Shown piece after piece: positions 1 through 48,904 of a DNA stretch of 48,904 bases. Both the position numbers and the translations under genes were made by a program. The first letter of the stretch is position 1; each line of letters begins with the position of its first letter. The notes below the pieces were generated by a model. That model was given only the letters and a program-made list of their open reading frames with translations, made no database searches and was not told the DNA's origin. The DNA is from a virus, in the IMG/VR virus record IMGVR_UViG_3300010375_000024, positions 1 to 48,904 of that record. One strand, written 5' to 3'.

Positions 1-157
1 ATTCCTACTGTTTCCCCCGGTCCTGCTGGCCATCGGGACCCTCCTGATCTCGGCCGGGCTGTGGTTCATCTTCCGCCCGGCCGCTCCGATTTACATCGGC
101 ATCATCTTCACCGCAGTCGCTCTCGGTCTGGCCACGAGTACTCCTGTCAAAAAATGA
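1..157 (+). CDS. C-terminal part of a small membrane protein
   Basis: An open frame enters from the left edge (first full codon at base 2) and stops at TGA 155-157. The visible 51 residues are mostly hydrophobic and contain two likely membrane segments (around LLAIGTLLISAGLWFIF and YIGIIFTAVALGLA), ending in a Lys-Lys tail. It overlaps the next gene by ATGA, which implies translational coupling. It lies where lambda has terminase/W genes. No family is recognised and the N-terminus is outside the window. Confidence 0.5.
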   Translation, partial: FLLFPPVLLAIGTLLISAGLWFIFRPAAPIYIGIIFTAVALGLATSTPVKK

Positions 158-285
158 CTGTCCATCAGCGAAAGCATTTCGACCGGCTCTGGATGAAGAA
201 TCTGAAGCGGGAATTTGAGTTGAACAAAAAGGCACGAGACGCGGGCTTCACAGTTCGACTTGACCCCAAAAGGCTCCCAGCCTAA
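154..285 (+). CDS. Small basic protein in the gpW position
   Basis: A 43-residue basic protein (MTVHQRKHFDRLWMKN...) starts at ATG 154, inside the stop of the preceding gene, and ends directly before the portal start codon. A longer upstream reading in the same frame is rejected because it only reads through the membrane gene out of frame. In lambda the small head-completion protein W sits between terminase and portal, but I see no W-like sequence here, so the similarity is positional only. Function unknown. Confidence 0.5.
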   Translation: MTVHQRKHFDRLWMKNLKREFELNKKARDAGFTVRLDPKRLPA

Positions 286-1878
286 ATGAACTTCAGCGTT
301 TCCCTAGCATCCGCCTTTACTGGCCGCACTCTCGCCTCGAGTACCTCCGGCTACAACGCCGCAACTTCAGGCCGGCGCATGATCGGCATGGGTTCGACCT
401 CCCGCGGGGTGAACTCGCTCGCGTTGACGGACGGCGCGATGCTGACGGCACGCACCCGAAAGCAGGTGATGGAGAACCCGCTCATGGCGAGTTGCGTCAC
501 CGGGTTCATCGCGGAGGTTATCGGGGCTGGGATCAGGCCGCACTCGAAGCATAAGGACCCGGTCATCGGCCGGATGCTCGAGAAAGAGTTCTTCCTCTGG
601 ACGAAGCAGTCTTCGGCCTCGAGGCGGATCGGCTCGGACGGCAAGCCCGATTCGTTGCAGGATTTCTTCACCCAGCAGGCGCTCGTTTGTCGCAACGTCA
701 TCGAAGCAGGCGAAGCGTTCGCGCGATTGCGGCCTCGGCTTGCGGCGGATCTTTCACCCTCCGGCCTTCGGGTTCCGTTGCAAATCGATCTCATTGAGCC
801 CGAGCAACTCGCCCAATGGCGCACCACCGGCGATACGGCATCCCCGAACAATCGAATCGTCGGGTCGATCGAGTTCGACATCATCCAGCAGCGGGTCGCG
901 TATCACTTCTACCGGGCTCACCCGGGCGACGGCATCCTCTTTCCAAATGATTACGAGGTAGTACGGGTCCCCTCGCAGAACGTTCTCCATGTGATGGAGT
1001 TCATCCGCGGGAATCAGATCCGCGGCATCACGCCTCTCGCCCCCATCCTCGTAGCCGCGGGTGACCTCGATGACTTCGAGGACGCCACACTCTACCGTCA
1101 GAAGCTGGGCTCGTACCTGTTCGCCTCGAAAACGACACTCACCCCGGACGACCCCAATTTGCTGGTCTCAAACGCGGTGGGGAACGATCAGGCGCCTGCA
1201 GGCACACAGTACACCGAGAGCCAGCCCGGTCAGATCACCATCCTCGACGCGAATTCGAACGAAGAGTTCAAATTCTACTCGCCCCCCGGCGTAGAGATGA
1301 CCTACAAGGATTTCGTGATGGCGCACAAGCGCACCGTCGCGAACCTTGCGCGCGTGACCTACGCCATGGGTACGGGCGACGTCAGCCAGGCGAATTACTC
1401 GAGCTCGCGTATCGCGCTGCTGGCATTGAGGCGGATCTGGCGGCAGTGGCAGAAGTCTGTCATGGATCACCAGTTCAACCGGCCGATTTGGCGGGCCTGG
1501 TGCGATGCCGCGGCGCTCGTCAACATCATCGACCCCTCAGATTACAAGGCGCATCCCGAAGAATATTTGAGCGTTGAATGGCTCCCGGATCCGTGGGATT
1601 GGGTTGATCCGCAGGCCGACGTTACCTCAGTTCGCATGCAGATCGAGTCCTGCCTCACCAGCCGTGAAGCGGAAGTCGCATCGCGGGGCCGTGACGTGGA
1701 AGAAGTCGACGACGAGATCGAGCGGGACCACATACGCGAGAAGGCGAAAGGCATCATGCCGGTTTATGGCGCCTCGCGGGTAGCGATCGACGGCGCACCC
1801 GGCGACAACGCAGCCAACGAGCCCGATGCCACGGAATCAGCCCCCGCGGAGAAGAAGAAAGACCCTAATGCCAAATAA
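286..1878 (+). CDS. Phage portal protein, lambda gpB family
   Basis: 530 residues, close to lambda gpB (533). It forms the dodecameric ring at the capsid vertex through which DNA is packaged and to which the tail attaches. Family features include the N-terminal stretch with RTRKQVMENPLMASCVTGFI, the central LIEPEQLAQW and LHVMEFIRGNQIRGITPLAP segments, the clip/stem region around YKDFVMAHKRTVANLARVTY, and the late SSSRIALLALRRIWRQWQ followed by WLPDPWDWVDP, where the last motif is typical of lambda-type portals. The C-terminus is charged and Lys-rich. The start abuts the stop of the 43-residue gene, and the end overlaps the protease gene start (ATG 1868), so the genes are one late operon. Confidence 0.95.
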   Translation: MNFSVSLASAFTGRTLASSTSGYNAATSGRRMIGMGSTSRGVNSLALTDGAMLTARTRKQVMENPLMASCVTGFIAEVIGAGIRPHSKHKDPVIGRMLEKEFFLWTKQSSASRRIGSDGKPDSLQDFFTQQALVCRNVIEAGEAFARLRPRLAADLSPSGLRVPLQIDLIEPEQLAQWRTTGDTASPNNRIVGSIEFDIIQQRVAYHFYRAHPGDGILFPNDYEVVRVPSQNVLHVMEFIRGNQIRGITPLAPILVAAGDLDDFEDATLYRQKLGSYLFASKTTLTPDDPNLLVSNAVGNDQAPAGTQYTESQPGQITILDANSNEEFKFYSPPGVEMTYKDFVMAHKRTVANLARVTYAMGTGDVSQANYSSSRIALLALRRIWRQWQKSVMDHQFNRPIWRAWCDAAALVNIIDPSDYKAHPEEYLSVEWLPDPWDWVDPQADVTSVRMQIESCLTSREAEVASRGRDVEEVDDEIERDHIREKAKGIMPVYGASRVAIDGAPGDNAANEPDATESAPAEKKKDPNAK

Positions 1879-3109
1879 AACACAGCGACTCGACGAGATT
1901 ATGCAGCGCTTCGGATCGCGCCCGGCGTTGGTCAACATGTCGGCGGTCTCGGATTACTTCGGCGAAAAAGCTCCCTATCGCATCGAAGGCGGAGTCGCCA
2001 TGATCGACATCAGCGGTGCGCTCTCGAACGATCCATGGTCGTGGGGCGGCACAACGTACGGCGAGATTCAGGACCAGGTCAAGATTGCCGCGGCAGACCC
2101 GGAGGTCAAAGGCATTCTCCTTTGCGTCAATTCCCCCGGCGGCGAAACAGACAATGCGTTTGAAACCGCCGCGGTCATTGCGAGGGCTGGCGAACAGAAG
2201 CCGGTTTACGCGGTGGCTGGAACGATGGCCTATTCCGCGGCTTACCTGCTCGCATGCCAGGCCGAGAAGATCTTCGTCTTTGCGACCACTGGCGGCGTAG
2301 GGTCGATCGGCGTCTGGTGCGCGCACGGGGACTACAGCGAAATGCTGGCAAAGGCTGGGGTCAAGTTCACGCTCATCTCCGCCGGCGAGGGCAAAGTAGA
2401 CGGCAATCCCTACCAGCCGTTGAGCGAAAAGGCACAGCTCAAGATTCAAACCGATGTCGACCGGCTCTATGGCGAATTCGTCGGCGCCGTAGCGACCGGC
2501 AGAGACATGTCGCCGATCGCGGTCGTGAAGCTGGGCGCATTTTGCTACGAGGGCTCGAAGGCAGCACTCTCGAGCGGCTTGGCCGACGTGGCCGGAGACG
2601 TCACCGATGCATGGGCGGCGCTCTCACAGCAAATCGAAGACGACAACCAGGACGACGAAGAAAACAAGTACCCGCTGATGCGGGGTAGTCAACGCGTGGC
2701 ATCCGCCACCAATTCAACAAAGGACAAAACACAGATGGCAGAAACGAAAATTGCGGACGCCGCGCAGGTAGCAACCCCAGTACCCGTCCCGACGGCCGCA
2801 GAGATTCAGACGCTCGTAACCGAAGCGCGCAGCGGTGGATTCGAGGAAGCCGGCTTGATTGCCGACATGTGCGCAATCGCGAACAGCCCCAAAGCGACGG
2901 ACTTCATCCGCCAAAAGAAAACGCTCAGCCAGGTCACCTCCGAGCTGCTCGCCGACAAGGTTGCCGCAGATGCGAAAACCGAAATCGACACAGCGTCCAG
3001 CGTGAAGGCTGCGAAGTCGAGCAAGGACGGCGAACCGACCGAGCATGGCACGCCGAAACCGTGGAGCGAGATCACTGCGCAACTCACGGGAAAGGGAGCG
3101 CGAAAGTAG
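1868..3109 (+). CDS. S49 family capsid maturation protease with C-terminal scaffold
   Basis: 413 residues, equivalent to lambda gpC. The S49 (SppA/ClpP-fold) domain covers roughly residues 25-250: oxyanion-region motif NSPGGETDNAF near residue 86, nucleophile Ser123 in MAYSAAYLLACQ, GGVGSIGVW, and general-base Lys176 in SAGEGKVDGNPY. The Ser-Lys spacing (53) matches single-domain SppA enzymes. Residues after about 290 form a separate helical Ala/Lys-rich region expected to be the scaffold part. Start 1868 is preferred over in-frame 1826 because it gives a normal short overlap with the portal gene. It cleaves portal and scaffold during prohead maturation. Confidence 0.9.
   Translation: MPNKTQRLDEIMQRFGSRPALVNMSAVSDYFGEKAPYRIEGGVAMIDISGALSNDPWSWGGTTYGEIQDQVKIAAADPEVKGILLCVNSPGGETDNAFETAAVIARAGEQKPVYAVAGTMAYSAAYLLACQAEKIFVFATTGGVGSIGVWCAHGDYSEMLAKAGVKFTLISAGEGKVDGNPYQPLSEKAQLKIQTDVDRLYGEFVGAVATGRDMSPIAVVKLGAFCYEGSKAALSSGLADVAGDVTDAWAALSQQIEDDNQDDEENKYPLMRGSQRVASATNSTKDKTQMAETKIADAAQVATPVPVPTAAEIQTLVTEARSGGFEEAGLIADMCAIANSPKATDFIRQKKTLSQVTSELLADKVAADAKTEIDTASSVKAAKSSKDGEPTEHGTPKPWSEITAQLTGKGARK
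2735..3109 (+). CDS. Possible nested scaffold protein from an internal start (Nu3-like)
   Basis: An in-frame ATG at 2735 is preceded by AAAGGA (2719-2724) at good spacing, exactly where the protease domain ends and the scaffold-like region begins. It would produce a 124-residue protein (MAETKIADAAQ...). Lambda makes scaffold Nu3 in the same way from inside gene C. The internal start and SD are visible in the sequence; that it is used is inference from the lambda precedent. Confidence 0.5.
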   Translation: MAETKIADAAQVATPVPVPTAAEIQTLVTEARSGGFEEAGLIADMCAIANSPKATDFIRQKKTLSQVTSELLADKVAADAKTEIDTASSVKAAKSSKDGEPTEHGTPKPWSEITAQLTGKGARK

Positions 3110-3133
3110 TTCTTCGCGAAAGGAAAAACGAAC

Positions 3134-3844
3134 ATGTCTGTACTCTACGAATCCACCCGCATTAGCGACGTCGTCTTGGCCGAAGAAGCCGAGGCATTCA
3201 ACTACTCGCGCGAAACCATCACCCTCGTCAGCGGCACTCCCGCTTCGGTAATCGGCCAGATCATCGGCCAGATCTCCCTCGGCGCTGCAAGTTCCGCCGT
3301 CAAGGCATCCGGCGCCAACACCGGTAACGGCACCCTGGTCGTCGACGCCACCGCCCCAGTCCAGGCGAACGCCACTGCGGGACTCTATACCGTGCGTGTT
3401 GTCGCGGCCAGTGCGAACGCGATCACCTTCCGCGTCACCGATCCCAAGGGAGTCGAACTCGGAGAGGGCTTCTATACCGGCTCCGGCGCATCGGCCACGT
3501 TCTCCGATCGCATCAAGTTCGCCGTGACCGACGGCTCGACCGACTTTATCGTCGGCGATGGCTTCGATGTCACGGTGGCGGCCGGCTCGAGCAAGTATTC
3601 CCAGCTCACCCCCGCCAATCTGAACGGCTCACAGAACGTCGGCGGAATCCTCATCGTGGCAGCCAATGCCGCAGCGGCCGACGCCCAGGCAGTCGCCATC
3701 GTCCGCGGTCCGGTAATCCTCAAATACAACGGCATCGTCTGGGGCGCCGGTATGTCGACAGACCCCACCACTCTTGCAGCGCAGAAGGTAACGGCCATTG
3801 CGCAGCTTCTCGCCCTCGGCATCACGGTCCGACAGGACTATTAG
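3134..3844 (+). CDS. Head decoration protein, lambda gpD family with an inserted domain
   Basis: 236 residues. The N-terminal LAEEAEAFNYSRETITLVSG and C-terminal ILKYNGIVWG, plus the closing LLALGITVRQDY, are the hallmarks of gpD-type capsid-stabilising proteins, which bind as trimers on the expanded head. Lambda gpD is about 110 residues. Here roughly residues 50-165 are an insertion rich in Gly/Ala/Thr (NTGNGTLVVDATAPVQANAT, then TDGSTDFIVGDGFDVTV), a beta-sandwich-like insert common in related phages and possibly surface exposed. SD AAAGGA precedes the start. It lies between protease and capsid genes, the lambda order C-D-E. Confidence 0.85.
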   Translation: MSVLYESTRISDVVLAEEAEAFNYSRETITLVSGTPASVIGQIIGQISLGAASSAVKASGANTGNGTLVVDATAPVQANATAGLYTVRVVAASANAITFRVTDPKGVELGEGFYTGSGASATFSDRIKFAVTDGSTDFIVGDGFDVTVAAGSSKYSQLTPANLNGSQNVGGILIVAANAAAADAQAVAIVRGPVILKYNGIVWGAGMSTDPTTLAAQKVTAIAQLLALGITVRQDY

Positions 3845-3882
3845 CAGCTAGGCGCGGCGGCCCCGACGGTCGAACACCTCAT

Positions 3883-3902
3883 CTCGAAGAACTTTGTTCG
3901 AG
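3883..3902 (+). other. Hairpin in the leader of the capsid gene
   Basis: CTCGAA (3883-3888) and TTCGAG (3897-3902) form a 6-bp stem with an 8-nt loop in the 139-bp gap between decoration and capsid genes. A second short stem, CCGCC/GGCGG, sits just before the capsid SD. No T-run follows, so neither looks like a terminator. A role in mRNA stability or processing is a guess. Confidence 0.3.
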
Positions 3903-3983
3903 CCCAGGGAAGAGAGATAGGCGGGGCCTTCAACCGTTAACCCAAAAACAAATCAACTACCGCCGAGAGGGCGGAAGGAACAA

Positions 3984-5042
3984 ATGCCCAATATTTTAGA
4001 TGTATTCAACAGCAATCAGTTCGGCCTAGTCGCCCTTACTGATCTCGTCAATGACTTTCCCCCGCAGTACGGATCCCTCGGCGCCCTCGGCCTCTTTACC
4101 GATGAAGGAGTCGCGCAGCGCACTGTGGTTGTCGACTTCGACGGCACTACGCTGCAACTGCTGCCGCAAACCCCCTGGGGCGGACCTGGTGTCGCGAACA
4201 AAAGCGCGCTCGCCCGCAGCCGCGGGTATGCGATCCCTCACTTCCCGATTCTCGATTCGGTCCTCGCCTCTGACATGCAGGGACGCCGGATGCCGGGCAA
4301 GTCGGATGCCATGCAGGATGCGCAGTACCTGCTCGCCAGGAAGATGATGGAGATGCGCAAGAAGCTCGAACAGACGCTCGAGTGGATGCGCCTCGGTGTA
4401 TTGAAAGCTGGTCTGGTCAAGGACGGCCTCGGCTCCACCATCCTCGATATCTACGGCGACTTCGGTATCACGCAGGCGAGCACTTCTTTCGCCCTCGCCA
4501 CTGCCACCACCGACGTGCTCGGTAAGATCGCTGGAGTAAAGCGCGCCTCGATCGCAGCCCTTCGCGGCGAAATTAGCGGGCAGTTTCTCGTGCTCTGCTC
4601 CGATACGTTCTACGACGCTTTAGTGTCTCACCCGAACGTCCAGAAGGCATTCCAGTTCTGGAACAATGGACAGGCACTGAATCAGGACCTCTCTTCCGCG
4701 AACGGTCGCGTGAACTCGCAGGGCGTGTTCAACAACATTGAGGGCTTTAAATTTGGTGGCGTCACCTTCATCAACTACACCGGCGCGGTCACCGATTCGT
4801 CCGGTAACAGCCAGCTCATGATCGACGCGGGCTCGGCCTACCTCTTCCCCATGGGAACCTCGGTCTTCCGGACCTTCTATGCGCCGGCGGACTATATGGA
4901 AACCGTCAATACCCAGGGCCTGCCCTTCTATGCGAAACAGCGCCCCATGGACTTCGACAAGGGTATCCAGGTCGAATGCCAATCGAATCCGTTGCCCATC
5001 TGCCTCAAGCCGGCAGTGATTCAGAAGTTGACAATCGCTTAG
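3984..5042 (+). CDS. Major capsid protein, lambda gpE family
   Basis: 352 residues (lambda gpE 341). HK97-fold capsid subunit. Family motifs include the N-terminal VFNSNQFGLVALTDLVND, the central helix-rich part with ARKMMEMRKKLEQTLEWMRL, and the C-terminal FMPMGT-like segment LFPMGTSVFRTFYAPADYME followed by PFYAKQRPMDFDKGIQVECQSN and PLPICLKPAV, characteristic of the gpE family. A GGCGGAAGGAA ribosome site precedes ATG 3984. Its 3' end overlaps a minus-strand DUF1737 gene by 38 bp. Confidence 0.93.
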   Translation: MPNILDVFNSNQFGLVALTDLVNDFPPQYGSLGALGLFTDEGVAQRTVVVDFDGTTLQLLPQTPWGGPGVANKSALARSRGYAIPHFPILDSVLASDMQGRRMPGKSDAMQDAQYLLARKMMEMRKKLEQTLEWMRLGVLKAGLVKDGLGSTILDIYGDFGITQASTSFALATATTDVLGKIAGVKRASIAALRGEISGQFLVLCSDTFYDALVSHPNVQKAFQFWNNGQALNQDLSSANGRVNSQGVFNNIEGFKFGGVTFINYTGAVTDSSGNSQLMIDAGSAYLFPMGTSVFRTFYAPADYMETVNTQGLPFYAKQRPMDFDKGIQVECQSNPLPICLKPAVIQKLTIA

Positions 5043-5211
5043 TTCGTTCGGGCTTCGCTGTTGTGTCAGGCAAACCCATCGCCTGATACAGCGTGAAGCC
5101 ACTGTCGATCGCTACTCCTCCCAGAGGGATCCATCCGTCCTGGAGGAGTAGCTTCACTTCTTCCGCGAGAGCCTGTTCGTTCGCTTTCGTAACGATCTTG
5201 TAGTCCTTCAT
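5005..5211 (-). CDS. DUF1737-type small protein on the opposite strand
   Basis: 68 residues from ATG 5211 (an in-frame GTG lies one codon upstream). The pattern KIVTKANEQALAEEVKLLLQ-DGW-PLGGV-TLYQAM matches the DUF1737 family: a short N-terminal strand, a helix, a conserved DGW, and a YQA(M) end. The family's function is unknown. The gene runs against the head operon, overlaps the end of the capsid gene by 38 bp, and its start codon is only 10 bp from the start of the FII-like gene on the other strand. It is a moron-type insertion filling the whole capsid-FII gap. Confidence 0.75.
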   Translation of the reverse strand: MKDYKIVTKANEQALAEEVKLLLQDGWIPLGGVAIDSGFTLYQAMGLPDTTAKPERTKRLSTSESLPA

Positions 5212-5221
5212 CACTACTCAA

Positions 5222-5575
5222 ATGCTCTCATGGCAAACGGCTTTCGATGACCTGAACGCGACGGTGATCGCGACGTTCGGGCAACCGGTCACCTACTCCC
5301 GGCCGGCGAGCGTCAACTTCGACGAGATCGCTCCATTCCAGTTCAACGCTGACGTAGAAACGGGCGGCGAATACGCGGGCCCCTCCGGAGCTCTCTACGG
5401 CACAGTGCTCGTCCTCATTTCGGACATTCCCCTTGGTCCGCAAAAGGGGGATCTCCTCATTCCCTCGGTAACCGCGAACGGGTTTAACGCCGGCAGGACG
5501 TACGAGGTAGACGAGATCTTTCTCGACGCGACTGAAGGTTCGGCGATGCTCAAACTCCGTTGGCTCGGTATCTGA
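5222..5575 (+). CDS. Head-tail joining protein, lambda gpFII-like
   Basis: 117 residues, the same length as lambda gpFII. It is mostly beta-strand in character and carries a short N-terminal segment (MLSWQTAFDDLNATVIATFG), as in FII, which sits at the bottom of the portal-connector complex and provides the tail attachment surface. It lies directly after the capsid (plus moron), as in lambda. Sequence similarity to FII is modest by eye; position, size and strand pattern carry the call. Confidence 0.65.
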   Translation: MLSWQTAFDDLNATVIATFGQPVTYSRPASVNFDEIAPFQFNADVETGGEYAGPSGALYGTVLVLISDIPLGPQKGDLLIPSVTANGFNAGRTYEVDEIFLDATEGSAMLKLRWLGI

Positions 5576-5578
5576 AAA

Positions 5579-6106
5579 ATGGCAGTCACGGTAGCGATCA
5601 AATTCGAGGGCAAGAAGATCCGCATCGGCGGCAGTGGTCCGATGAGCTTCAACACGTCCCAAATGCTGCAGCTCGGCAGCTTCGCCAATAAGACCGTCAT
5701 CGCGCGCACCCGCTCAGGGATAGGCAGTGACGATGCGGCATTCCCCCCGCTCTCTACCAAGACGTCGGCCATCAGAGTCAACGGTAAGTTCCTGCGACAG
5801 CATGCCGGCTACGCGGCGTGGAAATCAGCCCACGGCCTCGCCCCCATCCGCGACATGTGGGGCACCGGCGCACAGAACGGCCACATGCTCGACAACTCAA
5901 CGGTCCGCTATGCCGACGACACCACGGTAAAGATCGCCTTCACCGCCCGCATGGCCCGCATTAAAGCGCTCTCAAACGAAAGACGCACACCGTTCTACTC
6001 CTTCAGCGAGATGGACCAGAAGAAGATTATCGACTTCGCGGCGAAGCTGTGGAGCTCGAACGTGAAGAAAGTCATCGCAGCGTTTACCGGCCGAAGGGCG
6101 GCCTAG
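5579..6106 (+). CDS. Putative tail completion protein (gpZ position)
   Basis: 175 residues, basic, starting 3 bp after the FII-like stop. It has a beta-rich N-terminus (VTVAIKFEGKKIRI) and a basic helical C-terminus containing ERRTPFYSFSEMDQKKIIDF, a layout seen in virion-morphogenesis/tail-completion proteins (Mu gpG, P2 gpS, lambda Z types). Position between FII-like and U-like genes equals lambda Z. Expected to act in the cytoplasm at the top of the tail before head joining. The family assignment is by context and general pattern only. Confidence 0.55.
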   Translation: MAVTVAIKFEGKKIRIGGSGPMSFNTSQMLQLGSFANKTVIARTRSGIGSDDAAFPPLSTKTSAIRVNGKFLRQHAGYAAWKSAHGLAPIRDMWGTGAQNGHMLDNSTVRYADDTTVKIAFTARMARIKALSNERRTPFYSFSEMDQKKIIDFAAKLWSSNVKKVIAAFTGRRAA

Positions 6107-6110
6107 TAGC

Positions 6111-6638
6111 GTGGCGCTCCAGTATCGCAAGCGAGTCCGTGACGCGGCCGTCGCGTTTCTCGCCGATCCGGATACCGGTTTCAATCCGGCACTCCAGGCG
6201 CTTGCCTCGACGTACGGGATACTCGCGTTCCCGATCGACTTTACCGCAGCCTCGCGCAATTTTGCGCAGTGCTTTGTCGAGCCGGACCGCGTGGAAGACA
6301 GCCGGCTCCTCGACTTCCCGGGGGTCACGGTTTACACAACCGAAGCGGAGGATGTCGGCGAGCCGCGGGGCATTCCCTACTTCGGCGCCGTAATCCTCGC
6401 CATCGACTTCTATGTCCGGTTGCGGGAAGGCGCGGAGCGCAACACCGAGGACCTCATGGATGCGGTCGAGGATGCGGTGCTCCTGACGCTCAACAATCCC
6501 GACAACGTCTGGCCGGCCGGCGTGCTGTTTGGACGTAAGTCCAAGTCCGTGCGCATGGCAGTCCAGCCTTTGAAAGACGGCTTCCACCAGCTCATCCGTA
6601 TTGAGTCGCAGTTCGGTTCCGCTTCAATTTCCCTCTGA
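6111..6638 (+). CDS. Putative tail terminator protein (gpU-like)
   Basis: 175 residues starting at GTG 6111, 4 bp after the previous stop. The middle has FGAVILAIDFYVRLREG followed by ERNTEDLMDAVEDAVLLTLN, the strand-then-helix pattern typical of minor tail/terminator proteins that cap the tail tube when the ruler length is reached. Located just before the tail tube region, as lambda U. No catalytic features are expected. Confidence 0.6.
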   Translation: MALQYRKRVRDAAVAFLADPDTGFNPALQALASTYGILAFPIDFTAASRNFAQCFVEPDRVEDSRLLDFPGVTVYTTEAEDVGEPRGIPYFGAVILAIDFYVRLREGAERNTEDLMDAVEDAVLLTLNNPDNVWPAGVLFGRKSKSVRMAVQPLKDGFHQLIRIESQFGSASISL

Positions 6639-6655
6639 AAAAAAGATTTCCCCTT

Positions 6656-6961
6656 ATGAACAAATATGTATTCGTCGGCAGCCGGGCCGAAGTTCTCGGC
6701 AAGCACCTCTTCACAGAATTCGGCCAGGCGGTTGATCTCGATCCCGCCGAAGCCAAAACGTTGATCCTCGAACAGCGGATCCCTCTCCTGCCGGCGGATA
6801 AGTTCGCGGCAACCGAGAGCGCTCCGGATCACCCGCTCGCAGCGCGCGAAGCCCTGCATGAATACCGCACGGCTTTGGCGGCGCCCCCACCAGCACCGCC
6901 GGCTGCAGCGGAAATCCCTAGCGTGGCCAAGCCCGCACCAACAGACAAGAGGAGCACTTAA
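6656..6961 (+). CDS. Small unknown protein between terminator and tube genes
   Basis: 101 residues. The N-terminal half (MNKYVFVGSRAEVLGKHL) may be globular; the C-terminal third is a Pro/Ala-rich tail (AAPPPAPPAAAEIPSV) ending in a basic stretch. A related position in other phages is often occupied by short virion proteins, but I recognise no family. It stops 4 bp before the tube gene start, so it is cotranslated with it. Confidence 0.6.
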   Translation: MNKYVFVGSRAEVLGKHLFTEFGQAVDLDPAEAKTLILEQRIPLLPADKFAATESAPDHPLAAREALHEYRTALAAPPPAPPAAAEIPSVAKPAPTDKRST

Positions 6962-6965
6962 ATCC

Positions 6966-7976
6966 ATGGCCGTATTCAGTTCTTCCGCACCCATCCGGTG
7001 CTTTATTGCGCCCCAGACCACCCTTCGCGCAATCCCCGGTTCACCCACGTGGAAGTGGCTGCCTCACGTGTCGATCGACATGCCGACAGCCACTGAGCTC
7101 GTCCAGCCGACGTTCAAGATCGGATCGGGCGGCAAGCTCGTTGGTATCCCCGGGCGTCAGGGTGGCGCTTCCGTCCGTGGCAGTTTCGCGTTCTTCCTGA
7201 GCGGCACTGCGGGTACGGCGCCGGACGCGGACACCATGCTCGCGTCGATCTTCGGCAAGGCTTCGGTAGCCGGGGGCGGCAGCGTCACGTACGGCTTCGG
7301 CTTTGCAACGCTCCCCTTCCTGATCGCGGTCTACAACCGGATCGACGTCGCGGCCACCAACCGCCTCTCGTGGGGCAACATCCCGACACGCTGCACGCTG
7401 AACCTCGGCGGCGGCGGCTACTTCATGATCGATTATGAAGGGCAGGCCGGCTACACCCTCATCAGCGATAAGTTCGCGACGGAAACCACCATCGCCAAAG
7501 CGGGATTGTCCGCCTTTCCGACAGAGCCCACCGCGGCGGCCGTCGGCAATATCATCCTTCCCTATAACGGGTCGGCTACGTTTGGCGGCCTGGCGACGGC
7601 GGAATTCATTTCGGCGCAACTCGAAATCGTCACCGGCGCGGCCTCGCGCAATGACGGTTACGCAGACGCCTACACGTTCGCCTCGTTCCCGGGCACCCAC
7701 ATGGTCAATTTGAAATCCCTGAAGTTCCAGGATTCGACCGGCGCGGCGCTCGCGGCAATTAAGAACGCCTCTGTCAGCAAGATTCCAATGGATGTCACAT
7801 TGGTGCAGAGCGGCTCGGGTGCGGGTTATACCGCTACCCACATTCTCAAGAACGTCCAGTTCGGCAACGCGCACTGGAATGATAACGGCAACGCTCTCGA
7901 CGTCGACTTCGACGATTCGACGGCTGGTGAAACCACCTACACCGCGGTCGACGCATACAGCCTGGTGCTTACTTAG
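6966..7976 (+). CDS. Major tail tube protein (gpV equivalent)
   Basis: 336 residues from ATG 6966; an upstream in-frame extension to 6858 is rejected because it runs through the preceding gene. Beta-sandwich composition: GSGGKLVGIPGRQGG, VRGSFAFFLSG, YGFGFATLPFLIAVYN, CTLNLGGGGYFMIDYEGQAG, and a C-terminal Ig-like region ending in YTAVDAYSLVLT. Tube proteins polymerise as hexameric rings around the tape measure. Larger than lambda V (246), probably through insertions. Located directly before the chaperone frameshift pair, the fixed position of this gene. Confidence 0.75.
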   Translation: MAVFSSSAPIRCFIAPQTTLRAIPGSPTWKWLPHVSIDMPTATELVQPTFKIGSGGKLVGIPGRQGGASVRGSFAFFLSGTAGTAPDADTMLASIFGKASVAGGGSVTYGFGFATLPFLIAVYNRIDVAATNRLSWGNIPTRCTLNLGGGGYFMIDYEGQAGYTLISDKFATETTIAKAGLSAFPTEPTAAAVGNIILPYNGSATFGGLATAEFISAQLEIVTGAASRNDGYADAYTFASFPGTHMVNLKSLKFQDSTGAALAAIKNASVSKIPMDVTLVQSGSGAGYTATHILKNVQFGNAHWNDNGNALDVDFDDSTAGETTYTAVDAYSLVLT

Positions 7977-7981
7977 ACCCT

Positions 7982-8227
7982 ATGAAAATCACCACCAAAG
8001 ATGGGCTGACGCTCGAACTTCCCAATACCGCGGAAGTTCGGATCGAGGGTGACAAGATCACTGTCGTTTCTTTGCAGAGCACGGTTTTCATCCACCAATA
8101 CGAATACCCTCCGCACCTCGCACTTCCCAGTCTGTATCCACATTCTCCAGGGGCAGCGATCATCACCTGCCACGTTCCCAACGGCGGGATCACCTTCGGT
8201 CCCGTCTCATCTGGTTTAACTTCATGA
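7982..8227 (+). CDS. Small unknown protein before the tail chaperone
   Basis: 81 residues, with a beta-rich N-terminus (MKITTKDGLTLELPNT, VRIEGDKITVVS) and aromatic/proline-rich middle. Starts 5 bp after the tube gene and overlaps gene G by ATGA at 8224. No family recognised. Confidence 0.55.
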   Translation: MKITTKDGLTLELPNTAEVRIEGDKITVVSLQSTVFIHQYEYPPHLALPSLYPHSPGAAIITCHVPNGGITFGPVSSGLTS

Positions 8228-8904
8228 TCAGCGTCAAGACGCAGGAAACAAAACAGTCCACGTCCTGCGAGGGGGTTTCCTTCACCATCCGGAAACTCTC
8301 TCGCATTCAGCGCAGCTTGCGGGATCTTCCAATCTTCGAGCAGCGGCTGAAAGCGGATGACCTCACGCGGCGATGGTGGGAGATTAAGCAAGAGCAGGAA
8401 AAGCTGGAGGCGGCGAATCCTAAGATCGTAGCGATTACTTCGCGCATTTCAGTTCTCAATGTCGAGATTTCGACTCTCACCGACGAGCAGCGGGCAACGT
8501 CGCCACCTCATCCCCTTTTGTCAGGACGGGAAGATCTCGATAGAGCGAGAGCAGCCCTCGTAGCGGCCAATCCGCAACTCGTCGAGGTGGGTTTACAACT
8601 GGCCGCCGTCGACTACGAATTCAGTCTAGTTCTTTCGAGCTACCTCTTACCGGCATCGATTCGCGCCGGCCTCGTTTCCATCGAAGGGCTGGAGATCGAC
8701 GGCAAACCGGCTACGCCGGAGCTGCTCACTACGTGCGCAACGCCGGAACTCGACGACCTCGTGCGCGAGATCTATGCCGAGTGCGAAATCGCCTCCGGCC
8801 TCACGAGTACTCAGCGAAAAAACTCGCAACCGCTTATCATTTCAACCGAACCAGTGGTAAGCGAAGCAACGAAGAGTTCGACTGCGGTCACTGCAAGCGC
8901 CTAA
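8224..8904 (+). CDS. Tail assembly chaperone, G form
   Basis: 226 residues, largely helical and charged with a long coiled-coil-like middle (WWEIKQEQEKLEAANP). In lambda, gpG and gpGT bind the tape measure and recruit tube subunits; neither is in the mature virion. Identity rests on the position between tube and tape measure and on the -1 frameshift signal at codons 198-200. This is the product of normal decoding, ending at TAA 8902-8904. Confidence 0.8.
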   Translation: MISVKTQETKQSTSCEGVSFTIRKLSRIQRSLRDLPIFEQRLKADDLTRRWWEIKQEQEKLEAANPKIVAITSRISVLNVEISTLTDEQRATSPPHPLLSGREDLDRARAALVAANPQLVEVGLQLAAVDYEFSLVLSSYLLPASIRAGLVSIEGLEIDGKPATPELLTTCATPELDDLVREIYAECEIASGLTSTQRKNSQPLIISTEPVVSEATKSSTAVTASA

Positions 8905-9266
8905 AGCTCCACAAGGGCCGGAACTGCAAACTGTTCTTTCCGCTGGAGTGGCTTACTGATCGTAAGGACGCCGCATGGAAAGCAACGTACCAGCACCGCG
9001 ATCGCTACGTGAATAACCGCAAGGTCGACGGGGCATTTGATGTCGTTCAGTCGACGGCAATTACCGAGTGCCCCACCTCCTTCATCTCCCCCGAATCTAA
9101 GTGGCTCCTGGGGGAGTATTATGCCGCAACGACGGCGCATCGCGAATTTGGAGCGATCAAATACGGGGCGAATCCTGACAAATGGCCGGCGTGGTGGTTT
9201 GACGTTGTCAACGTGCTGGCGTACGCGAAATATGAAGCCGAATCAATCGAGATGACTGAGAAATAA
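8224..9266 (+). CDS. Tail assembly chaperone, GT fusion made by -1 frameshift
   Basis: Decoding 8224-8823, slipping back one base on the heptamer A AAA AAC (8817-8823), then reading on from 8823 gives a fusion of about 347 residues ending at TAA 9264-9266. The added T part has a Cys cluster (DCGHCKRLK...NC) and ends with ECPTSFISPES...WWFDVVNVLAYAKYEAE. A downstream-only reading from 8733 has no good ribosome site and a nonsensical N-terminus, so the fusion is the better model. GT binds both the tape measure and tube protein in lambda. Confidence 0.8.
8817..8863 (+). promoter_or_regulatory. Programmed -1 ribosomal frameshift signal
   Basis: The heptamer A AAA AAC (8817-8823) lies in the right frame of gene G. 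After a 7-nt spacer, CGCTTATCA (8831-8839) pairs with TGGTAAGCG (8855-8863) to form a 9-bp stem with one G-U pair and a 15-nt loop. The slippery site, spacing and stimulatory stem all fit the canonical X XXY YYZ design, and the shifted frame is open for 147 codons. Confidence 0.88.
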
Positions 9267-12200
9267 TGGGCGCGAACGAGCGTTTATCACTCCAAATCGA
9301 CGGCAAGGCAACCGGCACAGCCGAGATAGAGAAGCTCGCCGTAGCGATGAACAAGGTCGTCTCGATCTCAGACAAGATCGGGCAGGCTAAACAACAGGGC
9401 GAAGCCAAAACTGGATTTGAGTCCTTCCCTTCTCAGATCAAATCCCTGGTTCAGGATCCGCTTGCCAGTGCGGAGTCCGCCGTAGGATCTCTGCTCGGCA
9501 AGTTCGGCAGCGCCGGCGTAGCCCTCGGAGGCAGTCTGGCCGTCATTACTTCCGTTGTCGGAGCTTCTCTCTCGGCCGCGAGAGCACTTGCGGATATGGG
9601 AGTGCAGTACGAAGCAGTCCGGATTCGGACTGGCATGACCACCAAGGAAATTGCGCAGTTTGGCTTCGCGGCGCGTCAGACAGAATCAGATATATCCGTT
9701 TTTGAGCACTCCATGCGCAAGCTTTCCGAAGGCTTGACGGATGGCGGAGCTGCGGGCAAAAAGACGCGCGAGGCGCTCGAAGAACTAGGCGTTAAAACGC
9801 GGGGACTAAATGGGCAACTGCTGCCGATGTCCGGAATTTTCAGACAGATTAGCGCTGGGCTAAATAATGTCACCGATCCGGCGAAGCGCGCTGCCTTGGC
9901 GGTTGAAGCACTCGGGCGTGCTGGTATTGAGAGCCTCCCGGTATTCCTGAAGCTCAATGAGGCGTTGGCTCATGCCGAAGAATTGAACGTCGTCGGTCCA
10001 AGCGAGGATCAGCTCAAGAAATTTAATGCATACGATGACGCGCTCGATGATCTCGAAGAGCATTGGAAAATCGTAAAGCGCACCTTCCAGGAAGGCATCA
10101 CCGGGAAAATCGTCCTGCAGGGTGCGGAAGTGGTCCTAAAGATCCTCGGCGCGATGGTCGGGGAAGGTGGAGGGAAGAACGTAGGATTCCTTGATTTCCC
10201 GGGCATCTCCGACTCTTCGCGGAGCGGTACTGGGATGGACTACCTACGTGACCTTAGCGGAGTAGACCTCACAAAACCTCCTACAACATCGAACATTCCG
10301 CCCCACTTTCCTGGTGCTCCGTTCGGCCTGCAAAAGGGCCAGTATTACACCGATCCAGTCGGCAATATCAACCGCAGTGTCGCGGCCGGCGGAGCGATGG
10401 GGGCGCGCGATAAAGCAGCCTACGAATTTACGCTCCCCGGGGCCACGGCGAGCGCAACAGATGCCCGCGAAAAGGCCGTCAAGGCGAGGCTGGCCTATCA
10501 GGACTCTGCTGGAAGCGCGACTGCGGATGTGGTCGCGCAACTCAGGACCACCTGGCAAACCGCCGAGAGTGCCGCGGCAGCGTATGAAACCCGCGTCAAG
10601 ATGATCTCTAAGGCCGAAGCTGCGCACCTGGCCATCTTGGAAAAGATGTCGAAGATGAACCAGGAGGGCACCGGGTTTTATCACTTCGGGTCAGGCGCAC
10701 TTGAGACGGTCGTTTCGCAGGATGACATCACCAAGGTCAACAAGAAACGGACCGAGCCGAGGCTTCGACGTGCCGGCGAATACAACCCACAATCGGACGA
10801 GAGCTTCCTCGGTGCGGATTTTGCGTATCGCGACACGGCGCCTCCGTCACTTTATCCATCGACTGGCTTCCGCACCCACGACGCAGGCTTCAATATCACC
10901 GGCGGCGCACTGCCACCTGGCATGCAGCAACTCGGCACCGACCAGGCGTTCGTCTCCACCTCCGCAGACCGAAACAAACCATACGAGGCGAATGACAAGT
11001 CTCTCAACGAAGCGTATGTAACAGGCATACAGGATCGAACCGCCCGCGCGGACACAAAGCATTTAGCCGCACTTCAAGCAGCAACCGATATTCAATCCCG
11101 CATCATCGAACTCAACGCCGGACCGAACGGCGAGTACGAGATGGCGATGAAGCTGAGTCAGCTTCGCCTGAGTTCGGCGGAAGAGGAATTCAAAACCACC
11201 CGCGACCTACTGAAGCTCGACCAGGACCGGCTCGACGTGGCCAAGCAGCAAAGCATGGCGCTGATCAACCTACAGGCCAAACGTAAGGGACAGTTCGAGG
11301 GAGTAGCTGGTGGTCTCTTTGATGCGGTGACGGGCGGCGGTGGTATTGGCAATTTTGTGAAGGGTCAGGCGCTCGGTGTCGGGAAGCAGTTATTCACAAA
11401 CGCGGCAACCGAGACCGTATTTCCCAGGATAGATGCGATGCTGCACCCCGGGAGCGCGGACCGAACGCAGCCGAGCGGGACACTCTGGGACCGCATTACA
11501 AAGGGCACTATTCTCGGGAAAGATCCGGCGGATAAGGGCGCGGCGCTACTCAATACAGCCGGCATCTCGCTGCAGACTGCAGCTTCCCAACTTATGGGGG
11601 CCGCGAGCGCGCTGCAGACCGGCAGTGCAGGCGGCTTCAACTACGCAAGTTCGAGCGGTGGCGGAGTCGGCGGCGCATACAACGGCACTGGTTTATCGTT
11701 TGGCGGCATCATGCAGGACGGCATGGGTCTCGGGTTAAGTTTGGGCGGGATCGCCGGACTGTCTCCCTCGAGGAACAACTCGACGTCGTATAGCGGGCTT
11801 TCTGGCGTGGCTGGCGGACTGAAGTACACGGGTGATATCCGAGGCATTGCCACAGGCGTATCGTCAGGACCGAACGGCTCTGAATCGCTTTCAACCAGCG
11901 AGCGGGTTGGCGGTGCAATCGGGACAGCCGGGGTCGTGATCGGGGGAACCCAGCAGGCAATTGCGGGCTTCAAGAGAGGCGGCGGTAAAGGCGCTATGCA
12001 GGGAATCTCTGCTATAACCGGGACCGCGGCCGTGCTCGACCCTGAACCCATCAGCAAGGCTGTTCTAGCAGGCGTGGCGCTTGTTACTAGCGTCGTTGGG
12101 CAAATGATGGGAGATCCGAAGCAGATGCGCCAGGAGTTCATCGATAAGACCCTCGGCAACGCCAAGTTCGAAGCGCCAGTCGCGAAAAACGTGGCAATGG

Positions 12201-12508
12201 GAACCGGCGGCGGATACTCCGACTATTCGGCATGGGGTGACGTGCGAAGCTCGAACCTCAGCCCCTATCCCACCGGCGCGACCCCGGATTCGCAATGGTA
12301 TCGCAACGGGACATACAATCAAGTTCCAGGTGTCGGCGGAACTCCCTACGGTGGACCGCAAATGGTCGTGCATGTTGCCGGAGACGTGATTGACCCGCAG
12401 GAATTCTTCAATCGCAACGGCGTGGCACTGGCGAACACGATGGTTCCGCAGTTCGGCACTCACACTGAGCTTGGGATGGCCGCCGCGCGCGCGACTGTAG
12501 GTGGATAG
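9266..12508 (+). CDS. Tail tape measure protein
   Basis: 1080 residues, the longest gene of the tail module, starting at ATG 9266 inside the GT stop. The N-terminal part has a hydrophobic segment (AGVALGGSLAVITSVVGASL) then the common tape-measure block RTGMTTKEIAQFGFAARQTE, ALEELGVKTRG, PAKRAALAVEALGRAG. The middle is helical (EEEFKTTRDLLKLDQDRLDV); the C-terminal third is Gly/Ser-rich with further hydrophobic segments. At the usual ratio of about 0.15 nm per residue, the tail would be roughly 160 nm long. It sets tail length and is thought to leave the tail during DNA entry. Confidence 0.92.
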   Translation: MGANERLSLQIDGKATGTAEIEKLAVAMNKVVSISDKIGQAKQQGEAKTGFESFPSQIKSLVQDPLASAESAVGSLLGKFGSAGVALGGSLAVITSVVGASLSAARALADMGVQYEAVRIRTGMTTKEIAQFGFAARQTESDISVFEHSMRKLSEGLTDGGAAGKKTREALEELGVKTRGLNGQLLPMSGIFRQISAGLNNVTDPAKRAALAVEALGRAGIESLPVFLKLNEALAHAEELNVVGPSEDQLKKFNAYDDALDDLEEHWKIVKRTFQEGITGKIVLQGAEVVLKILGAMVGEGGGKNVGFLDFPGISDSSRSGTGMDYLRDLSGVDLTKPPTTSNIPPHFPGAPFGLQKGQYYTDPVGNINRSVAAGGAMGARDKAAYEFTLPGATASATDAREKAVKARLAYQDSAGSATADVVAQLRTTWQTAESAAAAYETRVKMISKAEAAHLAILEKMSKMNQEGTGFYHFGSGALETVVSQDDITKVNKKRTEPRLRRAGEYNPQSDESFLGADFAYRDTAPPSLYPSTGFRTHDAGFNITGGALPPGMQQLGTDQAFVSTSADRNKPYEANDKSLNEAYVTGIQDRTARADTKHLAALQAATDIQSRIIELNAGPNGEYEMAMKLSQLRLSSAEEEFKTTRDLLKLDQDRLDVAKQQSMALINLQAKRKGQFEGVAGGLFDAVTGGGGIGNFVKGQALGVGKQLFTNAATETVFPRIDAMLHPGSADRTQPSGTLWDRITKGTILGKDPADKGAALLNTAGISLQTAASQLMGAASALQTGSAGGFNYASSSGGGVGGAYNGTGLSFGGIMQDGMGLGLSLGGIAGLSPSRNNSTSYSGLSGVAGGLKYTGDIRGIATGVSSGPNGSESLSTSERVGGAIGTAGVVIGGTQQAIAGFKRGGGKGAMQGISAITGTAAVLDPEPISKAVLAGVALVTSVVGQMMGDPKQMRQEFIDKTLGNAKFEAPVAKNVAMGTGGGYSDYSAWGDVRSSNLSPYPTGATPDSQWYRNGTYNQVPGVGGTPYGGPQMVVHVAGDVIDPQEFFNRNGVALANTMVPQFGTHTELGMAAARATVGG

Positions 12509-13266
12509 TGGCGCTCCCGCTCGTATTTGGGATTCAGCCGGCGCTCGGCACGTTGACCCGGACCATCAGCACCTCAACGCTGGTGACGAAGTTCCAGGAC
12601 GCAAAGGAACAGCGCGCACCAGGCCGCATGCCCCTCGTCAATTTCAATATTCCCTTTGACGGGATTCAACGTGCGGACAAGGAAGCGATTCGCCTGGCCG
12701 TGGCGGCGGCACAGGGGCGGACGGCAACGGATCTCTCGTTCGTTTTCGCCGGCGTCACCTACACGGGCCTGACGATCATGCGGGACGAGTGGCAGGTGCT
12801 CGAACACAAGACGGGCCTGTTCACCGCGGAACTTCCGCTGCGCCAGACGATTCCCCAGGCACTGACGGCGGCCACCGTACTGACGGCGTTCCCGGTATTG
12901 AGCGCGGGCGTCTCGTGCATGCTCCCGTTCGGCCAGGGCGACGTCTACAAAACGGACGTCAACGAAAGCCCTAGCGGAATGCGGTACTCGTACCCGTGGT
13001 TTGGAAATGGACTCACTGGATTTCCGACGCGGGGATTACGGCGCTGGCCTCTCTCGTTTCCCGTGTTGCAGGATGCGGACCTCGCGCTGATTGAGCAGTT
13101 CTTCGTCGGAGTAAACGGGATGTGGCTCAAGTTCTCGTTCACTGATCCAGATGACGGGGTGACGTATCCCAATTGCAGGTTCGGACAGGACGACCTGGTG
13201 GTGACGCACTCGCGGTTCAACTTGAGCGCGATTCAAAGTCTGGTTATAGAAGAATTCAACGTTTGA
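12508..13266 (+). CDS. Distal/minor tail protein, gpM or DUF2460-like
   Basis: 252 residues starting at GTG 12508, overlapping the tape-measure stop by one base. Two similar beta-rich halves are visible: residues 1-115 (KFQDAKEQRAPGRMPLVNFN ... LEHKTGLFTAELPLRQTIPQ) and residues 125-252 (FPTRGLRRWPLSFPVLQDAD ... FFVGVNGMWLKFSFTDPDDG ... CRFGQDDL). The second half has the R-W-x-L, aromatic-FF and D-P pattern of DUF2460/M-type proteins forming the ring at the tail tip. Position after the tape measure supports this. Confidence 0.7.
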   Translation: MALPLVFGIQPALGTLTRTISTSTLVTKFQDAKEQRAPGRMPLVNFNIPFDGIQRADKEAIRLAVAAAQGRTATDLSFVFAGVTYTGLTIMRDEWQVLEHKTGLFTAELPLRQTIPQALTAATVLTAFPVLSAGVSCMLPFGQGDVYKTDVNESPSGMRYSYPWFGNGLTGFPTRGLRRWPLSFPVLQDADLALIEQFFVGVNGMWLKFSFTDPDDGVTYPNCRFGQDDLVVTHSRFNLSAIQSLVIEEFNV

Positions 13267-13267
13267 T

Positions 13268-13759
13268 ATGAATATTCCCGAGGATAAGCAACGTACGGCA
13301 GAAATCGAACTCGCGAGGGAGGCGCAACGGAAGAGAGACCTGTCCGAACCGATGCAAGTCAGCTTTGCTCCAACGCCCTTGGAGGCGCAATGCCGAATTC
13401 TCGCGAGTCTTCCCATGGATCAACAGCAAGCCATGGCGGATGCCCTACTCGAAGAGATGCGCGGGGCAATCACTCGGGCGGTCTGTCAGTTCGAACAGAA
13501 AACCGGTTTGGTAGTGGACAGCGTCTCTATCGAACGCGAGGTTCTTTATTGTGGATTCCCCCAACCGGTAATCACCGCGAGCGCGTGTTCGGTCGAAGAG
13601 TTTAAGAAAACGCCGGCCTATCTGGAGTCGCGGAAACGGCATGAGGATCGAATCAGATCGCACGGCATGTTCGGCGGAGTGGCCGCGGCGGACTTGGGCA
13701 GGCCATTTTACGGATGCGGCTATTCCCCGGATACCAAGGGGGATGACCCGGATGCCTGA
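13268..13759 (+). CDS. Unknown tail-region protein
   Basis: 163 residues, charged N-terminal helix (DKQRTAEIELAREAQRKRDL), then a helical middle (DQQQAMADALLEEMRGAITR) and a Cys-containing C-terminal half. It begins one base after the M-like stop and overlaps the next small gene. No family recognised; lambda has the peptidase gene K and gene I in this area, but no protease motifs are present here. Confidence 0.65.
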   Translation: MNIPEDKQRTAEIELAREAQRKRDLSEPMQVSFAPTPLEAQCRILASLPMDQQQAMADALLEEMRGAITRAVCQFEQKTGLVVDSVSIEREVLYCGFPQPVITASACSVEEFKKTPAYLESRKRHEDRIRSHGMFGGVAAADLGRPFYGCGYSPDTKGDDPDA

Positions 13760-13904
13760 CGAAACAGCCCTCGTTCCAGTTCGAGATCTCGAAGCACCGC
13801 CCGACCCGTACGCGCACCTGAAAGCAATTATCGCCTCGTCGAAAGATCCTCACGCGGTGAAGGCGGCGCAGGACATGCTGGATCGCCTGACGCAAGAATC
13901 TTAA
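13752..13904 (+). CDS. 50-residue unknown protein
   Basis: Starts at ATG 13752 with the strong ribosome site AAGGGGG (13736-13742) and overlaps the previous stop. Sequence MPDETALVPVRDL...KAIIASSKDPHAVKA...LDRL suggests a disordered N-terminus and one C-terminal helix pair. An alternative start is ATG 13743. Function unknown. Confidence 0.55.
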   Translation: MPDETALVPVRDLEAPPDPYAHLKAIIASSKDPHAVKAAQDMLDRLTQES

Positions 13905-14019
13905 AGCGAATCAGCGCTTTCAAAGCGTATTTGATCGCAGCGAAGCCGCACTCGCGGCAGAGATAGCCACACGAGCATCCTTTGCGCCATTCTCTGTAGA
14001 CCTCAACGACGGACAGCAT
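13828..14019 (-). CDS. Possible small Cys-rich protein on the opposite strand
   Basis: 63 residues. CSCGYLCRECG (C-x-C-x3-C-x2-C) could bind zinc, followed by a basic helix (AAIKYALKALIRFKI). A GGTGGAG ribosome-like site precedes the start. It overlaps the end of the 50-residue + strand gene and fills the only gap before the hub gene, with its start codon 22 bp from the hub start. Codon pattern alone cannot prove it; the arrangement repeats that of the minus-strand genes at 5005 and 24019. Confidence 0.35.
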   Translation of the reverse strand: MLSVVEVYREWRKGCSCGYLCRECGFAAIKYALKALIRFKILASGDPACPAPPSPREDLSTRR

Positions 14020-14041
14020 AACTCCACCCTAACCGCCCTCC

Positions 14042-17000
14042 ATGGCAATCTTCCCCATCACCGTAGCGCAGGCGAAGGAGCTCGCCGTCACGGGCCGTCC
14101 GCTGCTGCTGGCGCGCTTCCTCATGTTCGATGGAACAACCACCCTCTACGTCTCAACCAACCCGTTGAACGCCATAGAAGGCGGCGCACCGTACGCGGGG
14201 CACAACTACTACGCCCAACTTTTGAACTCGAGTATTCCCGGCCTCCAAATGAGATCCTCGACCGGCATCGACCAAATCCCGAACGTGACCCTCGAAATAG
14301 CGGATGCGAACCGGGACCTTTACACCACGATCGAGCAGGGCGGAGGCTTCAAGGGCGCGCTCCTCACCATCGTCCTCATCTTCGCGGCGGGGAATACGAA
14401 CGCCTATTCCTCCGACGAGTGGATCAAGTTCACGGGCGTCTGCAGCAAGCCGCAATTCGGCGCGGATGGAAAGATCACCGTCACCGCGACGGCCACAAAG
14501 AACCTCTCGAAAACGTTCACGCCGGCGGGGCGGTTCCAGTCTCGATGCGGCTGGGTATTTCCCTCGACTCTTGCGCAGCAGCTCGACGGCGCGCTCAATC
14601 GCTCGTCCCATTTCTTCGAATGCGGGTATTGTCCCAGTGCAAGCGGTACGGATCCGGTGTACGGCGGGGCAGTGGCGCGCGGGAACGCCGGCTTTACAAG
14701 CTGCAGCCTGACGAAGTCCGATTGCCAGGCGCGCGGGATGTACACCATCGATTCCGCGAGTCGCCCGACGGGTAGCTTCGGTGGAGTTCAGTGGGCGCCA
14801 GCAGCAGGCCTGTCCCTCAGCAAGTCCTATTTGACGGGCAAGGACGTCAGCACCAACAGCAGCCGCAACGACTCCATCTATAACCAGCCGATCCCGGAAG
14901 TCTACGGAACCTGCTGGGTGAACGGCGTCCGGGTGAACGTCGTCAACGAAGCGAACACAACCCGCTCAGAAGTGGTGTTCTCGATGGGCCAGGTTGGCGA
15001 TGTCGGTGGAGATATCGACGTGCGTGGCGTCGTGGTCGATGACATTTGGGTACCGCGCAACGGCCATAGTCCGGATAACAAGATCTTCCGGTGGAACCCG
15101 GCAAACCGCGGCAGCGTAAACCACATCGGCACCCGGCGCGGCATCCCCACAAGCGATAACGGCTACAACAGCAACGGCGATCCCTTCGGCTCGATGGCGA
15201 TGATCGAGTACGTCATCTATTCCCAGGTGCAGGGATCGAGCGTTCGCGTTCTATCGGGCGGCCAGAAGGTTCAGATCTACGCCGGGAGTCTCGGCAGCTA
15301 TACCAAAACCATGGGCCGCGGGATACCGGACGCAGATGGTATTAACCCCTCGTGGATGGTGATGGACCGGCTGACCTGGTCGAACTACCAGTTCACCGAC
15401 CTCGATATCGACAGCTTCATCAACGAGGCGGCGTGGGCCGCAACCCAGATCAGCTACATCGACATCACCGGCGCATCGAACACCCACTCCCGCTTCAAGA
15501 TCTCCGTGGCGTTTGAGCAGCGGCGGCCAACTGACCAGGTGGTCCTCGCGCTCCTCAACTCCTGCAACGGCCAGCTCCGGACGGACATCGCGACCGGCCT
15601 GCGTCAATTCTTCATCCGCAAAACTCTGGCCGACCAGCAGCCCTCGCCGAACCTCGACGCCACCGGCCACAACACGAGCAACTACAACACGGCCGTAACC
15701 TCGATGCATGCCAATGGCACGGGTGGCAGCGGGTACGTCGCGTTCTGGTTCGACGAATCGACGCTCTCCGCGCCTCCCGTCGAGCTCGCCCGCGACAGCT
15801 CGCAGGTCTCAAACCGCATCACCTTCGCCTTCCAAAACGAAGAGAACCAGTGGAGTCAGGATTCCATCTCGGTAGCCGATACCGATGACATTGCGCGCGT
15901 GGGGGGCTTCGGCGCCGGCAACGAAGTAATCGAGAACTGGCCCGTCGAAGGCATCTGCAATTTCGATCAAGGGATCCGGGTCGCCCGGGTGCGCCTGGCG
16001 GAGGACATCCGCGGCAACGAATTGCAGGACACCCGTGGGTCGCGCATCTGGAAAGTATTCACGAACTACCGGGTGGCGCATCTGCGGTCGGGCGATATCT
16101 GCGGGTTCAGTTGGCAGCAGCTCGGCTTCGCGCCAGCGGTGGGCCTCGGGATACCCGGCATCCTGGTGCGCATTCTGAGCGTCGAGGACATCGGCCAGAA
16201 CTTCGAAACGGCCTCGGTGACTTTCAGGTGGCATGAGGATATCTGGTACACGGACGCCTATGGCCAGAACCCGCCACCGGTCTACAGCGATCCACGAAAA
16301 GGGACACCCAACCGGCCGCCTTACCCGTGGTCCGGCTTCCCCGCGATTCGCAATGCCGACGACGCCATGTTCAACGGCGGAGGTTATGGCGGTGGATTCT
16401 TTGATTTCTCTGTCGACTATGCCAACGCGGCGAGCGGCGATACGGTACCGATCGCGACCATCCTCGGCAACCCGATCATCAATGCCTTCTCGTCGCTGCA
16501 GCCCCCGCTGGTTCCCCAACTGGGCAGCTCCACCAGCACCGGCGGCTTCATCCCGGCAGGCACGCGCATCTACGGCGTGACAGCGGTCGATGCAAGCGGC
16601 GACGAATCGCCCATGTCGCTTTTCTGCCACGTCACCACCGCGGTGGGTGTCACGCTCGGCACCAATAAAATCCCCATCCGGACCTCGGATCCTGCGACGG
16701 TCTCCTTCAATTTGTACGGCGGCTTCAGTGAGCCGACCATGACCTTCCAGGGGAATACCCCGATCGGCGGCCTGGTGGGCGGAGCGATCGTCAAATCGAA
16801 CTTCTTCATTAACAGCGGTTCGCCTCCGGACGTTGTTTATGACCACTTCCACATCCGCGCGAAGAAAGTCGTCATCCCGGGCGTGTGGTGGAAGGACGTC
16901 ACCTCGTCGACCGTCGTCGGCGGCACCACGGTCAAGATCAAGGTCAACGGCCTGTTCGCGGCGGACGCCTGGACCGGTTACATCGTTTCGAAACTCGACA

Positions 17001-18514
17001 TCAACACCACCGGGACGAATGCGCAGCCGAACTACAGCATCACCGCGCAGGTAGCGGACCTCATGACGCTCTCGGAGCATGGGGCACTCTACGGAACCTC
17101 CTACACGGTCGGGGACATCGTGGCGGTGCGGGCAACGGGCAAGATCGTCAGTGCGAATACCATCGGCGATCCGAAGTTCGTGAACGCCGGCCGGCCGACG
17201 GGATTAGGGGTCGACGATCAGATCGGAAATCATGTCCTCATCATCGCGGGGACGGGTGCGGGGCAGGAATTGCCGATCGCAAGCAACACCAACACCACGA
17301 TGACCCTCAATGGAACCTGGGGAGTACTGCCGGATGCGACCAGCGTCTGGATCGTGGTCGAGCCGGACTGGATCTTCGATTCGCCGGGCACCTCGATCAG
17401 CAACACCACCTCTTCAGCACTCCCGGATAATCCGATCGGCAGCATTACTCTCGAGAACACCGCGGGCTTAACGGTGCTAGTCCAGGTCCTGACAGAAGAC
17501 GCCTACAAGACCAGCCTCCCAGATTTCTATGCTCCCTTCCGGGAGATCTACATCGTGGGGAACGTCGGGACGATAGCAGGCGGAGTTGCGAACCCTGGCT
17601 ACGCTACGGATGTCATCGACGGCGCCAAGCACTTCACAATCGACCTGGCGAATGGCTTCCAGCATCGACTGGTACTCGACGCTAACACCGTCACGTCGGG
17701 CTGGCTTACCGGGACGACCTACGCGATCGGAGACAAGTCGTACTGGAACGATATCGTTTACGCCAGCCTGCAGGCCGGAAACATCGGCCACCAGCCGGAC
17801 ACTTCGCCGACGTACTGGGCGGTTTTCACAGGACCCCTGATTACCATCGCCGAAATCCTGCCGATCATTTACACGGGCGGAACCATCGCCACCGGCATGC
17901 CCCCGGTTACGATCTGGCTCGATCAGGATTTCCTGGGGAATTGGCCTGATCCACTTTGGAACGCCTACCTGGCGATGGTGAATCCAGGCTTCGAATCAGC
18001 GATAGGAACGGGTTGGAGCACATCGCCCGGTCCGGCCACGGTTTCGACTGCGGCATCGAGGAACGTTCTGGGCATCCAGGCGGCCTCCGACGTCACCGCA
18101 AACGACGTCATCTACCAGGACGTCGTTGGGCTCACTTCCGGACAGACCTATGTCATCGAGGCTTGGCTTTACAGTGACGGGTCGACGTCGGGATTTCTCA
18201 CGCTGAACGATTCAACGGGGGCGAACGTGGTCACCGGCTCCCCCGCCAACCCCGGGCCGACGTGGACGCGGCTCAGCCTGCTTTACGTGGCGAATGCGAC
18301 CGGCAAGGTTCGAATCCAGCTAACGCACGACGCAACCACGGGACAGATTTACTGGGATGACGTCGGCGTGTATCCGTATCAGGGCGCCTATGCCTCGGAT
18401 GTAGGCCAAGAGGGAATCTCGCTCGGGCCCAATACCCGGAACACCTACAACCTCAGTTTCCACGGCACAGTCTGGACGGTCGATTCGTTCCGCCCCAATG
18501 GGTCGCAAACCTGA
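14042..18514 (+). CDS. Tail tip hub protein: gpL-like N-terminus, gpJ-like middle, carbohydrate-binding-like end
   Basis: 1490 residues. Residues 1-250 resemble gpL/DUF2163 tip proteins and carry a Cys cluster (Cys169, 194, 197, 221, 228), then GSFGGVQW; in lambda L such cysteines hold a [4Fe-4S] cluster. From about 280, PIPEVYGTCWVNGVRV and FINEAAWAATQISYIDI ... RRPTDQVVLALLNSCNGQL follow the J-type hub (the domain-III-like part). Residues 800-1210 are beta/Fn3-like. Residues 1218-1264 match a CBM5/12-like pattern (GWLTGTTYAIGD ... QPDTSPTYW). Residues about 1312-1447 are a CBM4/9-like beta-sandwich (NPGFES ... YWDDVGVYP). Separate K and I genes are missing. Confidence 0.8.
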   Translation: MAIFPITVAQAKELAVTGRPLLLARFLMFDGTTTLYVSTNPLNAIEGGAPYAGHNYYAQLLNSSIPGLQMRSSTGIDQIPNVTLEIADANRDLYTTIEQGGGFKGALLTIVLIFAAGNTNAYSSDEWIKFTGVCSKPQFGADGKITVTATATKNLSKTFTPAGRFQSRCGWVFPSTLAQQLDGALNRSSHFFECGYCPSASGTDPVYGGAVARGNAGFTSCSLTKSDCQARGMYTIDSASRPTGSFGGVQWAPAAGLSLSKSYLTGKDVSTNSSRNDSIYNQPIPEVYGTCWVNGVRVNVVNEANTTRSEVVFSMGQVGDVGGDIDVRGVVVDDIWVPRNGHSPDNKIFRWNPANRGSVNHIGTRRGIPTSDNGYNSNGDPFGSMAMIEYVIYSQVQGSSVRVLSGGQKVQIYAGSLGSYTKTMGRGIPDADGINPSWMVMDRLTWSNYQFTDLDIDSFINEAAWAATQISYIDITGASNTHSRFKISVAFEQRRPTDQVVLALLNSCNGQLRTDIATGLRQFFIRKTLADQQPSPNLDATGHNTSNYNTAVTSMHANGTGGSGYVAFWFDESTLSAPPVELARDSSQVSNRITFAFQNEENQWSQDSISVADTDDIARVGGFGAGNEVIENWPVEGICNFDQGIRVARVRLAEDIRGNELQDTRGSRIWKVFTNYRVAHLRSGDICGFSWQQLGFAPAVGLGIPGILVRILSVEDIGQNFETASVTFRWHEDIWYTDAYGQNPPPVYSDPRKGTPNRPPYPWSGFPAIRNADDAMFNGGGYGGGFFDFSVDYANAASGDTVPIATILGNPIINAFSSLQPPLVPQLGSSTSTGGFIPAGTRIYGVTAVDASGDESPMSLFCHVTTAVGVTLGTNKIPIRTSDPATVSFNLYGGFSEPTMTFQGNTPIGGLVGGAIVKSNFFINSGSPPDVVYDHFHIRAKKVVIPGVWWKDVTSSTVVGGTTVKIKVNGLFAADAWTGYIVSKLDINTTGTNAQPNYSITAQVADLMTLSEHGALYGTSYTVGDIVAVRATGKIVSANTIGDPKFVNAGRPTGLGVDDQIGNHVLIIAGTGAGQELPIASNTNTTMTLNGTWGVLPDATSVWIVVEPDWIFDSPGTSISNTTSSALPDNPIGSITLENTAGLTVLVQVLTEDAYKTSLPDFYAPFREIYIVGNVGTIAGGVANPGYATDVIDGAKHFTIDLANGFQHRLVLDANTVTSGWLTGTTYAIGDKSYWNDIVYASLQAGNIGHQPDTSPTYWAVFTGPLITIAEILPIIYTGGTIATGMPPVTIWLDQDFLGNWPDPLWNAYLAMVNPGFESAIGTGWSTSPGPATVSTAASRNVLGIQAASDVTANDVIYQDVVGLTSGQTYVIEAWLYSDGSTSGFLTLNDSTGANVVTGSPANPGPTWTRLSLLYVANATGKVRIQLTHDATTGQIYWDDVGVYPYQGAYASDVGQEGISLGPNTRNTYNLSFHGTVWTVDSFRPNGSQT

Positions 18515-21500
18515 TGATCAAAAACATCGCTTTCCTGCTCTTGTTCTTCGTGTCGATCGCGGCTGCCCAGCAGTCGGCTACGGAACTGAAAATCATTCCG
18601 AGTTCGAACGCTGCGACCGGTACCGTTCCTGGGACCGTGAAATTCCAGGCTAAGAACGGGCTGCATTTTACGGGGCTTTCGGGCGCCGATACGATTCCCT
18701 CAAATCAGATCTTCCGGCTTCCCACACACGATATCCCGGGCGGTGGGTGCATCAATACCGACGGTGTCTACAATCTCTCCGCGGGCCCGTGTGGGGGCGC
18801 GAACTCCACCTCTGTCAGCCCCACGAATCCGATGCTGCTGTACGCACATTTCCGCGATGACGATTCGGCGAGCCTCTATTGGGATTATTCGCGTGACTAC
18901 ATCAACTTCCGGCCTTTGCGTAAGGGCGGCTGGCCGTCTCCAACTCCTATTCGAGATCCTTCCGTCTACCTCGACACCGCGACGTCCACCTGGTGGATGA
19001 TCGCGTCGCCCTCAACGGCGAGCTGCCTGGTGCAGGTCTGGAGCACCACTGACCTGGTTAATTATTCAGCGATTACGACCATCAACTTTGCGCCACTGAT
19101 CGCCGGCTGCAATGGAGTCTTCGCTCCGGAGTGGAATCTCTCGGCGGGTCCAACGGGCCAGCTCGGGATTCAGCTTCAGGTGACCAATGACGACGGCGTC
19201 ACCCAGCATCCCCAGTTCGCCGCCTATAACCCGGCAGTCAGTTTGACCGCGTACACCGCGACGGCCTACACGATCTCCGGTACGGCATCGACGCAGACCT
19301 TCGACGTTTTCCCACTGTACGACACGCCATCGACCGCGTATTATCTCGCTTATGTCGATCACCAGAACGACTCCACCTGCCCGGATAACGGGGGCGGAGT
19401 CTTGTTCTGTCAGAAGATCGCCTACGCCAAATCGACCACGCTGACGGGAACCTACACCCAGCAGACCGCGGCGAATCTGCACGCCAACTCCACGGACCAC
19501 TTCGCCTTTGGAAATCGATCGGAGGCGCCGTCCATCATGCCTCTTGTGGATTCTCTGGCGCGGTATGGCGTGGCGGATTGCCTGCGACTCTATGCCGACA
19601 CCTGGACCATCCACTTTCCGGGAGTGCGGCAATACACCTTCAAATATGTGGACACCTGCCCGGCTTCGGTTGGAACAGACCCTTTCGCGAACGTCATGCA
19701 GGCGCAAGGCTGGGGAACTCCGGTGGAAGGTGTTGCAACGGCAGCCATCAACACCGCGGCAAGTTTCGGCGCCTTCACGATCGTCCTCAAGGGCCTCGGC
19801 TCGGGAACCCTGCGGGCGGGCGACGTCTTCACGGTCGGCGGACACGCCTATACGATCCAAGCCAACGCCACGGTGAGCGGCGCGACGGCCACGGTCAGTA
19901 TCTCTCCCTACCTCCAGGGCGCCATCTTAGTAAACGACGTCGTGACCTCGATCATCGCGACACCCGTCAAGATCTCAGCATCGGAGCACGGGACGATCAT
20001 CGCGATCACCGACCAGGCGACAGCCAATATCGTCTACAAGGCGGAGGACCTGTACCGTGCAGAACGCCGGGACGAAGGGCGCCACGTGTTCGGCAGAACG
20101 CCGGAGTCTGTTGGCTTCACACCATTTCTGATTACGGCTAACTCCGCATACAACACCGGATATCTGGCCTACGATCAGCCGGCGGAAATTGGCGCGGGCG
20201 GCCCGGATCCGGGCGATGCGAACGGGTACAGCTACGCATCTTGGTCCGCGTGCGGCATCGACCCCGGAAGCTGCCCGGTACCGAATGGCGGCGATGGTAA
20301 ATGGATTCACCAGTACGGCGGCCAGCCGGGCGCGAGCGCGTCAGGATCGGACAGCCAGCTCCTCTTGAGCGTCGCTACGCCAGAGACCGGCGAGTCCTCC
20401 ATAAGTTTCGGAAACGGGACCTACAGCTTCGCAAATCCACACCCGCTCACGGCATCGACGCTGGCGAAACAGTCGCAGTGGAGCATGGGCGAGAACAATC
20501 AGAACTTCGGCCCGATGGCGGCCAGTAACGTGGCGAACAATTGGTTCTTCGTCTACAACTTTGGCCTTGGCTGCGTGGCGCAATCCACATCATGTAGCCC
20601 CTTCGGAGACCCAACCTTCACCAACTCAGGATTCGAATCTGGCCTTACGGGCTGGTTCGACGTTTCAGGCACCGCATCCGCAACGAGTGCCATTCAGGCA
20701 CGCAGTGGAACCTTTAGCCTGGCCCAGCCAACAGCGGGCGAAGAAACCTACCGGACAATCACCGGCCTGACCACGCAAACGACTTACGTCGTGACGGCGT
20801 GGGTTCGCACGACGGGCGGTACCGGCAATGGATTCCTGAAGCTCGACGACGGCTTCGCCGGCAACGTACAGACTGGCAGCGCGGTAAATCCCGGCGCTCA
20901 GTGGTATCAGGTCGGGCATCAATTCGCCACAGGCACAGGGACGTCCGTGCGCATTATCCTGTCTCGCGGATTTGGGACCGGCACGGTGTATTGGGACGAC
21001 ATCAAAGTCCACGAGGGAAGGTATCCGGGCGGTTCCTTCCCGTTCGGCATCAGCGCTTCGACGGGTGAAGTCCGCGCCAACTACGGCTACAGCTTGGGCG
21101 GCGGCGACACCACCTACCAAGGTTCAGTGGATTGGATCGGCATGGCCTCGCCGACGCCCGGCCAGTTAAACATCGGCTCCGGACGCATGGGGGACAGTGA
21201 CGCCAATTTGGTATTCGGAACCTTCAACGCAGGAAACGCAATAACCCCATCTTTTAACGACAGCTTCGCAACGGCACGCCTTGAGTACTTCGGCGGTGGG
21301 GCAGCGAACAGCACGGGGGCGGGCCTGATATTTGCGCAGCAGTACGACACCACGCTGCCGACAACCATGCGCCGGGTGGGCGGAATCTTCGGCTATAAAC
21401 AGAACGCCACTGGATCGCTTGGAGGGGGGCTTGCGTTCTATACCCAGCCATTAACGGGCGACATGGCAGAGGGCGCGAGACTAGACAAGGACGGAATCTT

Positions 21501-22332
21501 TAGGCCGCTGAACGGTTTTGGACTCGGACCGCTTGCGAGCGCGTATGCCAACATCTATGCGCCATCTGCGGGAAACATCAATCTGGGTAACGGGTCAGCA
21601 GCAAGCACACTAGCCAATCTCAATTTCGGTTCGGCCCTTTTATACAACGTGAACCAAGCCCAACCTGTAAGCAGTATTCAATCATTGCTACCTTCAGGAA
21701 ACGGTGCGCTGTTAGCGTTCAACGCGCAGAATGTCAGTGGCGTCTATAAGGCGTTAGTCACTGGGAACCGGGCCGGGTACATTCAATTTGATAACTCTGG
21801 CATGAAGATGCTGGTGTCGTCCTCCACTCAGGTTGCAGGCACCGCATTGGGAGGATTTACTCAGCCGATGGCCGTCGACACTCTCGGCGGCGTCTCGTTC
21901 GGCACGCTGGTTTCGGTTCAAATCAACAACTCTGCTCCCGCGGTCAGCACAGGAAACAAGCTCGAAATCATCGGTGTGTCTGGTGTCGATGGCGGCAACG
22001 CATTCGGTAGCGCGACCAGCACGGACGGCATCACGACGTATTGGGGATCGAAGACGGCGACAGAGGGATTCCTTGGCACCTACTCGAATCATCCGTTCGC
22101 CCTTCGCCAGAACAACGCGGACGTCCTCACCCTACCCACTGCCGGGGGCGTCGCGGTCCTCGGCAATCTGAACGTTGGCGGCAGTGGCATCTATCAGATC
22201 GGTGCCAGCAACGGCGTCAATACATCGATCACCTGCACCTTCTCCACAATCACGCTGGTAGGGGGCGGGACGATGTCGGTTTGCACGGGCATTACGACGC
22301 ACGCCTTCTCCGGCGGAATCAAAACCAACTGA
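18514..22332 (+). CDS. Tail fibre/adhesin with signal peptide, GH43-like propeller and CBM-like domain
   Basis: 1272 residues; ATG overlaps the hub stop by one base. Residues 1-18 (MIKNIAFLLLFFVSIAAAQQ) look like a Sec signal peptide with A-A-Q cleavage. Residues about 105-395 resemble a five-bladed glycosidase propeller: RDPSVY near 148, WSTTDLVNY, VFAPEWNL, and SEAPSI with Glu337 where GH43 enzymes have their acid Glu. Residues 698-835 repeat the CBM4/9-like module of the hub (NSGFESGLTGW ... YWDDIKV). The rest is fibre-like (RLDKDGIFRPLNGFGLG, NINLGNGSAAS), closing with a beta-rich C-terminus. Likely receptor binding or glycan cleavage; enzyme activity is inference. Confidence 0.7.
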   Translation: MIKNIAFLLLFFVSIAAAQQSATELKIIPSSNAATGTVPGTVKFQAKNGLHFTGLSGADTIPSNQIFRLPTHDIPGGGCINTDGVYNLSAGPCGGANSTSVSPTNPMLLYAHFRDDDSASLYWDYSRDYINFRPLRKGGWPSPTPIRDPSVYLDTATSTWWMIASPSTASCLVQVWSTTDLVNYSAITTINFAPLIAGCNGVFAPEWNLSAGPTGQLGIQLQVTNDDGVTQHPQFAAYNPAVSLTAYTATAYTISGTASTQTFDVFPLYDTPSTAYYLAYVDHQNDSTCPDNGGGVLFCQKIAYAKSTTLTGTYTQQTAANLHANSTDHFAFGNRSEAPSIMPLVDSLARYGVADCLRLYADTWTIHFPGVRQYTFKYVDTCPASVGTDPFANVMQAQGWGTPVEGVATAAINTAASFGAFTIVLKGLGSGTLRAGDVFTVGGHAYTIQANATVSGATATVSISPYLQGAILVNDVVTSIIATPVKISASEHGTIIAITDQATANIVYKAEDLYRAERRDEGRHVFGRTPESVGFTPFLITANSAYNTGYLAYDQPAEIGAGGPDPGDANGYSYASWSACGIDPGSCPVPNGGDGKWIHQYGGQPGASASGSDSQLLLSVATPETGESSISFGNGTYSFANPHPLTASTLAKQSQWSMGENNQNFGPMAASNVANNWFFVYNFGLGCVAQSTSCSPFGDPTFTNSGFESGLTGWFDVSGTASATSAIQARSGTFSLAQPTAGEETYRTITGLTTQTTYVVTAWVRTTGGTGNGFLKLDDGFAGNVQTGSAVNPGAQWYQVGHQFATGTGTSVRIILSRGFGTGTVYWDDIKVHEGRYPGGSFPFGISASTGEVRANYGYSLGGGDTTYQGSVDWIGMASPTPGQLNIGSGRMGDSDANLVFGTFNAGNAITPSFNDSFATARLEYFGGGAANSTGAGLIFAQQYDTTLPTTMRRVGGIFGYKQNATGSLGGGLAFYTQPLTGDMAEGARLDKDGIFRPLNGFGLGPLASAYANIYAPSAGNINLGNGSAASTLANLNFGSALLYNVNQAQPVSSIQSLLPSGNGALLAFNAQNVSGVYKALVTGNRAGYIQFDNSGMKMLVSSSTQVAGTALGGFTQPMAVDTLGGVSFGTLVSVQINNSAPAVSTGNKLEIIGVSGVDGGNAFGSATSTDGITTYWGSKTATEGFLGTYSNHPFALRQNNADVLTLPTAGGVAVLGNLNVGGSGIYQIGASNGVNTSITCTFSTITLVGGGTMSVCTGITTHAFSGGIKTN

Positions 22333-22334
22333 CC

Positions 22335-22832
22335 ATGAAACTCAAACTCTGTTCTCTCGCCTTACTCCTCGCCATGTCGGCGATCGCGCAGACCGCCTTC
22401 ACCATCAGCGGCTCCATCTCAGACGAAGCTCTTTCCTCACTGAACTCGGTCACGCAAACTCTCCGCGCCACGAATATCTCGGTGTCCCCCACGACCGGGG
22501 CAGCCGTGGCGCTCAACGCGACCAGCGTGACGCTCTCGAGTACCACGGGCATTGCGGTCGACATGGGCCTGTTGATCGACAACGAAGCCATGCGCATCAC
22601 CAGTATCACATCGGCAACTGTCGTGGCGGTGACGCGGGGCACGCTGGGGACGGCGAATGCCACGCATCTTATCTCCTCAACGGCTACAGTACTCGCCTAC
22701 GGTGCGCTCGCTCCGTTCATCAAAAGTCTCGTCATTGCGGACGTGCGGCAGATCATGATGCGGAATCCCGGGCCCGCGGTGACCGCAGCCCAGGCGGCCA
22801 TCACCACCGCAACAGCCGGCGCGGTTAATTAA
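22335..22832 (+). CDS. Secreted Thr/Ala-rich protein of the fibre cassette
   Basis: 165 residues from ATG 22335, 2 bp after the fibre stop; a longer in-frame reading from 22041 lies inside the fibre gene and is rejected. Residues 1-19 (MKLKLCSLALLLAMSAIAQT) form a clear signal peptide. The body is Thr/Ser/Val/Ala-rich with beta character (VALNATSVTLSSTTGIAVDM, ATVVAVTRGTLGTANATHL), similar in style to small virion-associated or adhesin proteins. No family recognised. Confidence 0.65.
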   Translation: MKLKLCSLALLLAMSAIAQTAFTISGSISDEALSSLNSVTQTLRATNISVSPTTGAAVALNATSVTLSSTTGIAVDMGLLIDNEAMRITSITSATVVAVTRGTLGTANATHLISSTATVLAYGALAPFIKSLVIADVRQIMMRNPGPAVTAAQAAITTATAGAVN

Positions 22833-22837
22833 CCAAT

Positions 22838-23227
22838 ATGAAAACTCTCTTCGCTCTCTTTCTTTTCGCAGCGTCTGCGATCGCGCAGCAGACCGCACCC
22901 AAGCCGGCACTGGTACCGGCCACCGCCCCCCTGACCATTCCCGCGGCGCGGCAGGAAGCCGTCTCCCAGGTGATGCTCAAACTTCAGCAGGCCCAGATTG
23001 AATTGCAGGGCACGCGACTCAGTGGACAGGCGGAGATTGCGAAACTCCAGACCGCGGTGCAGGAAGCAACGGACAAAGCACAGGTCAAGGTTGCCGAAGC
23101 GCAAAAGGAGTATGGGGATTTAGAAGTCGCACTCCAAAAAGAATTTCACAAGGATGGTTGCAGATTGACCATTGAGAAATCGTGGCGCTGCGCTCCTGCC
23201 GACACCTCTAAGGAGTCAGCGAAGTGA
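22838..23227 (+). CDS. Exported coiled-coil protein, candidate spanin-like lysis factor
   Basis: 129 residues. Signal peptide MKTLFALFLFAASAIAQQ, a Pro/Ala linker, then a helical region of about 75 residues (VMLKLQQAQIELQGTRL ... ALQKEFHKDG) and two Cys near the end. It overlaps the next gene by GTGA and is followed by membrane genes and the endolysin, so a periplasmic lysis role (spanin-like) is possible. No lipobox Cys follows the signal peptide, so it is not a classical outer-membrane spanin. Confidence 0.6.
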   Translation: MKTLFALFLFAASAIAQQTAPKPALVPATAPLTIPAARQEAVSQVMLKLQQAQIELQGTRLSGQAEIAKLQTAVQEATDKAQVKVAEAQKEYGDLEVALQKEFHKDGCRLTIEKSWRCAPADTSKESAK

Positions 23228-23592
23228 ACTGGCTCAAATCTCTCTTCTCCTCCATCGGGCGCTTCTTCTCGTCCGACAAAGGCAAGCAAACCATCTCGAT
23301 TATCGAAAAGCTGGTGCAGATTGCCATACCGATCGTCCTCGCGATCGCGAAGGCCACCGGCAACTCAGGAGCGGCAGCCAGCATCTCATCGGTCCAGAAC
23401 GTGTACGAAACGTACGGCGTACCGCTGACACAAACCCTGGTCGACGGGGATAAAGCGGCGATCGGCAACGCGCTTCAAAATCTTGCCGTCGTCGTGCTGC
23501 AAAAGCAACTCCCTCCGGACGCTGCCTCGGTGGCCACCAACGTCCTCAACACCGCGGTGTCGCTCGCATACACGGCGACGAAGGTCTCTTAA
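23224..23592 (+). CDS. Small membrane-active protein, possible holin component
   Basis: 122 residues starting at GTG 23224 within the previous stop. N-terminus MNWLKSLFSSIGRFFSS is amphipathic, followed by a hydrophobic segment (LVQIAIPIVLAIAKATG, about residues 30-46) and an Ala/Val-rich helical C-terminus. Size, hydrophobicity and place ahead of the endolysin fit a holin or lysis regulator, but only one clear membrane segment is seen. Family not recognised. Confidence 0.5.
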   Translation: MNWLKSLFSSIGRFFSSDKGKQTISIIEKLVQIAIPIVLAIAKATGNSGAAASISSVQNVYETYGVPLTQTLVDGDKAAIGNALQNLAVVVLQKQLPPDAASVATNVLNTAVSLAYTATKVS

Positions 23593-23619
23593 CTCTCAAA
23601 TCGAAAAGGAAACACAGAC

Positions 23620-23778
23620 ATGCTTATTTTGTTGATCTTTCTCATCCTGATTTTTGGCGGAGGCGGATATTACTCAGGATTTTCAACCCCGCTTGGTGGA
23701 ATGGGCGGAGGCCTCGGGCTGATCCTGCTCATCGTGGTTCTGTTCATGCTCTTTGGCGGTGGACGGCTGCACCTGTGA
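23620..23778 (+). CDS. 52-residue two-segment membrane protein, holin candidate
   Basis: Starts at ATG 23620 after AAAAGGAAA. Sequence is two hydrophobic stretches, LILLIFLILIFGGGG and GLGLILLIVVLFMLFGGG, separated by a Gly-rich turn (TPLGGMGG), with a short basic end (RLHL). This resembles DUF3309-type tiny membrane proteins. In a lysis cassette it may be the holin or a holin partner. It overlaps the next gene by GTGA. Confidence 0.6.
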   Translation: MLILLIFLILIFGGGGYYSGFSTPLGGMGGGLGLILLIVVLFMLFGGGRLHL

Positions 23779-24044
23779 CCTTCATCGTTGATCCCGCCGT
23801 CTTCACGAAGCTCGAAAAGCAACTCGCCGACTCCCACCAGGTAACGATGGCGCCGGGTCCGACGCTGGCAAACGGCGATGAGTCCGGCACCCTCACTCAC
23901 GAGAAAGTCCAGGCCCAATACACCTTCACACCAGCCGACAGCAAGCTCATCGTGGTCGTGACCAAGGGCGGCAACTGGATGGTGAACCTCGCAGTTAGCT
24001 CCAGAATCAAAGACGCCATCAAGGCAGCGAGCGCTCCGGCGTAA
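23775..24044 (+). CDS. Small unknown protein in the lysis region
   Basis: 89 residues from GTG 23775, coupled to the holin-candidate stop. Mixed alpha/beta with no signal peptide; DPAVFTKLEKQLADSHQVTM and LIVVVTKGGNWMVNLAVSS are the most ordered-looking parts. Phage genes of this kind often follow the holin, but I cannot name a family. Confidence 0.55.
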   Translation: MTFIVDPAVFTKLEKQLADSHQVTMAPGPTLANGDESGTLTHEKVQAQYTFTPADSKLIVVVTKGGNWMVNLAVSSRIKDAIKAASAPA

Positions 24045-24180
24045 AGCAGAGCATCACGCCCAGCGCGGTGATGACGATTCCGGACCCTAGGTGCCATGCG
24101 AATCGCGATCGCCCGATCGTAAACGCCACCACGATCTTCCCCAGCCCCAGAACAATCTGAACCGCAAAAAGCCATCTCAT
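24019..24180 (-). CDS. Possible 53-residue membrane protein on the opposite strand
   Basis: An ORF from ATG 24180 to TGA 24019 encodes MRWLFAVQIVLGLGKIVVAF ... GSGIVITALGVMLCF, two clean membrane segments with a basic loop between them. It occupies nearly all of the 162-bp gap before the endolysin and overlaps the upstream gene end by 26 bp. The ribosome site is weak (GGGTGG touching the start). Two well-formed hydrophobic segments in an otherwise empty gap are suggestive, not decisive; an antiholin or holin role would be speculation. Confidence 0.35.
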   Translation of the reverse strand: MRWLFAVQIVLGLGKIVVAFTIGRSRFAWHLGSGIVITALGVMLCFTPERSLP

Positions 24181-24206
24181 CCACCCGACAATTTAAAGGA
24201 AACAAT

Positions 24207-24665
24207 ATGAACCCGCGCCAGGCGTCGCCGGCGGCTTCCAATTTCGTCAAGAAAGCGGAGTCCTGCGTTCTATCGGCATACCGGGATTCCGTCCGCTCCA
24301 AACAGTGGCCTATTGGAGTCCCCACAATCGGCTGGGGGCACACAAAGGGCGTCCTCATGGGCGACGTGATCACGCAAGAGCGCGCCGATGCTCTGCTGCT
24401 CGAGGACATGCGGGACGCAGTCGAGTGCGTCGATCGCAAGGTAGGGCCGGAGACGACACAGAACCAATTCGACGCGATGGTGAGCCTCGTCTTCAATATC
24501 GGGTGCGGGGCCTTCACGATGTCGACCCTCCTGCGATTATTCAACGCCGGCCAGCCGGCAGCCGCGGCGAGGGAGTTCGTGCGCTGGATCTACGCGGGCA
24601 ACGTTGCCCTCCCTGGTTTGCTCACCCGTCGGCAAGCTGAGCGGGATCTGTTCCTCAAGGTTTAA
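24207..24665 (+). CDS. Endolysin, glycoside hydrolase 24 lysozyme
   Basis: 152 residues, full length for the T4/P21-type lysozyme family that cleaves the MurNAc-GlcNAc bond of peptidoglycan. The catalytic set is Glu18 (FVKKAESC), Asp27 (SAYRDS) and Thr40 in PTIGWGHT; the Glu-Asp spacing of 9 is typical, while the Asp-Thr loop is longer than usual. C-terminal [18 protein letters not shown] and [16 protein letters not shown] are family motifs. No signal peptide, so it needs a holin. SD AAAGGAAA precedes the start. Confidence 0.95.
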
Positions 24666-24670
24666 GCCAA

Positions 24671-26068
24671 ATGTACAAACAATTTCTTATCGTCGCTTTC
24701 CTGGGTGCCGCCTCGATCTACGCCCAACCGAGCCTCACCACCGTATCGAGCACGGTCACGAACGCGGACGGCACGCTCTTCACAGGCAAAATCACCATCG
24801 TCGCCCAGCCCATCCAATCGGGAACGGTGATCGTGAGATCGGCGCCGATCCTTGCACCCATTCTGAACGGCGTCATGACGGTGCAGCTCGCGGCGAACGA
24901 TACTGTCTATCCGACAGGCACGCCATACTACGTCGTCTATCAGCCCACCCGCGGCACACCCTATTCCGAAAACTGGGGCGTTCCCCAAGGCGGACCGTAC
25001 ACGATCCCCCAGGTCCTGAAGCCGGGCGCCCAGGTGGCAGCCTCGATCAACACGTTATTGAACGGCATCATCCCGCCGACAAACGGTCAAGGCAACAACG
25101 GGGACATGTTCCTCAATACCGCCACCCAATGCTTGTACGGCCCGAAGTCTCATGCAGCCTGGCCGGGCACCTGCGTTTCCATCAAGGGCGATACCGGATT
25201 GACGGGTTTGACTGGCAACACCGGACCTCCCGTGAACTTCCGCGGAGCCTGGCTCATTGGGACGGCCTACGTCACCGGCGACGCGGTCTCATTCGGAGGC
25301 TCGAGCTATATCGCAACCAGCAATAACACTGGATTGCAGCCGGATACGAACCCGGGATCGTGGGGGCTCCTCGCGCAACTCGGGAACACGGGGGCGCAGG
25401 GCATTCAGGGTATTCAGGGCATCCAGGGCGTTCAGGGAACCATCGGCGCCACCGGGTCTACCGGAGCAACCGGGCCGACCGGGAGCATGGGTCCCCAAGG
25501 AATTCAGGGAATCATCGGGCTGACCGGCTCCACGGGTTCTACGGGGCCAACCGGCAGCACGGGCCCAACGGGTGCCCAAGGAATTCAGGGCATCACGGGG
25601 GTCACCGGCTCCACGGGCCCAACCGGACCAACCGGGAGCACTGGCCCAACCGGACCAACCGGAAGTACTGGCGCGACTGGCGCTGCTTCCACGGTTCCAG
25701 GACCAGCGGGACCCACTCCTTCAGGCGCCGGCAACCTCTCACTTATGACACCGGATGGCACGAGCGGTGCGGCGGTGCTGCGTGCGCTTCGACCGGCCGA
25801 CCTCGCGCCAGCCGGGCTCCTCGGCAACAGCACCACAGGCAACGCTTCCACCTCGACCGTAGCCGCGCATGCCGGTACCGCGGATCTGGCTTCTGTTGCT
25901 GTTCTCGCCACCTCCTTCGTGTGCACCGGCTGCACCATCGGCGCGCCCATCTGCTGGAACGGCTCCGGACCAACGACGTCCTGCGGCGGCGCTGGCACTC
26001 TTTTTGATTCTTTCTCGGGGCTGTTCGACAGCGTTTCCGACCCTCTTTTCGACTCTTCTACCAACTGA
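24671..26068 (+). CDS. Collagen-like fibre protein with signal peptide
   Basis: 465 residues. Signal peptide [20 protein letters not shown]; beta-rich N-terminal domain to about residue 170; a CBM5/12-like segment at residues 189-237 ([17 protein letters not shown] ... QPDTNPGSW); then about 100 residues of Gly-X-Y collagen-like repeats (GAQGIQG and GPTGSTG types, residues about 238-339). A Ser/Ala-rich C-terminus with four Cys ([11 protein letters not shown] ... TSCGG) could cross-link a trimer. Phage collagen-like domains form triple-helical fibre shafts. It follows the endolysin by 5 bp. Confidence 0.75.
25382..25690 (+). repeat. Collagen-type GXY coding repeat
   Basis: A 9-bp-rich tandem pattern (GGCATTCAG and ACGGGC/ACCGGG units) encodes uninterrupted Gly-X-Y triplets, mostly GIQ, GPT, GST and GAT. 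Such DNA readily changes length by slippage, so shaft length may vary between relatives. Thr-rich triplets without hydroxyproline are typical of bacterial and phage collagens. Confidence 0.8.
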
Positions 26069-26077
26069 GATTTATCC

Positions 26078-28231
26078 ATGAAAACCCTACGATTTCTGCT
26101 TTTGGCGGTAGCTTGCCTTTCGCCGCTCGGGGCCCAAGTACCTACCGTCGGAAATGACACTCACGCCAATGTGAGGACGGCCATTAACGCGGCAACCACC
26201 TACCTCGACGCAAAGCAATTGAAAGGGGCCGGCGCTCCTTCCGCCACCTGCAGCGCGGGAACAAACCTCGGCGTGATCTACGTCCGGACAGATGCCGGCG
26301 CGGCAAGCTCGAGCTTTTACATCTGCGCGAAGACTGGCGTCAGCACTTATACATGGGAGGGGCCCTACTCCTACATCACCGGCGCTCCCTCGACCTGGCC
26401 GTCATTCGCAACGGTCGCGACGACGGGCGCCTACTCGGACCTCAGCGGCAGGCCCACGCTGTTCTATCAGACCCTGCAGGCGAACGGCACAGCGCAGACA
26501 CAGCGGCCCATCGTCAACTGGATTAACGGCACAAATGCGACGGTCGTCTGTGTCGATAACTCCGGTGCGACACGGACAGACTGCACGCTCAGCGCAACCG
26601 CGGGAGCTGGCGGCTACGCGACGGTTGCCTCTGCTGGAACTCCGCTAACGGCGAGAACTACGCTCAATTTCGGCGCCGAATTCACGGCCGTCGATAACTC
26701 CGGGGCGGCCCGCACGGACGTCTCCGTAAACTCGATCGCGAGCACTAAGATTACCGGACTCCCAACCTTTCCCGCGGGAACGATCCTAGGCACAACCGAT
26801 ACGCAGACCGTTACGAATAAGACCGTCAATGGAGTATCGCCCGCGACCTTCGGTTTCCTCGATCCCACCTCGAGCGTGCAGACCCAGCTCAACACGAAAG
26901 CGCCATCGAGCACGGCTTTAACCGGCACACCCACCAATCACGGCGTAGCAATCGGTGGAGCGGGGCAAGCAAACACCTACACGGCAGTCGGCAGCGCGAC
27001 TCAAGTGCTGACTTCGAACGGTCCAGGCGTAGACCCGACGTTCCAGGCAGCGGCGGGCGGAGGAGGTGGTGGTTCTGGGACCGGCTACATAGGGACCTTG
27101 GCGACGCAGACCGCAAACTACACGACCTCCTCGACGGACACAGGCAAGCTGATTCCCATGAGTGTATCGGCGGGGGGAACGCTCACACTGCCGGCAGTGG
27201 TTCCGACGGGCGTGCGGTGGTGGGTGCAGAATTTAAACGCGGTGGCGCTGACCCTATCCGGTAATGGCAACACCCTCAACGGCGGGGGAAATATCACGCT
27301 CGGCCTCGGGCAGATGGTAGAGATTTTGTCGAAAGGGGGAACCGATTACGCGGTGACCACGCCCGTAATAGGCGGCGGATTCGGGATCGTGCCGGCATAC
27401 TTAGCGACTGGCACCAGGCTCGAAATCGATACGGCAGTGGTTCCGACCCTTCCCGGTTTGCAAACGGGTTCGAGCAATCCCCAGATCTGCACTTCGAGTT
27501 CGGCCAGCGGAACGGTTTACACGGCAACCTGCAACACCGCTTTAGCCGGCTACGACGATAAGCAAACCTTGTTTTGGAAAGTCGACATCACCAACAGCGG
27601 CACCACGCCAACGCTCAATATTGATGGCCGCGGCGCCAAAACCATGGTGAAGCAGGACGGAACAGCGCTAACAGCAGCAGACCTCAAAGTAGCCATCTAT
27701 CGCATCTGGTACGACTTGGCGGCCGACAAGATTCGCGTCGTCGAAGCAGGCCTCGGTGGAGGAGGGGGCGGTGCCACGAACGTCCCAACGATCCCTAAAT
27801 GCACCAACCCCGGGACATCAACGAGCGCAACCTCTCTGACGACCCTCGATAGCGTCTCTCTGCCCAGTGTGAGCGTGGGAGATTTGATCACTGTCCATGC
27901 TGTATGGACCAACACAGGAGGGGCATCAAGCGACGTGGAACTTCTCTTTGGGTCGACCGATTTGCCCCTATTGGCAGTTTGCTGCACCTCATTCACTACG
28001 GCCCCTAATTCAATCACAGCAAATATCAATGTCACGGGTTCTAGCGCGCAAATCTGGGACTCGATATTTAACAACGGTGGCGCTGGAGCCGCCGCGACTG
28101 GCGGGTACAGCGGAACAGCTACTCAGTCAATCAGCGGCGCGGTGACGGTAGGCTTGCGGGCCAGGGTTGCAACCACCGGAACTGTGACTCTAAATCACTG
28201 GTGCGTAGAATACATGCCTCACCAACCGTAA
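26078..28231 (+). CDS. Fibre-type protein with signal peptide
   Basis: 717 residues. Signal peptide MKTLRFLLLAVACLSPLGAQ, then VGNDTHANVRTAINAATTYL. The middle contains fibre-like TLGTTDTQTVTNKTVNGVSP and LDPTSSVQTQLNTKAPSS stretches and a Gly-rich hinge (AAAGGGGGGSGTGYIGTL). The later part is beta-rich (NADGRGAK-like TLNIDGRGAKTMVKQDG), ending in a C-terminal domain of about 150 residues with paired Cys. Likely a tail fibre or virion-surface adhesin; no enzymatic motif seen. Confidence 0.65.
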   Translation: MKTLRFLLLAVACLSPLGAQVPTVGNDTHANVRTAINAATTYLDAKQLKGAGAPSATCSAGTNLGVIYVRTDAGAASSSFYICAKTGVSTYTWEGPYSYITGAPSTWPSFATVATTGAYSDLSGRPTLFYQTLQANGTAQTQRPIVNWINGTNATVVCVDNSGATRTDCTLSATAGAGGYATVASAGTPLTARTTLNFGAEFTAVDNSGAARTDVSVNSIASTKITGLPTFPAGTILGTTDTQTVTNKTVNGVSPATFGFLDPTSSVQTQLNTKAPSSTALTGTPTNHGVAIGGAGQANTYTAVGSATQVLTSNGPGVDPTFQAAAGGGGGGSGTGYIGTLATQTANYTTSSTDTGKLIPMSVSAGGTLTLPAVVPTGVRWWVQNLNAVALTLSGNGNTLNGGGNITLGLGQMVEILSKGGTDYAVTTPVIGGGFGIVPAYLATGTRLEIDTAVVPTLPGLQTGSSNPQICTSSSASGTVYTATCNTALAGYDDKQTLFWKVDITNSGTTPTLNIDGRGAKTMVKQDGTALTAADLKVAIYRIWYDLAADKIRVVEAGLGGGGGGATNVPTIPKCTNPGTSTSATSLTTLDSVSLPSVSVGDLITVHAVWTNTGGASSDVELLFGSTDLPLLAVCCTSFTTAPNSITANINVTGSSAQIWDSIFNNGGAGAAATGGYSGTATQSISGAVTVGLRARVATTGTVTLNHWCVEYMPHQP

Positions 28232-28244
28232 AGCGGCGACCCAC

Positions 28245-31200
28245 ATGAAAACCTTATTTCTCTTGCTCCTGGCAGCCTTCTCTGCGTCCAGTGCCGCGTT
28301 CGGGGCCTGTGGAGGCACGACCTACAATATTGGTTCAGGGCAGACGTACGCCACGTACGCTCTTGCCTTTGCAGCACTACAGGCAGATTGCCCGACAACG
28401 GGCACAGTATTTACGGCTTCCAATACCCTGCATTTCACGGCAGGCACCTACAACGTGCAGGTCAACGCTGCCTCGGGGTATGCTTTCGGAACCACCATCA
28501 CCGCCCGCTTGATTCTCGCCTTCGACTCTGGCGCAATCGTAGATGGCCAGAACACCCGCCAATACGCGGTGCAAGGTAACCAGGATCATCTAACGATATC
28601 TGGCGGTGAGTTCAAGGGCGGGACTCTCGGCGGTATCGGCGTTACCGGGAATGATTTTATCGGGTTCAACATGAACTCGCACGATTCCGCAGGGCATTGC
28701 TTCATGCAGAGTAGTTCCGACGGACTGTTGGTGCATGACTCCGTTTTTCATGATTGCGCGAACACCGGATTCTTTGTGGCGAGCCCTACCTTAACGGGAA
28801 CGTGCGAGATCTACAATATAACCTCACATGACAACGGCGATTATGGTGCCGCTGTCTGGCAACCAAGCTGCGTCATCCATGACAGTCTTCTGTACCACAA
28901 CGTCAATCGGGCCGGCCTTGATATCACCGGCGCTAATGTGGTGGCCTACAACAACATCTCGCACCACAACCTGTCCGGGACGGAAGTCAACGCAGGTGGC
29001 GGAATTTTAGGAGGTGTAATCCTCCGTAACAACTTCTTTCTGTTGAACACAGAGCACAACATTGACATCGGGAATGGTGCCAGTGCTGAGATTTACAACA
29101 ACACGTTGTTTAATGCCACCCAGACCTCCGGGGGAAACGAGATCCTTGTCGTGACCCCATGTCCGGCCGGGTGCGCTGCACCCACCATAATCAAAAACAA
29201 CCTCATTATCGGCGGGTCGAACGAGACGCAGTACGGACTGATGCTGCTGGACCACTCTGCCGGAATCGTGCTGGACAATAACGACCTTTTCTTTGTTGAC
29301 ACCGGAGGAGGGATTCCGACCAACTTTGCCACATGGGGAGTCACCCCCGCAACCAGCTTTGCCGGGTGGAAAACTTTATCCGGTCAGGACGCGAACAGCA
29401 TCAGCGCCAATCCTGGCTTCACGAATGCGGGCGGCACCTCGGCTGTAGATTATCAGTGGTCGAGCGGTAGCCCAGCGCAAAATGCTGGAGCAACCATCTC
29501 GGGGTTCACCATCGATTATTTCGGTACGACGCGCACCGCTCCGTGGGACATAGGGGCGTTCGAATATGCGGGAGCACCGCCACCCCCACCTCCACCCGCT
29601 GGCACGCTTACTGTCTGCGCCAGTGGTTGCGATTACACGACGGTCCAGGCAGCGGGCAATGCGGCAGTTCCTGGCAACACCATCGTCATCGAGGCGGGCT
29701 ATAACAACGCGGGTCCGCTCGTTCTGCCGGATGGAACCCATGGACTCACCTTCAAATCGTCGCGGATCGACGCCTATCCACGGAACACCAGGATCGTTCG
29801 CAATAGTCCTGCACTGGCAAAGATCGAGCAGGTCACGCTTGGTAACGGCATGGCGTTCGCTTTACTGCCGTCTGCGATGTCCACGCTAACCACCAATGCG
29901 CCACACGGTTTCACCATAGGCGAGAAGGTGACTGTAGCGGCCCAAAGGTTCTCAGCTTACTACTGCGGTAGCTTGTGCGCTCCTCCATATAACATGCCGT
30001 ACAACAACCCGTTCTCTACCGCGGGCACCGTCAATGTGAGCGGAACCGCGGTGACGTGGCTCTCGGGTCCCACTTTCACGTCTCAGTGGATCGGTGGCTA
30101 CATGACGATTGCGGGGGCGCCTTGCAATCCATGCCAGATCACGGCGGTTAATAGCTCGACCTCCGTCACACTCTCTGCTAGTGGCGGTTTATTGTCTGGC
30201 GCATCCTTCACTATGGGATTTGATATCGCCGTATGCGAAGCCAGCAGGGTGGGGTTTATCAATATTCGCTTCGATACCCATCTCGCAAACGGGATGATCG
30301 TTTACTTCGCCGGACGCACGCTACCTCCCCCACTGCAACTGAACACGCCTTACTATGTGATTAACTTTGCCACGGGGTCGTCCTGGCCAATAAACGCTGA
30401 CAAGTTTCAGGTGTCTGCTACCCTGGGCGGTTCGCCAATTATCCTAGGTCCCAATTGGGCGAACACTCCGATTAGTGGAATCCCGTATGATCCAACAGGT
30501 CAGGATTTTACGGTGGTAATTCCGCCACTCCCTGCCATGGACGGGAGCGATATGTATGTGGTGTCGGCTCCTACCACAACGAGCGTGCAACTATCTCTAA
30601 CCCTCGGAGGGTCCCCTGTCACCTTCGCGCAAGCAGTGAACGGCTACAACGGCGGCGGGTTCAGCAATGGATTCCGAATCTTTGGCGCGAACCCCGTCTA
30701 CGACATGGTCTTCGACGGAATTGAGCTATTTCCCCCTGACGATAATCAGGTTTATTACGTCTTCTTTGCTCAGGGTGGTGTCAATAGCAACTTCGGTGAG
30801 CACTTCGGAATTAACCTGCTACGCTGCTGGGCGCACGGCCACGATGACCAAGAGGACTTTCCAATGTCCATCATCAATATCACTGGGAGAAACCTGGAGG
30901 TTGGGTGGAGCGTTGTTGAGAACAGCTACAGCGTATACAACGACACCCAGAACATTGGCATCACTTCGACAAGCAACGTCTACATTCACGACAATGAATT
31001 AAAGGGCGCCACAGAGAACATCTTCAGCGGTGGCAACTACCCCTGGTTTGCGGGAGTCAGGAACACAGAGGGTTTACGCGTTGAAAGAAACTGGCTGTGG
31101 AAGCCTTTAAAGTATTTTCATGGCCTATGGCCGACGTTGGTTGATAGCACGCATTTTACTATTGAACAACTTGAGAGCGGTACTGATTGCTCTACAATAG

Positions 31201-33188
31201 ACGCATCTAACCTGACGGCACAGTGTTATTGGTGGGAGAGTAACGAATCTGCGCCTGACTATAGTCCGGCCAACCCAACGATCTCTCGACACGTTTGGAC
31301 ACAGAATCCGACGAATTCAACCTTCACGGTCACGGTTGGCGCGCCGACTGGAGGATGTCCAAATTACTTGACTGCCCAAGGTCTGGGACAGTTGGGGTGC
31401 GGCTTCATCTATGGCCTCGGCGGCGTCATTCACATGGATTATTCGTTTCTTGGCACCGTAACATGTCCAGGTTCGGTAGTCTGCACCTTCGTCGCTACCC
31501 CGTCCTTCCCAACAACCTCCAGTCGCCTGGGAATCGCAATGATGGACACAGGGGGATTTCAGGGGGATTTCTATTTTGAGATGCGCCACGTGTACCAGAA
31601 GAATCACATCGAGTCGAAGTACGGCGACTACTGGAATATTGTAGGCAATGTATTCGATCGCCAGACAAATTGTGACAATGGAACGTTCTGCCAGAGTGAA
31701 GGGATTCACTGGACCGTTTCGGGTAATGGTAGCTACCAGGGTGACCCGATTAACTCGGCAACCTCTAGCAGTTACAGCACTGCTCGGCATAATATCTTTC
31801 GCGGACTCGCTGCCGGTATCGGTGGAACCGGCGAAACCTACGCAGTCCAAATCGGGGGGAATATCGCCTCTTGGGAGTGGGCTGGCTTCGGAAAGTCAGT
31901 ACAGAACACCATAGAGAACAATCTCTTCATCGATATCGGATCGTCCGAGTACACCAGATTCGGGCGGGACGGTTACATGGTGCTGCAATCGAATGCAGGC
32001 TACCCCTCTACCCAGCAGCCTACCCTTGGTTCGTGGATAGTTAAACACAACACCGGAGTCGATCTGAGGCACTTCGTGGTTCCGAGCTTTGCATTCGGCA
32101 CGACCTATGACTCAAACATCGCCGTGCCCTATAGATTTGGCGCGGAGAATCCGCTCTCCGGTACTACGGGAGCTTGTCCGGGTGGCGGTTGCCCATTTGC
32201 GCACGTTGCAGCGACAACACACCTCGGCGTAATTGGCGATATCGGAAACGGGTGGCTTCCGGATTTTGGTGGGGGCTACGTACAATCGTTCAATAGCGGC
32301 CTGATTGACAGCACGGCTGTGCTGAACAATAACATATTAATGAATCGTGCAGGGTACTTTTACGGGTCTACGGTTCCCACAAATTATCCAGCTTGCCCCA
32401 CCGGCACGATGGGCAAATGCACGTACCTCGTCCAATACACGGACACCATGCCGGGCGGGTTGACCCCCGATCCGTCCCTCTTATTCCAGACGTTTAACGA
32501 GCGCAACAACGCGCTACCGCCGACTGGTTCGAATTACAGGGCAAGCAATCTTCGGCTGGCCGCGGGCATGGCCGCTACCTATCCCGCCGCAGACGCACGG
32601 GATATCGGAGCGGACATCGATGAGATCGAAGCGATCACCGGGGCAAAGGGAGTCGACGTAGAAAAGGGAGTGGCGCAGTTCTCGGTTCGTTCCGCCCGCC
32701 AAATTTCGCCGGGCTCAACGACGGCCGCGATCTCGTACCTCTCGGACGGCCAGGTCTGCTCGATCAAGCTTTGGCCCAATACGTCCTACAGCGGATCGCC
32801 GACGGTCAGCATCACCGATAGCGGCGCTGCTGTGATTGGTGGCAGGGTGTCAGTTGGAGTAACGGGCCTTTCCGCTTCAACAAATTACCAGGGCAAGAGA
32901 ATTTGCGGCACTCAAGGAAGTGCGTCCGCGCATTACGATATTCTCTCCTTCACAACCACCCCAGCGACGCCGGTGCAGGTGCTGCAATTCACACCGCCGG
33001 CCGGCGTGGCGTCCTGCGAGATCGAGCATGGCTCGACATCATCGCTCGGATCCACCACTTCGCCGGTTAGTGTTTCTGCAGGAACCTGCTCTATCGCGCT
33101 GCCGGCGTCCGCGTTCTATCGGGTTGCGTACCTGGACAGCGGCTCAACGGTGATCCGCCGCGGCCAAATCCAGCAGCGAGGACTATAG
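28245..33188 (+). CDS. Very large parallel beta-helix adhesin/tailspike-like protein with signal peptide
   Basis: 1647 residues. Signal peptide MKTLFLLLLAAFSASSAAFG. Two right-handed beta-helix regions are visible: residues about 25-440 (repeats such as HNISHH, RNNFFLLN, AEIYNNTLFN) and about 450-1400, opened by a second CASGCDYTTVQAAGNAAVPG entry after a PPPPPPP linker near residue 444. A C-terminal beta-sandwich/Fn3-like region (about 1490-1647) ends in IRRGQIQQRGL. The fold is that of tailspike depolymerases and pectate-lyase-like adhesins. No catalytic residues can be named. Its 3' end overlaps the convergent PEP-CTERM gene by 98 bp. Confidence 0.7.
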   Translation: MKTLFLLLLAAFSASSAAFGACGGTTYNIGSGQTYATYALAFAALQADCPTTGTVFTASNTLHFTAGTYNVQVNAASGYAFGTTITARLILAFDSGAIVDGQNTRQYAVQGNQDHLTISGGEFKGGTLGGIGVTGNDFIGFNMNSHDSAGHCFMQSSSDGLLVHDSVFHDCANTGFFVASPTLTGTCEIYNITSHDNGDYGAAVWQPSCVIHDSLLYHNVNRAGLDITGANVVAYNNISHHNLSGTEVNAGGGILGGVILRNNFFLLNTEHNIDIGNGASAEIYNNTLFNATQTSGGNEILVVTPCPAGCAAPTIIKNNLIIGGSNETQYGLMLLDHSAGIVLDNNDLFFVDTGGGIPTNFATWGVTPATSFAGWKTLSGQDANSISANPGFTNAGGTSAVDYQWSSGSPAQNAGATISGFTIDYFGTTRTAPWDIGAFEYAGAPPPPPPPAGTLTVCASGCDYTTVQAAGNAAVPGNTIVIEAGYNNAGPLVLPDGTHGLTFKSSRIDAYPRNTRIVRNSPALAKIEQVTLGNGMAFALLPSAMSTLTTNAPHGFTIGEKVTVAAQRFSAYYCGSLCAPPYNMPYNNPFSTAGTVNVSGTAVTWLSGPTFTSQWIGGYMTIAGAPCNPCQITAVNSSTSVTLSASGGLLSGASFTMGFDIAVCEASRVGFINIRFDTHLANGMIVYFAGRTLPPPLQLNTPYYVINFATGSSWPINADKFQVSATLGGSPIILGPNWANTPISGIPYDPTGQDFTVVIPPLPAMDGSDMYVVSAPTTTSVQLSLTLGGSPVTFAQAVNGYNGGGFSNGFRIFGANPVYDMVFDGIELFPPDDNQVYYVFFAQGGVNSNFGEHFGINLLRCWAHGHDDQEDFPMSIINITGRNLEVGWSVVENSYSVYNDTQNIGITSTSNVYIHDNELKGATENIFSGGNYPWFAGVRNTEGLRVERNWLWKPLKYFHGLWPTLVDSTHFTIEQLESGTDCSTIDASNLTAQCYWWESNESAPDYSPANPTISRHVWTQNPTNSTFTVTVGAPTGGCPNYLTAQGLGQLGCGFIYGLGGVIHMDYSFLGTVTCPGSVVCTFVATPSFPTTSSRLGIAMMDTGGFQGDFYFEMRHVYQKNHIESKYGDYWNIVGNVFDRQTNCDNGTFCQSEGIHWTVSGNGSYQGDPINSATSSSYSTARHNIFRGLAAGIGGTGETYAVQIGGNIASWEWAGFGKSVQNTIENNLFIDIGSSEYTRFGRDGYMVLQSNAGYPSTQQPTLGSWIVKHNTGVDLRHFVVPSFAFGTTYDSNIAVPYRFGAENPLSGTTGACPGGGCPFAHVAATTHLGVIGDIGNGWLPDFGGGYVQSFNSGLIDSTAVLNNNILMNRAGYFYGSTVPTNYPACPTGTMGKCTYLVQYTDTMPGGLTPDPSLLFQTFNERNNALPPTGSNYRASNLRLAAGMAATYPAADARDIGADIDEIEAITGAKGVDVEKGVAQFSVRSARQISPGSTTAAISYLSDGQVCSIKLWPNTSYSGSPTVSITDSGAAVIGGRVSVGVTGLSASTNYQGKRICGTQGSASAHYDILSFTTTPATPVQVLQFTPPAGVASCEIEHGSTSSLGSTTSPVSVSAGTCSIALPASAFYRVAYLDSGSTVIRRGQIQQRGL

Positions 33189-33693
33189 CGATCAGCATAA
33201 GAAATGCCGTACGTGGCTCTGGGTTCGGAACGGTTACCTGCGCGCCTTGCACAGTCCAAACGCCAGGAACGTCTGAAAAAGCGGCTTCCGCGACGAGGTT
33301 ATTGATATAGGCGGAATCCCCCCGTGGCGATGTTCCCGCGCCGCCGCCGAAGTAGCCGTATTGTGAATTGAACCCGTTAACGTACCAGTCGGTCACGTTA
33401 CCATCCGCATCGACCGTTATGCTTGCCGATCCTTGCGGGTAGCAGGCGGGCGCATACGGCGGGCATCCTGGTGGGATGTAGCTGGTGAAGCCCATGCCGC
33501 GGCTGCCGTACAAGCCCCAGGCGGTTACTAACCCGTTGTCGGTTGTGACAGAAGCCGTCACGTGCCCACCTGGGAAGTAGATTTCCCATCCCCCAACGTA
33601 ATGGGTGAATTCGTTTCCGGTGTAGTTGTACGTGATTGGCGAGGCGTAGGCTGTGGCTGAGAAGAAAGCCGCTGCGATAATGAGTCTGTACAT
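33091..33693 (-). CDS. PEP-CTERM secreted protein
   Basis: 200 residues from ATG 33693 (an in-frame ATG at 33759 lacks a ribosome site). Signal peptide MYRLIIAAAFFSATAYAS, a beta-rich body with YNYTGNEFTHYVGGWEIYFP, and near the C-terminus VPNPEPRTAFLMLIAIVLAAG followed by a basic run. This is the three-part PEP-CTERM sorting signal recognised by exosortase in many biofilm-forming Gram-negative bacteria. It is usually at the very end of the protein; here about 25 extra residues follow, overlapping the beta-helix gene antisense. It implies a host with an exosortase system. Confidence 0.75.
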   Translation of the reverse strand: MYRLIIAAAFFSATAYASPITYNYTGNEFTHYVGGWEIYFPGGHVTASVTTDNGLVTAWGLYGSRGMGFTSYIPPGCPPYAPACYPQGSASITVDADGNVTDWYVNGFNSQYGYFGGGAGTSPRGDSAYINNLVAEAAFSDVPGVWTVQGAQVTVPNPEPRTAFLMLIAIVLAAGFGRGGSPLSRCPGTQPDRTRTPAAR

Positions 33694-33700
33694 TTGTCCG

Positions 33701-33717
33701 GTACCTCCAGTACCGTC
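33701..33717 (-). promoter_or_regulatory. Hairpin holding the ribosome site of the PEP-CTERM gene
   Basis: CGGTAC (33701-33706) and GTACCG (33712-33717) form a perfect 6-bp stem. On the minus strand the loop and adjoining stem base contain GGAGG, about 10 nt before the start codon at 33693. The Shine-Dalgarno sequence is therefore partly held in a hairpin, which could limit translation. Confidence 0.45.
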
Positions 33718-33805
33718 CGAGTGCGAATGCCGGTCCGTGTCAAAGCGGGCCGGCAACACAAGCAGCCCAACTATAGCGCGGAATCGTCTGCGATGACGCT
33801 GAATG

Positions 33806-34234
33806 TTACGCTGCTTGCACGAGAACCGTCAGTTTCTTCCCGACTGCAGCAAGCGCAGCTTCGATCTGATCGAGGCGTGAACGGTGTCTCAAACTGAAGA
33901 GGCGCTCAACGTTGCCTTTTGAAATCCCTATACGCCGGGCGAGTTCAGCTCTTCGAATACCCGAGGCGCGAAAAGCCCGATAGAGTTCCACTTTCGCGGC
34001 CGCCAGCGCGGGGAGTTCGATCACGCGGTATTTCCGGCCCCGGACTTTACCCTGCTGTGGAATTTCCTCTCCACGTTTGATTAATTCCTCGATGACAAGG
34101 GAGATCGCGTCTACTGCCATCTCGGTTGCTTCTTCTTCGGAGTCCCCTTGGGTAACGCCTTGGGGGAAATCGGGGAAGGTGACGACGAAACCTCCGTTTT
34201 CGGTGTCGGGTTCGAATAGTGCGTTGATCTGCAT
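33806..34234 (-). CDS. hicB: HicB antitoxin
   Basis: 142 residues from ATG 34234. The N-terminal partial RNase-H-like HicB fold is seen in NALFEPDTENGGFVVTFPDF, then PQGVTQGDSEEEATEMAVDA. The C-terminal part is a helix-turn-helix (ASGIRRAELARRIGISKGNV) for DNA binding. HicB neutralises the HicA RNase and represses its own operon. It is 8 bp downstream of hicA. An extension of the frame upstream to 34456 reads antisense through hicA and is rejected. Confidence 0.93.
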   Translation of the reverse strand: MQINALFEPDTENGGFVVTFPDFPQGVTQGDSEEEATEMAVDAISLVIEELIKRGEEIPQQGKVRGRKYRVIELPALAAAKVELYRAFRASGIRRAELARRIGISKGNVERLFSLRHRSRLDQIEAALAAVGKKLTVLVQAA

Positions 34235-34242
34235 GGGGCTCC

Positions 34243-34422
34243 TCACTTTTTGAGACCGAGCTTTTTCAATATGGCGTTGTAGGTCCCGGTCTTGATCTCT
34301 GTTGACGGGTGGCGCGGGATCTCTGTGAACTCGCCTCTGAGGTGCACGATGGTGTGCTTGGTGCCTTGAGTGAAGGTGCATCCCTGTTTCTTGAGCCATC
34401 GCTTCAACTCGTTCGCCGTCAT
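34243..34422 (-). CDS. hicA: HicA toxin, mRNA interferase
   Basis: 59 residues: MTANELKRWLKKQGCTFTQG, then the active His23 in GTKHTIVH, then GEFTEIPRHPSTEIKTGTYN and ILKKLGLK, the full double-stranded-RNA-binding-like HicA fold at normal length. It cuts mRNA in cells when HicB is lost. Toxin-first order and the 8-bp spacing to hicB are typical of hicAB. Probably a maintenance or phage-defence moron. Confidence 0.93.
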   Translation of the reverse strand: MTANELKRWLKKQGCTFTQGTKHTIVHLRGEFTEIPRHPSTEIKTGTYNAILKKLGLKK

Positions 34423-34425
34423 ATC

Positions 34426-34439
34426 TAAGAGTACTCTTA
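34426..34439. promoter_or_regulatory. Perfect palindrome, likely HicB operator
   Basis: TAAGAGTACTCTTA is a perfect 14-bp palindrome ending 3 bp upstream of the hicA start codon. The core GAGTACTC recurs in partial form nearby (GTGAGTACC at 34441, TTAGTACTTA at 34463). HicB antitoxins with an HTH domain bind such sites to autoregulate. Confidence 0.65.
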
Positions 34440-34481
34440 TGTGAGTACCAACACAAGGCGAATTAGTACTTAGAGACGGTA

Positions 34482-34724
34482 TTATTTCCCCTCTTTCGCC
34501 TTCCGCTCCGCCGCCCGCTTGCTTCGAACCTCCGCGCTTTTCTTCGCTGCCTTCTTTGCGATCGCCGTACGCTCAGCAGGCGTCAGAGCCTTCGCCCGCG
34601 CTTTCCCTCCCACCTTTCCACCAGCCTTTGCGAAGCCTGAACGCTCCGCGGCTGACTTCACCGCCATCGACTTCTTACCACCGATCCGACCCAGCGCTAC
34701 AGCATGGGGATTCTTTTTAGCCAT
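34482..34724 (-). CDS. Small Lys/Ala/Gly-rich basic protein
   Basis: 80 residues from ATG 34724: ALGRIGGKKSMAVKSAAERS, FAKAGGKVGGKARAKAL, TPAERTAIAKKAAKKSAE. The pattern G-R-x-G-G-K followed by T-P-A-E-R-x-x-I-A-x-K-A-A is widespread in small basic proteins and may bind nucleic acid. Two relatives are in this window (41508-41726 and 42910-43152). It lies divergent from the early promoter at 34783. Confidence 0.6.
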   Translation of the reverse strand: MAKKNPHAVALGRIGGKKSMAVKSAAERSGFAKAGGKVGGKARAKALTPAERTAIAKKAAKKSAEVRSKRAAERKAKEGK

Positions 34725-34782
34725 ACACTCCACAGCTTAACAGAGCGCTCGAAAAAGAACCAACCTTTCTTTTTTGTTTAGC

Positions 34783-34811
34783 TTGACACAGCGGTATGAC
34801 TAGCTCATACT
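34783..34811 (+). promoter_or_regulatory. Sigma70-type promoter of the early operon
   Basis: TTGACA (34783-34788), a 17-bp spacer, and CATACT (34806-34811). The -35 box is perfect and the -10 box matches 4 of 6. It lies 22 bp before ATG 34834, with AAGGAG in between. It is followed by a run of closely spaced + strand genes to 37093. Confidence 0.7.
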
Positions 34812-34833
34812 GAAGGAGTAACAAAAAGGCCCC

Positions 34834-35253
34834 ATGAACTACACCGACCACCGCTACGACGAGCAAGATCACAACCGCGATAACGACGCCCGCGAAGCGG
34901 CAGACATGGCCCGCGACCAACGCGACATGGAGGATGTAACTATCGAATCCACGCCCCGCGGAACAGGCGGCAAGCTCGTACGCTGCTGCGACAATCCGGC
35001 GATGTTCACGCTTCACCCGTGCCTCGACCGAGATCCGGATACCGGCGCTTTCGTCGAAGACTTCTACGAGTGCAACGTTTGCGGATCCCGCATCGGCTCT
35101 GAAGACTTCGGGATGATCGCGAGCTGGGCGGAAGAGCAAAAGAACACCAAGTGGGCGCCAATCACCGAGGAGACGGCCGGCCCGATCGTACCGGAGGTGG
35201 ACGCGAGGCCGATCGCCATGCCCGCGCGCACAAACCCTAGGAAGGTGGCGTAA
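34834..35253 (+). CDS. Unknown acidic protein with Cys motif, first gene of the early operon
   Basis: 139 residues. The N-terminus is very acidic/His-Asp-Arg-rich (TDHRYDEQDHNRDNDAREAA); the middle has CC...C...CNVCGS, which may be a zinc ribbon (CCDNPAMFTLHPC and ECNVCGSRIG). Starts just after the promoter at 34783. Function unknown; a small DNA- or protein-binding early factor is plausible. Confidence 0.65.
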   Translation: MNYTDHRYDEQDHNRDNDAREAADMARDQRDMEDVTIESTPRGTGGKLVRCCDNPAMFTLHPCLDRDPDTGAFVEDFYECNVCGSRIGSEDFGMIASWAEEQKNTKWAPITEETAGPIVPEVDARPIAMPARTNPRKVA

Positions 35254-35255
35254 CC

Positions 35256-35489
35256 ATGTCCACCCTTGAACGCCTTTCAGATTTCATTGATTTCACGCCT
35301 GCACCGGGGGAGTGCTTGCCCACCAACAGAGTGAGCATCAGTGCGGGCGTGGTTCAGGAGGGGGAGCAAATAGATGTCGACCGAACGACGCAAGCGCTCC
35401 CCAGCTTGGACCAATTCGAGAATTACCGCGACGAGCTGCCGGCGGAAGAGATTGAAACGGAAAATGAGCAGGCCAGGAGGATGGCGTGA
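35256..35489 (+). CDS. Small acidic unknown protein
   Basis: 77 residues beginning 2 bp after the preceding stop; acidic, probably partly disordered (DELPAEEIETENEQARRM). It overlaps the HNH-type gene by GTGA. No family recognised. Confidence 0.55.
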   Translation: MSTLERLSDFIDFTPAPGECLPTNRVSISAGVVQEGEQIDVDRTTQALPSLDQFENYRDELPAEEIETENEQARRMA

Positions 35490-35851
35490 CCGCTCGCACT
35501 CCAGTCCGGAAGACGCGGATCGGCGGGCCCAGGCGCGGGTCTGAACCGGACGCCAAATACCTGAAGTGGATCAGGAAACAGCCTTGCGTCGTTTGCAGCG
35601 CGTGGGATATCAAGCCGGTTCGCTACGTGTTGATCCGGATCGAGGCGGCTCATGTGGGACTTCGGGGGATGAGCCAGATGGCGCCGGACCGCCAAACGAT
35701 TCCCTTATGCCTGACACACCACACGCTGGGACCGCACTCGCACCATCGGATTGGAAAACTGTTTTGGGAGCACTGGGGACTGAATCGCTTTGAACTCATC
35801 GCCGAATTTAACGCACGATACGAAAAGGAGAAGGGAAATCATGGCATATGA
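35486..35851 (+). CDS. HNH/DUF968-like phage nuclease-type protein
   Basis: 121 residues from GTG 35486. Zinc/HNH-type residues: PCVVC near the N-terminus, EAAHVG in the middle, then PLCLTHHTLGPHSHHRIG and FWEHWGLNRFELI. The C-x2-C ... AHV ... LC-x2-HH order is that of DUF968/HNH proteins found in phage recombination regions. Possible endonuclease acting on phage DNA intermediates. Confidence 0.65.
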   Translation: MTARTPVRKTRIGGPRRGSEPDAKYLKWIRKQPCVVCSAWDIKPVRYVLIRIEAAHVGLRGMSQMAPDRQTIPLCLTHHTLGPHSHHRIGKLFWEHWGLNRFELIAEFNARYEKEKGNHGI

Positions 35852-36200
35852 AACATTTCGACTGGGCAGCCATTTGCTGTCGTCTCGCGGGACCACACCG
35901 CAGATCCGATGCGGTCCACAGCGCATCTGTTTCAACAAAGCTGCAACGGCTCTACTAGACAAGTCGCGCGTGATTCTCCTCTGGGATAGGGAAGCAGGCC
36001 GATTCGCAGTGCAGCCAACGGACGACAAGTCCGGTTACCCGCTAACGAAGAACAAAACAATAAGCCAAAGCTGTATCACCTGCACTGCGTTCCTGCGGGC
36101 GACAGGACTCGCGGAACTGGGGATCGTGGAGGCTACCTGGGATGCAAATCGCAGCCTGCTTGAGTGGACCAGCACGGAGATTATCGAGGGAGAAAAGTAA
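35841..36200 (+). CDS. Unknown protein
   Basis: 119 residues from ATG 35841, overlapping the HNH-type gene end, with AAAAGGAGAAGGG as ribosome site. It contains GPQRICFNKAATALLDKSRV and LWDREAGRFAVQPTDD, compact alpha/beta in character. Located between the nuclease-type gene and a possible DNA-binding protein. Confidence 0.6.
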   Translation: MAYETFRLGSHLLSSRGTTPQIRCGPQRICFNKAATALLDKSRVILLWDREAGRFAVQPTDDKSGYPLTKNKTISQSCITCTAFLRATGLAELGIVEATWDANRSLLEWTSTEIIEGEK

Positions 36201-36201
36201 A

Positions 36202-36852
36202 ATGGCAACCGCAACGGCAGCACCACAGAACAGAACAACAGCACCACCGCGCACGAGCAGCAAGTTCTTTCCAAACTTCGAACCCAAGGAGGTCGCGCTC
36301 AAGTCGATCGAGGGACAGCCGACTCACTCGCGATACGACGGAGATCAAATCTGCTTTGAACTTACCGACGGTCGGAAATGGTACACGGATATCGTAGTTG
36401 GGCAGAAAATTAAACAGATGCTCATCCAACCGGGCGAGGTCTTTTGCGTCTACAAATCGGAAGTACGGCGCGGCAACCGCCGCATTATCGAGTTGGAAAT
36501 TGAGCCTGTAGTGGGGAAGGAGCCGGCGGGCATTGCTCCGAAAGGTACTCAGCCCGCCGGGAATCAAGGTACATCGGGGACAGTCAACTCCAACCCTAGC
36601 ACCGCCCGGCAACCAGCACCAGCCTCCGCAACTGCCGCAATTGCCGCAACTGCCGCAAACGTACCCATGAACGGCAACGGGGAGACGATCGCAGTTCAGC
36701 TCGCCCGCTGTTACCGGGAGGCCGTCGAAATTGCAGCGGTCACAGTAGGTTACGCCGCGAAACATGGCCTGGTGATCGCTCCCGCCTTCTGTGATGTGCG
36801 TGCGCTCGCGGCAACGATCGCAATATCGGAGCAGCAGGGAAGGCGTTCATAG
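36202..36852 (+). CDS. Unknown early protein, possible ssDNA/recombination-related
   Basis: 216 residues from ATG 36202. The N-terminal domain of about 85 residues is beta-rich (ALKSIEGQPTHSRYDGDQIC, YTDIVVGQKIKQMLIQPGEV), followed by a long disordered Ala/Pro/Thr linker whose Ala-Ala-Thr part comes from a 12-bp DNA repeat near 36625-36660. The C-terminal helix pair (LARCYREAVEIAAVTVGYAA ... DVRALAATIAISEQQ) is a tail seen in several phage early proteins. Function not proven. Confidence 0.6.
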   Translation: MATATAAPQNRTTAPPRTSSKFFPNFEPKEVALKSIEGQPTHSRYDGDQICFELTDGRKWYTDIVVGQKIKQMLIQPGEVFCVYKSEVRRGNRRIIELEIEPVVGKEPAGIAPKGTQPAGNQGTSGTVNSNPSTARQPAPASATAAIAATAANVPMNGNGETIAVQLARCYREAVEIAAVTVGYAAKHGLVIAPAFCDVRALAATIAISEQQGRRS

Positions 36853-36959
36853 TGGATAACCAGAAGCCGAGCAGGAGGCTTTTGTGGTGCTCGATTCTCT
36901 TTATTGGGCTCATGATTGGACTGCTGATTCTCCGATCATGCCTCGGGGTGAGCGAGTGA
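36852..36959 (+). CDS. 35-residue single-span membrane peptide
   Basis: Starts at GTG 36852 overlapping the previous stop: a basic N-terminus (MDNQKPSRRL) then one membrane segment (LWCSILFIGLMIGLLILRSC). Ends with TGA overlapping ATG 36959. Coupling on both sides supports it being real. Confidence 0.5.
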   Translation: MDNQKPSRRLLWCSILFIGLMIGLLILRSCLGVSE

Positions 36960-37093
36960 TGGCGGACTACCGCTTCCTGCGATCTCGCGGTATTTCGTGC
37001 TTTCGTGCTTTCGTTATTGCTGCACGTTCCGCGTGGCTGTCACGAGAGGCGAGGAAGGCGCGGGCGGAACGGGCGCGGAGGCTCGGCGGGTGA
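36959..37093 (+). CDS. 44-residue basic protein
   Basis: MADYRFLRSRGISCFRAFVI followed by AARSAWLSREARKARAERAR, an Arg-rich helix. Coupled to the membrane peptide by TGATG. An in-frame extension upstream to 36884 overlaps that peptide and is less likely. Last gene of the early operon. Confidence 0.5.
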   Translation: MADYRFLRSRGISCFRAFVIAARSAWLSREARKARAERARRLGG

Positions 37094-37146
37094 AATATAT
37101 CAAAATTGACATATGACGCAGGTGACCTCAGCCTGATGGAGAACGC

Positions 37147-37584
37147 TCAGACCTTCGTATCTTTCCGGCTGTCGAATTCTTTCCCGCCTGGCTGCGATCG
37201 GTCCGGCGAGTGCAAAACATCGTTGATCATCTGAACCAGCTTCTTCACGACGAATGGTTTCTCAATGAACGCCCACCCGTAATTCAGCACCAAAAGGGCG
37301 CCGTCGCCCTTCCCACCGGACATCAACATCACGCGGATATCTGGCCAAAGTGCCTTCAGGACTACACCCAATGCCGGTCCTGACATCTCCGGCATCTCCA
37401 CGTCGGAGAGTAGCAGATCTATTTTGCCAGCTCGTTGTTGGGCGAGTTTGACGGCCGCTGGTCCGCTCGTGGCTATGAGGACTTCGAAATTAGCGTGACG
37501 CAGGATGGCGGCAACGGTCGATAGGACCGCTGGATCATCGTCTACGACCAGGATGGTTTCGAGGGTGGCTGTTGTGCCGATACC
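37147..37584 (-). CDS. Lone response-regulator receiver domain, start codon unclear
   Basis: The open frame encodes a full CheY-like receiver: TILVVDDDPAVLSTVAAIL with the acidic pocket, LLLSDVEMPEMSG with the phospho-acceptor Asp, VMLMSGG, and FIEKPF with the conserved Lys. No output domain; a charged tail of about 20 residues follows. In-frame codons between the upstream stop (TGA, 37587-37585) and the conserved N-terminus include no ATG, GTG or TTG, so the gene either uses a rare start (ATC or CTG near 37545-37580) or has lost its 5' end. Receiver domains are unusual phage cargo. Confidence 0.6.
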   Translation of the reverse strand, partial: GIGTTATLETILVVDDDPAVLSTVAAILRHANFEVLIATSGPAAVKLAQQRAGKIDLLLSDVEMPEMSGPALGVVLKALWPDIRVMLMSGGKGDGALLVLNYGWAFIEKPFVVKKLVQMINDVLHSPDRSQPGGKEFDSRKDTKV

Positions 37585-37730
37585 TCAACCTTGGCACTTT
37601 TTGTAAACCCGTTGTGCGCTAGACTCTTTTTCGTGTCGAGTAGCAGGCGCGAATCTGGCCGGTGGTAAATCTTGGGGGAGGTGGCCTCTGTCAGGTTCGC
37701 GCCGATTTGTTTATATAGAAAAATAGATAT

Positions 37731-38156
37731 ATGAACGAGGGCCGGTACATTCTCGTCGGTCAGACGCCGGTACAGTGCGACGACTTGATGGAGTGGGCGA
37801 GTTCGATGGGAGGGGACGGTCGCAGGGTGGCGCTAACACGCGTCGGCCCTATTACGGTCTCCACGGTTTTCCTCGGCCTCGACCACAACTTCCATCGATC
37901 ATTTTCAGGCAACTGGAGCGAGCCGCCAATCCTGTTCGAGACGATGGCCTATATTGAGTCGATTCGGCCTCATGAAAACTGCCACTGTTTCGAATGCCGC
38001 AATCCTACCGAGTTTCTGGATTTTCAAGAGCGCTGCTCGACCTGGCTCGAAGCGGAAACGCAACACGCCGCGGTCGTCGCGCGCCTGGCTGCAGAACATC
38101 CCGGGGATACCATCGAGCGTCTCGACCTCAACGTTGTCCCGGAGACCGCCACCTGA
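37731..38156 (+). CDS. Conserved phage hypothetical protein
   Basis: 141 residues. RYILVGQTPVQCDDLMEWAS, RVALTRVGPITVSTVFLGLD, PPILFETM and CSTWLEAETQHAAVVARL follow a pattern I know from many phage and bacterial hypothetical proteins of unknown function. It contains a CHCFEC motif that might bind metal. Preceded by an AT-rich 146-bp gap. Confidence 0.7.
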   Translation: MNEGRYILVGQTPVQCDDLMEWASSMGGDGRRVALTRVGPITVSTVFLGLDHNFHRSFSGNWSEPPILFETMAYIESIRPHENCHCFECRNPTEFLDFQERCSTWLEAETQHAAVVARLAAEHPGDTIERLDLNVVPETAT

Positions 38157-38158
38157 AA

Positions 38159-38446
38159 ATGAAACTCACGAAGTTGCAAGTTGCGGAATGGTTCGCCCAG
38201 ACGTGGAGGTACTTCTGCGTCTTTATACTCGGGGTTCAGGTCGGGTACTTTGTCCATTATCCGAATATCTGGATCTTCCCTTTCGTGATTCTGTGGGGCG
38301 TGCTTGCAGTCTGCGCTCACAGATGGCAATACCAGAAGCTGCTCGCCACTTCCGAAACAATTGATGAAAACATCAAAGTGCTGAGGCGAGACGGCATCAC
38401 TGTACACGTGGTGCATCCCGTCGACCCGACATCCAGAAGAAACTGA
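38159..38446 (+). CDS. Small two-span membrane protein
   Basis: 95 residues from ATG 38159, 2 bp after the previous stop. Two membrane segments (YFCVFILGVQVGYFV and IWIFPFVILWGVLAVCA), then a cytoplasmic-type charged helix and tail. The upstream in-frame extension is rejected as it covers the preceding gene. Unknown role. Confidence 0.6.
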   Translation: MKLTKLQVAEWFAQTWRYFCVFILGVQVGYFVHYPNIWIFPFVILWGVLAVCAHRWQYQKLLATSETIDENIKVLRRDGITVHVVHPVDPTSRRN

Positions 38447-38455
38447 GGGACCCAG

Positions 38456-38587
38456 GTGTACGGCACGCTATTCAAGATCAAAGCTGCTGACGGCCGCCTG
38501 ATCACGGTTGAGCCGCTTCTCTTCGACAGAGCTCGCGTCACGATCAGCGCCAATGAGGTATCGATTGTTGTGGACGACGCCTGGTGA
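38456..38587 (+). CDS. 43-residue unknown protein
   Basis: GTG 38456 with GAGGGA upstream; encodes YGTLFKIKAADGRLITVEPL and ARVTISANEVSIVVDDAW, a compact beta-rich peptide. Third member of the small + strand cluster. Unknown function. Confidence 0.5.
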   Translation: MYGTLFKIKAADGRLITVEPLLFDRARVTISANEVSIVVDDAW

Positions 38588-38588
38588 T

Positions 38589-38625
38589 ACGACTCTCCGA
38601 TCGCTGCGGTCGCAGCGGCTGTCGT
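38589..38625. other. Strong inverted repeat after the small cluster
   Basis: CGCTGCG (38602-38608) and CGCAGCG (38611-38617) are perfect 7-bp arms two bases apart, nested inside ACGAC (38589-38593) and GTCGT (38621-38625). It lies just after the 38587 stop, and convergent genes meet here. No T-run follows, so a factor-dependent or bidirectional terminator is only a guess; a protein site is possible. Confidence 0.35.
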
Positions 38626-38735
38626 GTGGAACCCTACAACGGATCCGGAGCCTGCAGGTTGGTCACGCCATCCAGACAGTGGACGGCGTAGACCTGGTGG
38701 CGATCCAGGAAAAGAATACGTTTGGGCATAATGCC

Positions 38736-39056
38736 TTAAGAATCCCCGCCGCTACTACCCGAACCCGAGTCCGTCGATCCACAGCTTGAAGAAGAACTGG
38801 AATCAGACGGGCTATCCCAACTGCTCGAAGCCCCGCCTCCACCAGAATCGCCTCCAGAGAATCCTTGAAATGCCGGTGTGTCCTGCGAAATCTCGGGTGA
38901 TGGAGGCCATGGCGCGTCGTCGAATGGCGTATTGTTGAACCCGACTGAAGTGTATTCAGCGACTGGATCGACACGATCGGTCTGGACACCAGTGCAATTC
39001 CTGGAGTGGAGTCTCAGATTGAAGACCCAGGTTCGGCAGTTCGGGCAGGTTGGCAT
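38736..39056 (-). CDS. Zinc-ribbon-like protein with Ser/Gly-rich tail
   Basis: 106 residues from ATG 39056, with a very good ribosome site (AAGGAG at proper spacing). N-terminal MPTCPNCRTWVFNLRLHSRN-C suggests a C-x2-C metal site. The second half is low-complexity Ser/Gly/Asp (GGDSGGGGASSSWDSPSDSS), likely disordered. Divergent from the HD hydrolase gene. Unknown function. Confidence 0.6.
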   Translation of the reverse strand: MPTCPNCRTWVFNLRLHSRNCTGVQTDRVDPVAEYTSVGFNNTPFDDAPWPPSPEISQDTPAFQGFSGGDSGGGGASSSWDSPSDSSSSSSCGSTDSGSGSSGGDS

Positions 39057-39115
39057 TTAAGCAGCTCCTTCCCACAACCCTACGCCTTTATTCAGCGCGG
39101 CGGTAAACTTCGAAG

Positions 39116-39541
39116 GTGCCCGGACTGATATTACGGATGGCAGAGGAAATAGCAAGACGCGCCCACCTCGGACAAACGGAAGAGAGCACAGGGGACGATT
39201 ACATCCGCCATATTGAGCGGGTCGTCGACCTCGTAACCGGGGACGACGAAAAGGCCGTGGCGTGGCTCCACGATGTCATCGAGGACAGCCCGATTACAGG
39301 TGCCGATTTGCTCGCGGCCGGAATTTCAGCCCGCATAGTTTTTGCAGTTGTGAGGCTGACTCGCGATGAAGCCACGACCTCGTATTTTGAATACATCCGG
39401 CAGATCAAGGATTCAGGCGACCATCTCGCCATTGCCGTCAAGACTGCCGATTTAATCGACCACCTGCGACCGAACTGCCCGGAGCGCCTCCGTCCGCGGT
39501 ACGAAATGGCCTGCGAAACTCTCGGGGTTAAACTTCCCTGA
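39116..39541 (+). CDS. HD-domain hydrolase resembling (p)ppGpp hydrolases
   Basis: 141 residues from GTG 39116 (or 134 from ATG 39137). Metal-site signature of RelA/SpoT-type HD proteins: ARRAHLGQTEESTGDDYIRH, the HD pair in AWLHDVIEDSPITGADLLAA, LTRDEATTSYFEYI and VKTADLIDHL. It is a stand-alone domain like the small alarmone hydrolase MESH1, without synthetase or TGS domains. A phage copy could lower host ppGpp or act on other nucleotides. It overlaps the HNH gene on the other strand by 14 bp. Confidence 0.8.
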   Translation: MPGLILRMAEEIARRAHLGQTEESTGDDYIRHIERVVDLVTGDDEKAVAWLHDVIEDSPITGADLLAAGISARIVFAVVRLTRDEATTSYFEYIRQIKDSGDHLAIAVKTADLIDHLRPNCPERLRPRYEMACETLGVKLP

Positions 39542-39938
39542 CCATGCCTCCAACAAAGCCGCCGTCATCCTCCCATCGATAGCGGTCTAAACTGATCGGG
39601 CTGCGTTTTAAGTTCCTGATCCTTGTGGGAATAAGATTCCGCGACTTGATGGCGACCCAGCCATTTTCGCCCCACCAGTGTTGAAGACAGGCCATTCGGA
39701 TTATGTGGAGTTTGCCGATCTCCCGGTTCGCGCGGCGGGAGTTGCACCAGCGGTGCGCCAGCAGCAAATTGCTCGGGCTGTAGGTTCCTCTCCTGGATAT
39801 GGGGATTACGTGGTCCAGACTCGCACAGTACTCTCGCCCCGTGCGGTCGAAGGCCATCACGAGCCCGCAAATATGGCACAGGTCTCCGTCCCTCTTTCTC
39901 AAGTCCAAGATCAGTTTCGCTTGAACCGTCCGGTGCAT
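39528..39938 (-). CDS. HNH endonuclease
   Basis: 136 residues. DLCHICG, SLDHVIPISRRGTYSPSNLL and AHRWCNSRRANREIG give the full HNH set with the two C-x2-C-type metal ligands. The C-terminal 60 residues are basic. Could be a free-standing homing-type or packaging-related nuclease; distance from terminase favours a mobile or early function. Starts 20 bp from the divergent gene at 39959. Confidence 0.85.
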   Translation of the reverse strand: MHRTVQAKLILDLRKRDGDLCHICGLVMAFDRTGREYCASLDHVIPISRRGTYSPSNLLLAHRWCNSRRANREIGKLHIIRMACLQHWWGENGWVAIKSRNLIPTRIRNLKRSPISLDRYRWEDDGGFVGGMVREV

Positions 39939-39958
39939 GCCGAGCCCATACTTGAATT

Positions 39959-40294
39959 ATGGACCGCCGCCTCTTTCTCGCGTCCCTTGGAGCCGCTGCG
40001 ATCGCACCTGTACTTCTTCCGTTACCGGCGAAGATTCAAATGCCAACAATTGCCCAGCAGATCTTCGGCAGCGACTTCACCGGCACGCTCGAGATGCTTC
40101 GGTTTATCGACCCGCACGACTTCACCGACTACCGCGATGACCGCTATTGGGATTGGGGCCGTAGGGTGTTGAAGGATTTCGTGCGGCACATAAACCAAGT
40201 CGATCCGTCCAGGATTTCAGAATGGACTGGTTGGATCGAGCCTGGAAAAGAGGGTGGGGTTTGGATGGGGTTGTCGTCGAAGCCGCGGTCATGA
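39959..40294 (+). CDS. Possible Tat/Sec-exported unknown protein
   Basis: 111 residues. MDRRLFLASLGAAAIAPVL resembles a twin-arginine signal (R-R-L-F-L plus hydrophobic stretch). The body has LEMLRFIDPHDFTDYRDDR, WGRRVLKDFVRHINQVD and ends WMGLSSKPRS. No clear ribosome site; an internal ATG at 40040 would remove the signal. Family unknown. Confidence 0.45.
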   Translation: MDRRLFLASLGAAAIAPVLLPLPAKIQMPTIAQQIFGSDFTGTLEMLRFIDPHDFTDYRDDRYWDWGRRVLKDFVRHINQVDPSRISEWTGWIEPGKEGGVWMGLSSKPRS

Positions 40295-40353
40295 CGTGCG
40301 ACTGTCGCATCTGGATGTCGCGACTATGTCGGACGTCTATTTCGTTGGGATAT

Positions 40354-40611
40354 TCAATGGATCGGCTTCTCAGAAACGTGCGCAGCCTCCAGGTAGAACA
40401 CGATCGCCTTCAACCTGCCGATGATTGAGGCGGCGGCAAATAATCCGAGACTCGCGAATCCACAGAGACTACCGGCAATGAGATTGATACTGTTGATCTG
40501 CTGCGAGAAAACGATATCAGCCAGCAGAAATGCCGTAGCCAGTATTCCCAATACGCCGAACACGTTGAGAAGTGCGGCTAGACGCGACTCGTGAGGTTTT
40601 TCAGTTTTCAT
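40354..40611 (-). CDS. Two-span membrane protein
   Basis: 85 residues from ATG 40611: two membrane segments (LLNVFGVLGILATAFLLADI and LIAGSLCGFASLGLFAAASI) and a short charged C-terminus. An in-frame upstream extension lacks support. Part of a four-gene minus-strand group with the next three genes. Confidence 0.6.
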   Translation of the reverse strand: MKTEKPHESRLAALLNVFGVLGILATAFLLADIVFSQQINSINLIAGSLCGFASLGLFAAASIIGRLKAIVFYLEAAHVSEKPIH

Positions 40612-40636
40612 TGGCACCCTATCGAACTGATGCGCG

Positions 40637-41197
40637 TCACTGAATCTGCCAGAACGAATCGTCATCGTTGGCAAACGAGTCCTTCGATATTGAGGCTCCT
40701 GTAAAAGTTCCGTTGATCGAGCCTGTCAGTATATCGTTCGAATCGTAGACGTCATAGCGCACCCGGCCGGAAACGGTGCTTGCAGTTGTGACTTGCTGTT
40801 TCTTCTCGTCAAGGTGGAATCCAGATGGAGAGACCACGAACACGTACCGCGCAATCCTCTTGCCGAATGATGCACCGTTCTTTTGCAGGAGAACCGTTGT
40901 TTTTATCCCAAGCGTGCAGAGGTCGCTGAATGTCGCGGCGTCCCAATATTTCTTGACGTCGGTTGCAAAATTCGGCGACTCGGTTATGCCGGCAATGAGC
41001 TGCCCGGAGGATGTGACTACCACCGCCTCCTGGTCCCGCGTGGTGTCGATCACGGCTTCAACATGCGATTGCGGGAACATGTCAGTGGTGGTGATGCTGA
41101 TTTTCCAGATGTCGTTCAGGTGGTCCCAGCCTTGGACGTAGCAGTCCGCGGAGTACGCCGGAACCGCCAGTGCGGCCAACAATAGCAGTATTTTCAT
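40637..41197 (-). CDS. Secreted unknown protein
   Basis: 186 residues. Signal peptide MKILLLLAALAVPAYSADC, then a globular alpha/beta domain of about 165 residues (KISITTTDMFPQSHVEAVID, YVFVVSPSGFHLDEKKQQVT). It has two or three Cys, the first directly after the signal peptide but without a lipobox. Ribosome site GATGAGG. Host-like style; a lysogenic-conversion moron is plausible. Confidence 0.65.
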   Translation of the reverse strand: MKILLLLAALAVPAYSADCYVQGWDHLNDIWKISITTTDMFPQSHVEAVIDTTRDQEAVVVTSSGQLIAGITESPNFATDVKKYWDAATFSDLCTLGIKTTVLLQKNGASFGKRIARYVFVVSPSGFHLDEKKQQVTTASTVSGRVRYDVYDSNDILTGSINGTFTGASISKDSFANDDDSFWQIQ

Positions 41198-41280
41198 TGC
41201 ACCTCATCGTTGCACGGATGTGTCTGAAAACTTCGAGGTTTCGCTTTAGTAGTCAGTCGTTGGGATACAGTACAACTGCC

Positions 41281-41511
41281 CTATTTCCTGTCGATCTGAG
41301 TCGCAATCTTGGTGGTGCCCTCGGCCTCGTCCACGATCGCAATGCGAATTGTTCCGGCCGTGTCCTCAAATACCAACTTCAGATTGTGGGTTCGCGGATC
41401 GATAAATACTCCGCGCACCGGCCCCCAGGATTTCAGCGTCCCTGTTTGGAACTGGGCCACGCCATGCATCGCGAAAAGCGCGATCCCTACACCAATGAGA
41501 ATCTTTTTCAT
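41281..41511 (-). CDS. Small secreted protein
   Basis: 76 residues from ATG 41511, overlapping the basic-protein stop by ATGA. Signal peptide MKKILIGVGIALFAMHGVAQ, then a beta-rich body with VFIDPRTHNLKLVFEDTAG. The longer in-frame reading is rejected. No family recognised. Confidence 0.6.
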   Translation of the reverse strand: MKKILIGVGIALFAMHGVAQFQTGTLKSWGPVRGVFIDPRTHNLKLVFEDTAGTIRIAIVDEAEGTTKIATQIDRK

Positions 41512-41726
41512 CGTCTCGCCTTCCCCTGCTTCTTCCCTGCCCTCTTCTTCTTCGCCTTCAACTTCTCCGGGTGCAGTTTGTAGTACGCCTTCCACCTGGC
41601 TTCGACAGCCTTCTTTCCTGCCGCCTTCCGTTCAGCCGGGGTACGATTCGCCGCCGTCGCCTTCCCCCCTGCCCTGCCTAACTCCGTTACATCCACAACC
41701 TGCGTTACTTTTACCTTCTTTCCCAT
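41508..41726 (-). CDS. Small basic protein related to the GRxGGK group
   Basis: 72 residues: VDVTELGRAGGKATAANRTP then AERKAAGKKAVEARWKAYYK and a very Lys-rich end. Shares the G-R-x-G-G-K / T-P-A-E-R / A-R-W layout with proteins at 34482 and 42910. Probably nucleic-acid binding by charge. Coupled to the small secreted gene that follows. Confidence 0.65.
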   Translation of the reverse strand: MGKKVKVTQVVDVTELGRAGGKATAANRTPAERKAAGKKAVEARWKAYYKLHPEKLKAKKKRAGKKQGKARR

Positions 41727-41780
41727 CGAGCGCTGAGTATAGCGCTTTTACGAACGGCCCGTACCAGTACTGTCTGTAAC

Positions 41781-41810
41781 TTGATATACGTAGCGCCCGC
41801 TGCGTATACT
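41781..41810 (+). promoter_or_regulatory. Promoter overlapped by a 24-bp palindromic operator
   Basis: TTGATA (41781-41786), 18-bp spacer, TATACT (41805-41810): both boxes match 5 of 6. Between and across them, TATACGTAGCG (41785-41795) and CGCTGCGTATA (41798-41808) are 11-bp arms with one mismatch, so a dimeric repressor would cover the whole promoter. It faces the gene at 41886; the divergent minus-strand group starts at 41726. Confidence 0.65.
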
Positions 41811-41885
41811 GAGTACCAAGTGGCCGTCTCCAAATTCAGGGTGCTCAAAGCGATCCGGCGTACTGGTAAATTTGCGAATTGAAAT

Positions 41886-42530
41886 TTGGGCGAAAGGGGT
41901 ATAGGCAGTGACGATCCCGGGTCTAAAAGTTCCGTGGACCACGTAAAGAAAGTCCGCCTTCCCCTGTCTCGGATCAAGCGCAGCCAGCCAACCTACGCGA
42001 AACTGCTCAAGCTGGTCGACCCGCGATCCCGGACGCCCTTTGCCTGGACAGGTGATTTCTTGCGTCCAGGTGCAACCATCCCCGAATCCGAATTGTGGCC
42101 GAACGGAACTTTCCCCCGCACACCCCTCATCGTCGAATTCGCCGGCGCCGAAAATCCCGCCCGGGGACACAACCGCCACCTGAGCGACAACACGGTCATC
42201 CTGTGGCGCTACGAACGCTCGGAGGCGACGGAGGGGAAGTTTATCGAGGTGGGGCGGGTCAGCGCGCCAGGCGGTATGTGGGCTATGCTCCTCGAGCCTC
42301 TGGTGCGGGATGCCATGGCGCAAGAGTCGGGATTTGTGGCACTCGACTTTGATCTGATTCGCTCACGGATTACCCGGGTGATCGCCGCGGAGCTCGACCT
42401 GGTGGGAAATGGAGACCGGGCGAGGCTTCTGACGCTGGTCCATGACGAGCTCGCCGGCCGCATCGCGGAATGGAGCGAGCCTGGATTCGGGGAGCGCGCG
42501 GGGTTCGGGCCTTCGTCGCGTGTGGTTTAA
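41886..42530 (+). CDS. Unknown protein controlled by the palindromic promoter
   Basis: Up to 214 residues from TTG 41886; GTG 41934 is an alternative. The N-terminus is basic (VRLPLSRIKRSQPTYAKLL), then FAWTGDFLRPGATIPESELW, PLIVEFAGAENPARGHNRHL, VILWRYERSE and a helical C-terminal half (LEPLVRDAMAQESGFVALDF). I recognise no family. A single gene behind a strongly repressible-looking promoter. Confidence 0.6.
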   Translation: MGERGIGSDDPGSKSSVDHVKKVRLPLSRIKRSQPTYAKLLKLVDPRSRTPFAWTGDFLRPGATIPESELWPNGTFPRTPLIVEFAGAENPARGHNRHLSDNTVILWRYERSEATEGKFIEVGRVSAPGGMWAMLLEPLVRDAMAQESGFVALDFDLIRSRITRVIAAELDLVGNGDRARLLTLVHDELAGRIAEWSEPGFGERAGFGPSSRVV

Positions 42531-42703
42531 AAAAATAGTCGCGGGATCCGGCGGCGGCGGGCGGCGTTTTCCGTTTGTTCCGTCCTTTTCTCCTGCGCAG
42601 AAACACCCTCCGAACCGCCGCCGCTGCCGCTATTTTATTTCTTACGCATTTCCTTCTTAAGGCATCTATATACACAGAAGGACATGCCATGGTATGCGTG
42701 GCC
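42531..42703. other. Non-coding stretch: GC-rich inverted repeat then AT-rich DNA
   Basis: CGGCGGCGG (about 42552-42560) can pair with CCGCCGCCG (42615-42623). It is followed by an AT-richer segment (about 42630-42675, with TATTTTATTTCTTACG and TCTATATACACA) immediately before the hairpin array. An AT-rich segment beside regularly spaced repeats is the usual arrangement of an iteron-type replication origin. Confidence 0.4.
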
Positions 42704-42835
42704 CCGCAATTCTTTGCGGTATCCTCCCGCAATAGTTTGCGGCACCTCACCGCAATAGTTTGCGGTCACACCCCGCAATTCTTTGCGGTGTGACCCCGCA
42801 ATGGCTTGCGGTCACTAGGGCGCAAGGAATTGCGG
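42704..42835. repeat. Array of six CCGCAA-N4-TTGCGG hairpin units at 23-bp spacing
   Basis: Units begin at 42704, 42727, 42750, 42773, 42796 and 42820. Each is 16 bp with perfect 6-bp arms CCGCAA/TTGCGG and a 4-nt centre (TTCT, TAGT, TAGT, TTCT, TGGC); the last is in reverse orientation with one end base changed (GCGCAA GGAA TTGCGG). Spacers are 7 or 8 bp and differ in sequence. The 23-bp period is not a multiple of three, so it is not a protein repeat. Possible roles are initiator iterons, clustered operators for a dimeric protein, or tandem RNA hairpins. Confidence 0.92.
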
Positions 42836-42851
42836 TCCGATACAAAGTGCT

Positions 42852-42902
42852 CGAAAATAACTTCCGAAACCCCTTGCGTTTATTTTCGGCGGGTACCATA
42901 CT
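42852..42902 (+). promoter_or_regulatory. Promoter with overlapping 9-bp inverted repeat
   Basis: TTGCGT (42874-42879), 17-bp spacer, CATACT (42897-42902), the same -10 as the early promoter at 34783. CGAAAATAA (42852-42860) and TTATTTTCG (42880-42888) are perfect arms around the -35 box, a likely operator. The expected transcription start is at about 42909, next to the GTG at 42910, so the mRNA may have no leader. Confidence 0.5.
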
Positions 42903-42909
42903 TGCAAAC

Positions 42910-43152
42910 GTGGCCGCGCCCCATCCGTACCGGATCTCTGAAACGCCCGCTGAGCGGAGCGCGCGAAATAGTCGTGCCGCCGCTGCTGGTTGGGCGAAGC
43001 TGAGCCCAAAGAAACGGTCGGCCAAGAATTCAAAGGTCGTGAGTGCGCGCTGGGCGAAGCTCAGTCCCGAGCAACGTCGGGCTGAATTACTTCGGGCTTG
43101 GGAAACGCGGCGCGCGAATGCTGCGGCGAAAAAACGTGAGGCTGCTGCGTGA
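42910..43152 (+). CDS. Small basic protein next to the hairpin array
   Basis: 80 residues if read from GTG 42910. ISETPAERSARNSRAAAAGW, AKLSPKKRSAKNSKVVSARW and AKLSPEQRRAELLRAWETRR are three successive copies of a unit of about 21 residues (x-L-S-P-E-x-R-S-x-x-x ... A-x-W), so the protein is an internal triplet. Related in style to those at 34482 and 41508. An in-frame reading from 42760 would run through the hairpin array and is rejected. By charge and location it could bind the array. Confidence 0.55.
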   Translation: MAAPHPYRISETPAERSARNSRAAAAGWAKLSPKKRSAKNSKVVSARWAKLSPEQRRAELLRAWETRRANAAAKKREAAA

Positions 43153-43162
43153 ACTTATTGTC

Positions 43163-43215
43163 AGTAAGTGCGCAACTCGACTTAGTACTACTAGTACTGA
43201 CTCTTGGCACTTACT
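43163..43215. promoter_or_regulatory. Large inverted repeat enclosing two TAGTACT sites
   Basis: AGTAAGTGC (43163-43171) and GCACTTACT (43207-43215) are perfect 9-bp arms around 35 bp that contain TAGTACT twice (43183 and 43192, 9-bp period). AGTACT cores also occur at the hicAB operator (34426-34472). It looks like a multi-site operator for a dimeric regulator. Confidence 0.45.
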
Positions 43216-43519
43216 CAGGGAGGGCGCATTTAGTAACGTCACCGTTACGCCGTCTTCAACTACTTGACAATAATGTATGTTATCGGAAGTTCGGCCTAGG
43301 CCGCGCATTCGAAACCATTCCATTACGTGAAATCACTTCCACGTCCAGCCGCAACAGCGCTCCAACCGCGCCCTCCTGTTGTATTTCTTTGCGGACCGGA
43401 ATTGTCATCCGTCCACCGCCGACGCGGCGTCGTAAAATACCAACACAACTACTTTCGACTTTTCCAGGGCTGAACGTAGTTGATGAAGGCGAAAACATAA
43501 GCGCGTCGTGCGAAGGGCC

Positions 43520-43543
43520 CCACGGCCGATGACTTAGCCGTGG
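43520..43543. other. Hairpin CCACGGC/GCCGTGG
   Basis: Perfect 7-bp arms with a 10-nt loop (43527-43536). The following sequence has only a short AATTTT 8 bp on, so it is a weak candidate terminator or an RNA structure in the leader of the 43705 operon. Confidence 0.4.
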
Positions 43544-43704
43544 AACACACCAATTTTAATCCTTCCCGCGCTTATAAGGCAACTGAAGATCGTCACGATT
43601 GGATGACTTTATATGAGCGCAAAACGCCCCTCTTATTGGTTTTTAGAGCGTACCCTTACCCGAACGATTGATGCGTCATTCGCGCAGCAGAGAGCGGGTG
43701 CTGA

Positions 43705-45156
43705 ATGAGCGTCCGCGAAGCCAAGCAAGCGCCGAAAACAAAACGGCCGCGGATCAAGCGCACACCCAAGCCTCGAGCGACCACTACCGCACGGATCCCG
43801 GCGAGGTGGAAAATCCACCCCGACTACAACGATTGCCCGGGCAAGTGGTATCCCGCGCCCGCAAGCCTCCGAATGCTCGGCAAGAAAATGCCAAGCGGCT
43901 GCTCCTGGGCCTTGATGAACTTTATCAATGCGTCGATGAACGACAACTATCGAGCGGGCCACGAATACTCGGACGTGCCGGCGGCAAAGTGGAGCGACAA
44001 CCGGGTCCATGGCTTGGCGACGGCGCCGATGTCGATCCGGGACCTCGCCGAGGAGATCGGTTTCAGCCTGCGAGCGGTCGAATACAACCTGTCGGACATT
44101 CTGAAGCGCGGCGCGGTGGCGAGGATGGTCTCCGAGGACCGGCTGTTTCAGTTCACCGTTTCGTTCCTCCACTTCCATGAGGTGCTTGATCCGGAGGCGG
44201 AGCCAGACCCGGGAGCTGGGCAAGAGGCCGCCGCGGAACCGGCGCCGGAAGCAAAACCGGACGAGATCCCGACGGAGGAAAAGCCAAAGGCCAGGTTCAA
44301 GGCGCGGGGGTCGGAGCGCATCGAGACCCCGCCTATTTCCGGACTGGTTCTCAGCGAGGACGTCGCCAAGCAGGTCTCGTTCGACTTCGAGGTGGTGGCG
44401 GGCGAGATGCGGATCAACCGGTTCGAGCTACTTTCGGCCGGCCAAACCGAGGCAAACGGTCAAGGCGAAACAGGGGCGAAACCTCAGGGTGAATTGCAAG
44501 GCGAAGAAAAAGGGAACGCAGAGGGCGAAAAAAAGGCGAACGCGATGCTGATTCCAGAGGGCTTACGCGAAAACACACCGCAATTCATTACGGTGTCGAC
44601 TGCCCTGCCCTTTTTGGCTCCAGAGGAACCTGAAACAAGCGCCATAATTGAGGCCGTCGAAAGCCTTCGCGCCCGAACCGGAAAACCGCTGTCATACGCC
44701 GTTCGGGTCTCTGGCGATTATATCGAAGTCGCGATATCCCCACGGGTGAGTGGGTCCGGGGACTCCCCTGCCCCGCCCCCGCGGCCATCGCACCCCGACT
44801 CGATAGCGCCGATCCTTGAAGCCTTCCTTCCTGCCGGCGGAATTCTCAGCGAATCGGATGCCCGGCGCTTACTCCGGAACTGCCAGGGCGCGACAGCGGT
44901 CGAAATAGGTGCCCGTGCCGCTCAGTTGATCCCGGACCTGGTGGCGGCTAAACAGCGCGGTGCTTTCCGGACGACGGTCGTGGGAGTCTTGCTTAAACAG
45001 CTGCCTGAATTCTTCCAAGGCGAGGGGGTCGACATGTGGCGACGCGACCGCCAGACGAAGGAGGACGAAGCGGCGGACGAAGAACAGGTGGCCGAACAAG
45101 AACGCGAATTGCGCGAGTATTTTGCGCAGAAAAAGAACACAAGGGGTGCGTCATGA
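43705..45156 (+). CDS. Winged-helix protein, probable replication initiator/organiser
   Basis: 483 residues. Basic N-terminus (TKRPRIKRTPKPRATTTARI), a winged-helix region at about residues 60-145 (SGCSWALMNFINASMNDNYR, then MSIRDLAEEIGFSLRAVEYN), a Glu/Ala/Lys-rich linker, and a helical C-terminal domain (PILEAFLPAGGILSESDARR ... KQLPEFFQGEGVDMWRR). The layout resembles phage replisome organisers, and it heads the operon 0.9 kb after the hairpin array. A degenerate array unit lies inside it at 44578-44593 (14 of 16 bases). Exact family not recognised; a transcription regulator is the alternative. Confidence 0.6.
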   Translation: MSVREAKQAPKTKRPRIKRTPKPRATTTARIPARWKIHPDYNDCPGKWYPAPASLRMLGKKMPSGCSWALMNFINASMNDNYRAGHEYSDVPAAKWSDNRVHGLATAPMSIRDLAEEIGFSLRAVEYNLSDILKRGAVARMVSEDRLFQFTVSFLHFHEVLDPEAEPDPGAGQEAAAEPAPEAKPDEIPTEEKPKARFKARGSERIETPPISGLVLSEDVAKQVSFDFEVVAGEMRINRFELLSAGQTEANGQGETGAKPQGELQGEEKGNAEGEKKANAMLIPEGLRENTPQFITVSTALPFLAPEEPETSAIIEAVESLRARTGKPLSYAVRVSGDYIEVAISPRVSGSGDSPAPPPRPSHPDSIAPILEAFLPAGGILSESDARRLLRNCQGATAVEIGARAAQLIPDLVAAKQRGAFRTTVVGVLLKQLPEFFQGEGVDMWRRDRQTKEDEAADEEQVAEQERELREYFAQKKNTRGAS

Positions 45157-45458
45157 AACTTCTCAAGTTGGGTTTCGGTCGCTCCGAACGCGCCACCGAA
45201 TTACGCGCCTTGTGGATGCGGCTCAGTGAAGGGCCGGATCGCAGGCAGCTAGAAGAGTTGTGGCCCGAGATGCACGGGATGTGGACCGCGGAGTTCGGCG
45301 AGGCCAATCCCAGCCCCGCCGTAGTCGAGATGGAACGTATAACCGACCGAGTCAAGCGGCCCGACGACCCGAATACCGTTCACAAAGAAGCGTTAGCCCG
45401 CATCAACCGCAGGATGAAAGAGAAAGTGGCAGTAACAGACAACCGAAAGGAGCTTTAA
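45153..45458 (+). CDS. Small helical unknown protein
   Basis: 101 residues from ATG 45153, overlapping the preceding stop by ATGA. Helical and charged (SERATELRALWMRLSEGPDR, NTVHKEALARINRRMKEKVA). The tight coupling suggests a partner of the winged-helix protein, such as a helicase loader, but no motif proves it. Confidence 0.6.
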   Translation: MKLLKLGFGRSERATELRALWMRLSEGPDRRQLEELWPEMHGMWTAEFGEANPSPAVVEMERITDRVKRPDDPNTVHKEALARINRRMKEKVAVTDNRKEL

Positions 45459-45464
45459 GCAAAC

Positions 45465-46037
45465 GTGGATAGAGAAGAGGGGACTGACTACCCACAAGAC
45501 CTGGTTACGACTGGGAAACCGCAGCAACCGGACCATGAGTGGCTTCCGAAAAAAGAAGCCGCCGAACTACTCGGGAGAGCCATCGGCCAACTCGAACGGC
45601 GAGCCAAGGATGGTTATATCGCAAAGAGAGCAGAGGAGAAAAAGCCGTGGGAAAAATCGGCGCGCGTTTATTATTCCCGAGCCGACATACTGGCGCTTGT
45701 CAGAGGGGAGCCAAATAGGTATCCGCGGCTTATGTCCGAGAGGAGCACGGCGGGAAACGGCGGCAACGACGGCGACGGTAACAGAGGCAGTAACGATAGT
45801 CAGAGCAACGGCGGCAGCCAGTGGGACGGAGCCGATACAGCACGCACCGCTATGCCGGCGAAGAAACCATGGCTGACACTCGCCGAGGCGTCCCAGTATT
45901 CAGGGCTGTCCCAGGATTTCCTACGGAAGCAAGCGGAGGCGGGAACCATCCATTCGGTCAATGAGAACGTCAGCGGCCAGGGCGAGCCTGCCTGGATGTT
46001 CTCCCGTAAGGGATTGAAGAAGGTGGGGAAAACGTGA
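45465..46037 (+). CDS. Protein with two excisionase-type HTH domains
   Basis: 190 residues from GTG 45465. Domain 1 (residues about 26-80): EWLPKKEAAELLGRAIGQLE, RRAKDGYI, VYYSRADILALV. A Gly/Asn/Ser linker (about 92-128). Domain 2 (about 134-188): WLTLAEASQYSGLSQDFLRK, QAEAGTI, AWMFSRKGL. Both follow the MerR/excisionase winged-helix plan and resemble each other, so the protein can probably bridge two DNA half-sites. It could be an excisionase or an operon regulator. Confidence 0.7.
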   Translation: MDREEGTDYPQDLVTTGKPQQPDHEWLPKKEAAELLGRAIGQLERRAKDGYIAKRAEEKKPWEKSARVYYSRADILALVRGEPNRYPRLMSERSTAGNGGNDGDGNRGSNDSQSNGGSQWDGADTARTAMPAKKPWLTLAEASQYSGLSQDFLRKQAEAGTIHSVNENVSGQGEPAWMFSRKGLKKVGKT

Positions 46038-46038
46038 A

Positions 46039-46395
46039 ATGGAACGTACGAAGGAAAATCTCGAGTTCTGCGAGAAACAGATAGAGCGGCTGATCGAACA
46101 TTGTAGGCGCACTGGTCGGCCCTTACCGTCACCAGCCGAGTTTAGGGCTGATTGTGAAAGAACGCGCGCGGAGTGGAACGAAATCGAATACCTGCTCCTT
46201 ACCAAAGCTGATGGCGACTCCGAATTAGAGCAAGACCCAGTGAAAAAGGTCATAGGCCGCCTTATCTCATGTTTCGCAATCACAAAACAGTCCAAACTTC
46301 TGCTGGACACCCTTCGAGTCGCGGGTGCTATCAACGGCATCGCGCCCTACCCAAGCGAACTAGCTAAGACGGTCCCATCGGGTGGCGTTTCATGA
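46039..46395 (+). CDS. Unknown helical protein
   Basis: 118 residues, mostly helical (MERTKENLEFCEKQIERLIE, AEFRADCERTRAEWNEIEYL), starting 1 bp after the previous stop and overlapping the next gene by ATGA. No family recognised. Confidence 0.6.
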   Translation: MERTKENLEFCEKQIERLIEHCRRTGRPLPSPAEFRADCERTRAEWNEIEYLLLTKADGDSELEQDPVKKVIGRLISCFAITKQSKLLLDTLRVAGAINGIAPYPSELAKTVPSGGVS

Positions 46396-46763
46396 CCCGC
46401 GATGAAATGGAGGCCCGCCGCCTGAACGCAGCCGGGGAGCTCACCCGAACCAAGGGCAGCCAGGCGAACGTCGCAAGAAAGTACGGCGTAACGAGAACCA
46501 CAGCATCACGCTGGGCACACACCCTCTCCAATGAAGGTATGGACGCTCTCCACAGACGCACTGGTGGTGGCCGCCCCTCAAAGCTCACGCCCGGCCAACT
46601 AGCGCAGGTTGCCAGATTCTGCAAAGAAAAACAGATCACTAGCGCAGGACTCGTGAAGGCCATCGAAAAGAAGTTTGGCGTTCACTATCACAAGGATCAC
46701 GCCTGCCGGCTGTTGCGCAGACTTCGGGGCCCACGTAGCGCAATCACGGAGTTGAAACATTGA
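46392..46763 (+). CDS. IS630-type helix-turn-helix protein without transposase domain
   Basis: 123 residues. SQANVARKYGVTRTTASRWA, HTLSNEGMDALHRRTGGGRP and SKLTPGQLAQVARFCKEKQI followed by a second wHTH are the paired HTH domains at the front of IS630-family transposases. The DDE catalytic half is absent and the reading frame ends cleanly, coupled to neighbours on both sides. Either a remnant or a captured DNA-binding module serving as a phage regulator. Confidence 0.65.
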   Translation: MTRDEMEARRLNAAGELTRTKGSQANVARKYGVTRTTASRWAHTLSNEGMDALHRRTGGGRPSKLTPGQLAQVARFCKEKQITSAGLVKAIEKKFGVHYHKDHACRLLRRLRGPRSAITELKH

Positions 46764-46864
46764 ACGGCCAGACTCAAATACAGAGGAGGCCCCCACGCAC
46801 CACCGCAGGAGCCCCGGATCACTTCATGGCTGCGATCACCTCTATGGTAGCGGAGGCAACGTAG
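46760..46864 (+). CDS. Possible 34-residue peptide
   Basis: TTG 46760 overlaps the previous stop; encodes NGQTQIQRRPPRTTAGAPDH and a short helix (MAAITSMVAEAT). No motif; supported only by coupling and an open frame in a 148-bp gap. Confidence 0.3.
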   Translation: MNGQTQIQRRPPRTTAGAPDHFMAAITSMVAEAT

Positions 46865-46911
46865 GAGGAAAAGCCGCGGCGCCGGCAACGCGCCCGCTGG
46901 GAGGTAGGATT

Positions 46912-47097
46912 TTGACGATCAACGTAACAGGTAGTGTCCGTATCGATGTGCCAGCGCTGGCAGCCTTCGTAGCCTATCTCGAAGGCGCTCAGCAAAAGCA
47001 GATCGATGACTTCGTAGCGCGGGAAAAAGCAGGAACCGTGGCTCAACATAAATCCACTGAGGAGTTGCAAAGCTCCTTGGACGCCCAGAGTAAGTAA
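46912..47097 (+). CDS. 61-residue unknown protein
   Basis: Starts at TTG 46912 after GGGAGGTAGGA, a strong ribosome site that decides the start. INVTGSVRIDVPALAAFVAY and EGAQQKQIDDFVAREKAG suggest a short strand-helix fold with a charged tail. Unknown. Confidence 0.5.
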   Translation: MTINVTGSVRIDVPALAAFVAYLEGAQQKQIDDFVAREKAGTVAQHKSTEELQSSLDAQSK

Positions 47098-47119
47098 ACC
47101 CAAAAGGAGCACCAAACGC

Positions 47120-47407
47120 ATGCCATTAGATTTGACCGCCCTCAATCAGGCAATCGCCGATGACACCGCCCAGGTAGCGCAGACCACCACCGTTGAAGCT
47201 GGCGCAACCACGCTCATTAACGGAATTGGAGCCGCCATGAACGAGGCCGTTACCACCGCCGTTACCGCCGCCCTCGAAAAGGCCGGCATAGAAAACCAGG
47301 CCATTGTCGATGCCGCCACCACCGCCATTTCCGGAGTCACGGCGCAGTATGCGGCCTCATCCAAGCCGCTCGCCGACGCTATCCTCGCCCGTACCCCTTC
47401 AGCGTAG
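47120..47407 (+). CDS. Small Ala/Thr-rich helical protein
   Basis: 95 residues; SD AAAAGGAG. Entire chain is Ala/Thr/Ile-rich helix (LNQAIADDTAQVAQTTTVEA, AVTTAVTAALEKAGIENQAI), probably oligomeric. Similar small proteins are common in phages but unnamed. Confidence 0.65.
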   Translation: MPLDLTALNQAIADDTAQVAQTTTVEAGATTLINGIGAAMNEAVTTAVTAALEKAGIENQAIVDAATTAISGVTAQYAASSKPLADAILARTPSA

Positions 47408-47571
47408 GTAAGTAGTTCAGTTCCACCGCTATGTTTTAGGAGAGCGGGAGAGGGGTCGTATCTCCTCGGTATTGGCCCACGACCAAAGATGTGGTGACGG
47501 CTGGAGAAATTGAGTGCCAGTGGCAGCCGGGAACTAGACCGGCAGTTTCATTTCAAAAAGGAGAGAAGACG

Positions 47572-47811
47572 ATGCCAGGAGAAAAACCGGGACCTCAGAA
47601 TGACTTACTGCTCTCGATCCGTAAGGGTTCGACGATCGAGGCGCGGATGACAACGTACCAGCATGGCTGGTTGAAGGCGGCGCAGGTCGCACAGAAGGCC
47701 GGACCGGTGGCTTTCAAGGACTGGATAACAGCTCAGACATCACTGCTTGCCGACTACGGCACCGCGGTGATTGCGGGCGCGGAGCAGTCGACAGGAGCTG
47801 GAGCGAAGTAG
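47572..47811 (+). CDS. Small unknown protein
   Basis: 79 residues from ATG 47572, chosen because AAAAAGGAGAG lies just upstream; a longer in-frame reading from 47491 has no site. DLLLSIRKGSTIEARMTTYQ and AFKDWITAQTSLLADYG are the main features. Unknown. The 164-bp stretch before it shows no gene. Confidence 0.6.
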   Translation: MPGEKPGPQNDLLLSIRKGSTIEARMTTYQHGWLKAAQVAQKAGPVAFKDWITAQTSLLADYGTAVIAGAEQSTGAGAK

Positions 47812-47891
47812 AGCGGCTGGGGTTCGAAAAACAGAAGGCTGCCATCTGCGAGACAGCAGCCCTTCTCGATGGGATCTTACACACACCAGAG

Positions 47892-48209
47892 GTGGTCAGT
47901 TCAATATGGCTATATCGTCTCACGGAATCTACTTGGGTGGTCCAGCGTTGCCTCACTCCTTCGCGAACAGCCCGGGTGGACGACGCAACAGAGGCGCGGC
48001 CTGCTCCTCCAATCGGGTCGCGCCTTGCGTCGCTCAAAAGATTGTACCCCTCTCCCCCAAAAGTTCAGGCGACGCGGTGGGGTGTTCCTACCGGGTTCAC
48101 GTCGTCAGAAGCCGAGCCGCCGGCAGCGTTCGGTAGATTTACGAACTGCGAAACCTGTCAAGCCTGCCCGGTGAGTCTCTTCTTTCTCGTTGGCTCGCCG
48201 GGCATTTAA
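47892..48209 (+). CDS. Possible unknown protein, 5' end unclear
   Basis: The frame is open from well before 47809, where it reads VERLGFEKQKAAICETAALL, then HTPEVVSSIWLYRLTEST, Pro-rich middle, and NCETCQACP near the end. The first usable start is GTG 47892, leaving a coding-looking segment upstream without a start. The frame is -1 relative to the preceding gene. Either a short protein or a readthrough/frameshift extension. Confidence 0.35.
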   Translation: MVSSIWLYRLTESTWVVQRCLTPSRTARVDDATEARPAPPIGSRLASLKRLYPSPPKVQATRWGVPTGFTSSEAEPPAAFGRFTNCETCQACPVSLFFLVGSPGI

Positions 48210-48223
48210 CTGGAGGTTGAATC

Positions 48224-48391
48224 GTGATCAATGAACAGACCGCCCAGAATGCGTGGAACGAGTACTGGCGAAAGATTCGGATAGCCCTCGATGCCCACCG
48301 ATGCCAATGCGGAAAGATCATCCATCACACGGGCAGGTGCCCAGAAGCCATCACGAGATTTAAGGCGAAGGCGGCAGGAGCTGCGTCGTGA
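48224..48391 (+). CDS. 55-residue Cys-containing protein
   Basis: GTG 48224 with GGAGG upstream. INEQTAQNAWNEYWRKIRIA then HRCQCGKIIHHTGRC, a possible C-x-C...H-H...C metal site, and an Ala/Lys end. Coupled by GTGA to the next gene. Unknown. Confidence 0.55.
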   Translation: MINEQTAQNAWNEYWRKIRIALDAHRCQCGKIIHHTGRCPEAITRFKAKAAGAAS

Positions 48392-48678
48392 GCGCCACCG
48401 CAACCGGTTCCCGCGCAACCTGCATCGAAATGGCTCGAATCATTCTCTCGAGACCCCTTTGCTTCGGCGACCCCGCGCAGATCGAAGCCCGTGAATTCCT
48501 GGAGGCGTACGAAACAGCCGCTGCGATCCTCGGCGAAGTGGGCGAAGGTCTGGAAATCCAGATTGTGTCGCACGAATACGGCATCAAGCATCGGCTCCGT
48601 CTCGATGAACTCGAATGGGGTCAGCTTCAGACGCTGGACGGCTGGCTTCAATGGCTGAGAGAAGGGGCTCCGTCATGA
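48388..48678 (+). CDS. Unknown small protein
   Basis: 96 residues from GTG 48388. A helical N-terminal half (PAQIEAREFLEAYETAAAIL) and beta/helical end (KHRLRLDELEWGQLQTLDGW). Overlaps its neighbours on both sides. Confidence 0.55.
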   Translation: MSATATGSRATCIEMARIILSRPLCFGDPAQIEAREFLEAYETAAAILGEVGEGLEIQIVSHEYGIKHRLRLDELEWGQLQTLDGWLQWLREGAPS

Positions 48679-48866
48679 AGCGCATCACGATCAAGCTCGG
48701 CAAACTCTCCCGTAGTTTCGTGGTGGTCCGCCCACCCTACCCAGAGGTCGGAGATGCGATCACGTTTAAGGGGCAGGGTGCAGAGTGGACCGTCACGAAG
48801 GTGAAGGAGACTACCGCGATACTCTCGATTCGATTTCCGAAAGCGACGGCGGAGGTTATTTTGTGA
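48675..48866 (+). CDS. 63-residue beta-rich protein
   Basis: From ATG 48675, overlapping the previous stop by ATGA. VVVRPPYPEVGDAITFKGQG and WTVTKVKETTAILSIRF suggest a small SH3-like barrel. Unknown role. Confidence 0.55.
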   Translation: MKRITIKLGKLSRSFVVVRPPYPEVGDAITFKGQGAEWTVTKVKETTAILSIRFPKATAEVIL

Positions 48867-48904
48867 CACGAATCTTCCTCGTGATAGAAGACAACGTCAT
48901 CTGG
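48863..48904 (+). CDS. Start of a gene cut by the window edge
   Basis: GTG 48863 overlaps the previous stop by GTGA; 14 residues (TRIFLVIEDNVIW) are visible. The coupling pattern matches the rest of the operon. Identity cannot be judged. Confidence 0.4.
   Translation, partial: MTRIFLVIEDNVIW

What the first reader, a model, noticed from the sequence alone, without database searches (positions are those of the whole stretch)
18514..33188. Fibre and lysis-region proteins carry Sec signal peptides
Six proteins (starts 18514, 22335, 22838, 24671, 26078, 28245) begin with textbook signal peptides of 18-20 residues, most ending in A-Q. Virion fibres normally assemble in the cytoplasm and lack them. 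The coiled-coil protein at 22838 may be a lysis factor, but a 1.3-kDa-scale run of large fibre, collagen and beta-helix proteins is not expected to be exported. Options include export of adhesins that coat the host or block superinfection, an extracellular matrix or depolymerase role, or membrane-linked fibre assembly.
Basis: partly seen in the sequence, partly recalled or inferred. Interest (0 to 1): 0.75.

Follow-up and report, generated by a model that had tools for sequence, protein, structure and literature searches.

The report
Acidobacterial phage fibres carry export signals
The fibre- and spike-like proteins of this soil phage, and of unrelated phages that infect the same bacterial phylum, begin with signals for export across the inner membrane and carry paired cysteines as exported proteins do, which suggests that the phage sends its attachment proteins out of the cytoplasm before the virus particle is finished.

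Summary
All six proteins start with textbook Sec/SPase-I signal peptides (five cut at A|Q), at ATGs 0-14 bases from the upstream stop, while no head or tail gene of the window passes the same rule. The window is a lambda-like phage, inferred to infect Bryobacterales (Acidobacteriota). The feature recurs in relatives sharing its tail-tip gene and in unrelated plaque-forming Acidobacteriota isolates (Tunturi 1, 2 and 4), including genes annotated 'tail spike', 'tail fiber' and 'virion structural protein'. It is rare elsewhere: 1 of 68 collagen fibres and 2 of 326 large ORFs of other phages. An independent test supports export: mature parts hold an even number of cysteines (27 even, 3 odd) against 30:29 in signal-less proteins of the same phages. 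One spike gains four cysteines relative to its signal-less homologues; a Tunturi spike keeps a signal peptide after its N-terminus was rebuilt. Modules are shared with the virion tail tip. Best reading: receptor-binding spikes and fibres are Sec-exported, oxidised in the periplasm, and meet virions at lysis. Export is strongly supported; virion attachment is inferred. The main rival is secreted non-virion depolymerases or adhesins. Virion proteomics of Tunturi 1 or 4 would decide.

The parts
14042..18514 (+). tail-tip (host-specificity-like) protein, 1490 aa, no signal peptide; C-terminal CBM_4_9 module shared with the exported protein 18514
   Evidence: relatives; CBM_4_9; blastp 38% over 134 aa to W18514, E 5e-18
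18514..22332 (+). large fibre/spike-type protein 1272 aa with Sec signal peptide (1-18); N-terminal domain shared with L090 14835-19739, weak GH32/43-like region, CBM_4_9 module; 14 Cys in mature part
18514..18567 (+). signal peptide MIKNIAFLLLFFVSIAAA
22335..22832 (+). 165-aa small fibre-like protein with signal peptide (1-18); matches tail-protein PHROGs; no Cys in mature part
22838..23227 (+). 129-aa coiled-coil protein with signal peptide (1-16), 2 Cys; candidate periplasmic lysis (spanin-like) factor
   Evidence: position beside holin-like gene and lysozyme; role inferred
23224..23592 (+). 122-aa protein with one hydrophobic segment, holin-like
   Evidence: hydropathy only
24207..24665 (+). 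phage lysozyme (endolysin), no signal peptide
   Evidence: Pfam PF00959 E 9e-41
24671..26068 (+). 465-aa collagen-like tail fibre with signal peptide (1-18), 6 Cys; N-terminal ~110 aa shared with an exported family of other Bryobacterales phages
   Evidence: phrog_5073 tail fiber E 4e-41, PF01391, alignment A3, Foldseek best weak hit Bxb1 tail tip
26078..28231 (+). 717-aa fibre with signal peptide (1-19), 10 Cys; module shared with exported fibre L167 17800-20853
28245..33188 (+). 1647-aa right-handed beta-helix spike-type protein with signal peptide (1-20), 32 Cys; module shared with Tunturi_1 gp17
   Evidence: PF13229 E 4e-10

Best explanation
The phage makes its receptor-binding fibres and spikes as Sec precursors. 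The signal peptides take them across the inner membrane of the (inferred) Bryobacterales host; signal peptidase I cuts, mostly at A|Q; the mature chains fold in the oxidising periplasm, where paired cysteines form disulfides; they wait there until the holin/lysozyme genes of the same cluster lyse the cell. Virions assembled in the cytoplasm then meet the fibres, which dock through a conserved N-terminal domain of roughly 100 residues. Shown here: the signal peptides, their recurrence, the cysteine parity, shared modules with the tail tip, conserved N-termini with replaced C-termini. Inferred: actual export, disulfides, docking to virions, and its timing at lysis.
For: Signal peptides at six gene starts of one block, none in head/tail genes. 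Recurrence in relatives with the same tip gene: L082, L083/L124, L090/L125, L159, L162, L163, L165, L167. Recurrence in unrelated plaque-forming Acidobacteriota phages: Tunturi_1 gp12, gp13, gp14 (tail spike), gp16, gp17 (virion structural protein), the same in Tunturi_2 (gp13 annotated tail fiber), and Tunturi_4 gp113 (tail protein) and gp114 (virion structural protein). Rare in other phages: 1/68 collagen fibres, 2/326 large ORFs. Even cysteine counts in mature SP proteins 27:3 against 30:29 in SP-less proteins of the same records, a recognised mark of exported, disulfide-bonded proteins (PMC7678975). The same spike domain occurs without SP in L089 and L154, partly fused to the tip in L089, and with SP plus four extra Cys in L125. 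Tunturi_4 gp114 and Tunturi_1 gp17 share 47% over 751 columns, yet the SP sits before a different N-terminal architecture in each. Conserved SP-plus-N-terminal domain with replaced remainder: W18514/L090, T1gp12/L210, W24671/L159 family. W18514 shares a CBM module with the virion tip.
Against: No proteomics: no exported protein has been shown on a virion; 'tail spike' and 'virion structural protein' in the Tunturi records are Phold/PHROG predictions (PMC11924767). No precedent found for tailed-phage spikes assembled outside the cytoplasm. Tunturi_3 and the first 50 kb of Tunturi_5 have annotated fibres without SP, so Acidobacteriota phages do not need this. How large fibres would reach virions in useful numbers after lysis is unexplained. 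The W24671 N-terminal domain is also a host-encoded secreted family, so host-gene capture is possible.
Confidence: 0.5

Rival explanations
1. Secreted non-virion proteins: the SP proteins are phage-encoded depolymerases/adhesins (pectin-lyase-like beta-helices, GH-like propeller, CBMs, LamG lectin) that act in the periplasm or after lysis on extracellular polysaccharide, or block superinfection, and never join the virion.
For: Carbohydrate-type domains: Beta_helix PF13229, CBM_4_9, weak GH32N in 18514, Laminin_G_3 in L167, 'pectin lyase' annotation in Tunturi_2 gp14. Proteins are exported and lie beside the lysis genes. Host genomes keep a secreted homologue of the 24671 N-terminal domain.
Against: Tail-fibre architecture and position behind the tail tip; module shared with the virion tip; SP-less homologues in the same place in sister phages and partly fused to a tip; in Tunturi_1 nearly all large spike-type genes are SP-bearing; conserved N-terminus with variable C-terminus, typical of virion-attached receptor-binding proteins.
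Confidence: 0.32
2. Dual localisation: part of the product is exported and part is made or kept in the cytoplasm (internal start or slow Sec targeting) and only the cytoplasmic part enters virions.
For: Sister phages carry SP-less homologues, presumably assembled in the cytoplasm.
Against: No in-frame ATG in the first 68 residues of the four large proteins; the even-cysteine bias indicates selection on the oxidised form.
Confidence: 0.1
3. The signal peptides are passengers of host-gene capture with no function in the phage.
For: The host order carries a secreted family homologous to the 24671 N-terminal domain in 228 of 257 genomes.
Against: Several non-homologous protein families carry SPs in at least three unrelated phage lineages; SP kept after N-terminal rebuilding; cysteine parity.
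Confidence: 0.05

Closest known systems
Tunturi 1, 2 and 4 phages of Tunturiibacter (PMC11924767; PP887698, PP885685, PP885687)
   Same: Fibre/spike block of SP-bearing, even-cysteine proteins; a beta-helix module shared with 28245.
   Different: Other phage lineages (podovirus, siphovirus) and another host order; the paper's main text does not mention signal peptides.
Conventional tail fibres and tailspikes of tailed phages
   Same: Collagen, beta-helix and CBM modules, position behind the tail tip, conserved N-terminus with variable C-terminus.
   Different: Conventional ones have no signal peptide: 1 of 68 collagen fibres in IMG/VR passed, and phage DGR target proteins were reported to lack signal peptides (PMC6199706).
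Filamentous phage coat proteins pIII/pVIII (from general knowledge)
   Same: Virion proteins made as Sec precursors.
   Different: They are membrane-inserted and the virion is extruded through the envelope; here a lambda-like head and tail with a lysis cassette is encoded.
SAR endolysins and spanins (export signals in lysis proteins; discussed in PMC3556154)
   Same: Phage proteins that use Sec.
   Different: These are lysis factors; only 22838 could belong here.
Bryobacterales secreted family 'SP + LTTIQDVLYKADGTRFNG' (found here)
   Same: Homologous to the N-terminal domain of 24671; exported; mostly even Cys.
   Different: Chromosomal single-copy gene, sometimes beside serS, not in a phage.

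Membership tests
Sec / signal peptidase I exported proteins | positively charged n-region, hydrophobic h-region, -3/-1 small residues | tested here: met
   six of six pass own strict rule; SignalP not available
Sec / signal peptidase I exported proteins | even-cysteine bias of the mature part | tested here: met
   27 even: 3 odd against 30:29 in SP-less controls; sequences are partly related, so p-values are approximate
Sec / signal peptidase I exported proteins | cleavage and translocation in cells | not testable with these tools
   needs reporter fusions or N-terminal proteomics
Lipoproteins (SPase II) | lipobox [LVI][ASTVI][GAS]C at the cleavage site | tested here: not met
   no Cys at the cleavage site in five of six; 28245 (AAFGAC) has only a degenerate match
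Tat substrates | twin-arginine motif in the n-region | tested here: not met
   no RR in any of the six N-termini
Tailed-phage fibre/spike (receptor-binding protein) | fibre/spike domain architecture, gene position behind the tip | tested here: met
   phrog_5073 for 24671, PF13229 for 28245, shared CBM with tip for 18514
Tailed-phage fibre/spike (receptor-binding protein) | presence in the virion | not testable with these tools
   no proteomics exists for the window phage; Tunturi annotations are predictions
Tailed-phage fibre/spike (receptor-binding protein) | made and assembled in the cytoplasm (no export signal) | tested here: not met
   signal peptides present
Surface-anchored adhesin | outer-membrane anchor, autotransporter barrel or sorting signal | tested here: not met
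   no anchor in Pfam hits or by eye; a full beta-barrel predictor was not run
Spanin (for 22838) | inner-membrane TM plus partner outer-membrane lipoprotein | tested here: inconclusive
   SP plus coiled coil, 2 Cys; no partner o-spanin identified

The most novel reading that the evidence does not exclude
Several unrelated lineages of Acidobacteriota phages complete their virions outside the cytoplasm: disulfide-bonded, Sec-exported spikes and fibres wait in the periplasm and are fitted to the tails only at lysis.
Probability: 0.42. Interest if true: 0.88.

Novelty: new variant of a known kind. Interest (0 to 1): 0.74.

Why it matters
Fibres and spikes of tailed phages are taught to fold and attach in the cytoplasm. 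If phages of a whole host phylum export them, it adds an assembly route, explains disulfide-rich spikes, and could decide how these phages cope with soil or with host polysaccharide. It is testable at once because isolates that plaque on cultured Acidobacteriota exist (Tunturi 1, 2, 4). If instead they are secreted non-virion enzymes, many genes annotated as virion spikes in soil phages are misannotated.

Tried and rejected
Collagen query for relatives: returned unrelated collagen fibres; used only as a control set. N-terminal 150 aa of 24671 in viral contigs, the L090 fibre in viral contigs and tblastn of the window fibres in phage records: no useful relatives. PDB sequence searches: only weak ribosomal-protein matches to 18514, judged chance. 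Structure of the 18514 propeller-like region: pLDDT 33, unusable. Fold of the 24671 N-terminal domain: pLDDT 65; Foldseek top hit Bxb1 tail tip E 1.6e-3, followed by many transthyretin-like beta sandwiches, so taken as weak. Enrichment of SP in crude downstream ORFs against upstream ORFs is significant but modest (14/65 vs 9/126) because false ORFs dilute both. Search for a link between the order-wide tail element and the host SP family: no clear co-occurrence. Literature: no paper found on SP-bearing spikes; only open-licence PMC was searchable. The remainder of Tunturi_5 (50-309 kb) was not examined.

Full report
What was checked. The window is one 48.9-kb IMG/VR record with a lambda-like head and tail: portal PF05136, S49 protease, capsid E PF03864, tape measure, a DUF2460-like protein and a 1490-aa tip protein. 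No near match exists among 50,697 phage records. The six flagged genes are real and begin with typical Sec signal peptides. Starts are tightly coupled to the upstream stop codons, and the four large genes have no in-frame ATG in their first 68 residues apart from the start. A strict n/h/c rule of my own (SignalP was not available) passes all six and none of the head or tail genes; shuffles of the six pass at 2.2%.

Host. Relatives of the tip protein were found by scan in only two of about 85,000 genomes, both Bryobacterales MAGs of Acidobacteriota, and then with a profile in 200 of 257 genomes of that order. The N-terminal domain of 24671 belongs to a family present in 228 of 257 of them. A Bryobacterales host is therefore inferred, not proven.

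Recurrence in related phages. In records that share the tip gene, large proteins after the tip again carry signal peptides: L090 14835-19739 (1634 aa), L125 2130-5795 (1221 aa) and 5786-6547, L124 735-4445 (1236 aa) and 4446-5948, L082 19139-21469, L167 17105, 17800 (1017 aa) and 20858, L165 14518, and a 265-282-aa family in L159, L162, L163 and L087. Others (L089, L154/L155) have an SP-less set.

Recurrence in unrelated isolates. The Tunturi phages are plaque-forming isolates on Tunturiibacter, also Acidobacteriota (PMC11924767). Tunturi_1 has SP proteins gp12, 13, 14, 16 and 17 just before its endolysin, one annotated tail spike and one virion structural protein; Tunturi_2 keeps them. A relative of Tunturi_1, L210, has SP proteins at the same place. 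Tunturi_4, a siphovirus, has gp113 and gp114. The paper's main text does not mention signal peptides. Tunturi_3, and Tunturi_5 in its first 50 kb, have no SP on annotated fibres.

Background. Of 68 collagen-like fibre ORFs from other IMG/VR phages one passes, a membrane-type protein. Of 326 ORFs of 350 aa or more in the same set two pass.

Cysteines. [quoted passage not shown] Counting complete SP proteins with at least one Cys in the mature part gives 27 even and 3 odd; SP-less proteins upstream of the tip give 30 even and 29 odd (binomial p 4e-6, Fisher p 3e-4, approximate because some sequences are related). Pairs often sit in short hairpins such as TCTGSPCGG or VCVDNSGATRTDCTLS. This is largely independent of the signal-peptide prediction and supports real export and oxidation.

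Natural experiments. The spike domain 'EVRxTxGSDTNGGGF..GTDYSQQNA' stands without SP in L089 and L154, part of it is fused to the tip protein of L089, and it carries an SP plus four extra cysteines in L125. Tunturi_4 gp114 matches Tunturi_1 gp17 from residue 390 onward at 47% identity, yet each protein has a signal peptide at its own, differently built, N-terminus. In three families the SP and the first ~100 residues are conserved while the rest is replaced (W18514/L090, T1gp12/L210, W24671/L159), the pattern of receptor-binding proteins with a conserved attachment domain. W18514 shares a CBM module with the virion tip (38% over 134 aa, E 5e-18).

Reading. Export of these proteins is strongly supported by sequence (my estimate 0.88). 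That they are virion fibres or spikes is likely but inferred; hence 0.5 for the full chain: Sec export, oxidative folding in the periplasm, release at lysis, docking to virions. Free-standing attachment of spikes to finished particles is plausible from general knowledge of P22 tailspikes and T4 long fibres, which can be added to particles in vitro (own knowledge, not tested here). The main rival, secreted polysaccharide-active proteins that never join the virion, is not excluded (0.32). Surface display as an adhesin is less likely because no outer-membrane anchor was found. Dual localisation and passive host-gene capture are less likely still.

Limits. The signal-peptide rule and ORF caller are home-made; annotation of Tunturi spikes is predictive; the host of the window phage is inferred; 22335 and 22838 are small proteins whose fibre or lysis roles are uncertain; one structural model failed and the other is of modest confidence.

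Noticed in passing
L093-L122, L128-L142 (Bryobacterales genomes): Relatives of the window's tail-tip protein occur in 200 of 257 Bryobacterales genomes, mostly one copy of very constant length (~1300-1320 aa), followed in most of the loci read by a 920-990-aa protein ('LDKLRPDRDLQCYF'); L136 also has a possible portal gene nearby. This looks like a vertically kept, order-wide phage-tail element (domesticated prophage, tailocin or gene transfer agent).
   Followed up: partly
L168-L205: A secreted protein family (signal peptide + 'LTTIQDVLYKADGTRFNG') sits as about one copy in 228 of 257 Bryobacterales genomes, beside serS in three of the eight loci read, unknown function; it is homologous to the N-terminal domain of window 24671.
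   Followed up: partly
window 33091-33759 (-): Small exported protein with an NPEP...hydrophobic...R tail that resembles a PEP-CTERM sorting signal, next to the fibre block (no Pfam hit).
   Followed up: no
window 40637-41197 (-): 186-aa protein with a clear signal peptide (MKILLLLAALAVPAYSADC), no family match.
   Followed up: no
L127 11537-12019: In a Bryobacterales prophage region, a signal-peptide protein with a porin-like look (160 aa) lies just after a lysozyme-like gene; possible envelope-modifying or exclusion protein.
   Followed up: no
window 1826-1878: The S49 protease/scaffold ORF overlaps the end of the portal ORF by 53 bases (mechanical ORF start; the true start may be further in).
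   Followed up: no

Follow-up and report, generated by a model that had tools for sequence, protein, structure and literature searches.

Few uncultured phages have an annotated replication origin. The closest described system for the locus studied here is the origin of phage lambda. Passages of PMC7466680 describe the lambda O protein as a dimer, its iterons as imperfect inverted repeats, and unwinding as requiring an adjoining AT-rich region; related phages with six iterons are also described there. In the annotated lambda genome (J02459), the four iterons lie inside gene O, their starts 20, 24, and 23 bp apart, and the AT-rich segment follows on their 3' side. When the sequence around ori was sampled every 20 bases, the least stable 50-mer started one base after the fourth iteron.

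A second point of comparison is the Streptomyces plasmid pIJ101, whose sps palindromes are bound by SpdA2 according to sections of PMC4170104. As presented in those sections, sps resembles the array described below in being a short repeated palindrome, bound in its case by a plasmid-encoded protein, and differs from it in its copy number (one to three), in its location within or at the gene of its binder, in serving plasmid stability, and in its sequence. The literature that we found concerns lambda and plasmid iterons. In a search of titles and abstract openings that covered mostly open literature, we found none describing an O-type phage origin separated from the gene of its initiator. In a paper on Acidobacteriota viruses (PMC11924767), a word search of the main text finds nothing that begins with "replication" or "iteron."

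Results and Discussion

A periodic array of palindromes

The window analyzed here is a stretch of 48,904 bp, the whole of an IMG/VR virus record (IMGVR_UViG_3300010375_000024). Between a gene end at 42530 and rightward genes from about 42910, it carries an intergenic array of six palindromic units. The array, the segment beside it, and one outlying site are as follows:

Predicted DNA-unwinding element: 42630–42679, no strand, least stable 50-mer of the 48,904-bp record
Putative iteron 1: 42704–42719, plus strand, CCGCAA-TTCT-TTGCGG, exact match
Putative iteron 2: 42727–42742, plus strand, center TAGT, exact match, 23 bp from unit 1
Putative iteron 3: 42750–42765, plus strand, center TAGT, exact match, 23 bp from unit 2
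Putative iteron 4: 42773–42788, plus strand, center TTCT, exact match, 23 bp from unit 3
Putative iteron 5: 42796–42811, plus strand, center TGGC, exact match, 23 bp from unit 4
Putative iteron 6: 42820–42835, minus strand, one mismatch, center reversed, 24 bp from unit 5
Seventh near-site: 44575–44596, plus strand, inside the gene that starts at 43705, a 22-bp near-palindrome symmetric at 18 of 22 positions

The five exact units read CCGCAANNNNTTGCGG, and the sixth reads GCGCAAGGAATTGCGG, with one mismatch. The initial annotation had described a strictly periodic array of six units with invariant arms, variable centers and spacers, and an inverted last unit. Our analysis bears out the periodicity (steps of 23, 23, 23, 23, and then 24 bp) and the inversion, as the center of the sixth unit reads TTCC on the other strand and resembles the TTCT of units 1 and 4. 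The invariance of the arms stands for the five exact units and fails for the sixth, which has one change in its left arm. The variability elsewhere is real: pairwise identity among the five exact units reaches 120/120 in arm columns and only 22/40 in centers and 24/70 in spacers. Counted as invariant columns, the same contrast is 12/12 for the arms against 1/11 for all others (Fisher P ~ 1e-5). Spacers that are near-random at a fixed length between unchanged arms lead us to infer from the sequence that the array was shaped by selection for protein binding at spaced sites and not by recent duplication.

With up to two mismatches allowed, the window holds 14 matches to the motif, where shuffled copies average 4.09 and 0 of 100 shuffles reach that count. 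The units are confined to the array and the one near-site, whose core (44578–44593) carries one mismatch; base composition predicts 0.17 sites with at most one mismatch in the whole record. Palindromes of the 6-N4-6 form are themselves ordinary in number across the whole record (16, against a mean of 14.0 in 20 base-shuffled copies), and none outside the array recurs even twice at a constant step of 16–39 bp. Apparent published counterparts of the motif were rejected: in PMC4170104 the matching letters are primers and not sps, the PhaR motif does not fit, and another match is a helicase-assay oligonucleotide.

The adjoining AT-rich segment

The AT-rich DNA that had been remarked on one side of the array holds the least stable 50-mer of the record, as predicted from nearest-neighbor stacking energies only. 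This segment ends 24 bp short of iteron 1, on the side of the array that faces away from the candidate initiator gene at 43705–45156. Over the whole record, the flank ranks first among 40-mers (42631–42670) and 50-mers and second among 60-mers, and at lengths of 30, 70, and 80 it is beaten by 20, 22, and 138 less stable windows. Among 2000 random blocks equal in size, 0.6% contain a 50-mer this unstable, a figure that somewhat overstates the surprise because intergenic DNA tends to be AT-rich.

Other symmetric elements lie nearby. Immediately right of the array, at 42852–42888, is an AT-rich inverted repeat (CGAAAATAA / TTATTTTCG) whose loop is 19 bases long; it could serve as an operator or as another melting element. 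Further right, between the genes named P0002 and P0001 below, are the palindrome GTAACG-N4-CGTTAC (43233–43248) and an inverted repeat around TAGTACT (about 43179–43203); the stretch from about 43179 to 43248 likewise belongs to the record's least stable 100-mers.

Gene content of the record

The record starts with head genes, with PHROG matches for the portal, the maturation protease, and the major head protein, and it ends with small genes, of which two encode helix-turn-helix domains. A GpA-type terminase ATPase (PF05876) was not found in the record, which may therefore be a fragment. For the major head protein, all relatives found are distant, the best at 39.9% in phage records and those in IMG/VR at 37–40%; two of the three IMG/VR records with such relatives were searched for the motif with up to one mismatch, and it was absent from both. 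The genes closest to the array are as follows:

P0003: 41886–42530, plus strand, on the other side of the array, gene-like codon pattern
P0002: 42910–43152, plus strand, small basic repeat protein, from translation
P0001: 43705–45156, plus strand, candidate initiator of 483 aa, winged-helix-like stretch at about residues 95–145

Neither P0003 nor P0002 matches a PHROG or Pfam family at E 0.01. P0002 perhaps belongs to a rightward operon, and its codon pattern is not gene-like. Other DNA-binding proteins are encoded at 45465 (HTH_17), 46392 (HTH_32), and 33806 (HicB-HTH); no IMG/VR relatives were found for P0003 or the 46392 protein. The 33806–34456 product (minus strand) combines a HicB-like antitoxin domain with a C-terminal helix-turn-helix and could be the repressor of the phage. 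On the same strand, 33091–33693 encodes a possible PEP-CTERM surface protein (Pfam E 0.17, below cut-off), which hints at a cargo gene and at the host group. This protein, a short basic repeat protein (41508–41726), and the look of several secretion signals suggest that the host may belong to the Acidobacteriota. No DnaB_C helicase domain was matched in the record; helicase loaders were sought through family scans of chosen ORFs.

Arrays with the same half-site in other phages

Comparisons were made in IMG/VR. Tight viral scans returned L006 and L007, where a pair 22 bp apart lies in the 5' coding part of related helix-turn-helix genes, and L128 and L129, palindrome pairs with identical centers. 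A relaxed scan for two CGCAA-N4-TTGCG units gave 60 loci. All 112 ORFs of at least 80 aa over these arrays were scanned against PHROGs, and five loci had no such ORF. At nine of the 60 loci the array lies in a gene of a PHROG replication-initiation or primosomal family (L134, L145, L146, L139, L159, L184, L148, L183, and L188), a membership assigned from six scanned representatives together with the sequences, with the L183 match at E 0.0013. At two more, L161 and L163, it lies in a winged-helix gene with no initiator match, the best PHROG of L161 being a transcriptional regulator. A Pfam helix-turn-helix precedes the array in five of six representatives, above the curated cut-off in L161 and L183; that of L134 is visible by eye only.

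These 11 in-gene loci are not independent and fall into six families (L134/L145/L146, L139/L159/L184, L148, L161/L163, L183, and L188). Ten of them have the least stable 50-mer of their fetched 5–15 kb within 130 bp of the array, against 1/49 of the other loci; by family, five of six pass this test. The exception is L148, where 0.1% of windows are less stable. With the groups "coding repeats" and "rest" sorted by eye, the sign is seen at 0/15 coding-repeat loci, 0/2 other helix-turn-helix loci (L006 and L007), and 1/32 remaining loci, the single case being L147, a pair between divergently read ORFs. By gene direction, the least stable nearby segment is 3' of the array in all 11.

The in-gene arrays share with the window the half-site core, the N4 center, the AT-rich neighbor and, in five of the six families, steps of 20–25 bp (L134 has 33 and 21). 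They differ from it in having two or three exact core units, in lying inside a gene, and in their flanking bases. No significant sequence relation was found between the proteins of these arrays and those of the window.

As a control we scanned for ACGCA-N4-TGCGT, whose composition is the same, and obtained 26 loci. One of these (L194) lies inside an initiator gene and has the least stable 50-mer adjoining its array; the stability test covered this one control locus of the 26. Plain counts in initiators are thus 9/60 for the test motif and 1/26 for the control. Since the control motif also hits an initiator gene, the motif alone is a weak sign, and spaced palindromes with an unstable neighbor are a stronger one. 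Separately, 13 of the 26 control loci have a spacing of 31–33 bp. Pairs 31–32 bp apart (L190, L196, L197–L199, L206, L208, L210, L212, and L213, several being mutual copies) look like a recurrent operator arrangement.

The pairs in L006 (2464–2501) and L007 (867–904) have the full CCGCAA-N4-TTGCGG form; their neighbors are GcrA-like by eye, and in L006 also DnaA-C-like. Residues common to the two proteins at this position come mostly from codons in the arms of the palindromes. The same holds for sps in SpdA2, and the two loci are closer to sps/SpdA2 than the window is. Having no AT-rich neighbor, they fail the stability test; nor do they match an initiator, and we set them aside as something different.

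Initiator genes sampled independently of the motif

We also started from the initiator side. The O-like family phrog_678 was searched in 369 genomes and matched in 111, and the best 30 of these 111 loci were examined. At least three similar palindromes, mostly 22–24 bp apart, are present at 4/30 of these best loci. The steps are 22, 22, and 23 bp in L218, 22, 33, 23, and 22 bp in L220, and 24 and 23 bp in L222, and L235 has six palindromes with every step at 23 bp, placed after what appears by eye to be the winged-helix part of the initiator. Among 3.5-kb background phage chunks, from which those holding either motif were left out before counting, 4/125 show a cluster of this kind at any spacing; a single one of the four is at 20–25 bp, and its centers are identical.

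The gene in L235 resembles the window in its six palindromic units at exactly 23-bp steps and differs in its arms (GGCAA/TTGCC), N6 centers, greater arm variation, and position inside the gene. Only L222 among the four has the least stable 50-mer beside the array; less stable windows make up 1.3% in L235, 2.8% in L218, and 7.0% in L220. CGCAA-N4-TTGCG occurs in none of the best 30 of 111 O-like loci, so the motif itself is not diagnostic, and with the counts for test and control loci given above, this weakens the CGCAA half-site as a marker of initiators. The argument for an origin is carried by geometry and the AT-rich neighbor, not by the motif. The earlier case for selection on a dimer-binding site comes out strengthened by these comparisons, with lambda, with the in-gene arrays, and with L235.

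The candidate initiator

P0001 starts about 870 bp from the array. Its GC content at codon positions is gene-like, and its helix-turn-helix signal is weak (HTH_24 at E 0.21, below cut-off; the 1sfx chain at E 1). We built a profile from five initiators with in-gene arrays, namely L194 and four that the test scan had yielded. Against it, residues 111–142 of P0001, at the helix-turn-helix, align with an hhalign P of 0.011 at a probability of only 4%, and hmmsearch places P0001 eighth among 426 window frames (E 8.8). No PHROG matches P0001 at E 0.01 (the best is an unknown family at E 0.25), it has no HTH_36 match, and no relatives were found in IMG/VR, phage records, or plasmid records. Searches of 395 and 392 genomes from two phyla returned two weak matches each, rejected as unrelated proteins or chance frames. 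Structure predictions of P0001 and its N-terminal part were too poor for a structure search. Its probable recognition helix, LRAVEYNL, resembles by eye those of L006, L007, and others; such a pattern is common in these folds, so we gave the likeness no weight.

A putative origin outside the candidate initiator gene

We propose that the array is probably the initiator-binding half of a phage replication origin built on the plan of lambda ori and lying outside the initiator gene, a reading drawn from sequence comparison. The O-type features present are six 16-bp hyphenated palindromes, steps of 23–24 bp, and an adjoining segment predicted to melt easily. Iterons within an initiator gene and an AT-rich segment 3' of them are absent; by eye, no winged-helix protein spans the array in any of the six frames. 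Compared with lambda, tandem imperfect inverted repeats at 20–24-bp steps and an adjoining AT-rich segment are shared, and the window differs in having six units, an intergenic position, another half-site, and an AT-rich segment that faces away from the candidate initiator. With the array outside the initiator gene and its AT-rich side away from P0001, we do not file the locus as a lambdoid origin, although it would work like one.

In the proposed mechanism, a dimeric winged-helix initiator, most likely P0001, would bind each 16-bp palindrome. Six dimers at 23-bp steps would then form a nucleoprotein complex resembling the lambda O-some, which would melt the AT-rich element at 42630–42679 and allow the replicative helicase to load. 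A further scheme, which we put forward tentatively and which could well be wrong, is that this is a split O-type origin: the cassette of iterons and unwinding element left the initiator gene, the seventh, in-gene palindrome couples replication to initiator expression, and unrelated winged-helix initiators converged on CGCAA-N4-TTGCG with 20–25-bp steps.

Alternative explanations

The array might instead be an operator cluster, on whose six cooperative sites a repressor or early regulator silences or times a promoter on the right or on the AT-rich side. Rightward genes do follow the array, further DNA-binding proteins are encoded in the record, a minus-strand promoter-like match sits on the AT-rich side (42660–42632), and the region has 3 promoter-like sites against 1.5 in shuffles. 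Some control-motif pairs are operator-like as well, with no ORF of at least 80 aa over 8/26 loci. We nevertheless consider operators rather unlikely. A plus-strand sigma-70-type match is missing immediately right of the array, although that consensus may not be the one used by the host; a constant 23-bp step over six units is the O-type iteron pattern, whereas in 17/22 two-unit loci of the control scan the units are more than 25 bp apart; and a regulatory cluster does not predict the least stable 50-mer beside it, though promoters are also AT-rich.

Some plasmid centromeres typically have binding sites in tandem at even spacing, and a parS/parC-like array could segregate a prophage maintained as a plasmid. 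No tyrosine integrase domain (PF00589), the one integrase type sought, was found in the record, so an extrachromosomal prophage is possible. A centromere would not need the AT-rich element, and no ParA-type ATPase (PF13614) was matched at E up to 1 in this perhaps incomplete record, which makes the centromere improbable.

The initial annotation had offered three options, a phage origin, a clustered silencer, and an RNA decoy, and the comparisons above have lent support to the origin. The decoy has lost ground with the other forms of tandem RNA hairpin, a terminator or processing signal, and an RNA element now seems very improbable. The plus-strand transcript is predicted to fold at −90 kcal/mol (z −5.2), with 0/200 shuffles as good, but such folds come with DNA palindromes anyway, and the minimum-energy fold does not resolve into six individual hairpins. 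No Rfam family matched at gathering thresholds, and the exact 23-bp period with random spacers fits a DNA-binding complex better than RNA stems.

A dispersed REP-like host repeat captured by the phage is the least credible of these accounts: similar palindrome pairs do occur throughout one Chloroflexi MAG, which supplies 105 of the 120 matches listed in the tandem-unit scan, but that element has two units mostly 20–21 bp apart and no shown link to the phage, and the units of the record are limited to the places given above. The MAG (bin_187, JAIFLK contigs, within L009–L127) carries CCGCAA-N4-TTGCGG twice per element, as a REP-like family. With so large a share of the matches listed coming from one MAG, the tandem-unit scan says little about other genomes; among the 15 non-MAG loci listed, only L111 has a spacing of 20–25 bp (24).

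Implications

The analysis joins three signs that can be read from sequence: regular palindromes at 20–25 bp, an adjoining least stable 50-mer, and a winged-helix initiator in or near the array. If the array is an origin as proposed, O-type origins would be detachable from the initiator gene and the places in which to search for them would widen. The locus would then also offer a minimal replicon, as a candidate, for hosts of a group that has been little studied. If the tentative reading of convergence among unrelated initiators is true as well, regular palindromes beside the least stable 50-mer would offer an origin test for uncultured phages that needs nothing beyond their sequence.
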